NCBI GenBank assembly: GCA_963681505.1 | Contig: OY811988.1 | Span: forward strand, 434,001-498,000 | DNA: 64,000 nt | Source of the DNA: Eunapius fragilis | Taxonomy: Eukaryota > Porifera > Demospongiae > Spongillida > Spongillidae | Direction: 5' to 3' | Shown here: piece after piece, positions 1-64,000 of the stretch | How the letters are laid out: each line of letters opens with the position of its first letter | Numbering within the stretch: the stretch's first letter is position 1 | Notes under the pieces: model-generated | What the model saw: the letters and a program-made list of their open reading frames with translations, nothing else | Databases searched by the model: none | Told to the model about the DNA's origin: nothing | Made by a program: the position numbers and the translations under genes

Positions 1-185
1 AACCCCCACCCCCCCCCCACCCCCCTCTCTCCTTAGTTGAGATCATATGTGTATTTGATCCATGGTCACATGTATCGCAGCTGATTTGTGTATGCCAGTT
101 TTGAGTGGACAATATCGTACAAGACCCTCTCAAATTTAGTTCCTTTTTCCACCAATTATTAACCTACTATTAAATTATTGAGTCC

Positions 186-980
186 CCAGGCCAATATACA
201 TTTGAACTGCATTCATTTGAAACATTGACCCTTTTGTAACAACAATGCGTAAAGCGGGGGGGGGGGGGGGCATTCCTGCCAATAACTACCGTAAAATTGT
301 AATTGAAGTACCAATGGATAGAGCAGCGTTCGCTGTTCACGCATATATCTGAAAATTGAGCGCTTGTTTCTAAACAACTAAGTTATAATAAAAATACGTT
401 CTGAAACTTTAACCTAAATTTTCAAAAAAGTATATTTATCATTTTTTTCCCCAAAGCGCACAAATTGTAGCATCTGTCCTTATTCAACGTGATTGGAAGT
501 AGTCAAGTCTGGATCTTTAGTACTTCCAGAGATATTAACTGGAATAGATAGTAAACACAGATTGTTTATTTTTCTATTTGGTAAGGGCACGCTACCTTCT
601 ACCACAATAATATATTCATGTGCTTGGTTTACACAGCTATACTTGGGTATGATAACAGAACGTGTAAACCAAGCATTGGTAGAATGTGGCATGCCCTTAA
701 CAATCCTGCCAAATAGAAACTAAATGATCTGTGTTTGCTCTCTATTCCAGTTAATATCTCTTAACTTATTTCCACCATAACTTTGTTGTTTAGAAAACAA
801 GCGCTCAAGTTTCAGATACACGCGTAAACAGCAAACGCTGCTCTATCCACTGGTACTTCAATTATTACCATTTGTTACAATTTTACGGTATTTATTGGCA
901 GGAACGCCGCTACTTTATGCACTGTTGTTACAAAGGGTCAAAGTTTCAAACGAATGCAGTTCAAAAGTATATTGGCCTGG
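186..980. repeat. Fold-back element, arms about 390 bp
   Basis: The left end CCAGGCCAATATAC returns in reverse complement at the right end (GTATATTGGCCTGG). Successive blocks match in mirror order, for example TTGTAACAACAATGCGTAAAG against CTTTATGCACTGTTGTTACA, and GCTTGGTTTACAC against GTGTAAACCAAGC near the centre at about 645. The whole unit can fold into one long imperfect hairpin, as in fold-back or MITE-like DNA elements. Open frames on both strands across the centre are by-products of the symmetry. Confidence 0.8.
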
Positions 981-1056
981 TGACTTGAGGGTTAGTAACT
1001 GGCAGAAAAGGTACTAAATTAGAAAGGGTCTTGCATAATTTTGAGTAACCTGATAT

Positions 1057-1745
1057 GATTGTACCCATATGTGGGCAAGGGGGAGGAGGATATGTGGGCA
1101 AGGGGGAGGAGGATATGTGGGCAAGGGATGGAGGAAGATATGTGGACAAGGGGGAGGAGGATATGTGGGCAAGGGGGAGGAGGATATGTGGACAAGGGGG
1201 AGGAGGATATGTGGGCAAGGGGGAGGATATGTGGACAAGGGGAGGAGGATATGTGGACAAGGGGGAGGAGGATATGTGGACAAGGGGGAGGAGGATATGT
1301 GGACAAGGGGGAGGAGGATATGTGGACAAGGGGGAGGAGGATATGTGGACAAGGGGGAGGAGGATATGTGGACAAGGGGAGGAGGATATGTGGACAAGGG
1401 GGAGGGGATATGTGGACAAGGGGGAGGAGGATATGTGGACAAGGGGAGGAGGATATGTGGACAAGGGGGAGGGGGATATGTGGACAAGGGGGGGGAGGAT
1501 ATGTGGGCAAGGGGAGGAGGATATGTGGGCAAGGGGGAGGAGGATATGTGGACAAGGGGGAGGAGGATATGTGGACAAGGGGAGGAGGATATGTGGACAA
1601 GGGGAGGAGGATATGTGGACAAGGGGGAGGGGGATATGTGGACAAGGGGGAGGAGGATATGTGGGCAAGGGGGAGGAGGATATGTGAACAAGGGGGAGGG
1701 GGATATGTGGACAAGGGGGAGGACAAGGGGGAGGAGGATATGTGC
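1057..1745. repeat. G-rich minisatellite, about 23-bp unit, about 30 copies
   Basis: A tandem array of the unit GATATGTGGACAAGGGGGAG with small length variants; GGACAAG and GGGCAAG versions interleave. All six frames stay open because the unit lacks stops, giving spurious glycine- or proline-rich frames. The plus strand is purine-rich with regularly spaced G-runs. Confidence 0.95.
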
Positions 1746-1794
1746 AAGCCTCATATATTGAATCTTGTTAATTTTAAATGATTAGTAAAACCGA

Positions 1795-2458
1795 GAGGGG
1801 GGGAGGGGGGGGGGGGGGGGGGGCAAAGAAATCTGTATGGACCCCATATGGACCCCATCATCCAATACTGTAGAGCTTGAAGAGAGGATTACGAATCTCC
1901 TTTTAAAATAAAAATCTGACTTAAGAAGAGAGGTTTAAAAACGAGGGCGTAGGGGGTACAACATATGCCCCTTACATTTTAGCATCTTTTTTGTTCCACT
2001 TCACGTGGGAGTCACACCGATTGATTCCTTGCAGTGAAAGTAACTCATTAGCACCCAAGTACAATTTGTAGACCCTCGCTAAAACCTAGAGCAATGTAGT
2101 TAACTTTTTAACCCGGCCGTTCCCGAGATACGTGTGGTAGGTTTAATTACCGGGTTAAAACATGCTCAAGGTTTTAGCGAGGGTTTACAAGTTGTACTTG
2201 GGTCCTGACTAGCTACTTTCATTGCGAGGAATCGATCGGTGTAAATCCCATGTGAATCTGAAGCAAAACAAAAAAGATAATAAAATGGAACCCCTATGGT
2301 ACCCCCTACGCCGTATTTTTAAAATCCCACGTATCTTTTCTCTTAAGTCAGATTTTTATTTTAAAAGCAGATTCATAATTCTCTCTTCAAGCTCTACAGT
2401 ATTGGACAATGGGGTCCATACAGATTTCTTTGCCCCCCCCCCCCCCCCCCCCCCCCCA
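1795..2458. repeat. Fold-back element with G/C-tract ends (copy 1)
   Basis: It starts with a G tract followed by CAAAGAAATCTGTATGGACC and ends with the reverse complement (GGTCCATACAGATTTCTTTG) followed by a C tract. Inner blocks also mirror each other, such as GTCAGATTTTTATTTTAAAA. A second copy lies at about 8967-9642 and a weaker relative near 39.2-39.4 kb, so this is a dispersed family with no recognisable protein. Confidence 0.8.
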
Positions 2459-2609
2459 AGCAAAGCTTGTAGAAATGAACTAATAGTTTATACCGACAGG
2501 ATCGAAGAGAAGACGTAACATATTGACAGGGGTAGCTAAGTCACTAGCCCCACATGCATCAATGTACATGCATGCATTCATCTATTATGCACTTGCAAGA
2601 GATGTTCAA

Positions 2610-2887
2610 AGAGGGATGAGTCTCATGTAGGTGCACAGTCATTAGAGGGATGTTTGTCCCATGTAGATCAGTCATTAGAGGGATGTTTGTCCCATGTAGT
2701 ACACATCGTTAGAGGGATGTTTGTCCCATGTAGGTTCACATCGTTAGAGGGATGTTTGTCCCATGTAGTACACAGTCATTAGAAGAGGGATGTTTGTCCC
2801 ATGTAGGTACACATCGTTAGAGGGATGTTTGTCCCATGTAGGTACACAGTCATTAGAGGGATGTTTGTCCCATGTAGGTACACAGTG
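2610..2887. repeat. Minisatellite, about 33-36-bp unit
   Basis: Seven to eight tandem copies of a unit containing GAGGGATGTTTGTCCCATGT followed by AGGTACACAGTCATTA variants. GGGATGTTTGTCCC within it is a short palindrome. No gene is evident. Confidence 0.9.
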
Positions 2888-2991
2888 CATCATCGGGCAG
2901 ACAGCCCACCTCAATGGATGAAGCCAGAAGAATGCATCAGCTGCAGAATGTATGTATGCAGGAGTGGGTGGGTGTTGACCATGCATGCAGT

Positions 2992-3049
2992 TGTGTGTGT
3001 GTGTGTGTGTGTGTGTGTTGTGTGTGTGTGTGTGTTGTGTGTGTATGGG
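2992..3049. repeat. (GT)n microsatellite
   Basis: GT dinucleotide run with two TT interruptions. Confidence 0.95.
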
Positions 3050-3837
3050 GGTAGCTGTGCAGTTTTTGTGTGTGCAAGTACATGCACATGTTGCACGACC
3101 ACACAACTGGTCAATATGCAGCTATCCTCTTCATAGCTAATGCACATACTAGTGCAGGTTGCACACCAATCCTGCTGCTGATGCTGGAATTAACATGCAC
3201 AGTGCAAATTAAATGGTGGATAGGTTATCCAGGCTATATAGCCCAAGGTGGACAAAGCTCATCAAGAGAACTGGAGGAGTGCACTTAGTGTGCAACTGCT
3301 CACACGGGTGCATACATTCAGTGTGCATTAGTATGCTATAATAAAATGTCTTTTAGGCCACTGACCTTCCATGTAGCCATGTAATTAATTGTTTGCCCAT
3401 AAGAGGAAGAGGACAGCCAGCTAGTCTATGCCTACCTTGCCACAGGTCCAGGTGTAAAAGGGTAAAGCCATGGGGCTGGTTGAGCTTTAAACAAAGCTTA
3501 CACATTATTGTTCATGATATACAGTGTTATCACTGAGTAATATCTACCATAAGATCCCAATTAAAACCCAGCAGCTTCTGTTTGGCAACACAAAACACTT
3601 GAGATTGATGCCAGGGTATGTCGTTACAGTGGTACTGCTTTTTTTTTTTTTGCGGGGGGAAGGGGGGGGGGGGGGGGGGGGGGATTCATGTTTGTCATCC
3701 CAAATTAATGACGCGGCATTGAATTGGTATTTTATGGTATGTTTAATCACTGTTTTAAGGTCAACTAATGTAAGGTCAGAGGATAAGCTTCAATATATTT
3801 GAACACGTTTGTGTCTGTGCGTATGTCTGTGTGAGCA
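3050..3837. other. Unassigned stretch with T/G homopolymer tract
   Basis: No supported gene. A T run followed by a long G run lies at about 3641-3683. Short open frames here have no recognisable motif. Confidence 0.6.
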
Positions 3838-4060
3838 CTTAAGCTTGGGTTTACAATGTGACACTCGCTGAATGTTGCGTCAGTGTCAGCGTCTTGCAAT
3901 TCATGATGCGGACGCTGGAATAGTCTGTTCCAGCGTCACATCACGTCACGTCACGTCGGCTGGGGCATACAATAATTGTTTACAATATGATGTTTCAGCG
4001 ACACTGATACTGATGCTGACGCAACTTTCAGCGAGCGTCACATTGTAAACCCAGCTTAAG
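3838..4060. repeat. Inverted-repeat element, 223 bp
   Basis: The left end CTTAAGCTTGGGTTTACAAT is mirrored by ATTGTAAACCCAGCTTAAG at the right end. Inner blocks around GACACTCGCTGAA and TTCAGCGAGCGTC also pair. This is a small hairpin MITE-like element. Confidence 0.8.
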
Positions 4061-4105
4061 TTTGAATTGGAGCCTGTATATGGTAGTTTCACGTTTCCTG
4101 TGACA

Positions 4106-4588
4106 ACCCGGGTGAAAAAATACACGTTGTAACGCGTTATAACGCATGAAAATGGGACATAAATAACGCCAAAACACGCGATTTTCAAGATGATTATCTC
4201 CTTGATTGTGCAATACAATAGAGTAGAATTTTGCCTATACACAAAGCGGTCCAGTGTGTATAAAGTTCCAAAGACTGGTTGGTTTGGCATGCATCGTTCC
4301 GAAGATATTCACATTCAAGTACGAACTTGATTTCGCGGGAAAGTATACAAAAGCCCGCGAAATTAAGCTAGTACATTGAATGTAAATATCATCGGAGCGA
4401 TGCATGCCAAACCAACCAGTCTTTGGAACTTTATACACACTGGACCGCTTTGTGTATAGGCAAAATTCTACTCTATTGTATTGCACAATCAAGGAGATAA
4501 TCATCTTGAAAATCGCGTGTTTTGGCGTTATTTATGTCCCATTTTCACGCGTTATAACGCGTTACAACGTGTATTTTTTCACCCGGGT
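4106..4588. repeat. Nearly perfect long palindrome (fold-back), 483 bp
   Basis: ACCCGGGTGAAAAAATACAC at the left is followed over about 230 bp by sequence returning in reverse complement up to GTGTATTTTTTCACCCGGGT at the right. By eye only occasional mismatches separate the arms, for example one A/G change in the first 60 bases. The loop lies near 4340-4370 (TTCGCGGGAAAGTATACAAA). High arm identity implies a recent origin or arm correction. Confidence 0.88.
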
Positions 4589-5138
4589 GGCAAACAGTTA
4601 AGCTACATCATACATCGTACATTACATGCAGCGTGATGCATGGTGTGCACCAGTGGTGATGGTGGTAATTGTGTTGCACAAGAATTAAGTCATAGACATT
4701 TAGTGTAAAGTATCGCTTATAAGCTAAGTCCACCCGCAGTGAAAAATAATGGGCTGTTTTGAAACGGCCGTATTTTCTTAATCTCAGACACTTCTGAATT
4801 TCTGTTTTAGAATCATGTACGGGTGCAATTTTATTTCCCAAACGACTGAACAAATTAGTAGGAAACATTTGCGGTTATAAAGTGATGCACATTTAAGCGA
4901 GAGCTATTAATTTCGTTGGTGGCTTATAAAGCAGTACATGCAACTTACATGTACGTCGATGGATGGTATTTACAGAACATCCTTATACATGTACTGAATC
5001 CCTATCAGTAGCAATGTGGTGTATCAAATCAACACACACAGTTTGCATACACTACAGTATGATGATGGTATATGTACTTACATGTGTGACCTTATTGGCA
5101 ATGTGGTCTTGAGTATGTTTCTGCCTCTGTGTGTTTAG
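4589..5138. other. Upstream region of gene H
   Basis: No exon or repeat that I can support. Any first exon or promoter of gene H should lie here or further upstream, but I see no clear signal. Confidence 0.4.
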
Positions 5139-8100
5139 GAAAATGAGGAATTAAAGTCTCAAGTTTCTTTGTTAAGAGCACAGGTTAGTTACATTCGGTG
5201 TTTATGTACATGTACACATATGTACAATGTGTTTTTAAGTTTCCATTCTATGCTGAATTTTAGAAAGTGTGCTTCTCCCTACATGTACGTCTTAAATGTG
5301 CATGTTGAAGTTACAAAGTACTGTACGGGTATCAGCACTGCCAAGTAGGTGCATATATCCAACTTTACCATGCAATAGTGCGATGTGGTGATCCAATTTA
5401 TCTTGTCAAAACTAAAATTGTCTTCCACACTGTACACAGATATGGTAGTACGTGTATACTGGTGTACAAGGAGGGTAATGTAATTACATATACTTGATTA
5501 TAGATTCAGGCTTATAAAGAAGACTTTGAAAATGAGAGAAAAGACAGAGCAGCTGCCAATGATAAGTTGACTGAGTTTAAGGAACAGCTCCAAGCTAAGG
5601 AGGGTGAACTTGCTGAGGTAAAATGTCAACTCCAGAACAGTGAAATGACAGTGATGCAGCTAGAAGGACTAACAATGGAACTAGTGGCAGCCAAAGAGGA
5701 TCGCATAGCAGTGAAGGTAGCCCAGGTGAAGCAGTACCAGTTCTACGTGCTTTATCTTATTAAAAACATGCACCCAATGTGTTTCTGATGTTTTTGTTAG
5801 CTGATTGGCATGAAATTTTGCGTACCAGAGATAATGGCAATTTCAAGCTAGTTACTACATGGATATGGCAATTATCTATTGTGGAAAGGGTGCAGTGGCT
5901 TGCAACTCCTAAGTACTTACCCAATTATGTTAGCAACACATTCTATGAATGATGTATATACACTTTCCTTTAACAATAGGTTGCAAGTTAAGGCGACCAT
6001 ACACTAGGCAACATGTTGCTTGCAACGCTATGGATTCCAGTAAAATATCAGTAAACTTATGTTTAAAATATTATTGCATTCACATTGAGTTGCACGCAAC
6101 ATTGGTGCCTAGTGTATGGTCGCTTTAAGAATGATATTTATATGTTTGCAACTGCCTACACATGTATGTAATCGTACAAGTGTGTTGATAAGTACATTTC
6201 TGCCTCTATATGTTTAGGAAGATGATGAGTTTGTTGCTGGGTTAAGAGCACAGGTTAGTTGTACTTTAATTGAATGTACATGTTGGTTATATACTTGGTG
6301 TTCATTGTACCTGTATAACTCTGTATAAATTTAGTATGCACAACTGCACTAATGAGCTGCACATTTGTCAAATGTATTGATAAAACAAAACACACATTTC
6401 GTGTTACTATGATTGCTGTACTGTGTGTGTGTGAGTGCTTCTCAAGCATAATGTAATACCAAGATATGAGGACTTTATTTTTACACCCTTTACTTGCATG
6501 TACAATGTACAGGTATCATGTCAGTGTTCAAAATAATGGCCGGACATCTATCAATTTCCGATCAATTTGCGCATATGACCGCGCAACTTGCATTAGAGCT
6601 GGTCATTTGGTTGGACCATTCCTTTGTGTTGCACTGTAGTATTAATAACATTGTAGTTATGATAGCAATTGTGATATGCATGATAACTTCTAACCACGTG
6701 GATTGTGACAACAGCTGTTAGCACACACATTAATTTGACCATATCAGCATATAAGATTATGACAGCACAGAGGAAGAGGAAATGGATATGCTCAAAAACT
6801 GGAATGACTGGATGGCTCCTTTACCTTCAGATAGTGACAACGATTAATTGTATCTAGATCTAGCATTTAACTTCACACCTTTTCTACAAACGTACATGTT
6901 TATACATGCATATACATATTAGGATGTCCGAACTAATCTGACAAATGTCCGCCCAAAGTTAATATTGGTCTGCCAAATGTCCGATCCTTATTTTGAGCAC
7001 TGCATGTTATCAGTATACTGGTGAACATGGCAGTATGGTACTATATAGTTTATCTGCATGTTGATTATAGATTCAGGCTTATAAAGAAGACTTTGAAAAT
7101 GAGAGAAAAGACAGAGCAGCTGCCAATGATAAGTTGACTGAGTGTAAGGAACAGCTCCAAGCTAAGGAGGGTGAACTTGCTGAGGTAAAACACCAACTCC
7201 AGAACTGTGAAATGAAAGTGAATCAGCTAGAAGGACTAGCAATGGATCTAGTGGCAGCCAAAGAAGAGATAGCAGTGAAGGTGGCCCAGGTGAAGCAGTA
7301 CCAGAAGCAGGTGGAGGCTTACAAACAACAGGTTTGTGGAATTGGTTAATTGTTGCAGGTGTGTTCGAACGACTGTAAATCAATTTTCGATTTTTTTTTT
7401 GGTGTGGTAAGAATTTTACCATGGTACCCACGAAATTAAGTTTATTATTAGTTTTCAACTTCACCTCACAGTTAACAGTTGTGATAACCCAATTTGTGAT
7501 ACACCTCTGGTGTATGTCAACCTGACCCCTAAAGTAACCATACTGATTCTACATGCATTGTGGGTTCAATGTGAGTTGTTGTTCCCATAGCAACAGTGGC
7601 CCTTGCTTATACAGGAGTATTTATAATGCCGCATATGAGTACTATTGGAGCTTTTGTAATGGTCCATTTATTCATCAAGGTACAGTTGAGTGGTTCAGGA
7701 CAATTGCAACAGCTGTACAGCCAGGAGAGGGAGACCAACATACATCTGATGAAAGAAATTGAGCAACTTAGGAAGAGACTTGAACATGCCTCTTTAGCTG
7801 GGAGAGAAATATATACGTGTACATGCAGGGTAAGCTGTATGTCCAGATGTGTGCATGCATGTGTGTGTGTGTGTGTGTCTGTGTGTGTGTGTGTGTGTGT
7901 GGATGGCGTTATGGTTGGTGGCAGGTGCATTTAGTATGAGTGTTTGAGCACATGCAAGCTTCGTAGTTAAGTTGCTTTTTTAAAACTAAGGCAAGTTATC
8001 TGCTGTGAATAGAGTTTAACATACTGCTTCATATATAAATGTATTTCTCAAAAGCTACCACCTTCCTTATGATGTTTCTAACGTTTTATGTAAGTGCTCT

Positions 8101-8534
8101 AATGCATTAACTTCCAGAGTCCCTCAGACCTCCCACCCCCAATTTGGCATGGATCATGGGCTTCAAAAGGTTACTATGAGCTTCTCATGCATGTGGGTGT
8201 GGTTTGATTGTCTCTATCCTCAAACCTAGCCAATTCACAACCCGCCCGCCATGTCCACGCCAACAGCCATGATGGCCTCCCAGAGCCAAATAGACCCAAT
8301 GTGCACCATCTCTGTAGTCCATTTGGTCACCTCCCGCCAAATGCCAGGGCAGTGCCACACCCCATGGCCCCCAGTGGGTACGGCAATGTGGAGGCCGATG
8401 GAACGATGTCATTGGCTGAAACCAATGCCCCCTTTGACACCAACCTGACCTGCCCAGTGTGTGGAAGGATGTTCAGGGTTGGAGAGATACAGATATATAG
8501 GCAGCATGTGGACCAGTGCCAGCATGCATTGTGA
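5139..8534 (+). CDS. Gene H: NEMO/optineurin-like ubiquitin adaptor (UBAN coiled coil + CCHC zinc finger), 5' end not found
   Basis: Predicted phase-0 exons: 5139-5183, 5504 to about 5725, 6218-6253, 7071-7331, 7680-7829, and a last exon starting between about 8118 and 8270 and ending at 8534. The joint LLRAQ | IQAYKEDFENERKDR reproduces the UBAN signature (aliphatic-rAQ then YxxDFxxERxxR) by which NEMO, ABINs and optineurin bind linear/K63 ubiquitin. The 25-residue module shared by the array follows, then a further coiled coil (LQQLYSQERETN), then a C-terminal finger LTCPVCGRMF...YRQHVDQC, CxxC-x14-H-x3-C. Exons 1-2 and 3-4 are a tandem duplication of the UBAN cassette. Reading the last exon from the best acceptor (8118) meets a TGA at 8205, so its true start is unresolved or the gene is damaged there. 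The family role, scaffolding of ubiquitin-dependent signalling, is inferred. Confidence 0.68.
5504..5786 (+). other. First UBAN-exon copy of gene H with altered 3' end
   Basis: Nearly identical to the exon at 7071-7331 through the UBAN part. The final module is cut: after GTGAAGCAGTACCAG the sequence diverges and the usual ending and donor are gone. An internal CAG|GTGAAG at 5725/5726 could serve as a phase-0 donor, giving a 74-codon exon; otherwise the frame runs to a TGA at 5786. It could be an alternative or dying exon. Confidence 0.55.
5990..6126. repeat. Hairpin MITE in gene H intron
   Basis: GGCGACCATACACTAGGCA at the left and TGCCTAGTGTATGGTCGC at the right are inverted repeats bounding about 137 bp. 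Confidence 0.75.
7861..7901. repeat. (GT)n microsatellite in gene H intron
   Basis: GT run with one CT interruption directly after the donor of the 7680-7829 exon. Confidence 0.85.
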
Positions 8535-8776
8535 TATCCATGGAGATGGTCCTGACCCCTCCCCCTTCTGATCTTGTTTATGTGTGTGCATGTATTTATG
8601 TGTGTCTTAAATGTTTATGTTTATTGTCTTGGAACTTTCCCAATAGTTTTTTAAATTCTAAACAAATATATATTTGTAACTTGCAAAAATACACACCTAC
8701 AGATGTGTGTACGCCTATCTTAGTGTATACCCATACATGCTGAAGCCAATGAATGTATGAACACAAACCATACTAT

Positions 8777-8961
8777 ACAAGTAATAAAAACATTCTCTAT
8801 ACGAGAAGGTTGGTGGTATATAGGAATCAAAGGTGACATGAGGTCTATTTCATTTTTCCTTTTCAATCAGAAACCTTGTTTCCTTGCTTTATACACCACC
8901 ATCACCTTTGATTCCTATATACCACCAACCTTCTCGTATAGAGAATGTTTTTATTACTTGT
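8777..8961. repeat. Inverted-repeat MITE (GGTGGTATATAGGA family)
   Basis: ACAAGTAATAAAAACATTCT at the left is mirrored by AGAATGTTTTTATTACTTGT at the right; the arms continue through GAAGGTTGGTGGTATATAGG. A full relative lies at 63024-63301, and single-arm copies lie near 37670, 47470 and 48385. Confidence 0.85.
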
Positions 8962-8966
8962 TTCCG

Positions 8967-8968
8967 AA

Positions 8969-9001
<33 letters not shown>

Positions 9002-9642
9002 GGGGGGGGGGGGGGGGGGTCAAAGAAATCTGTATGGACCCCATCGTCCAATACTGTAGAGCTTGAAGAGAGGATTACAAATCTGCTTTTAAAATAAAAA
9101 TCTGACTTAAGAGAAAAACATACGAGGGATTTAAAAACGAGGGCGTAGGGGGTACCACCTTAAGCCCCTTAATTTTTGTATCTTTTTTGTTTCGCTTCAG
9201 ATTCACATGGGATTCACATCGATCGATTCACCGCAGTGATAGTAGCTTGTTAGGACCGAAGTACAACGTGTAAACCCTCGCTAAATCCTTGAGCATGTTT
9301 TAACCCGGTAATTAAACCTACCACACGTATCTCGGGAACGGCCGAGTTAAAACGTTAACTACAGCGTTCTCAAATTGTTTGGGTGCTAATGAGTTACTTT
9401 CACTGCGAGGAATCGATCGATGTGACTTCCGCATGAATCTGAAGCGAAATAAAAAAGATACGAAAATGTAAGGGACGTGGCGTAGGTTGGTACCCCCTAC
9501 GTCCTCGTTTTTAAATCCCTCGTATGTTTTTCTCTTATAAGTCAGATTTTTATTTTAAAATGCAGATTTGTAATCCTCTCTTCAAGCTCTACAGTATTGG
9601 ACGATGGGGTACATACAGATTCCCCCTCCCCACCCCCTTGTT
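8967..9642. repeat. Fold-back element with G/C-tract ends (copy 2)
   Basis: It shares CAAAGAAATCTGTATGGACC and the inner mirrored blocks with the element at 1795-2458. The left G tract is about 50 bases. It abuts the 8777-8961 MITE. Confidence 0.8.
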
Positions 9643-9883
9643 TCCTAAATTTTTTCGGTGATTTTAGTATTGTATTTAGTTCTTGAAACTTAACGTCGTT
9701 TAGCTCTCCTCTTTTGAAGGCATTTTGAAGAAACAGCTTTGCTAGCCAAAAAGATGGTGAACAAAACCTACTGTTATAGCTGCTAAAATTCTAAATAAGC
9801 GTAATGTCGCCTTGGAAACGGTTAAATATGGCACTCCTTATTACGTAATGATCATGTATATCATGATACCTGAAGATGCAGGC
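9643..9883. other. Unassigned AT-rich spacer
   Basis: No gene seen. The block AAGGCATTTTGAAGAAACAG resembles part of a dispersed repeat also present near 18.2, 20.85 and 39.76 kb. Confidence 0.4.
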
Positions 9884-10144
9884 TAGGGTTGCCGCGATAT
9901 ATCCCGGTTAACGATATATCGCGGTTAAATTTGACTTACCGCGGTTACGGTTAACCGCGGTTATTTATAACTTTCACCGCGGTTAATGTATGCAATTTTA
10001 CACGAAGTATTAGCACGGTAATCACATTAAAAGGATAAAGAAAGCAATAATCAAGTCTCCACAAGAACTAGAACTGCAGTGGATGCTTATAACCACGTAG
10101 TTAAACTAGAAGCTTGGCGTTCTTACGGAGAAATATGTGCTTAC

Positions 10145-10465
10145 TTAAACGCGAGGGCAATTAATTCCACCTTTTCTTCTGTAAATGTTTTTGGCAACAG
10201 ACAATACCCTTTCTGAAGGAGCGGTGGAAGCAGGAATGGCTAAATACTTTTTAGCCAGCTTTGCCACGAGTGGATAAAGCATTTCACGTTCTTTCGACCA
10301 CCACAAGAGTGGGTTATCTTTTTTAAAGCCTGTTTCATCTTCTTTCATATACTTATCAAGTTCTTTGTCTACTTTTTTCTGTGCAATATTATCTTGCTGT
10401 TGACTGTTTTTTTGACCAAATAGTAAGTTAAAAGCTTGGCAACAGATTTGCACAAAGTGCTTCAA
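10145..10465 (-). pseudogene. hAT transposase C-terminal dimerisation domain fragment
   Basis: The reading frame contains NPLLWWSKERE, then YPLVAKLAKKYLAIPASTAP, SERVLSVAKNI and RRKGG. This is the classic hAT dimerisation block (W...YP.L...A...L.IPAS.A.SER.FS). Only the last ~100 residues of a normally 600-700-residue transposase are present, so it cannot be catalytic. Confidence 0.85.
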
Positions 10466-10659
10466 GTAATAGATGATCTGCTTGAATATGGTCGTGTCCT
10501 TTCAATCTGGAATTTTTTGCACAAAGGTGTCCATGTTACTCATTTGCCTCTTCTTAGCATCTGAAGGAGACTGCAGGGTGCTAGCTGTTAACTTTGCTAG
10601 AACTGGATGGTGTGGGATTGGGGATGGGATGCAGATTGGGCGAGTGCAAAAATACAATC

Positions 10660-10880
10660 CATGGTAAAACTTACTGGCCTTCATTTAAGGTATTCATAAT
10701 ACCATGCTGATGCTTCAAGTGATGCCTCATATTTGAAGTGGTATGAAACCCACTCGTTGCACTTGGTGCAAACCACCAGGGTTCATCAAGTAGCTGCTTG
10801 TGAATAGCAAAGAACTGCCACACTTCGCTTTTGTACTTGTTGCGGTCTACTTGTACGAGATCGATCCAAAATTGGCTTTT
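10660..10880 (-). pseudogene. BED-type zinc finger remnant of the same hAT element
   Basis: On the minus strand one frame reads SVWQFF ... TTSNMRHHLKHQHG and an adjacent frame supplies VVCTKCNEW. Together these are the pieces of a BED finger (VW..F, CxxC, T.N...HL..H) separated by a frameshift. In hAT elements the BED finger sits at the N terminus, which fits its place relative to 10145-10465. Confidence 0.55.
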
Positions 10881-10975
10881 TATTCGCTTTTCCCGAATAT
10901 GTAATATTTAACCGCGATTATTAACCGCGGTTAAACGTTGTAACCGCGAACGGTTAAATAACCGCGGCAACACTG

Positions 10976-11375
10976 CTTCCGGGAGCTAGCTCGAGATTCT
11001 AAAGCGATTGATATAACTCGCACTCTTTAAAACCATTGTTGAGAAGACGACGACGACGACGGAGAAAAATTGGCGTGGGGACAATGAAAGCACGAGCTTT
11101 TTTGTTCTTTTAAAGCAAACAGTTTGAAGACTGGAACAAAACATTAAAATGATCGTCTTGCCTTCTGTTTCGATAGCAAGAGCTAAGCTATCCTACGCGA
11201 GTTATACGCGGGTCGCGTTTTTTAATGACTTCATGATACCGCAGGATTCCTACTACACTGTATGTGGAACCTACCCCTTATACATAGATACTACACCAAT
11301 GTATTCAAAATTCTACTACACAACTTTTTTTTTGCATGTTATCATGACAGTTAGTTGCACAAATACTAATACTAA
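10976..11375. other. Unassigned stretch
   Basis: No supported gene; a short GAC trinucleotide run lies at about 11047-11060. Confidence 0.4.
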
Positions 11376-11528
11376 AGGCCGGCATACACGGGTCGACTTC
11401 CTGCCGATTTATCGCCTGCAACTCACGAGTGAAAATTCTGTAAACTAAAGTTTTACGGAGTATTTACGCATATTCATTTGAGTTGCAGGCGATAAGTTGG
11501 CAGAAAGTCGACCCGTGTATGCCGGCCT
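11376..11528. repeat. Hairpin MITE, 153 bp
   Basis: AGGCCGGCATACACGGGTCG at the left and CGACCCGTGTATGCCGGCCT at the right are perfect inverted repeats. Inner blocks around TCGCCTGCAACTCA and TGAGTTGCAGGCGA also pair. Confidence 0.88.
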
Positions 11529-12850
11529 ATAGAGACAAAACATCTGGCGGCGTTGGCCAATTGCAAATTAATTTAAGGAGGTTCATCCTGCTACCTACAA
11601 GGACAGGACGGCCCCTGTTGGAACTGGTCATGTTTTTATTTAAATGTGTATATAGTGTATACCGCTTATCTCTGTCAGTACATACATCAGTATATTCTTG
11701 GTCCTCCTCTAAGTTCGCAGAGTGCCGCTCGCATGCTGCAGTAATGTCTTTACATGCAAACCTCTTCATAAGTGCCCGCACAGGCGTCACAGTGCGTGGA
11801 ATAATTTAAAAATCATTGTGTGTGATTGAACAAAAATCACGCACAAATCGCATGCTTTATTGAATGATGTGTGATTTTCTGTTCATGATTTCTCAAATGA
11901 TTGGACGCTTCCCCCCCCCCCCCCCCCACCCCCTCATGCATGCGTACACGTATAGCATGTCACCTGTACTGTTATGTATAATAGCTCATGCACGTGTAAT
12001 GTGATAACACACCAGCCTTCGGATATCTATATAATTCCTTGATTGTCTGTCTGTCCATCTGTGCTCCTTATTTAGAGCGTTTAGTTAGGCAGTTTAAAAG
12101 TGGCTCTTCAAATTCGATTCCTTTCTGTTCTTGCTGCTGATTTTATTTTAAATTGCGCGTGCATTCAAGTATTGTAATATTTAATTGCCCGTTGTCCGAC
12201 ATGTGTAGAGGTGTGAATAAAATGCCATGAATATCAGGGCCGAGAAAGAATTGCTGCAGCACGAGCTAAGGCCATCCCTGAACAAACAGAAGCGTGACAC
12301 CCACATGTGTGCTAATGCTACTCAATACAGAATGATGCAAGCTGCAACAGGCATCTAAAATTCTCCCCACAAAATGAAAATCAGTCATATTCGTTTTGTA
12401 TACAGGAATAAACGTTCTGCTTGAACACGAGTAGCTGATATGTGACATAGAAGTATAGGGTCTTATAAATATCAGTATAAGCAATTATTATTTATGATTC
12501 GCGCAGGATTTCAGTTTTTATAAATTGCTATATATAAACGTACTGAGTAGAAACCTCAACAATAGCAGGAGGGATTTTACCCTAGCTGAGCTGGCAGGCG
12601 GGCTATTATAGAAATTCCTCTTCTGCATGCATGGCACTTAACGTGGTTTTCCCCCCCTACCCGCCATACATTTCTGAATCAGTATGTTGCATAATAATGT
12701 TACAGTTATTGGATTATGTAATCATTTAATATTGTTAGATGGCTTTATATTATATACGTCACTGTACATCTTGCTGAATGTATATTATAACAGTACAAAC
12801 GTATAACTGTACAATAATTATATCATTTTAGCGCAGCACGTTATTGTCCA
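11529..12850. other. Unassigned stretch
   Basis: No gene that I recognise. A C tract lies at about 11911-11929. A block containing ATCATTGTGTGTGATTGAAC resembles one near 32.86 kb and is probably a degenerate inverted-repeat element. Short open frames have no motif. Confidence 0.4.
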
Positions 12851-13590
12851 ATGATTGGTACGAGGATTCCATATGCATGCTAGGCGATTTCCAGTCAATA
12901 ATATTACATTCTCGTATTCGTAAGGTGGTCTGAAAGGATGAGAGAGCGAGAGCAAAGAGCAAGCAAAGCATAGGTTAACCCAATAACCTTCCCCCCACGC
13001 ACATACCCGGCACTGAATCACCTGCTGCTTTTTTTTTGGGTTGATAGGCTACTTGCATGAGGCTATGTACTTCCGAAACATCGCAAAACTGAAATGAAAC
13101 TAGGGTTCCTCTACGTAGCATTTATAAATTATAAACATTACATCATGAATTAATTAATTATAAAGCACACAATTGACGTCAATTGCACTTCCTCTATTTG
13201 AGAGCCTCCTCTTGGACGTACGCCGAGTGACACCGACTCGCCACTGTCAATGGTGCCACTCGCGCCGATTCCCGCGACGGAAAAGAATTGGTAAGCGAAG
13301 GTCTTTAAGCACTGTACATGTACCGCCTCTTACAATGATAAACTGCGTGACGTGGTTTGTGGGTTCTCTTACCGGTGGTTCTCTTCACAACCCTTCTCCT
13401 TCAATCACACTCCCCTCTCCGCGGTGTACGGATGTCATGTCACTTGTATACCGTGCATGTGTATCTGATCGTGCGAGTAGCGATGTATGATATAGCTGAC
13501 GTGAAATCGAACCCACCCCCTCACATATAGAACGTGACCTAATAAATTCATCGGAAATGAATAACGGATGTGCTCGCCATCATGTGTGTT
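12851..13590. repeat. Duplicated non-coding block (copy 1; partner 31590-32345)
   Basis: Long runs match the partner in the same order, for example GGACGTACGCCGAGTGAC, GCCGACTCGCCACTGTCAAT-type sequence, and TTCTCCTTCAATCACACTCC. It lies upstream of gene A as the partner lies upstream of gene B, so it belongs to the block that duplicated the genes. No coding function is visible. Confidence 0.8.
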
Positions 13591-13591
13591 G

Positions 13592-13733
13592 CTATAGAGG
13601 GTTGTCCCGGAGCGGTGTCTTCAGGTTGTAAACAATCTGTTACAGATTGAAAACATCTGTACCTGAACTGGAGACACAAAAAAAACATGGCCGCCGATCT
13701 TCCCGGATGACACTGCAACCTCTCTATAGGGAA
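13592..13733. repeat. Small inverted-repeat insertion
   Basis: CTATAGAGGGTTG at the left and CAACCTCTCTATAG at the right bound about 140 bp that are absent from the paralogous block near 32.35 kb, so the segment looks like an insertion. Confidence 0.6.
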
Positions 13734-13754
13734 ATATATATAACGGCGTATGGG

Positions 13755-15575
13755 CCTTATTCGATTTTTTTGGAATAGGACTAACGACATTCCTCCAGTA
13801 CTTGTGTATTGAAGGAATGGCCCATTGAAGTGAACGCATTATAATGAGTTCATCGTTATCGAATAAGGTCTAGGATTTTTGGCTGGGTGGTGCACATGAA
13901 TATTAATGAAGGGTGGGGCATGTAAATTGTAAGCGCAATAACCGTAGCACTCATACGGTAACGTGCATCCCCGCTCATACGGTAACATGTATAGAGTCCT
14001 TTCATGATCACATGACGCGTGGGCTTTAATTGCTTTATTGTCCGCCATATTGGTGCTCGGTTTACTCATAGGCGTAGGAAGGGGGGGGGCTGAGGGGGCT
14101 ATAGCCCCCCCACTTTTATATGTGTGGGGGCTAAGCCCCCCCACTTTTATAATTGAGTATGAATAATTAATTATTGCGGCATATGTACATGTGACACGTG
14201 CTTCATGGCGACAATACGAGAGATGGTAACGGGCACGTAATAACAATATCAAGGCCATAGACAAGGGGGGGCTTGAGCCCCCCATAATATTCCTTGAGAG
14301 AAAATATTAAATTGTTAACCGTATCTCGTATAATTAGAATTAACTGTAATCATTGATAGCGGTCGATCGTGAGTAGAGTATAGCCCACAGCATGGACTCT
14401 ATCTCTGCAGAAAGCATCATCTGAACAATAGAAGACATTTATCCCTTTTCACTTCAGAATTGTCGTGGACAGTGCTACGATGGGGCTAGTTCAATGGCAG
14501 GCTGTAAAACTACTATACTTCGAAACGAGCATAGAGCTTTGTATACTCATTGCTATGGCCATGCTCTGAACTTAGCTGTTCAAGACGCAGTAAAGGCAAA
14601 TGTAATCCTTCGTGATACATTAGACACTATCGAAAAAATAACAAAGCTGATCAAAAAATCTCCGCGGCGGCAAGTGATTTTTGACAAGGTCAACTAACTA
14701 AAATATATAGCAGTACCATTCGTTGCTATACTGTATAGAGCCGGGTCAATTTCTGCATTTAATGTTAAGTTTTTGCTAACAAAAAATAAGGAAAAGGTTA
14801 AAGCGGCTGGGGCTTCGCCCCAGACCCCATTGGGGGAGCTTACAGCGCTCCCCCAAACCCCCTATCTGGGGACAGGAGGGGGCACGCCCCCCACGGCACC
14901 CACCCCCAGTTTTTATAGCCGTTGTCTACGGCCATGTGTATCCCTGTTTTTAAGTTTTTCGGGAGGAATGAAGGCTTAGGAGGTTAGCTGAATAGCTAAT
15001 TTACAAGATATTAGTTGCCACATTTTATTCAGTTGCGTACGGTTTGTTAGTCTCGCGGGCCATGACGTAATAATACGTCATGGCACATGAATGACCACGC
15101 CCACTTTATCAAAGTTCACTTCAGCCCCCCCACTTTTAAATACGTTCCTACGCCTCTGGGTTTACTATGGAACTTATGCTCGGTTTTGGTACTTTTGATA
15201 CGTATAACTCGCGCTCCGAGAGCACATGTAAAAATCACAAATGTTAGTCATGTGTTAGACCACAATAATATATATTTAAACGACACTCTGAAATAATGTT
15301 ACGTACCAAAACTAAACATACCCATTGTAATCGAGCACCAATATGGCGGACTAATAAGAAGATGAATGCTATAGAGTCATGCGATGAAGGAGCTCTATAT
15401 ACAGACAATTGGCTGAAGCAACTTAAAATGCTACTTTGACGTTTCATAACACGCGCCACCGAGAACCAGGGCATAGAAATGAAAGTACATAGTTAATGAA
15501 TTAATTATTGACCGGACCTTGGAGGGGGGTGCCCGGGCACCCTAGGCACCCCCCTGGATCCGCCTATGCCACAGT
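13755..15575. mobile_element. Composite transposon insertion in the duplicated block
   Basis: Against 32.37-32.42 kb, where flanking sequence (AACGGCGTAT... and CCGCGTCGTTTAATAAAATT-like) is nearly contiguous, copy 1 carries about 1.8 kb extra. It contains a hairpin (13755-13868, CCTTATTCGAT...ATCGAATAAGG), palindromic GGGGGCTAAGCCCCC-type blocks near 14090-14150 and 14800-14870, a hAT transposase fragment, GGCGTAGGAAG and its inverse near 14070 and 15145, and an end GGATCCGCCTATGCCACAG typical of hAT-like MITE termini. Boundaries of the nested units are uncertain. Confidence 0.55.
14440..14697 (+). pseudogene. hAT (ZMYM/DUF4371-like) transposase fragment
   Basis: The translation contains NCRGQCYDGASSMAG, then ALYTHCYGHALNLAVQDAV. 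This matches the C.GQ.YDGA..M.G...HC..H.LNL.. block in the catalytic half of hAT transposases and domesticated ZMYM-like proteins. It stops after about 85 residues and has no flanking domains, so it is a relic. Confidence 0.8.
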
Positions 15576-16243
15576 ATTGTATGACTGCGTCGTTTAATAA
15601 AATTACAGATAAACATGAATATCCTGTGGTGATGGCGGATACACTTGCCTATGAATTGTATTGAGTCAGGCGATAAACAAAACGGTTAATTCTATTCATG
15701 GGGAGTGGTCCGGTTAGAACTAGATGTATATAATATAATGCGGTAAATTAATATCTCAGTACTTGTCACAAAATCGTAAGCCTTGTCGTATTTACATTCT
15801 GCATTTAGTGGAACAGAAGTAGCAAACATGTATATGGTTGATGATTTTATAGAGATGGCATGGAGAACCAAACCAAATAATTAAACACAGAACGAATTGA
15901 CTGTCTGCTTCGTATACCTGGACCGTTAAAGAATCCTCATCTTAATTCTTTGAAGCCGCCATTATTGTCCAGTCAATCCCGCAGTTGGTTTTTGATATAT
16001 GATTCTGAATCGGCCGGATTGGTAGGTTTGGGTTAAAACCGCTTTAATCAGCTAGAGAGATTCAGCATAATCATCACTATAACGTGTTTACACACTGTGC
16101 AGAAGGTACATTCAGTTTACACTCGACCTGCATGGCATTTGGAATCTGCAGCTAAGACTTTAACATAATAGAATTAGTTGCTGTTTAAGCCCTTTCTAAA
16201 TAAACATGAATTTTTCAGGGCAGTAGTAGGTCACTACACTAGG

Positions 16244-16298
16244 GATGCTATACCGCCCAGGTCCCCAGGGGTCCGGGAGACCTGGGCGGTATAGCATC
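16244..16298. repeat. Perfect 20-bp-stem hairpin upstream of gene A
   Basis: GATGCTATACCGCCCAGGTC is followed after a short loop by its exact reverse complement. The paralogous site upstream of gene B keeps only GCTATACCGCCC and has lost the second arm. Confidence 0.85.
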
Positions 16299-16380
16299 AT
16301 GTGTATTCAGCAGTTTCAGTGTATGTCATACATAAGCAAGCGAGGAGCTGCATTATACAGTACTCGTTGTTTGGTTAAGA

Positions 16381-16406
16381 GCCCCCCCCCCCCCCCCCCC
16401 CCCCCT
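16381..16406. repeat. C homopolymer tract
   Basis: About 25 consecutive C residues; gene B has a short CCCCGCCCCC at the equivalent place. Confidence 0.9.
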
Positions 16407-16622
16407 TCTGCCGCCACTGGTGGACTTCTAAATGAGGTTATATGAAAGCACTTACAAGTCACCTCAGCCTCACCATCATGAGGCAGGGCAAATTTGGCAA
16501 GGCGTGTCCCACCAACCACCCGTTGTGACTTTTAGTTGTAGTGCTTTCTATAAAAATATTTGAGTATGTACCCTGTTGACGTATTACTAGTAATGTGTAT
16601 GGTGTTATTTTGTATAGATACT

Positions 16623-16746
16623 ATGGAGACAGAAATTAGAAAACTAAGGGCAGAAATTAAAGAGTTAAACGAACTGCACACGTGTATGGTAAGTAATTTG
16701 TATTGCACGCACACCCACAACACACCCACCCATGCACGCACGTACA

Positions 16747-16833
<87 letters not shown>

Positions 16834-19800
16834 GTAATTCAGTTCAATCTGTACTCAGCTGAAAATAATTTTATTTATTGTGCATGCTATAATTGTGAAC
16901 CAGTTTACTGGGTGAACTAGCATGTGTGAAGAAATGCTGACTGTTATATAGTTTTCATTATACTCAAATGAGGCTTTGGTGTTACTCCAGATGTGCATGA
17001 CATTAAGATTAAATGATATGTCTTTTACTTAGAGTCTCAAACGTTCGATCCCCCACATCGCATTTATAAAGTTACACCATTTGTACATGAACTACTTTCC
17101 ATCCACATTTTGTGGGTTGTATTTAACACTGCACAAATGGAAACATGGGAATGAAATAAGCAGATAATAAAAGAAAAAGATGGATAGGATTTCAATTTTC
17201 AAATGGGAATCCTGCTTTCAGAGCAGGATAGGTCCACTGACTTCCCGTGATAGGAGGACCTTGAGCCTTTTTGTCTCCCACTGGGTGTTAAGGTATCACT
17301 CTTGGCCCACATAAAAAGATTGACGACTGAATGAGTGACTTACTTCTTCTTAATAGGAATGGGAGGGTTGCTTTTGGGTTAAAAGTCACGCGGGCTTAAC
17401 ATCATGCGTGTACACAAGGAGAGGTTGTATGGGTGTAAGGTTTAATCATTAATTATGCATGTAGATATAATTTATAGATGCGTGCTGTATTAATTAATAC
17501 CGGGTTCTTGTCTGCTAATTTGATCTTTTATGTTTCTGTAACAAAGTTGCAACAATATGAAGAGGACTTTAAACATGAAAGGGAGGACAGAATTAGAGCA
17601 ATTGAAGAAAGGTTAAGGATTGAAAATGAGTATAAAGCTTATAAAGAAGAAAATCGCAAAGTGAGGTGCATGGGTGAACATAATAGTGGGCTGGTGTGTT
17701 ACATAGAATATGACATCAGTATTCATTAGGAATATGATCATGCACAAATATAATGCCTGTAATTACAAATGACGCAGACTTAATTTACCACTCTGCTGTG
17801 TATTACATGCTATAATGTTAGGCAAAGGTGGATACCATGGCAAAAAATTGTTTGAAACCATTTAGAGAAGTAAAAACGCTTTATTGCAAGATCAGAATAA
17901 GCAGCTGAGAAGGGAGAACGATGAATTGAAAGTCAAGGTAACTGAAATGTATTTTTTGGTTGATTTTTGTTCACACCCAATATCACTGAAATCACTGTGA
18001 ATATTATGTATCGCTGCTTCTCACCAGTACTTAACGAATGATGTAAATTGTGTAATCCATCGATCTAGACGTCCGTGGATCTGGGTACCAAACTATCGGA
18101 GAGCAAAGTTAACTTTGACGTCGCTCGATCAAACATCATGCCTGTGCTATTGTTAAAACATCGTCTCGAGTGGTATTTCCCACGTCGTTTCGCTTTCTTT
18201 CTCAGACGTGAAGGCATGTCGAGAAAAACAACTTCACTGACAAATAGGTTTCACACCAAACGACGATTGAAGCATCAAAGAGTTTCTTTAGTTGGTCACT
18301 ATTAACTTTTAAAACTACTAATTAGCTTTTATTAATCACTGGCATGTATTTTGGTTCAATAGCATAATTTTTCCATGCTCAGCTCTGGAGTTATACCAGT
18401 TCTATACCAATTCAAATATTTTGCATGACTTTCCAATCACCCTATACATTAATTTTGATATTTAATTATACGTCTTACACTGACCGTATAGTTGATTGGT
18501 TAAATCATTTGCTACTGCGCCTGTAGCTTTCTTGTTTGGTATCGAAAATTCTACACTTGTCAAGATTCTTCCGTAATGATAAGAGTAGCGCTTAGTACCG
18601 CCCTAATGTAACAATACAATTACCAAAATATACCATCGTCTATTTGATCACAGTAGGCACACTTCCAGTCAATTCCGAAGCTACTGGGTGAAATTTCCAT
18701 TCTTTAAATTCCTATCCCGAGTTAAGCGTGGTCAAGAAGGAGAAGAAGAAGTCCAGACGAGGAGGATAATTCCGGGATTGCATGGGTACGAGGAGGGGCA
18801 GTATCCTTTAGTTCTCTACAACCGCGCGGTTTTGAGACATAAAAAAACGGCTGATTTTCAGGAGTCTCGTTATAAACGGGTCGTGTATTTTTTATGATTT
18901 TATAGTTGGGTCAAATCCTGTATATGGAAGTTTCTAGCGAAACTTCCGATACAACCAGAGTATACTTCCATAATTAACATGTATCAGCTAATGTGGTTAT
19001 AATGTGTCGTATTCGATTCCAGCTATAATGCATGTGTATCACTAGCATCCTTACTATTACTATTTATACACGAGATCGAGACAGAGTCCAATATAACTAC
19101 CCCACAATTTAAAATTTACCGTGAAATGTAGAGTTGATGATCATTCTATGGACTATCACAAGATTTTCTAAGCCATTTCAAAGCACGTTGTCAAAATATA
19201 AACCATCTTAGCCATGCGGTACAACTATAAGTGTCAATAAAATACAAATACACAACAACTGTACTGAGCAGATGAGATCGCTCTTTATTTTGCTGACTAG
19301 AAAAAAAGGGAAAAAATGATTATGTCCCAGTTATATACGTTTGTGAACTATCTTTCAGACATAGACTGATGCTTGCACATTTTCCAGTTAGCTACTTGTG
19401 AGAAGGATCTGAATGAAACAAAGCATCAGCTTGCTTTGTTGAAGATAAACCATGAGGCCATGGAGATACTAATGCAGAAACAGAGTGTAGATTGTGCTGC
19501 ACAGATAACTTCAGCCAAAGAGGAGATAGCAGTGAAGGTGGCCCAGGTGAAGCAGTATCAGAAGCAGGTGGAGGCTTACAAACAACAGGTACTACAATTA
19601 TCAGCTTTTGCATGTGTGCAAAATGCGTGCAAGTGATAAACAATTTTCCTTTCGTGCATCGGAGTAGCCAATGTGGGCATTAGTTATGGAGCAAATAAAT
19701 GTCATATTTTCACTATTACTTTCTACTTGTTCAATGATAGACTTGACTTAATATCACTACTAAACTCCTAAATCAAGCACACTAGCTAAGTGGCAAAACG

Positions 19801-20352
19801 TAGTTCTGAATCATAGGGATGGGGATACAGCCAATATTCCTGATGTATGTTTTTTAACACCTCATTATCCCACTCCAGAATGAATTTACAATATCCCCTC
19901 AACAGTCAGGATCCAATGATACATTAATTGAGCCTTTAAGAAATGAGAAGACTACTGCTGCAGTCAATGGTGACGTTGCAGATAAGCTATTGCTTTCCAA
20001 TCTTTCATCAGCTACATTATCACCTTGCTGTGAACCTGATGGAGGTGCTCATACAGATGATACAGATGATGGTAGTGACGATGACCTCCCTTCTCCTGTA
20101 CATCCCCAGCAGATGTATCATCTTAGTGCAGTTGGAGTGCATGATGCTCCAGTAGAACACACCAATGAGGCTCCTCCTCCCTCCACTTTAGGCCTAATGC
20201 AGGACATTGGAAGTACAGATGGTAGAGGGTTTGAAGAGACAAACTCACCAGCACCATTGGATCCTAACCTGAAATGTCCTAAATGTGCTAAATACTTCAA
20301 GAAGGGAAGAATCCAGAAATACAGGCATCATGTGGAGAAGTGCAAATGTTAG
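16623..20352 (+). CDS. Gene A: NEMO/optineurin-like UBAN + CCHC finger protein, five coding exons, about 308 aa
   Basis: Exons 16623-16688 (METEIRKLRAEIKEL...), 17547-17660 (LQQYEEDFKHEREDRIRAIE), 17866-17937, 19388-19588 and 19879-20352 all begin and end in phase 0 with AG/GT borders and join into one frame of 22+38+24+67+157 codons. YEEDFKHEREDR is the UBAN ubiquitin-binding signature of NEMO, ABIN and optineurin. The fourth exon ends with the array's invariant coiled-coil module. The last exon is an acidic/proline-rich linker ending in LKCPKCAKYFKKG...HHVEKC, a CCHC finger like the C-terminal finger of NEMO/optineurin but with two extra residues before the His. No kinase exon is seen upstream. 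Likely a soluble coiled-coil ubiquitin-chain adaptor; signalling role inferred. The ATG lies 5 nt after an acceptor-like TATAG, so a 5' exon may exist. Confidence 0.82.
16749..16832. repeat. (CA)n microsatellite in gene A intron 1
   Basis: Nearly pure CA run of about 84 bp; gene B intron 1 carries a shorter one at the same place. Confidence 0.95.
18070..19060. repeat. Dispersed intronic block (relatives at 39640-40510, 48460-48700, 63330-63690)
   Basis: Shared pieces include GTTAACTTTGACGTCGCTCG, CAAATAGGTTTCACACCAAA, TCTGGTTTGGTATCG-like and GCGAAACTTCCGAT segments in the same order. The copies are diverged and have no common open frame, so this is a repeat rather than a gene. Confidence 0.65.
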
Positions 20353-21345
20353 TATGCATTATTGCTGTAATGTATTAATCAATCAGAAATAGCAATCAAA
20401 ATGGCCCATTTATAGATTCAGTTATTTCACAGGTGTTATCCGAAGGTAACTTCACATTGGCATATATGAAAGGCATAGTAAATCATCAACGCAATCACCT
20501 TCACACGTATATAGGTACACACGATTCATCATGTTTACGCATGAATTAGATATGGGACAGTGTCCAGCAGAGTCACCCTTGTGATACTTTTACAAATTTC
20601 CAAAACAAGCAAAAGATTGCATTGAAATGTATGGCTAATTATAAATTCAGAGTCTTATAACTTTACGACGGATAGCCCAATTTTGGAAGCGTAAGGATCA
20701 TTTACATTTGATAGAATGATCTCTGTGGTCGCTAACAGAGGTCTTATTATTTTCGGGAATGGCCTTGTAGAACGCTCGGGCTTTAACTTTGTTCTCGTCT
20801 TGCTTCTGGAGGTATTTCATTCGAGATCTCTTCATTTGATTACACGAAGGCATTTTTCGAAAAACAACTTCTCTAGCCAAAGTAACAACTAAACTGCGAT
20901 AGGAACACCAAGTATACGTAGTGCAGGTTAGAGACCTACAATTATTAATACATACATTATTAAATAGAACTTGAAATGTGTCTGTATGACATGTAAGGAT
21001 AACGTGCCGGTAAATTTCGAAGCGATTGGTACTATTCCCGTCCTTATAAACCGTTCCTAGCTCGAGTTGTACCTTCCTAAGAAGAAGAGGAAGATGGAGA
21101 ATTATTTTAGGACTGGGCACGAGAAACAGGAAATTGTTTGTTTCTCTGTATTAAACCACACCGTTTTATGACACGGAACCAACGTAGAACTGTAGATCGT
21201 TGTGCTCTCCATTCCATCGCGATAAAGAGATAAGCGATCCGTTTCTCCCTAGTCCCTCCAGACGCTAGTGAAGTTTTATTAATGACATTCATCAACCCTC
21301 AATCAATCCTATATTGAACCTGCTGCCGCAGGTTCAGATACACAA
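20353..21345. other. Downstream of gene A; unassigned
   Basis: The first 200 bp match the region after gene D (50540-50720), showing that A and D are block duplicates. The rest contains a diverged relative of the 18-kb dispersed block. A minus-strand open frame at 20698-21120 has no recognisable motif. Confidence 0.5.
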
Positions 21346-21355
21346 GTATGTACGT

Positions 21356-21750
21356 ACGTACTTACGTACATACATGCATACATACATACATACATACATA
21401 CATACATACATACATACATACATACATACATACATACATACATACATACATACATACATACATACATACATACATACATACATACATACATACATACATA
21501 CATACATACATACATACATACATACATACATGCATGCATACATGCATACATACATACATACATACATACATACATACATACATACAAACATACATACATA
21601 CATACATACATACATACATACATACATACATACGTACACACATACATACATACATGCGTACACACATACACACATACACACATACACACATACACACATT
21701 CACACATACAAACACGCACACACGCACACACGCACACACGCACATACGCA
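21356..21750. repeat. (CATA)n microsatellite, about 390 bp
   Basis: An extended ACAT tetranucleotide array with GCAT and CACA variants at its edges. It directly abuts the 3' end of the retrotransposon read on the minus strand, after AATAAACATATAATAAACCC and a run of A. Confidence 0.95.
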
Positions 21751-21812
21751 CATACGCACTTTTTTTTTTACGGGTTTATTATATGTTTATTAATAACCAT
21801 TTGGTTACATAA

Positions 21813-23699
21813 TTACATGAATACACGAATATACAGCAGTAAGGTAATTAAATGCACCCTACTATAGGTACTAGACAGGGACAAAACACCTGGAGGGATG
21901 GCTGTGGCATTGGCTCTAACCAGTATGAGGTTCAGCCTCCCATATAAGGCAGCTAGGCCCTCAGCCTTAGCCCTGTTGGAGCTAGTTGCAAGGCGAGAAG
22001 CCAGAAGAGAAAAAGACTCCATTGCTTCTGTCCCCCAAGCACCATATGCCTCAACCACCATGGGGACGCAAACCCACCCTAGCTCCTTGCATTTGGCATC
22101 ATTTTCTTCATGCATCCTTTCCTCGGTAGCTCTGGCAGCCTGACCTGCTCTGAATCCCGCTTCAAGTAAAATATTGGAGTTAAGCGGTGACGTCACAAAC
22201 AAGTCAAAGGCTGCTGGCTTACCCAAAGACCAGTTGGGTATTAGGATGTCTGCAGGGCGAGTGTGGCTATGGTCTTTGGAGAGGTTACTTCCTGCCTCCA
22301 CCTTAACACTCAGGTGGGCCCTGCGACAGGTCTCAGCAAGGGTGTCACGTAGTTTATTGTGGCGGGTTACTACATCTCCACCACGCTTGCAGGTGAGTGC
22401 ATGATGGCCAAGGGGATCAATTACTTTTCCAGGGCACAGAGGACAAATTGAGCCACATGAGGTGTCTAGGCCCAGCCACCACTTAATGGCCACCTGGAAC
22501 TCTGAAGGCTGGAGATGAAGGCCTAGCCCCTCGGAGGGAATGACTGACACCCAAGATGCAGCGTGAGGGGAAGAGACAGAGAGAAGGCGTGCTCTGTTTG
22601 CGGCAGAAGATTGCTCATAGAGTGTATTAAACAGATGGTTGTCAATCTTGCAGGACAGCACCTTTTGATGGAAAGGGGATATTAACACCTCCTCTATGCT
22701 GACCGCCTCAGATAAAGGTACAAGTGAGTTAAATAACTCAACTGCATGGATAAGGTGTTCTTGGGACAATGGACCAGCACCAGAGGAGCTCAGAGAGGCG
22801 ATGTAAGCAGCTGGTGAATGCCGACTCAGGGAGCGCATGCCCAGGCCACCCCTGCCTAAGCTGAGTTCTGCCTGTTGCCAGGCCGGATTGGAGGTGTCCA
22901 CTGCTGTGCACTTGGAGAAGGTAGCTCGGATGTCATGATCAAAGGCCTCAAGGGCTGATATGGCCTGGGAGGGTGGCGTGCCACGAGCAAGGTGGGCCAG
23001 CCTGCAGAATCCCGCACATTGACGTAGGAGGGAAAAGGCCACATGTGGGTCGACTGCACTTACTTCCTCTAGTTTGAGCAGAAGAGCTTTGGCTTCATCA
23101 TATTTCTCCGAAATGAAGGTGGCGCAAAAAGCCTTGTCACCAATCGGGATGCCCAAAATAACAATATTAAGGTGAGATGATCTTTTCATTTCTGGAGGAA
23201 AAGGACTGACATCATGTTTGCTAAATATCTCACATTTAGGAAAGTTTACAATGAGACCATTAGGAGGACCAAACTCTTGTATGATAGAGAGAGCTTGAAG
23301 AACAGCAGACCTGGGACCAGCCAGCACACCATCATCCAGGTACCAGGCATGGTAGGACAAATCTGCACACATAGAATTAGTGGCGATTTCTGACACTACT
23401 TTGTTTAAAACCAGGGAGAAGAGCAGAGGACCAAGAGGATCCCCCTGCTGAACCCCTTGTTCCGAATGTAAGCTGCCCAAAGGATGCCACAGAATGGGAT
23501 GCTGACTGTAACACCAGATGGCCCAAGGGAGCAGCTCAGGGAAGTGTTTGCTGCATTCTGAGAGGATTGCCTCCCGTGAGACCATATTGAAGGCGTTCTT
23601 CATGTCCACCTTAAGGACAACGAAGTCATCATCCAGCCAATACTTATTAACACACGCTCTCAAGCCATGGGCAATATATATAATAAAATAACAAAACAA
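21813..23699 (-). mobile_element. Non-LTR retrotransposon: reverse transcriptase + restriction-like endonuclease, 5'-truncated
   Basis: One open frame of 628 codons on the minus strand. RT motif A is VDMKNAFN, motif B is GVQQGDPLGPLLFSL, and motif C is WYLDDG (YLDD instead of the usual YADD). Near the C terminus ICPLCPGK...DPLGHHALTCKRGGD is a CCHC knuckle, followed by RPADILIPNW and AFDLFVTSP, the restriction-like (PD-(D/E)XK) endonuclease pattern of RLE-class elements (R2/CRE-like grouping). The N-terminal part of the element, including fingers and early RT motifs, is missing; sequence beyond 23700 belongs to a different element. The start codon is therefore only the first Met in the frame. 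The frame is uninterrupted, implying fairly recent insertion. Confidence 0.8.
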
Positions 23700-23742
23700 T
23701 ATAAATGAATAATAAAATTAATGAAGTATCAAGTTGTGTGTT

Positions 23743-24291
23743 TTACACAGCTGAGAGATTTACCTTGCTGTCTGAAATTGCAAGGTCAATTGATGTATCA
23801 AAGAGATGTTGTGGTCTGTGGTAAGAAGAGCGCGAACCACGGAGGCACATGATAGCTGACCTAAGTAGGGAGAAGCTCACTTTGCATCGAAGCCAGAATA
23901 GTGTTTTACTGTACGGTTGTTCCTGCTTATCCGCGATCAATGAAGCAAGTCTCTTGAAAACTACTGTAGCAGTAGATCCCAATCCGCCTGTGGTTGAGAA
24001 AACTAAAGGCGAAAAGGAACCAAACTCAATATCACGAATGCGTTGTTCATATGCACGTTTCTTTTCCAGTTCAGCACCGCGGTAGCACTTTGGTAAAGGG
24101 ACTTTGCTTAAAGTAGCACAAAAAGGATTGAAAACCCTAACATCAAAGTAAGTCTTTTGTCTATTATGCCCCCAAAAATTCTCAGCAACGATGTCAAGAC
24201 GAGCATCATCAGATGAGATAGATGTTTTTTGTGTTAGATGTTCGCCTGAAAGCTTCTGCAATACAGGTTCAATGCCAACATTGTTGCTCAT
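23743..24291 (-). pseudogene. C-terminal endonuclease part of a second retrotransposon
   Basis: The frame contains DDARLDIVAENFWG, then TYFDVRVFNPF, YRGAELEKKRAYEQRI and FSTTGGLG. This is a restriction-like endonuclease domain as found after the RT in a second type of cnidarian/sponge-like non-LTR element. It is the downstream continuation of the RT remnant at 24468-25600 and is separated from it by frame breaks. Confidence 0.72.
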
Positions 24292-24467
24292 ATCAGTCAG
24301 AAGGGTGGCAGTGATATCTCGAAGTCAGTTCATTGTGACGGATGGAGGGATATCCACCACAGGAGCAGCTTAAGGCGTGTTCCACTGTGAATGGTTTGCC
24401 GCAGATATACACTAAAGGGAGTAAAGAAGGTTGCCAGCCAAAACGCAGACAAAGGGCATCTCGAAAA

Positions 24468-25600
24468 TCATGCCTCCAAAATTCTACGAAGACGCGGAGG
24501 GAACGTGCTTAAGAGATGTGTGTGAGAGTCTTTTTCTGCTAGATGACGGGCTGCACTTGAAGTTTTCTTTGCATCATGTTGGGCCAGTGTACATGATAAC
24601 GGGTACGTTGTTGACTGCTTTAAAATCAAATCACTAAGGGACTGTGTTATGTTGATGGAGACGTTATATTGGAGTGAGCAGAGTTTTGTTGGGTTGATGA
24701 TTCCTAACCCACCTAGCCGAACAGGTAGTGCTAATAGTTCACGTTCGCTGTCACTGAGGGAACTTTGACCTGTAACAGAGGGTAAGAATATTTGTCTGAT
24801 GATGGCTTCTAATGGTGCAAAAAGATCACTGACGTTGGGAACTACTCTGGTTAAGTATGTCCATTTGCTTGTGAATCCATGTGTAAAGGCAGCATACGCA
24901 GCATGGGGTTGGGTGATTGCAAATTTAGACAGTATTTTAAGTTCTTTTTCCCAGGTGGAGATTTGTTGGTGGATAAAAGAATGAACAAATGCGTCAGTAC
25001 CAAGAGGAGCTCCAAGATATTTCTTCCCTTCACAAGATATGGAAATTAATGTTCCTGTGAAGATGTCTGATGCAGTTTTTCGGGTAGCATCTTTAACTAG
25101 AAGGCAGGTTTTAGCTGGATTGGAAAAGTAGCCATAATCAGGTCCTATCTGGACTAATTTGTCCCACCATGACCGAATGTATTCAATCTGGCCACAAGTC
25201 ATCTGCATACCATATCTGTTTGATTGCATCATCAGACAGTGACTTGATAAATGGTAAAGGTGCCAATGCGTACATAGGCATTGCCAAAGGATCACCTTGA
25301 GTTGTTCCTTCTTCTGATAAAAGCTTTTCTCCATCTATGAACAAGTTGACATCATCACGATAAGTGTTAATCAAAATGGTTGAGATCACTGGACAAATAT
25401 GCTGTATGTTGCCATATGATGCGACGAAGGGTTTCACCAATCCCAATGGGCCGAACACCTGGGTTCTTGTCTAAAGCAATGAGTCTACACGCAACAAGCG
25501 CAGATAAATCTCAGGGTCCACAAACTCAGAGCAAAGGCGTCTGGTAACTGCTGCGATAGCTTTACAGAGGTCATTTGAGGCATCGCGATGGGAAGTACAC
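24468..25600 (-). pseudogene. Frameshifted reverse transcriptase of the second retrotransposon
   Basis: Pieces lie in successive frames on the minus strand: [20 protein letters not shown] at about 25410-25470; then GTTQGDPLAMPMYAL and IKQIWYADD (motifs B and C) ending near 25185; then RT thumb/connection with KYLGAPLGTDAF and LPVRLGGLGIINP down to 24468. Several frameshifts separate them, so the copy is dead. It differs from its neighbour at 21.8-23.7 kb in motif C (YADD) and in its endonuclease. Confidence 0.78.
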
Positions 25601-25609
25601 ATCTGTTTC

Positions 25610-25685
25610 CATACGCACATACGCACATACGCACATACGCACACACGCACGCACACACGCACACATACACACATACACACATACA

Positions 25686-25716
<31 letters not shown>

Positions 25717-25833
25717 TGCACGCATGCATGCATGAAATTAGCGCACCGCACGTGATAATTCTCATAATGATTGTAAAGATAGCGTGGGAGCTGGAGCATT
25801 TCCAACTGTAACATAATTTATATAAAATAGGTA

Positions 25834-25870
<37 letters not shown>

Positions 25871-25935
25871 ACACGCACACACACAAACACATACGCCGAT
25901 CTACAAGCATACATGTACACACGTATTTGCATCTG
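25610..25935. repeat. CA/ACGC-rich microsatellites
   Basis: Runs of CACATACG, then CACA, then CATGCATG. A second CA run at about 25834-25875 is part of the block shared with 51.3 kb. Confidence 0.9.
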
Positions 25936-26570
25936 AGCATACCTACCTCCCCCCCCCCCCCCCAAATCCTGTGCAATTCTTTATTTTATATTGGACAAAC
26001 CATCTGGGCCTCCCCTAGCGCGAGCGTACGTTCACGCAGCAACGTCAACGCCACATGATGTATAGGTTACTAGTAGAACATTAGCGCTCGATCGCGTGGA
26101 CACATTCATGCACTTTAGGGGTGCGTACGCAAATTGCATTCATTATATAGTACTTGCCAATGCGACACTACATGTATACATGTACGTACGCACGCCCACA
26201 CACACGCACGCACGCACGCACACACACACACACGTATCCACACACACACACCACCACCACCACCACCATACAAATACATGCCTGCACAAAAACATGCATA
26301 CATGCACCACTTAAAGATAGATGTACTGTATACTTTAGCTGATAGAGCCATGCCGCCAGTCAATACCTATGCTACAAACGCGGCCGTCTGTTAAGGTGGC
26401 CATGTGTGATTATATAGAGGCGAGTCATTGGAATCAATATTCTGGTGCCCTGCAAGCCTGCTAAACTAAAGTAATAACAGAGCGCTGAATGTCTCTTGCT
26501 TGCAGTCAGCCTCACCCCAGCACATCAGCCTATTCAACTTTCCTCTATTCCTTTTGTGCAACTCAACAAT
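25770..26570. repeat. Duplicated block upstream of gene C (partner 51240-52110)
   Basis: Matching runs include CATTTCCAACTGTAACATAA, TTCTGGTGCCCTGCAAGCCT and TCCTTTTGTGCAACT. It precedes gene C as the partner precedes gene F. Microsatellite stretches inside differ in length. Confidence 0.75.
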
Positions 26571-26719
26571 GCTATTATTAATTTAAAACAAAGAGTACCT
26601 AATTACAAAACACCTAGTTTCTAATTAAAGCGGTCTAGCATATCATATGTGGGTGCACTGAAAAGTTTTTTTTGTTGTTGCAATAAGGAATAATATAGAT
26701 GATCACACTAAAATTTATA

Positions 26720-27235
26720 TTATTTCCACCCAACACCAAAACACGAACAATACTTATGATATGTCCTGGAACCTAAGAGGGAACGTGTAAATCTTGTCTG
26801 GCCATGGATTGAACAAAAGTGAAATTTTTCCCGCTGATAAATGCTAGGGCTTTGTCCTTGTGGCAAGAAGTAATTATATACAGGACAGGTGGAAAGCCAG
26901 GGAGGAAAAACTCTCCGCCCCAGCCAGCCCCCATCAGAATCCACTTCAAGTGGGATGCACACCCATCCTTGATCCAAATACTTTAGCCTCAGAGATTCCA
27001 TGCTTCCTAGACTCTGCCTCCAGCATGTTTTGCACATTTCCAAATTGAGGACATGCATGTACATCTGCTGGCCAGATAATGGCTGAAGTCTGGTGTAAGG
27101 TCACTGCCCAACTCTACCTTCACTCCAATTGGGTGGACACGTTGACCGAACTTGGCAAACACACAAAGAAGATGGTTGTGGCAAGTGATGATATCAACAC
27201 CACATTTGCTGCTGTCCCTTTTTTTTTAAAAAATC
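26720..27235 (-). pseudogene. Third RLE-retrotransposon fragment (endonuclease end)
   Basis: On the minus strand, conceptual pieces CGVDIITCHNHL, ELGSDLTPDFSHY and GWVCIPLEVDSDGGW occur in shifting frames. They align with GGDVVTRHNKL, EAGSNLSKDHSHT and GWVCVPMVVEAYGAW of the element at 21.8-23.7 kb. It is a decayed 3' fragment of a related element. Confidence 0.7.
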
Positions 27236-27385
27236 ATCTGTACTTTGAAATACAAAATATTCATTAGACAAAGATTTATTACTTGATGTCAAGTCATATT
27301 GTGAGCCTACCTATTCATATCCAATCATTTACATTTTTATTCTCTTCACAGATCATCATAACAGGAACTGAATATTGATGTGCTG

Positions 27386-30300
27386 ATGACATGGAAACAA
27401 ATGGCATGCATTAGTGCACTAGAGGAAGAGAACAGACTTCTAAGATCACAAGTTTGTATTGTAGTTTTGGATGCTGCATGGAATGTTTTTTTAATATTAT
27501 TATTGCATTGGTTTTAATTAATTGATACGAATGCCAACAAGCAGTATATGGTACCTTTTCCTACCCTACTGGTAATGAGATAAATAATGAATGTTTTATG
27601 CAAGATTGAAAACCTATGTAATTTTTTTCTCATATAAATTCATATGGGTCACCCATAGTGATGGTCTTACAACCACACTGATGCCTGATTTTTGGATTAC
27701 TGCCACAGTTGGTTCAGTACGAAGATGACTTTAAGACTGAAAGAGCAGACAGAACTCGAGCAGTTGAAGCAAAGTTAAAGATTGAAGAACAATTTAGAGC
27801 TTATAAAGAAGCCAATGAAGTCCAGTTAACACAGCTCAATGAGCGGGTACGACCACTGATATTCAAATGTACAATTATTGTCATATAATGAATTACATAA
27901 TAATATTATCCATTCAGGTCGCTGAAGATTAATCTAGTCAGAGATGTTAAAAGTTATGGAAATGTGTAGCATCAATTTGCAGATATAGTCTAAGCCTGGG
28001 TAATCAATGCTTTTATGCTTTATTCTTGCTTAGCAGATTTAAATATCAATGTGAGAATTTTGATTTTGTTTAATCCAAGTGACAGTTTTGCATATACATA
28101 TAGGAGATCATGGCAAAGCACCCCTTGAGTGGTGGACTGGGCACCCATTGCTCATGTCTTTGAGGGTTATTGAAGGCACATTATAATAGAGTCATATGAT
28201 TAAGGGGTGAATGGCATTGTTGACCATGGTATTGGAGGCCTACAATGTTCTTACAAGGGTTGAACAATATTTTATTCACGCACACAATTTGACCATAAAT
28301 ACACCAAGACATGGATGAGAAGTGGGTGTACCATTCACCCATGACTTGAAATTGTGTGCTTAAATAAAACATTGTTCAACCCTTGTAGGAGCATTAGCTA
28401 ATTATTCCATTAAGCTCTTCCAGCAGTATTCATTATGACATTACTATGCTCTGCAGGTAAATGATATGATATCAACAATGATGAAAGGAAGCAACACTGT
28501 TGCACAGCTAAGAGAAACATCAAAAGTGAGTTCATATATATATATTGGAAGTTTCGCTAGAAACTTCCATGTAGGATTTGACCCAGACTATGGATATAAT
28601 GGTATGCTAAAGATGGGAAATATGTCACTGTGTCAAAGGTTTAATATATGGACACAATTGGTGCACACCTAATTGGCTTTTAAGTGACATGTAGAATGTA
28701 TAAACATAAACATTCAATAGTCCTTTCAAAGGTTGAAAGGTTGAAAGGCTTAACTTTTTTTATCCAGCTATTGAATGGTTTCAATCATTTTAGGATGAAC
28801 ATCAAGCTTCTCTGGTAGAGAAGGAAAAGAATGATGATCTTATGATGAAGATCAGGGTACTACAAAGCCTGGTAAGAATTTACCCAGTACTCTCCCGAGA
28901 ACCAAAAAATATAAGAGAGAAGTAATGATGCTTTTGATTGCATAATTAATGACTGTGTGAACAGCAGAAAAGACATTTCTACCATTCTACCACCCCAGAA
29001 CATAATGGTGCCCAGCTGTAGTCATAAAATGATTTACTATGTTGATTATAAAATGCTACATTCATCACTGCTATTCAGTGGGCTAATTTTAAAGTTATTT
29101 TGTGTTTCAGGTGGATGATTACAAACAGCAGTTACATATCCGTCTAAAGGAATCCACTGCTGCGAAGAGATCGTTACAGCAATTGGAAAGTGACAGCAGC
29201 TCTACAGAGGAAGTGTTGAAGGAAGTAATAAGTAAGCTTCAAAAACGTCTATACCAAACTAGTTTTGAACTAGAAGCAGCCAAGGAGGAGATTGCAGTGA
29301 AGGTGGCCCAGGTGAAGCAGTACCAGAAGCAGGTGGAGGCTTACAAACAAAAGGTTGGGTTCAAGTAGCTAAATAAGAAATTTCAACATATTATTTGCAC
29401 ACATCTCATGTTTGTACATGCGTTTAGTGAAGTCATTTGCAATGCACTGTGTCCTCTACATAATTGTACCGTCAATGTAGATCCCATGGCATATCCTTGA
29501 TGGGGTATTTATAACACTGCATAATTGTGCCTTAAATGTAGATCCCACCTGATGGGGTATTTATAATTGACCTTAAATATAGAACCCATGGCATATCACT
29601 GATGGGACATTGATAAATAAGAAGTCCACACCATGGAGTATTTTTAAAGCTGTAGGGTATACGGCTTTAAAAGAGAAATTCATATCTATAGAAGCCCTCA
29701 GCTGCACCCATTCCAGCTGATATGAATATGTTAAATCCAGGATGGCTGTACATGTTCTGCATAACAAATGGAATAATCACCCATGCACTCTTATACCAAA
29801 GGCTGCACTCTGGTGCAAGTAGTACATCTATATAGCTATAGCTGCTGTTCTTTTGCTCAAGTTAAACTTGCAGCCCTGTTGCTAATTTTGATTATTTGTA
29901 CCACAGCAGCTTGGTCTGTTTTAAGTGTATGCCCTAATGTTCAGTTTATTCTTATTCAACAGTTTCATAACCTATTCTATCAAACAGGGGGATTTTCACT
30001 CGATTTGAGAGTGTCTTTGTGCCATAATTTAATGCATGTGATTGCTTTCATGCATTTGTATACAGTTATGTTCACAGCAATTTTAGCGTCTCTTCTGTTG
30101 CTATTTGCATTTGCTAAATAGATCAGTACGATGCAGTATAATCTGCTCTTTTTACTCTCCACCTACATTCTTACAGTGCCAATTGTCAAATGAAATGCTT
30201 CAGGCATGTTGGTCACCAGATGTTGGGCAGCCTCACAGTGGAGCGACCTCACCTACTGAGCCAGTGCACCCTAAACAAATGGATCCATCTCCACAGGAGC

Positions 30301-30746
30301 AACCAAAGGCCACCATTGATACCAATGACAAGGCACATGTACCTAAATTGGCATCATTGGCTGCTACTCTAGTTCCACCTTGCTGTGAACCTGATGGATG
30401 TACTCATACAGATGATACTGTTGATGTTAGCGACGATGACCTCCCTCCTCCTATCTACCACCAACCATTCCAGCAGATATATCACCTTAGTGCAGATAGA
30501 GTGCACAATGGTGTTCCCCTATCTGACCAGGAGGCCTTACAGCTAGTAGAACACACCAATAGGGTTCCTCCTCCCTCCACTTTAGGTCTAGTGCAGGACA
30601 TTGGAAGTACAGATGGTAGAGGGTTTGAAGAGACAAACTCACCAGCACCATTGGATCCTAACCTGAAATGTTCTAAATGTGCTAAATACTTCAAGAAGGG
30701 AAGAATCCAAAAATACAAGCATCATGTGGAGACATGTGGGAGATAG
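27386..30746 (+). CDS. Gene C: NEMO/optineurin-like UBAN + CCHC finger protein, six coding exons, 387 aa
   Basis: Exons 27386-27451 (MTWKQMACISALEEEN...), 27709-27846 (LVQYEDDFKTERADRTRAVE), 28457-28525, 28794-28871, 29111-29353 and 30177-30746. All junctions are phase 0 with standard borders; codon counts are 22+46+23+26+81+189. LLRSQ | LVQYEDDFKTERADR is the UBAN signature across an exon joint, as in gene H. Exon 5 is coiled coil ending in the shared 25-residue module. The last exon has a Ser/Pro/acidic linker (DDTVDVSDDDLPPP) and ends with LKCSKCAKYFKKG...HHVETC, the CCHC finger. The ATG chosen is the first in frame after an upstream stop in the same exon. It is almost exon-for-exon identical to gene F. 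Ubiquitin-chain binding is inferred from the motif. Confidence 0.85.
28145..28392. repeat. Intronic segment inverted relative to gene F
   Basis: Contains the hairpin arms GGGTTGAACAATATTTTATT and AATAAAACATTGTTCAACCC. Its core (CATGGATGAGAAGTGGGTGT and flanks) is the reverse complement of 53163-53420, although the exons around both are collinear. Confidence 0.75.
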
Positions 30747-31589
30747 TGTTGAATCAATAATCCTGTATTTAACAGTGGATTTGGCCTCATTTTTTGCCAT
30801 GATGCATATGTCAGTGCAAGTGCTGATGAGACTAGATATTAATTATCAGATGCAGTAAAGCATCTACAATTCCATACACATGTCTCCCTACTACTCAGTT
30901 TCAATTTTATGGACTTACTTAACGCCGTGTCCATGAAATTCGAGCACTTTTTAAGCCCATTTTTTCGAACTCCTAAAAATAAAAAATAGTCTCATTTAGG
31001 TCCCATACTATGATTTAGTGTTTTGAAAAAAATCTCCGCATAGTGTACATGTATTGCGATAATATCTAAGCTGATCGCAGCCTGCATTTATTTGAAGCCG
31101 CGAGGTCTATAGTCCTTACCGAAAAAAAGGTGCACTTTTTAAATGCTGCTTTTAACACTCTAAAACAAAAGCAGTTAGTTGAACTAGACTATAAAATCCG
31201 ATGGGGTATGAAAAATTATGCTGCCTATGCACACTCCATCGTGTCTGCCTTAGCTTGAAACATAATGTGATCTACATAGCCAGTATTCAGTGTGAGAAGG
31301 GATGCCACGTATTTCCTAGGTACATCTCGACTAAGGTCTCCTAGCATGCATCTCTGATGTCACGGCAAACACCTTTTACAACATTTTCACAATTAAGGAA
31401 TATTAACCGCTTCGAAATATTCCAATGTCACATGTAAGGAATCGTTAAGGAATAATAATGTCACATTCCATGCTTACGGAATTTATTATAACACATGCAT
31501 ACATAGTATAAGCGTACAGTGTGGCTATACAATACATCATTTAAACGCACTCGTTGACGCTTATTGATTAGGTCGTCCCCAGGTTAAAT
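30747..31589. other. Intergenic region between genes C and B; unassigned
   Basis: The first part matches downstream sequence of E and F. No gene is visible in the remainder. Confidence 0.45.
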
Positions 31590-32345
31590 GAATTGGTACG
31601 GGGATTCCATGCTATAGACGATATCCAGTTAATAAAATAATGTACTCTCATATTTGGAAGATGGTCTGTGAGGATGAGAGAGCACAATTTCATCGGTTAA
31701 CCCAATAAATCCCCCCCCCCCCCCCCCCCCCCCCAATTGCACTTACCACTGAATCACCTGCTGCTTTTTTTGATACGCTGCACCTTTTTTTAAATCAGCT
31801 AATGAATGAGGCTTTGAGTAAACATATGTACCTCCGAAACATCGCAAAATTGAAATGAAACTAGGGTTCCTCTACGTATACATTTCTGTAATCTGCATTT
31901 ATTTATAAACATTACATCATGAATTAATTACAAAGCACACAAGTACTAACATTTGACGTGACGCAATTGCACTTCCTCTATTTGAGAGCATCCTCTTGGA
32001 CGTACGCCGAGTGACGCCGACTCGCCACTGTCAATGGTGCCACCCGGCCGCGCCGATTCCCGCGACGCATAAGAATTGGTAAGCGAAGGTCTTCAAGCAT
32101 TGTACATGTACCGCCTCATACAATGATAAACTGCGTGACGTGGTTTGTGGGTTCTCTTCACAACCCTTCTCCTTCAATCACACTCCCCTCTCTGCGATGT
32201 ACGGATGTCATGTCACTTGTATGCTGTGCATGTGTATCTGATCGTGCAGCTATGTATGTATTAATATAGCTGACGTGACATCGAACCCACCCCCTCGCAT
32301 ATCGAACGTGATCTAATAAATTCATCGTGTGTTCGCCATCATGGT
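31590..32345. repeat. Duplicated non-coding block (copy 2; partner 12851-13590)
   Basis: Collinear with the block upstream of gene A, with an added C tract at about 31711-31734. It lacks the 1.8-kb transposon cluster found in copy 1. Confidence 0.8.
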
Positions 32346-32399
32346 GTACAGCTGTGTTGCTAATATAATACATTTAACGGCGTATACCACAATATCGCG

Positions 32400-33548
32400 T
32401 CATAGTTTATTATCACACGGCATGACCGCGTCGTTTAATAAAATTGATATATGAATTGTATCGAGTCAGGCGATGAAAAATGGTTTATTCTATTTATGGG
32501 GGGAGTGGTCCGGTTAGAATTACTTCAGTGTAGATGTATAATTATAATACAATGCGGTAAACAAATATCACAGTAATTGTCCCAAAATCGTATATAACCC
32601 TTATCGTATTTACATTCTGCATGTAGTGTGACAGATGTAGCAAACATGTATATGGTTGATGATTGTACAGAGATGGCATGGAGAACCAAATCAAGCACAG
32701 AACGGATTGACTGGACAATAATGTCGGCTTGGGCCGTTTATATCATTGTAATGAAGCCGACATTATTGTCCAGTCAATCCTGCAGTTGGTTTTTGTTTCA
32801 CACAATCGGCCGGATCACATGGGGAAAAAAAAGCGTCAAATCATTTAGAAATCATTTAGAAACCATTGTGCGATTGAACAGAGAATCACAAAAATCTATA
32901 AAGCGTATGATTTTTGTGTGATTTTCTTTCAATCACACAATGATTCGACATTTTTTTTCCCGCTCTGTGGATTGAGTGGTTTGGGTTGAAACCTCTTTAA
33001 CCAGCTGGAGGGATTCAGCATAATCATCATCATATACGTGTTTACTCTGTTACGCATCGTGCAGAAGGTACATTCAGTTTACACTCGACCTGAGTGGCAC
33101 ATCTAATCCGCAGCTAATTTAACGTAATTGAATTAGTTGCTGTTTAAGCCCTTTCTAAATTGGTTAAGCATGAATTTTTCAGGGCCATTGATACGTCGCT
33201 AAGCTCGTGACGCTATACCGCCCTTTTCCCCGGGGTCGAGAATTCTAAATCACGTGTATTACTCAGTTCCAGTGTGTATAACGCGTATTATAACATATGC
33301 GAGCAAGGAGCCACAATTAATAAAAATTTTACAGTACTCGTTGTTAGAATTAGAGGCCCCGCCCCCTTCTGCCGCCATGGTCGACCTCTAAATGAGCTTA
33401 TAAGAACCACATCATGAGGCAGGGCCATTTTGCCCAGATGTGTCCCACCATCCACCAGTTGTGACTTTTCGTTGTAGTGCTTTCTATATATATTTGTGAG
33501 TATGTACCTTATACTAATAAAGAGTATGTGTTATTATGTATAGATACT
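32400..33548. repeat. Duplicated block upstream of gene B (partner 15576-16617)
   Basis: Collinear with the upstream region of gene A. It holds a compact palindrome at 32705-32779 (GATTGACTGGACAATAATGT and its inverse) and a weaker inverted repeat around 32850-32946 (ATTGTGCGATTGAAC...TTCAATCACACAAT). Confidence 0.7.
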
Positions 33549-41963
<8,415 letters not shown>

Positions 41964-41976
41964 GTGTGTGTGTGAT

Positions 41977-42060
<84 letters not shown>
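41964..42060. repeat. (GT)n microsatellite at the truncated gene B exon
   Basis: GT run beginning exactly where the conserved module is interrupted; the first GT acts as a potential splice donor. Confidence 0.95.
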
Positions 42061-42061
<1 letters not shown>

Positions 42062-42510
42062 AAATGTATATAAAGGCACCGGTCCCATCCCCCACATCCC
42101 TTTACATAAATAGTCCATTGCGGGAGGTTATCTCGGGGCAAACCATTATATGGGTTACATCAAGCTTTAAAAAATAATAAACATACCAAATTTTAAAAAA
42201 ATTATTTACAAATGTTAAATAACAAATATCTTTCATAAGTATGATGATGATCATTATTTTGGCGCCTTCACATATTTTGATACCCCCCCCCCCTAAGGCC
42301 ACACTGCCATTGGATGTACCCAATTTCATTTGAAGGGAGATTATATTTATTATGCTTACATGCTTTCCAAAGCATTAATATGTTAAGAGTACAATGTACA
42401 TGTATTAATGAGGGCCACTAGCTTAGAATGCAAGCATTCACAAGTTAACCATTGCTTTCCGAGCCATTAACTGTGTAAGTGACTTTTGCGCACTTTAGAT
42501 ACAAGGGCAA

Positions 42511-45500
42511 ATGGCAGGACACGACTACTACACAATGCACACATTGGAGGGTCTTGATGAAAGAAAGGTTGTAGGTGGTGGATCATATGGAGCTGTTTAT
42601 GAAGTCATGATGAATGGAACACCTTGCATTGCTAAGAAAGTCCATGACATTCTAGTAGGCCAGGGAGGTCATGTTCCAGTTGGAAGTGATGAAGTAGAGG
42701 CTATAAGAGAGAAATTCCATGTAGAATGTTCACTCCTTAGTAAACTAAAGCATCCAAACATTGTTCAATTCTTGGGTATATTTCATGATAAAGATGATGA
42801 TGTGCTTCTAATGGAATTCATGCCCATGGACCTAGCTAGGTGTTTGGACACTTGTATGAAGCAGAAGTACAACATTCCACTTCCAATAAAGCTGTCCATC
42901 CTCCAGGATGTGACCAATGGGCTGCTTCACCTTCATTCATTAGCTCCACCCATCATCCATCGTGACCTTACAGCAGCCAACATTCTCCTCACATCTGACA
43001 TGAGAGCTAAGATAGCTGACCTTGGAGTGTCTAAAGTATTTGATTTGAAACAAATGCAAAAAATTCAGCACACCAAAGCTCCAGGCACTCCAGCATACAT
43101 GCCCCCAGAGGCACTACTCCCAAAGCCAAATTATAATTGTCAGCTAGATATATTTTCATTTGGTGTTATAGCTCTGTATATAGCAACACAGGATTTCCCT
43201 AGTCCTCATGAAGTACTACTGACCACAACTGTTGTTAGGCAGAAAAGACAACAGATCTTTAAACGTCAGCATTGGATAGATAAAATGGGAGAGGACCATC
43301 TTCTTTATCCTATAGTGGTTCATTGTCTGCAAGACCTACCAGAGGACAGGCCTACTACCAGGGAACTCTGGGAAGCTATCAGCTGCCTGCGTACTGAACA
43401 CAAGAAGGGTTGGAACAATATGTTGGAGGTACATTAAGGGAGCATGATATTCAAGATTTGGTCATGGTATCTATGACGTTTTATATTGAAAGCTGCTTCT
43501 TTAGCAGTTATTCATTACTAGTAATCTAAGGATTGCATTGACTTCCGGCTATCTTTAAGCCATATCATGAAATCATGTTCTGTATTTCGCATCTTCATGC
43601 GAATACTTATTTTACATGGCAACAATGCTCACTAATACATTGATGCTTTGCTTGACACATGGCTTTGTTTTTAACAACCAGATAATTAAATAGCATTATG
43701 TATTAATTATGATTACAGTAACATTAATACATGTATGTACCTCTATGTCATCTCGGAAAATTTATAGCTTCTTATGGAGAATGAAAAACTGAAGGTGCAT
43801 ATTGGATTACTTGAAATGGCCAACAACCAACAGGTACATGTAATTGTGATATTTGTAACACTTCAGCAAGATAAATGCATTTCACTACATGTACACAGTA
43901 TTGTTTATGCATTGCAAATCAATACTGCACATACATGGAAGTGCAGGTGTATGTATAATACATTTTCTGCTCATATCAAAGAGATCGTTACAGCAATTGG
44001 AAAGTGACAGCAGCTCTACAGAGGAATTGTTGAGGGAAGTTATAAGTAAGCTTCAAAAACGTCTAGACCAAACTAGTCTTGAACTAGAAGCAGCCAAGGA
44101 GGAGATAGCAGTGAAGGTGGCCCAGGTGAAGCAGTACCAGAAGCAGGTGGAGGCTTACAAAAAAAAGGTTGGGTACAAGTACCTCAATTTTAGCTAAATA
44201 AGAAATTTCAACATATTATTTGCACACATCTCATGTTTGTACATTTAGTGAAGCCATTTATAATGTACTGTGTCCTGATATAACACTACATAATTGTACC
44301 TTAAATGTAGAACCCATGGCATATCCATGATAGGGTATTGATAAATAACAAGTCCACACCATGGAGTGTTGCTGTAGGGTATAGGGCTTTAAAAGAGAAA
44401 TTCATATCTATACAAAGCCCTCAGCCGCACCCATTCCAGCTGCTATGTTGCTATATATACATATGTTAAAATTAATCAGAAGTAGTATGATTGACACCTG
44501 ATATGATTTGCTAATTATCCACGATTGCTGTACATGTGCTGCATAAAAAATAGAAAAAAAAATCACCAATGCACTCTTACCAAAGCTGCACTCTGGTACA
44601 AGTAGTACATCTATATAGCTATGGCTGCTGTTATTTTGCTCAAGTCAAACCTGCAACCCTGTTGCTAATTTTGAATATTCATATATATACGTACCACAGC
44701 AGCTGGGTCTGTTTTAAGTGTATGTCCTAATGTTTATTCTTAGTCAACAGTTGAATAACCTATTCTGTCAGACAGGGGGATTTTCAATCGATTTGAGAGT
44801 GTCTATGTGCCGTAACTTAATGAATGCGGTTGCTGTCCTGCATTTGTTCGACTCCTCTGTTGCTATTTGCATTTGCTAAAGCAATCAGTAAAATGCAGTA
44901 TAATCTGCTCTTTTTACCCTCCACCTAAATGCTTACAGAGCCAGTTGTCAAATGAAATGCTTCAGGCACGTTGGTCACCAGATGTTGGGCAGCCTCACAG
45001 TGGAGCGACCTCACCTACTGAGCCAGTGCACCCTAAACAAATGGATCCATCTCCATGGGAGCAACCAAAGGCCACCATTGATACCAATGACAAGGCACAT
45101 GTACTTAAATTGGCATCATTGGCAGCTAATCAAGTTCCACCTTGCTGTGAACCTGATGGAAGTACTCATACAGATGATACTGTTGATGTTAGCAACAATG
45201 ACCTCCCTCCTTCTATCTACCACCAACCATTCCAGCAGATTTATCACCTTAGTGCAGATGGAGTGCACAATAATATATATGTTCTCCTATCTGACCAGGA
45301 GACCTTACAGCTAGTAGAACACACCAATAGGGTTCCTCCTCCCTCCACTTTAGGCCTGGTGCAGGACATTGGAAGTACAGATGGTAGAGGGTTTGAAGAG
45401 AAACACACACCAGCACCATTGGATCCTAACCTGAAATGTCCTAAATGTGCTAAATACTTCAAGAAGGGAAGAATCCAGAAATACAGGCATCATGTGGAGA

Positions 45501-45514
45501 CATGTGGGAGATAG
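42511..45514 (+). CDS. Gene E: TKL-type protein kinase fused to NEMO/optineurin-like coiled coil and CCHC finger, four exons, about 581 aa
   Basis: Exon 1, 42511-43428, encodes a full kinase domain: glycine loop GGGSYG (22-27), Lys42 in CIAKK, alphaC Glu72, HRDLTAAN (150-157), DLG (170-172) and PPE (198-200), with Asp213 and Arg280. All catalytic residues are present; HRDLTAAN and GTPAYMPPEA point to the TKL/RIPK-like group. LE|gtacat is a phase-0 donor; read through, the frame ends three codons later. Exon 2 (43768-43833, LLMENEKLKV...), exon 3 (43982-44167) and exon 4 (44939-45514) follow in phase 0. Exons 3-4 match gene C exons 5-6: coiled coil, invariant module, acidic linker and LKCPKCAKYF...HHVETC finger. 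The UBAN DFxxER exon is absent unless gene B exons are spliced upstream. Predicted role, inferred: kinase recruited by a NEMO/optineurin-type scaffold in cis. Confidence 0.82.
43982..44167 (+). other. Gene E exon 3: shortened C-type exon with new acceptor
   Basis: Homology with gene C exon 5 starts at AAGAGATCGTTACAGC, in the middle of that exon. In E the AAG just before the homologous sequence serves as the apparent acceptor (TCATATCAAAG|AGATCG), keeping phase 0. The 19 upstream residues of the C-type exon are missing. Confidence 0.65.
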
Positions 45515-45954
45515 TGTCGAATCAATAATCCCAAGTATGTTTGTCCTATGTTTAGCAGTGTATTTGGCTCATAGTTTGCCATGATGCATATGTCAGTGTA
45601 AGTGCTGATGAGATAATAATTATCTTTTGTAGTAAACATCTATTATCCGATACACATCAACTTTTCAGCCAAAGACGTCACGTGAGCGGACTGCAAAATG
45701 TTTGATGTGCGATGCTATGGTTTGTCGCTCATCGCCAAGTTGGCTTGTGTTGGTATTCACCTTTTCTGTACGCTCAGGATATGGATACAAACTATTCCAT
45801 CACGCGGGTGGCATGGATGTTTAAAAATGGGCGGGGGAATGTTTACTGCATGGTCACTGCCACAGACACCACTGGCTGTCTGTTTTACTAACATGCGTCT
45901 ATACCTGGTACTAGTTATCTAAATTTTTGTATCATCACACTTGTATTCTATATA

Positions 45955-46689
45955 TAGTCTCGTCCCCAGACCCAACGGACGCAGCTGCGGATGGATACCG
46001 CTACGCGTCAGTAGGGTCTGGCAACAAACTCGGAGCCAACCAGGTAGGAATTTCATCCTACCAATCAGATTGCAGCAATGCACTAATTAGCATTCTTCGC
46101 GTGACTGTCACGCGCTCGCGATGAATCAAGACGTAATCACCTTAGCTGCTAGAAACCTTGGATACGAAGACGTGTCTTCCGAACAGCGCTCAGTTGTACA
46201 AGCCTTCTTGGACGGTCATGATTAGGTGTTTTTTTGCCTCCCAATCGGTAGTGGGAAGTCTTTGTGCTACTGGATACTCCCCGGAGTATTTGATAGGTTG
46301 ACAGGGCTTGATAGCTATAGCATTGTGGTTGTTGTTAGTCCTCTGAAAGCTCTGATGAGGGAACAGGTAGAAGCGCTTAAAGGCAGAGGGTCAAGAGCAG
46401 TATGTGTGGGGGACGCTTTATACGAAGAGCTAGTACACGACGAAATACAAGGTCGCTATCAATTCCTTTTTTGCAGCTGCCATTCGTCACGCATGATGAA
46501 TCCATTACGATTATTCACCAAGTCACAAATGTATTTATCTCTTTATGCTCGTGACATGCGTGTGAATAATTGTTAATTTTGGCATTCCTCGGGCCACGAT
46601 TCTATTGCCAGTTTCCCCAGACCCTACTGACGCGTAGCGGTGATGTAATCCATCCGCAGCTGCGTCCGTTGGGTCTGGGGACGAGACTA
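45955..46689 (+). mobile_element. MULE-like long-TIR element with RecQ-like fragment (copy 2)
   Basis: Same termini as copy 1 but in the opposite internal orientation. Flanking 9-mers TTCTATATA (45946-45954) and TACTATGTA (46690-46698) match at 7 of 9 positions. The paralogous stretch near gene G (62337-62375) reads through with a single TAATATGTA and no element, so it is an empty site. Internally, from ATG 46121 a frame encodes NQDVITLAARNLGYEDVSSE, breaks at a stop near 46225, and continues with GSGKSLCYW and VVSPLKALMREQVEAL (helicase motifs I and Ia), ending before the DEAH motif. Confidence 0.82.
46121..46576 (+). pseudogene. RecQ-like helicase N-terminal fragment inside the MULE-like element
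   Basis: Motif 0/I region with SSEQRSVVQAF, CLPIGSGKSLCYWILPG and motif Ia SPLKALMREQVEALK are recognisable, as in RecQ-family DNA helicases. A stop/frame break lies near 46222-46226, and motifs II-VI are missing. It cannot be a working helicase. The same fragment, on the minus strand, lies in the element at 40552-41334. Confidence 0.75.
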
Positions 46690-46854
46690 TACTATGTAGT
46701 GGTATTTGTTGCCACCACCAAGAATCAAAAACATCATTATGCGTAGCATGCACATTCCATAGAGGGGATACCAGTAATTAATCCAAGAGCATATTCTTAG
46801 TGTTCACATCGGAGGAATAAGCGCTGTTTTATATAGCAATCTGTTGCGCGCATA

Positions 46855-46955
46855 CTTTCCAGCTGCAAACTGATATCGATTGAGTGAAGATTCTGAATAA
46901 AACAAAATCTGAGCTTGCGTAAACTATGAGGCCCTGGAAGTACTCACGATGTTAT
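46855..46955 (+). pseudogene. Decayed coiled-coil exon related to gene G
   Basis: AAGATTCTGAATAAAACAAA and CTATGAGGCCCTGGAAGTAC match the exon at 62529-62729, but a TAA replaces a GAA-type codon, about 10 nt are deleted and the module is absent. Confidence 0.65.
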
Positions 46956-47464
46956 ACTTTGGTACACAATCGACTATCCGGCCTATGTTAGATGACAACA
47001 AAAATTTCACCAATGGCTTCAGAATAGGCTGGAAGAGTCGCTTTCAAATAAAATAGCCGATGTTATATTTTGGTAAACAATCGACTATACGGTATATATG
47101 ATACGCATAATTAGATAACATTAAAAATATAATATATATCTTAAAGTAACAATGGCGGCATCAAGCTAGAGGCATGGCAACGTTATTGGGAGAGTCCTGA
47201 ATCTGCTCGCTTGGCGAAGAGAGTGCGGTACGGGATGGCTAAGTGTACTCTGCAAAACCAAACGAGGCCATCGAAAGAGAGTACTACCGATAAAGGCATG
47301 TAAATGTAGCTGATACCTACTCTAACTAAGCTTAGTTTACAATATGACATTGGTGGCTGAACATTACGGCCCAGATCAATTACGATCAATTACGCATCAT
47401 CAATTACGCATCGGAATAATGTGCATGAACAAAGAAAAAACGAATGAAACAAGTAAATAAAAAA

Positions 47465-47550
47465 CCTTGTCTATGAGAAAGTTGGTGGGATATAGGATTT
47501 GAAAGTAATGGTGGTGTATAAAGCAAGGAAACAAGGGAAACAAGGGTCTG
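47465..47550. repeat. Single-arm MITE copy (GGTGGTATATAGGA family)
   Basis: TATGAGAAAGTTGGTGGGAT through AAGCAAGGAAACAAGG matches one arm of the element at 63024-63301. Another arm lies at about 48375-48445. Confidence 0.65.
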
Positions 47551-47882
47551 TAACAGTAAGGGAAAATTCCTAAATATTGTGTTTAGTCTGTGGTGTGATA
47601 GGAGGACCTTGAGTGTTTTTGTCTCCCACTGGGCGTTAATGATACTTGGCCCACATAAAAAGATAGATGACTGAATGAGTGACTTTACTTATCCTGAATA
47701 GGAATTGGGAGTGTTAAGTTCTGGTTAAAATTCACGCAGGCTTAACATCGTGCGCGTACACAAGGAGAGGTTGGGTATAAGGAACCAATAATTATGCGTG
47801 TAGATATAAAATTATAGATGCATGCTGTACTAATACTGGGTTTTTGTCTGCTAATTTGATCTTTTATAGTTCTATAACAAAG

Positions 47883-50529
47883 GTGCAACAATATGAAGAG
47901 GACTGTAAACATGAAAGAGAGGACAGAACTGGAGCAGTTGAAGAAAGGTTAAGGATTGAAAATGAGTTTAGAGCTTATAAAGAAGACAGTCCTGTTCCGT
48001 CGACGGGCAAAGCTCATGAGGCACAATTCTTGTGCATGGGTGAACACAATAGTGGGCTGGTGTGTTAGATAGAATATGACATCAGTATTCATTAGTAATT
48101 TGATCATGCACAAATATAATTCCTGTAATTACAAATGACGCAGACTTAATTTAGCACTCTGCTGAGTATTGCAATGCTATAATGTTACAAGGTTGGATAC
48201 TATGGCAAAAAATTGTTTGAAACCATTTATAGAAGTTATAGAAACACTTTGTTGCAAGATCAGATAAAGCAATTGAACGATGAATTAAAAGTCAAGGTAA
48301 CTGAAATGTCTGTTATGTATTATTATGTAAATAATTGTATGCATTAGCGTATAAGCTGTGTTTGTTAAATATGCATCCTCTCCTATACAAGTACTAAAAG
48401 CATTCTCAATGAGAAAGTTGGTGGTATATAGGATTAAAATTGGTGGAAATACGGTACATAAAATAAACGATGAAATTACTCACTTTTGTCTTCTCGTTCG
48501 ATTACAACAACTATACCTAAAACGATTTGATGATTCATAGTCGGGGGCATATTCTATATGGACGTTTCTAGCGAAACTTTCCGATATAACAAAAGTAGCT
48601 CCATGATTTACACGTATCAGCTAATGTGGTAATAATGTGTCGTATTCGATTCCAACCATAATGCATGTGTATCACTAGTATCCTTACTATTACTTTTTAT
48701 GCACTAGACAGAATCTATATAACTACTCCGCAATTCTGTGAAATGTAAAGTTCACGATCATACCACGGACTATCAATTATAGAGTCTAAGAATATAAACC
48801 ATTATAACCATACAGTACAACTATACGTGTCAATAAAATACAAATACACAACAACTGTACTGAACAGATGAGATGCCCTTTATTTTGCTTACTAGAAAAA
48901 AGAAAAAAATGATTATGTCCCAGTTATATACGTTTGTGAAGGATCTTTCAGACATAGACTGATGCTTCCATATTTTCCAGTTAGATACTTGTGAGAAGGA
49001 TCTGAATGAAACAAAGCATCAGCTTGCTTTGATGAAGACAAACCATGAGGCCATGGAGATACTAATGCAGAAACAGAGTGTAGATTGTGCTGCACAGATA
49101 ACTTCAGCCAAAGAGGAGATAGCAGTGAAGGTGGCCCAGGTGAAGCAGTACCAGAAGCAGGTGGAGGCTTACAAACAACAGGTACTACAATTTTCAGCTT
49201 TGGCATGTATACAAAATGGATGCAAGTGATAAACAATTTTCTTCTCGTGCATCGGAGTAGCTAATGTGGACATTAGTTATGGAGGAAATAAATTCATATT
49301 TCAAGTTCACCATAACTTTCTACTTGATAGACTTAGTCTTAATATTACTACTAAACTCCTAAATCAAGCACACTAGCTAGGTGGCAAAACGTAGTTCTGA
49401 ATTATAGGGATGGGGATACAACCAAGAATAACCATTATTCCTGATGTATGTCATCTAATACTATAATTTCCATCGTACGTATGTATGTCCTACGTAAGTA
49501 CGTACGTCCGCGTAACTGATTTATATACTCGGTCTAGCGCCTATTGGTTGCTATGTATGTTCGCGTACCTAGCAACCAATAGGAACGACCACCTCCCACA
49601 CAAAAGTACATAGAATGCGTACTTAGAGACCATGCTTGCCATAAAACCTACTTGCCTGTACAGGCCATCACAATTAAACCAACGCTATTGTGGTGGTTCA
49701 CTCTCAAGTCTCATAGTACAGGCCGCAAACATGTAGTTACTAATGATTTCATGAAGTATTTGTATTGCGCGAGCATTTTATAGAGGTTGCGTAGTAACCG
49801 TATGTTAGAACAGGTGGTATGCAACATTTGGTAAAACAGTAAAAAAAGGGGAGCTAGGAGGTAGACCAACTGTTCATCTGGCAAATGAATAGCGAGACGA
49901 ATAACAGCGAGACGAATAATCAACCCGTGATTTTTCACGGGGACACACTAGTATAGTATATATTTAACAGCTATTTATCCCACTCCAGAATGAATTTATT
50001 ATATCCCCTCAAACAGTCAGGATCCATTAATACATTAATTGAGCCTTTAAGAAATGAGAAGACTACTGCTGCAATCAATGGTGATGTTCCAGATAAACTA
50101 TTGCTTTCCAATCTTTCGTCAGCTACAATATCACCTTGCTGTGAACCTGATGGAGGTACTCATACAGATGATACAGTTGATGTTAGCGATGATGACCTCC
50201 CTCCTCCTATCTACCACCAACCATTCCAGCAGATATATCACCTTAGTACAAATAGAGTGCACAATGGTGTTCCTCTATCTGACCAGGAGGCCTTACAGCT
50301 AGTAGAACACACCAATAGGGTTCCTCCTCCCTCCACTTTAGGCCTAATGCAGGACATTGGAAGTACAGAGGGTAGAGGGTTTGAAGAGACACACTCACCA
50401 GCACCATTGGATCCTAACCTGAAATGTCCTACATGTGCTAAATACTTCAAGAAGGGAAGAATCCAGAAATACAGGGAACATGTGGAGAAATTAGATAAAA
50501 ATCATACAGTGATAATGCATACGGCATGA
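47883..50529 (+). pseudogene. Gene D: A-type UBAN/zinc-finger pseudogene
   Basis: Remnants correspond to gene A exons 2-5: 47883 to about 48020, about 48229-48296, 48981-49181 and 49989-50529. Lesions visible: the DF of the UBAN motif is DC (VQQYEEDCKHERED) and an Arg is Gly; the exon-2 donor GTGAGG is replaced (CTCATGAGG); the exon-3 acceptor TTTAG is TTTAT; the last exon has an extra A (CTCAAACAG versus CTCAACAG), which from phase 0 leads to a stop within 14 codons; and the zinc finger lacks its final Cys (EHVEKLD instead of HHVEKC). No exon 1 is found. Only exon 4 with the shared module is intact. Confidence 0.8.
49540..49583. repeat. Short hairpin, 17-bp arms
   Basis: CCTATTGGTTGCTATGT and ACCTAGCAACCAATAGG are inverted around GTTCGCGT. 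Confidence 0.75.
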
Positions 50530-50938
50530 AACATGCCATATGCATTATCACTGTAATGTATTAATCAATCTGAAATAGCAATCAAAATGGCCCATTTATT
50601 GATTGATTCAATTATTTCACAGGTGTTATCCAAAGTTATTCTCACATATATGGAAATCATAGTAAATCATCAACACAACCATCTGCACAGGTATAATAAG
50701 TACACATATCAATGAATTACTGCCAAATGTGATCATAGTTTCCCATCCTCCGGGAGCCCCAGACCCCCTCCCACACTTTCATGAATATTAATTAACAACC
50801 CCCCCTTTTCTGAAAGCCCCTGAAAAGGTCCGGACGGGAAACTATTTTCACATTTGGAATGGCCTAAAGTTGCAAGCCACGATCGATCGGACCGGCCACC
50901 CTATATGCCTATACACTTGTCATGTTTACTGTGTTGAG

Positions 50939-51168
50939 CAGGTGCGGATCCAGGATTTCAGACAAGGGGGGGGGGGGGGTTGTTAATTAATATTCATTAA
51001 AGCGGGGGTGGGGGGCGTACCCCTCCCGCTCAGGGTGCCTGGGGCGGATCCGGAGCCCCAGCCGCCAGCGCTTTTTTGTTATATCATGCACAAAACACTG
51101 TTTGTGTTGCTATTGATAATAATGAAATTTTCATTGTGAGGTTTGAAAGGGGGGGTTGCAACCCACCC

Positions 51169-51200
<32 letters not shown>

Positions 51201-51215
51201 TTGGATCTGCCACTG
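50939..51215. mobile_element. hAT-like MITE with G/C tracts
   Basis: The ends CAGGTGCGGATCCAGG and (inverted) CAGTGGCAGATCCAAGG are the common CAGTGGCGGATCCAGG-type hAT MITE termini. Long G and C tracts lie just inside. No clear target duplication. Confidence 0.6.
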
Positions 51216-51239
51216 TCTAGATAAGGGGAATTAGCACAC

Positions 51240-52110
51240 TCGTCATTCATTTGTAAAGTTAGCGAGCTGGAGATCCATTTCCAACTGTAACATAATTTAC
51301 ATAAAAGAGGTAAGCACACGCATACAAACACATACGTAGATCTAAACGCATACATCCACACACGTATTTGCATACATGAACGGACCCCCCCAATCTTGTA
51401 TATAAAGTACACTGAATTTATATTGGACAAACCATCCGGGCCCCCCCCTAGGTTACCACGCTCCTGTGAGCGCGAGTATACGCACACTGCGCACACAATA
51501 TAAAATCATATACACACACGCACAACGCACACGTAGCAACGCCACATGATATAGGTTACGATCGCGTCATGCATGTATTACCGCACACGTGTGTCGGCAT
51601 AAGCAATTTGAAATTACATTGAATTTCAATCGCAGTACTTGCCAATACGACACTACATGTATGCACGTACGCACGCACGCCCCCACACACACGTACCCAC
51701 ACACACACACACACACACACGCACAAACGCACACACAAACCCACACACAATCACACACACACCCACACACAATCACACACACACACACAAACCCACACAC
51801 ATAGCATGCACATGCAAAAACACGCATTTATACCCACTCGGAGATCGATATACTGTATATATACTTCAGCTGATAGAGCCATACCGGCGCCGCTAGTAAA
51901 TACCTATGACTACAAACACGGCCGTCTGAGTGGCCAACTTTGATTGTTTTGAAGCGTAGTATACCAGTCAGAGTCATTGGTATAAATATTCTGGTGCCCT
52001 GCAAGCCTGCTAAAGTAATAACAGAATGTCTCTTGCTTGCAGTCAGCCTCATCCCATGCAGCACATCGCCTATTCAACTTTCCTCCATTCCTTTTGTGCA
52101 ACTGAACAAT
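51240..52110. repeat. Duplicated block upstream of gene F (partner 25770-26570)
   Basis: Collinear with the region upstream of gene C and rich in CA/ACGC microsatellite between about 51660 and 51810. Confidence 0.75.
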
Positions 52111-52562
52111 GCTATTATAAACAAAGAATACTTCATACAAAACACTAGTAACCTAATTACATGTAATACAATGAAGAAACCTATCTAGTGGCTTTTGATA
52201 CCTCCATTATGATTTTCATGTAATAATCTTTTTTTCTAGATATACAAAGAGTAATCAATGTCAACTGAATAACTCATGGAGCTGTGGGAACAAAATTATT
52301 GGCTAGCACATGTTACCAACTGATATATATGCGAGGTTTCAATTTAATTTCCCATATCCTCAAAACCCTATTCTTATCAAAAAATCATCTGTACTTTCAA
52401 TTACAAAAATACTAATTTTCTCGTTTTATTACTTGATAACTCAGAAAACATTTCAAGTCATACTGTTGGCCTACCCATTCATATCCAATCATTTACATTC
52501 TTAAAATGGATTTATTCTCTTCACAGATCACCATAAAAGAGATAGTGATTACAGATGTGCTG

Positions 52563-55500
52563 ATGACATGGAAACAAATGGCATGCATTAGTGCATTAGA
52601 GGAAGAGAACATGCTTCTAAGATCACACGTTTGTATTGTAGACTTGGCTTCTGCATGGGTTTTATTTTACTATTGTTGAAGTTAGTTTGATACCAATGGC
52701 AGCACGCAGTATATGGTACCTTTTCCTACCCTACTGCCAATAAGATGCATGAGATAAATGTTGTATATGCAAGATTGAAAACTGTGTAGTTTTTTTCTCA
52801 CATAAATTCATTCAGTGTCACCCATAGTGATGGTCTTACAGCCACATGCCTGATCTTAGAATTATTGACACATCTAATATAGTTGGTTCAGTATGAAGAG
52901 GACTTTAAGATTGAAAGAGCAGACAGAACTCGAGCAGTTGAAGCAAAGTTAAAGATTGAAGAACAATTTAAAGCTTATAAAGAGGCCAATGAAGTCCTGT
53001 TAACACAGCTCAATGAGCGGGTACAACCACTGATATTAAAATGTACAATTATTGTCATATATAAAATAATATTGACAATCCATTCAGGTCGCTGAAGGTT
53101 AAATTAGTCAGAGATGTTAAAAGTTAATGAAATGTGTAGCATTGATTTATATAATCAATAGTTCCTACAAGCAAAGGGTTGAACAATGTTTTATTTAAGT
53201 GCACAATTGGTCGGTCATCAAGTCATGGAAGAATGGTACACTCACTTCTCATCCATGTCTTGATGTATTGATGGTCAATTGTATGCAGAAATGAAACATT
53301 GTTCAACCCTTGTAAGAATATTGAAGGTCTCCAATACCTTGGTCAACAATGCCATTCACCCTTAATCATATGACACTATTATAATGTGCCATCAATAACC
53401 CTCAAGACATGAGCAATAATAAGCATAAAAGCAATCTAAAATACATTAGCTAATTATTCCATTAAGCTATTCCAGCAGTATTCATTATGACATTACTATG
53501 CTCTGCAGGTAAATTATATGATATCAACAATGATGAAAGGAAGCAACACTGTTGCACAGCTAAGAGAAACATCAAAAGTGAGTTCATATAAATTGGAAAT
53601 TTTGCTAGAAACTTTCATATAGGATTTGACCCCAACTATGAATATCATATTAAACGGGTGGGAAATATGTCACTGTGTCAAGGTCTAATATATGGACAAA
53701 ATTGGTGCACACCTAACTGTACAGCTATTTCAGTATGTGACAATGTAGTATTTATAACCATATACCTTCAACAGTCCTTTCAATGGTTGAAGGTTGAAAG
53801 GATTAACTTTAATTCAGCTATTGTTTCAATCATTCTAGGATGAACATCAAGCTTCTCTTGTAGAGACAGAAAAGAATGATGATCTTATGATGAAGATCAG
53901 GGTACTACAAAGACTGGTAAGCATTTACCCAGTACTCTCCCGAGAACCAACAATATAAGAGAGAAGTAATGATGCTTATGATTACATAATTAATGACTGT
54001 GTGAACAGCAGAAAAGACATTTTGCCATTCTACCATCTCAGAACATAATGGTGCCCAGCTGTAGTCATGAAATGATTTACTGTGTTGGATATCAAATGCT
54101 ACATTCATCACTGCTATTCAGTTGGCTCAGTAATGTTAAAGTTATTCTGTGCATTCAGGTGGATGATTACGAACAGCAGTTACCTATCCGTCAAAAGGAA
54201 TCCTCTGTAGCAAAGAGATCATTACAGCAATTGGAAAGTGACAGCAGCTTTACAGAGGACGTGTTGAAGGATGTTATAAGTAAGCTTCAAAAACGTCTAG
54301 ACCAAACTAGTCTTGAACTAGAAGCAGCCAAAGAGGAGATAGCAGTGAAGGTGGCCCAGGTGAAGCAGTACCAGAAGCAGGTGGAGGCTAACAAACAACA
54401 GGTTTGTGTACAAGTACCTCAAATTTAGCTAAATAAGAAATTTCAACATATTATTTGCACACATCTCATGTTTGTGCATTTAGTGAAGTCATTTATAATT
54501 ACTGTGTACACTACATAATTGTACCTCAAAGTAGACTGATCCCATGGCATATCTGTGATGGGGTATTGATAAATAACATACAAGTCCACACCATGGAATG
54601 TTTTTAAACCTGTAGGGTATAGGGCTTTAAAAGAGAAATTCATATCTATAGAAGCCCTCAGCTGCACCCATTCCAGCTGATATGAATATGCTAATAATCC
54701 AGGATGGCTGTACATGTTCTGCATAACAAATGGAATAATCACCCATGCATTCTTATACCAAAGGCTGCACTCTGGTGCAAGTAGTACATCTATATAGCTA
54801 TAGCTGCTGTTCTTTTGCTCAAGTTGAACTTGCAGCTCTGTTGCTAATTTTGATTATTCGTACCACAGCAGCTTGGTCTGTTTTAAGTGTATGCCCTAAT
54901 GTTCAGTTTATTCTTATTCAACAGTTTCATAACCTATTCTATCAAACAGGGGGATTTTCACTCGATTTGAGAGTGTCTTTGTGCCATAATTTAATGCATG
55001 TGATTGCTTTCATGCATTTGTATACAGTTATGTTCACAGCAATTTTAGCGTCTCTTCTGTTGCTATTTGCATTTGCTAAATCGATCAGTAAAATGCAGTA
55101 TAATCTGCTCTTTTTACCCTCCACCTACATGCTTACAGTGCCAGTTGTCACATGAAATGCTGCAAGCATGTTGGTCACCAGATGTTGGGCAGCCGCACAG
55201 TGGAGCGACCTCACCTACTGAGCCAGTGCACCCTAAACAAATGGATCCATCTCCACGGGAGCAACCAAAGGCCACCATTGATTCCAATGACAAGGCACAT
55301 GTATCTAAACTGGCATCATTGGCTGCTACTCTAGTTCCACCTTTCTGTGAACCTGATGAATGTACTCATACAGATGATACAGTTGATGTTAGCGACGATG
55401 ACCTCCCTCCTCCTATCTACCACCAACCATTCCAGCAGGTATATCACCTTAGTGCAGATGGAGTGCACATTGGTGTTCTCCTATCTGACCAGGAGGCCTT

Positions 55501-55708
55501 ACAGCTAGTAGAACACACCAATAGGGTTCCTCCTCCCTCCACTTTAGGCCTGGTGCAGGACATTGGAAGTACTGATGGTAGAGGGTTTGAAGAGACACAC
55601 TCACCAGCACCATTGGATCCTAACCTAAAATGTCCTCTATGTGGAATAGTCTTCAAGAAGGGAAGAATCCAGAAATACAGGGATCATGTGGAGACATGTG
55701 GGAGATAG
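52563..55708 (+). CDS. Gene F: NEMO/optineurin-like UBAN + CCHC finger protein, six coding exons, 387 aa
   Basis: Exons 52563-52628, 52883-53020, 53509-53577, 53839-53916, 54159-54401 and 55139-55708 have exactly the same codon counts as gene C (22+46+23+26+81+189) and all-phase-0 junctions. LVQYEEDFKIERADRTRAVE is the UBAN signature; the finger reads LKCPLCGIVFKKG...RDHVETC, CxxC-x14-H-x3-C, differing from C in residues between the cysteines and the basic patch. The first exon is open back to a good acceptor (TTCACAG at 52526), so an upstream exon is possible. The intron before the last exon is almost identical to that of gene C, pointing to recent duplication or conversion. Part of intron 2 is inverted relative to gene C. 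Confidence 0.85.
53163..53420. repeat. Intronic segment inverted relative to gene C
   Basis: Reverse complement of 28145-28392, including the GGGTTGAACAATGTTTTATT arm; see gene C. Confidence 0.75.
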
Positions 55709-56260
55709 TGTTGAATCAATAATCCCACGTATGTTTGTCCTATATTGAACAGTGTATTTGGCTCATAGTTTGCCATGATGCATATGTCAGTGCAAGTGCT
55801 GATGAGATAATAATTGTCAGTTGCAGTAAAGCATCTATCATTCCATACACATGTCTACGTACTACTCTCAATGTTATGGACTTACTTAAAAGGCTTCACA
55901 TAAAGGATAAATTAATAGCCAAGTACCATGCAGCCAGCGCACCTTGTAAAGGTTGGTGTCTGAACTGCTCTTTGCGGGGAATGATAAAAATGAATGGTTT
56001 TACGACTATTATCAGCCACAGACGTCACGTGAGCGGACTGGAAAATGTTTGACGTGCAATGCTAAGGTTTGTCGCTGATAGAGTCAGTGTAGTATATAAG
56101 GGGTTATAATCAGCTCTAAGTTGGTTTGTGTTGGTATTCAACTTTTCTGTACGCTCAGGATAGGCACACAAAACCATTCCATCACTCGCGATCGGGTGGC
56201 ATACATTTAATAATTTTTTTTTTTAAAAGGGCGGGGAATGTTTACCGTATGGTCACTGGC
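55709..56260. other. Downstream of gene F; unassigned
   Basis: Matches the region downstream of gene E (CAGACGTCACGTGAGCGGAC and following) with changes. No gene seen. Confidence 0.5.
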
Positions 56261-56268
56261 ACAGACAC

Positions 56269-59200
56269 CACTGGCGGAGCTAGGGGGAGGCTGGGATGGG
56301 CTTGGCCCGTTATCCACGATGATAGAAATCTGATAATGCATTTTATAAGTAACCGGTGCATTACCAAATGTGAAAATAGTTTCCCGTCCGTACCAGGTTA
56401 TATTGATTACCCAATGGGGAATCCGCGGTTTTAAAACCCTAGATGCCAGGAGGAAAATTTAAAGTTCCCTATTTTTAAATTCAAATTTAGCATCGTTCGG
56501 GACAAATGATCTGTTAGCTTTATTTTGCTTCATCGTGGCTTCTCGCGCATCACTACAACTGCCGCAATAGATTAGACGAAGCGCCCCATATTTATTACCT
56601 ATTGTTCTAATTGGATGCCTTTTTGTGCCTACTATTTTCGACTCTGAAACCCTGCGTCCCTGCAGAGGTAAGTAAATGCCCGTCTAGATAATTGATCCTT
56701 CTATCATTCTACAAAGTCTCATAAAGATTTGATGTAGCGCAGGCCTGCCTCCTACTATGCGCTATTCTTTAAACACCATTGCACCTATACATCTATTGGT
56801 GCTACATATCAGGATCTAAAGAAATGTTATATCTAATATCTGTTATCATAGCTTTTTATGTTGGATCACTAAAAATGTTGGAATTCCAGTGTTTTCGGCT
56901 TCAAAACATGAACATAGTTCAAAACTGAGTGTTTTAGCTTAAAACTCACAAAACTGTTCTACTGAAGAGCTCAATTATATATCTCATTGAAGCTTTGTAT
57001 ATGGTTTGTTTCAACCCTTAAGTCCAGTTTGTTTTGAAGTTTGGCTTGAATATATATGGTTTTTTATATGAGTCCTGGTTAGCACAATTTTGGCTTATTT
57101 GGTTCAACTTAAAGAAATGCAAATCATGTCTCATTATCCTGAAGTCCCTACAGTATCTGTATAACTTTAAATAATTTATTGGACATTGGTTAACAATTAC
57201 TGCAAAGGTAGAAAAGTAAACAATTTAAGGAAAATTAGGAAATTTGTTAGATATATGTGCATGACATCAGTGAGGGTATTTAACTGGTGATGTACGACTT
57301 CATTGTCCAGTGCCAAGGGTTCTTTACCAATGCAGCCTGGCTTCCTGAACAGATCTTTCTCTCATCCTCCTAACAAAGCAAGATCTTGTGGGGCAAGACC
57401 AATCTGAAGGCTCGATATGACAGCTCGACCAGGCTAATAGCGAAAGCTGCATTGCCGTTTGCGATCAAGGAAACCCGCCAGATCCAAAAGAGAAAGCAAC
57501 TGTAAGGCACTTAAGGAAATTAGACAACAACCAAAGGATTTCAGAACCTCTCTCTCTGCAAATCAATTTGAAGTGTGTAATGCCATCGACACCAACAAAA
57601 ACATTGTTGTTACGTCAACAAACGTCACTAGTACTGCAACTGATTTAGAAGGACCTTGGATGAAGCATTTTTATGTCAGCCAGCACGTGACTAACATTGA
57701 TGTTGTGCCTGTTATAAATACCTGCATCAATAACTTGGAATTATTAAGAGCTGATCCTTCTTTGGCTCTCACTTTAACAACAGATGAATTTGGTACCAGG
57801 CTTGGTGATGACAGTGTCTTAACAGGAGTCTGGCCTCCAATAGTAGTGAGGACTTAAATAAATACTTGTGATACTAATACAGATGTAATATACTGTAGGC
57901 AAATTTGCTACACTGTCACCATCAAAATGTGCCCAAACCAAATCAGTACCAGTGCATAATATGTTCAAACACTTGGTTTAGCTGATCTTCAACTCAGGCG
58001 AGCACTTAATGCCAAAATTGGCTTTATTGATGGTAAAGTCAAGGCAGTGAAATACAAGTCCAAGTCATGGTTATCAACCAAGCGTCCAACTTAGCAGAGC
58101 CAAATATTATCTTTCTCCATAAGAAGAGCATGCCAAATGAAACAAATTCGACACCAATGTGAAGAAGTCCTTACAAGAGTCCAGGATTAAATGCAAAAGG
58201 AAAAGCATCAGAAGATTGAACAGAGAGAACGAGAGTGGAGAAAAAAAATGACTTCTGTGTATAATGAAACAAGCACTGTAAATGAAGAGTTCCCTGAAAT
58301 TACACAGAAACAGCAAACCTTCATCTACAAATTTAGCTTCCTTGCAAGGTGCATGTATAAACCACATGTGGTATGTAAATATCACCGATGTACTATACAA
58401 TGGGCATGTTCTAATGATCAGCCATAAATCTAGGTCTAAAACTAAGATAGCTAAACTAACAATTACATATGAATCTGAAGAAGAAGGAATTGACAATACG
58501 ATTATGGTTAATGTTAGTTGATTACATAAAGGCATGGTGATTTAGTGTTTGTGGATGAATTTAAGGATAATTTTGTGTCTTAGATTGTATTATGTTTCAT
58601 GTTATGTATGCAGTTCCCGTTCATAATTAGAAGAGGATGCACGACGAAACGTGCTGCATAGCCTTTAATATGTCTTTCCTAAATCAGAACCACTTATATC
58701 CTATGTTTATAATTAATATCTTACTGAATAGCTAGTTTACCCCTTGTTATTTCTCAACTGTCACAGTTTTGCGCATTGACCACTGTACTAAAAATCTTAT
58801 CACTTTGACATCATTATCTCTGGTATTACAAATGCTACAGTAATGAAAGAAGTATTTTTGAATGTAGTTTTTTGTTCTTCGTAACTGTTATAATTTTATA
58901 AGCATTAGAGCATTTTTTTTCAATTCACCAGTGCCTACTTTTTAATCATATTATGCATGTGCATCACATATGCCTCATCATCAGCCTGCTGCCTACACCT
59001 CTTTTGAGTATATTATGCAGAGCTTTAGAATGTGAAATGTCTCCAGCGTAATTTGTATAAGAATTCACATCAAGGCATAATTAGGTCTGCAATCTGCCCC
59101 TACAATGTATGTACAGTAAATAAATTGCTCTGATAATTAGAATAATGACATAAACGGTGACATTACGCGGGGTGTTTATAATGACGCGGGGGGGGGGGAG

Positions 59201-59399
59201 GACGGGAAACTGTAATCACATTTGAAATGGCCTTATAAGTAAGTTTAACAATGGATTTTAAGTATATGAAACGATTTTGCTTCTATGCATCTGCACCAGA
59301 TTAGGCCAACATACGCCAGCGTGTCCGGTAGGGAGGGGTAGTCCCTCCCAGCCTACCCTTTAATTGGCCCCCTACAATAAAATCCTGGCTCTGCCAGTG
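56269..59399. mobile_element. 3.1-kb hAT-like DNA transposon with decayed ORFs
   Basis: The left end CACTGGCGGAGCTAGGGGGA and the right end (inverted) CACTGGCAGAGCCAGGATTT are terminal inverted repeats. Flanking 8-mers ACAGACAC (56261-56268) and ACAGGCAC (59400-59407) differ at one position, fitting an 8-bp hAT-type target duplication. Open stretches inside (57459-57857; 58191-58427) may be remains of its protein, but I recognise no transposase motif. Confidence 0.7.
57459..57857 (+). pseudogene. Unrecognised 132-codon ORF inside the hAT-like element
   Basis: Begins MRSRKPARSKRES and ends GVWPPIVVRT. The middle is hydrophilic with no transmembrane segment and no motif I recognise. A continuing protein-like stretch (LNAKIGFIDGKVKAVKYKSK) follows at about 58000-58080 in another frame after stops. 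Probably parts of one decayed element or host protein; function unknown. Confidence 0.35.
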
Positions 59400-59407
59400 A
59401 CAGGCAC

Positions 59408-60508
59408 CGGTAAATGAGTTAATTGATGGTGCGGACTTGCTTGAAGTAGGGGCATGCTTACATGTAGGTACATACCCCCAATCTTAGTGTGAATTGTCTA
59501 GCTGCAGGCGTTTCAAACTATGCAGCAACTTTTACAAGTGTAATACGCATTGGTTTTTAGTACTTTACATGTACGAAGGTCAACGGGAGTTGTCTTGAAT
59601 TGTGCATCCTGTTAGAGCTTTACGCAGTGCGAAAGGATGATATATTGTCGTCCCCACAGTGAATTAAGGAATTGGAGCAGCTTTTGTGTTCTTTGTACGC
59701 TCATAAGCGCTGTCGAAAGAGATGCTTGCATTGCCGTTGACTCCGTCAGGAGTTGAACTTGTGTTCTACAGTGTTCTGAATAAGTTTCACCATTTATCTT
59801 TTATGTCTAATCACTGTCACATAGGCTCAAAATTGGCGACTTTTGTTTACTCTCAGTATCGGTTCTTAATATAATTGGTAGGTGCCTCTTTTAAAGGATT
59901 TCGTCTAAGCGATTATTGCCCCCCTCTTATAAGTTTGAAGTTTCAAGTGAACTTTTGCCCCCATCACTCCCTTGAGGTCTGTGAATAACCTATTCATCTG
60001 TTTTGGTTTCTGAAAGTATATTTAAAGGGTTTGTTTTTAATTTGAAAGCCATATCTAAATGAGTCAAGTTTCCTTAAATGGCAAAGTCTCTAATAATTTA
60101 AATTTCTAGTATTTGGAGTACTCATATTGCATTTACACATTGTGTCTACATTGTACCTTGACCACTTGATGCATTTAATTTTTTAAAAAATTATGAGTAC
60201 TATTTTCTGTTTATGTGCATGTAAATTATTTCACTCACTATTTACCCCACAATCGGTATCACTCTTGTAGCTTCTGAAATAATTGCACTGCTACTCATGC
60301 ACATTTGTCGCTGCCAAATGTAGATATATTTAAGTATCATCATATTCCTTACTCCAGTACTACAACATGATTCAAGTTATGCTGTTGTTAATTATCAGAT
60401 TAACTTCAACGCATTACTGTAGTTAGCTATCGTTGAGTTATCATTTTGGGCTGGGCACTAAACTTTAGCAGCTTTCAAGGTTTACTTATTCTCATCTTTG
60501 TTCATTAG
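59408..60508. other. Upstream region of gene G; unassigned
   Basis: No exon or repeat that I can support. Any promoter or 5' exon of gene G would lie here. Confidence 0.4.
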
Positions 60509-60525
60509 TATCTACATGAAAGCAG

Positions 60526-62729
60526 ATGACGACAGAGGAATGTCACATAATTTCCTTGTTGGAGGGCTTTGAAGAAAGGAGGGTTGTAGGTGGTGGAGCG
60601 TATGGCACTGTTTATGAAGTCATGATGAATGGAACACCTTGCATTGCTAAGACGATTCATGACATTCTAATAGGCCAGAGAGGAAATTTTCCAGTCGGAA
60701 GAGATGAAGTAAAGTCTATAAGGGAGAAATTCCGTAGAGAATGTTCACTCCTTAGTAAACTGAAGCATCCAAACATTGTTCAGTTTTTGGGTGTATATGA
60801 TGATAAAGGTGATGATGTGCTTGTAATGGAATACATGCCCATGGACCTAGCCAAGTGCTTGGACACTTGGAAGGAACAGAACTACATAATTCCACTTCCA
60901 ATAAAGCTGTCCATCCTCCAGGATGTGACCAATGGTCTGCGTCACCTTCATTCATTAGCTCCACCCATCATCCATCGTGACCTTACAGCAGCCAACATTC
61001 TCCTCACATCTGACATGAGAGCTAAGATAGCTGACCTTGGAGTGTCTAAAGTATTTGATTTGAAAGAAATGCTGAAAGTTAATCACATGACCAAAGCTCC
61101 AGGCACTCCAGCATACATGCCCCCAGAGGCACTAGTCCCAGAGCCCAAGTATGATGTTAAGTTAGACATATTTTCATTTGGAGTTTTGACTCTTTATATT
61201 GCCAACCAGGAATTTCCCGATACCGACGAAATGTCACTGACCGAAGATGCTGTTAGGCAGAAAATAGTACAGATCACTAAACGTCAGCATTGGATAGATA
61301 AAATGGGAGAGGACCATCCTCTTTGTCCTATACTTGTCCAATGTCTGCAAGACCTTCCAGAGGCCAGACCTACTACCAGGAAACTCTGGGAAGTTATTAA
61401 CTCTCTGGGTTCTGAACATAAAAAGCATTGGAACACTATTTTGGAGGTATGAATATGTGTACTTCCATCCTTTCGTGATACATGTAGATGTATTTTTGTC
61501 TTAATGCGTTTAGAGACACATGTAGCTTTCATATGCCTATGAATTCATCCTGCAAAATCAGAATCCATGCTTGAGCCAAAGCTTCTGAGCTTTTTGGTGT
61601 GTCTGTGTCTTGTTTCCTATATTGTGTATGGCTTGTACAGTATGCACTGTGAGGGCATACACAATATACTGTAGCTCAGTAAGCATATTGTGATTGCGAT
61701 TTGAATACAGGGATAATCTATTGATCAATATTAAAATGCTTAAATATATGGCAACACTACAACATTTAACAAAGACATCTATCAAAATTTACTAAGCAAA
61801 TAGAACTTTTAAAAGCTGTGGATTGGTTGATGGGGAGGAGATTACTGATCAAAGGGGCGTGTGATTGTCAGCTCTATTAAGAGATCAAAGTGACAAATGG
61901 TACTATGCAGAGTTCATTGAAAAACCAACAGATCGACGAAACTGTTAAATGTCAAGCATGTACATGTACCATGAAGTGGTATGGTGCAGTACTTAGACAT
62001 TACTAACATTTTTTTCCCAGTGTGCCCATTAATCGTTTCATCTAAATATTGATGACTTTTACCAATTGAACTTTCAGCTAACTGCCAAGGAAAAAATTTT
62101 CTCTACTAAGGAAGCTGAAATTACCTTACTAAGGGAAAACCTGGTTTCAGCCAACGAGGAGATAGCAGTGAAGGTGACCCAGGTGAAGCAGTATCAGAAG
62201 CAGGTGGAGGCTTACAAACAACAGGTATTTGCTTAGTTCCATCAACCTTGGCACGATGTATTTGCACATGTACTTGGCTGTCTGTTTCAGTAACATGTGT
62301 CTCTACTTGAACCTGGTACTAGTTATCTAAATTTTTGTATCATCACACTTGTATAATATGTAGTGGTATTTATTGCCACCACCAAGACTTCATTATGTGC
62401 AGCATGCACATTCCATGGAGGGGATACCAGTAATTAATACAGGGGCATACTCTTAGTGTTCACATCGGAAGAATAAGTCAGTAAAATCGCTGTTCCATAT
62501 AGCAATCTCTTGCTCGCGTACTTTCTAGCAAACTGATTGTGAGAAGATTCTGAATGAAACAAAATCTGAGCTTGCGTTACTCAAAATAAACTATGAGGCC
62601 CTGGAGGTACTCACGCAGCAGCAGATAAGCGACCGTGACACACAACTAATGGCAACCAAAGAGGAGATAGCAGTGAAGGTGGCCCAGGTGAAGCAGTACC
62701 AGAAGCAGGTGGAGGCTTACAAACATCAG
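60526..62729 (+). CDS. Gene G: TKL-type protein kinase fused to NEMO-like coiled-coil modules
   Basis: Exon 60526-61446 encodes a complete kinase domain: GGGAYG (22-27), Lys42, Glu72, HRDLTAAN (150-157), DLG (170-172) and PPE, about 75-80 percent like gene E by eye. LE|gtatga is a phase-0 donor as in E. Exon 62078-62224 (LTAKEKIFSTKEAEITLLRE...) and exon 62529-62729 (QTDCEKILNETKSELALL...) follow in phase 0, and each ends with the array's 25-residue module. A possible terminal exon begins at 62829 (ELDLCAVCRVRL..., stop about 26 codons on); it has a CxxC but no full zinc finger, so the true C terminus is uncertain. No UBAN DFxxER motif is visible in this gene. The start ATG lies right after a CAG, so an upstream 5' exon is possible. 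Confidence 0.78.
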
Positions 62730-63023
62730 GTATTTGCTTACTACATGTACTGTCAACCTGTGTATTTGCAATGAACACATGTCATGCAGTTATTGTAATA
62801 TTACATTTATTTTTACTGAAAAATAAAGGAATTGGACTTGTGTGCAGTATGCAGAGTACGACTAAGACCAGATCAGTATCTGAATGTATACGCCGTCCTG
62901 TCTTAGGCAATTTACATAAATGTAAGACTTACTGTAATTGTTTTGCCACTACTGTGTGCACTGCAGGAGTCAGGCATTCAAGCTGGAGAGAATAAATTGA
63001 GATAATAGTGCATTTTATTGTAT

Positions 63024-63301
63024 ACAAGTAACTAAAAACATTTTCTATGAGATGGTTGGTGAAATATCGGATTTGAAGGCAATGGTGGTGTAAAAAGCAA
63101 GGAAACAAGGGTCTGTAATAGTAAGGGAAAATTATATAGTCCTATATTTAGCCCGTTTGTAGCATATAATATGTTTGTGTGCTTTAAATATAAGACTATG
63201 ACATTTTACAGACCCTTGTTTCCTTGCTTCTTACACCACCATTGCCTTGAAATCCTATATCTCACTAACTTTCTCATAGAGAATGTTTTTAATAACTTTG
63301 T
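63024..63301. repeat. Full-length inverted-repeat MITE (GGTGGTATATAGGA family)
   Basis: Arms run from ACAAGTAACTAAAAACATTT to its near inverse at 63301, with AAGCAAGGAAACAAGGGTCT and AGACCCTTGTTTCCTTGCTT pairing inside. It is the reference for the single-arm copies elsewhere in the window. Confidence 0.85.
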
Positions 63302-64000
63302 TTCATATTAGATTTTTTTCTCATATCTAATTATACATCTTACACTGTCCATATAGTTGATTGTAAATCTTTTTAGCTGTAGTGTTCTGGTTTGGTATCG
63401 TTGTCAAGATACTATGATACGAGTAACGTTTAGTACGGCCCAAATCTAACAATACAATTACCAAAACATACCATCAACTATTTGATCACAGAAGACACTC
63501 TTCCAGCCAATTCTGAAGCTACTGGGGAACAGTCTTTACATGTGTTCCTATCCTGAGTTATGCGTGGTCAAGAAGAAGGAGATGGAGGATAATTCCGAGA
63601 GACAGGAGTGTCATTATAAACGGGTCACATGATTTCATAGTTGGGGTAAAATCCTCTATGGAAGTTTCTAGCTAAACTTCTGATACATTTGGGACAGTTC
63701 ATGTCTCCTTGTATCTCGCCTTGTATAATAAAAAGGTATAAAAATGCTCCCTGTTTGAATCACTACAATTGCTGAGTTTGGCTCTATGGCATATGTTATT
63801 TCTATTCTATTATTGAGTCTTTCAGAGCAAGATATTTGATTTTATCTTCTAAACTGTTAAAGATAGTTCATATTTGACTAAATTTGGTCATTGTACATTC
63901 ATAAATGCATTTAGATTGACAATCTTATTAAGGTACATGTATTAAAAGTGTTGCACTCTTTCGTAAACACCCTGTATGTTACATGTATTAGGTACTTTTT
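63302..64000. repeat. Diverged dispersed block, then unassigned end
   Basis: From about 63330 to 63690 it resembles the 18.5-19.0-kb block (TTCTGGTTTGGTATCG, CAGCCAATTCTGAAGCTACT). The rest has nothing I can support. Confidence 0.5.

Follow-up and report, generated by a model that had tools for sequence, protein, structure and literature searches.

In NF-kB and TBK1 signalling triggered by ubiquitin, adaptors and kinases are separate proteins. To our knowledge, the known members of the NEMO family are adaptors without a kinase. They share a UBAN core resembling EDFxxERxDR and long coiled coils, and some of them carry a C-terminal finger. A 2025 review (PMC11854354) lists NEMO, optineurin and ABIN1-3 in this family, with CEP55 as a relative, and the expression "kinase domain" has 0 occurrences in its main text.

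The locus described here, called gene E, lies in a window of 64,000 nucleotides of the sponge Eunapius fragilis (the whole stretch of DNA that was analyzed, to which positions refer unless another sequence is named). Compared with the NEMO family, with which it has the UBAN core and the long coiled coils in common, the predicted chain of gene E holds a kinase, and a likeness of its finger to that of NEMO is unsupported. It resembles IRAK4, RIPK and other TKL kinases in being a TKL kinase, IRAK4 being its best solved match (4.1e-24), and differs from the IRAK and RIPK proteins by the lack of a death domain in the parts scanned and by the presence of ubiquitin-reading parts in the same predicted chain. 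In our main reading, to which we give a probability of roughly 60%, gene E encodes one chain composed of a UBAN, a coiled coil, a TKL kinase, another coiled coil and a UBZ-like finger, which would act as a ubiquitin-recruited kinase. The kinase-scaffold fusion is very likely, and its function is inferred. What the sequence itself shows is a set of exons that are all in phase 0, a conserved donor after the kinase, the catalytic residues and the homology of the UBAN.

Exon Structure of Gene E

The first-pass annotation had placed a kinase and a NEMO/optineurin-like scaffold in a single gene between 42511 and 45514, with a kinase exon followed by coiled-coil and finger exons. The features of the gene as we model it are the following (a slash marks the exon boundary):

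33549..33614, plus strand: probable first coding exon, MEAEIRKLRAEIKELNELHTCM, open frame with donor ATG/gtaagt; homologous stretch in a neighbour near 16.6 kb
34462..34590, plus strand: UBAN exon, LQQYEEDFKHEREDRIRAVEERL..., phase 0; CC2-LZ, profile and P0089 matches
34784..34858, plus strand: short coiled-coil exon, phase 0, with splice signals; homologous to part of the gene at 16-20 kb
41799..41963, plus strand: coiled-coil exon D, donor AAG/gtgtgt; 86% DNA match to two neighbouring genes, ending at 41963
42499..43428, plus strand: TKL kinase exon, phase-0 acceptor and phase-0 donor; catalytic K, HRD and D of DLG
43768..43833, plus strand: exon e2, kinase-associated coiled coil, LLMENEKLKVHIGLLEMANNQQ, phase 0
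43982..44167, plus strand: exon e3, coiled coil, EEIAVKVAQVKQYQKQVEAYK, start at 43982 or 43994; homology to neighbours
44939..45514, plus strand: last exon, coding for a linker and the C2HC finger, with the stop at 45512-45514
45437..45505, plus strand: finger C-x2-C-x14-H-x3-C, UBZ-like beta-beta-alpha, within the last exon

The kinase frame, the donor after 43428 (GAG/gtacat) and the three exons downstream of it are present and can be joined in phase 0, as first described: the kinase exon, e2, e3 and the last exon each contain a whole number of codons, and together they give an uninterrupted frame of 581 aa up to the stop. The homology of e3 and of the finger exon to neighbouring adaptor genes also held, with 85-89% DNA identity to two neighbours. 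The gene is probably longer than first described, the UBAN and coiled-coil exons upstream of the kinase belonging to it, and the full order is probably the one given above. The model spans 33549-45514 with 8 exons, all in phase 0, and 730 aa before the stop. The UBAN was not found within 42511-45514, its motif being located in the upstream exon 34462-34590. As to the claim of a kinase and a scaffold in one gene, its core is very likely and has counterparts in gene predictions of Ephydatia; the gene is probably larger than was claimed, and it is one member of a family and not a single oddity.

The start of the kinase was also revised. Its frame is open from the ATG at 42511 back to 42499, directly after an AG, and this exon is probably not the first of the gene. 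The ATG at 42511 as likeliest start was ruled out by the open frame up to the phase-0 acceptor, by kinase copies lacking an ATG and by the Ephydatia model P0089, which are presented below. A stand-alone kinase ending after 43428 was likewise rejected as main reading.

Exons D and e3 are both shortened. In exon D, comparison with the neighbours gave 0 indels in the exon for 6 and 5 in its upstream flank, and the donor abuts a (GT)n array; this array (41964-42060) begins exactly at the donor, where the homology to the neighbouring genes ends. Compared with the neighbouring gene, e3 has lost its 5' part and needed a new acceptor; an alternative acceptor (TTACAG/CAATTGG) could move its start to 43994, and the phase is 0 either way. 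Exons of the e2 type, in phase 0 and starting with LLM or LFM, were found 3' of 4 other kinase copies. The long intron of gene E contains a minisatellite at 36029-36720 (unit of about 18 bp, about 40 copies) and, at 38275-38693, about 140 copies of GCA/CAG with 98% matches.

Identity of the UBAN and of the Finger

The UBAN exon taken alone matched CC2-LZ at E 2.7e-4, below the Pfam cut-off, and at E 0.008 in the genome search; wherever a score was given, single UBANs remained below this cut-off. A profile was built from 17 such pieces, of which 15 match CC2-LZ at E ≤ 0.1, and was compared with solved structures. It matched ABIN1 (1.2e-6), the best structure match, then ABIN2 (1.7e-6), NEMO (2.6e-4) and optineurin (1.8e-3), which supports the UBAN assignment.

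For the finger, the NEMO type that had been proposed is unsupported. The nearest relatives found are the ubiquitin-binding fingers of NDP52 and TAX1BP1, with weak scores, and the best fold match among those listed is the ZF2 of NDP52. The beta-beta-alpha fold and the spacing fit the UBZ type of these two proteins, again with weak scores. No NEMO was present among the 35 sequence matches or the fold matches listed, an absence which by itself excludes nothing. Pfam scans of 16 members gave zf-C2H2_4 in 8 (best 0.016) and zf-C2HC_2 in 6 (5.7e-5), as well as weak matches to the autophagy-receptor finger PF18112 in 6 (0.0021) and to UBZ_FAAP20 in 4 (0.0039).

Kinase Domain and Conservation of Its Exon

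An HMM search of the kinase part, which the first-pass annotation had proposed, returned Pkinase (3.8e-37) and PK_Tyr_Ser-Thr (3.3e-34), both over the Pfam cut-off. The catalytic residues K42, H150-R151-D152 and D170-L171-G172 (numbering of the 581-aa chain) are in place, and the domain is that of a TKL kinase. No death domain was found in Pfam scans covering the kinase, e3 and finger exons of gene E and, among its short 5' exons, the UBAN piece, nor in those of the Ephydatia proteins P0021, P0026, P0089, P0126, P0127 and P0128.

Twelve kinase copies were compared, 2 in the window and 10 elsewhere in the genome. All 12 share the end point of the kinase exon and have GTA directly after it. A genome-wide search for the pattern of this exon end, which left out the donor and allowed at most 1 mismatch, gave 26 places, 22 exact on sequence C18 and one with 1 mismatch on each of C1, C2, C9 and C21. 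The places on C2, C9 and C21 are not among the kinase matches, and they were lost when GTA was added to the pattern, while the 22 exact C18 places (22/22) and the C1 copy remained. The donor is thereby kept after the kinase in 23/23 family copies found by the pattern. Neither the window's second kinase nor the C18:1995 kb copy is similar enough to fit the pattern, but both carry GTA.

Reading through the donor adds 1-20 codons of differing sequence in 12/12 copies, so there is no conserved stop after the kinase exon. Also, DNA similarity to other copies stops 3-8 bases past the exon in 8/8 matches. On the 5' side, a phase-0 AG lies just before the conserved kinase part in 11/12 copies, the exception being C18:1995 kb. 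After this acceptor no in-frame ATG is present in 7/12 copies, and in 3/12 (C18 39, 126 and 293 kb) none exists anywhere between the preceding stop and the 60th nucleotide of the exon; there the kinase exon must be internal and not a usual first coding exon. By these features, the kinase exon appears to be a spliced module inside the gene.

Related Proteins and Ephydatia Gene Models

The fused sequence used as query matched at least 4,167 proteins, with 8,000 candidates scored and 120 proteins listed. Among these 120, the Ephydatia model P0021 covers 98% of the query with 43% identity, whereas coverage is at most 63% for all the others. The majority are frames with a kinase alone or with several kinases, many of them on genomic contigs with the exons apart. 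The non-kinase part as query retrieved 11 proteins, 6 with a kinase domain, and the scaffold part of P0128 retrieved 8, a kinase being present in 5 of them if P0128 itself is counted. A kinase joined to a UBAN, a coiled coil or a finger occurs in 7 Ephydatia muelleri models (P0021, P0026, P0089, P0126, P0127, P0128 and P0129). For example, residues 8-72 of P0089 (EMCRGX_G007126) match residues 3-64 of gene E (48%, E 4.6e-12), and this model contains UBAN, kinase and the same type of coiled coil in the order of gene E, without the finger, while P0128 combines all four parts, kinase, UBAN, coiled coil and finger, in a single model. Compared with gene E, the fused models thus show two orders, scaffold first or kinase first. 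HRD and DxG residues, read by eye, are missing in P0126, P0127 and P0129, whose kinase domains are probably pseudokinases joined to a UBAN-type scaffold. Finally, a contig of 2,219 bp carries P0052 as an open frame in which a UBAN and a coiled coil precede the kinase and another coiled coil follows it; since homologous parts are split by introns in the present genome, this contig is probably a spliced sequence or cDNA.

These proteins bear on another reading, in which the kinase would be a gene of its own starting at 42511 or nearby, the scaffold exons would belong to other genes and the Ephydatia fusions would be merged predictions. The Em-numbered Ephydatia models are described as AUGUSTUS predictions trained with RNA-seq (PMC7385117), so tandem neighbours could be merged in them, and kinase-only frames dominate among the 120 matches listed; the ATG at 42511, the similar MAAHDYYT sequence with which P0005 and P0007 begin and the missing acceptor at C18:1995 kb agree with such a gene. 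However, it is difficult to reconcile with the 3/12 copies devoid of in-frame ATG in the stretch scanned, with a donor present in all 23 pattern copies and followed by an unconserved tail, and with P0052, one open frame on a 2.2-kb contig. We regard a separate kinase gene as very improbable, and retain the fused chain.

Gene Cluster and Neighbouring Genes

Other genes of the window contain the same parts as gene E:

5504..8534, plus strand: part of a kinase-less UBAN/coiled-coil/finger scaffold gene
16622..20352, plus strand: kinase-less scaffold gene, type I, like the 5' half of gene E
27700..30746, plus strand: kinase-less scaffold gene, type II, like the 3' half of gene E
47871..50529, plus strand: kinase-less scaffold gene, type I
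52875..55708, plus strand: kinase-less scaffold gene, type II
60526..61446, plus strand: second kinase exon of the same kind, donor GAG/gtatga, 75% protein identity
62078..62224, plus strand: coiled-coil exon after the second kinase, phase 0
62529..62729, plus strand: coiled-coil exon after the second kinase, phase 0

In the first of these genes, the UBAN-coiled-coil exon is a tandem duplicate (5504-5788 and 7071-7349) ahead of one finger exon. The window also contains a minisatellite at 961-1781, open in all six frames, with CPHILLPLVHIS-like repeat units, and long open frames on the minus strand (21813-23717 and 24468-25334) which by eye resemble retroelement reverse transcriptase. An open frame at 46226-46576 resembles, also by eye, a fragment of a RecQ-type helicase, and repeated and inverted copies of one element lie near 41250-41338 and 45953-46693, by this RecQ-like frame. 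Rfam gave no match in the 64-kb window at gathering scores.

At the scale of the genome, at least 19 near-full-length kinase copies with at least 70% identity are located on C18 between 40 and 700 kb (15 without stops, 4 with stops), a lower bound with 129/279 candidates scored. They form a single chromosomal cluster, to which gene E belongs and in which kinase-less scaffold genes are also found. Queries made of gene E exons placed all finger matches (25/25) and all coiled-coil matches (37/37) of the genome on C18. The 17 genome matches of CC2-LZ, none over the cut-off, are distributed over C18 (9), C6 (6), C1 (1) and C12 (1). A scan of the DNA downstream of the kinase, over 2.6 kb (1.4 kb in the case of the window's second kinase), showed a phase-0 coiled-coil exon, chosen by eye, in 9/12 copies; none was seen in the 2.6 kb downstream of the C18 616, 693 and 1995 kb copies (3/12). 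The kinase copy at C18:339 kb is followed by coiled-coil, UBAN and finger exons, so the family has two orders, UBAN before kinase and kinase before UBAN.

Further observations were made along these sequences. Matching exons stand in mirror-image order at about 50-67 kb and 108-124 kb of C18, which suggests an inverted duplication. A UBAN-coiled-coil exon is located about 1.8 kb upstream of a frameshift-broken kinase copy on C1 (22936500-22943000). The six weak CC2-LZ (UBAN-like) matches of C6 lie at about 7.05-7.30 Mb, away from the C18 cluster, and the weak match of C12 (about 2.45-2.47 Mb) has two kinase copies with 53-54% identity nearby, at distances of about 9 kb and 18 kb.

The arrangement of the cluster could also reflect alternative splicing, a single all-phase-0 locus giving both kinase-less adaptors and kinase-bearing chains, with the fusion as one isoform. 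This is compatible with our main reading, and we consider it rather unlikely. All 8 exons of the gene E model share phase 0; at C18:126 kb, the scaffold gene lying upstream has retained a finger frame of its own (to 123967), yet the kinase exon, 2.5 kb past that frame, has no in-frame ATG. A strict start-exon scan of the 6 kb upstream of this copy gave one short usable candidate of 11 codons and a second which contains a stop. In gene E, however, no finger exon was seen between exon D (41799-41963) and the kinase exon, and the strict scan also missed the proposed first exon of gene E, which is farther away.

Mosaic Origin and Constraint

Gene E is a mosaic: its part from 33002 to 41963 is like type I, its part from 43974 to 45657 is like type II, and its kinase is like the second kinase of the window. 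In the comparisons made, dS of the scaffold exons is 0-0.09, whereas that of the kinase is 0.22-0.29 against 10/11 copies and 2.4 against the eleventh. Against those ten copies, dN/dS of the kinase is 0.33-0.60. For the finger exon it is 0.73-0.99 against two neighbours, and either constraint on this exon is weak or the copies are too young. Over five comparisons, substitutions amount to 4.5-6.7% in exons and 9.0-11.5% in introns (ratio 0.4-0.7), and 0/4 exon indels break the frame.

The mosaic pattern of type I, second kinase and type II could come from unequal exchange in the array, gene E itself being a decaying and functionless chimera within a fusion family that is real. The difference in dS between scaffold exons and kinase, the stops in 4/19 near-full kinase copies and the shortened exons D and e3 are consistent with such a decay. 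Nevertheless, the 8-exon model is free of stops, frameshifts and lost splice dinucleotides, the exon indels are all in frame, the catalytic residues are intact and the same order is found in P0089, so that we hold a decaying chimera to be improbable and prefer an intact gene encoding the fused chain.

Proposed Function and Significance

According to our main reading, the exons of gene E would be spliced into one mRNA and the coiled coils of the resulting chain would form a dimer. The UBAN and the finger may bind polyubiquitin chains at an activated receptor or on cargo, and this recruitment would bring kinase domains together, leading to their mutual phosphorylation. The activated kinase would then phosphorylate a target further down a pathway of the NF-kB/MAPK-like or autophagy-like type; the UBAN favours the NF-kB-like type, and the NDP52-like finger the autophagy-like one. 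NEMO and optineurin recruit separate kinases, and the gene E chain would do the same in one protein. Several points count against the fusion: P0021 is alone above 63% coverage among the 120 matches listed, exons D and e3 are shortened, 3/12 copies are without a coiled-coil exon in the 2.6 kb scanned downstream, the dN/dS of the finger reaches 0.73-0.99 and single UBANs fall below the Pfam cut-off.

More tentatively, and with less confidence than in the chain itself, we hypothesize that a tandem repertoire of fast-duplicating genes arose in demosponges, with a TKL kinase as a phase-0 exon module that can be inserted into UBAN/UBZ scaffold genes. The resulting ubiquitin-reading kinases and pseudokinases might signal without separate IKK/TBK1, perhaps with adaptor and kinase forms produced by alternative splicing, and could constitute a self-contained, diversifying signalling system of innate immunity.

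In the literature searched (titles and beginnings of abstracts, with few subscription papers), no description of a kinase joined to a UBAN scaffold was found, in agreement with the initial view that a single chain of this type is undescribed. Both halves are of known kinds, and their union in one chain, together with its expansion, appears to be new. A chain joining adaptor and kinase would mean that recruitment can be built into the protein itself, and would allow the switching-on of a kinase by ubiquitin binding to be tested in a single protein. It would also point to a little-studied, expanding family of signalling genes in sponges.
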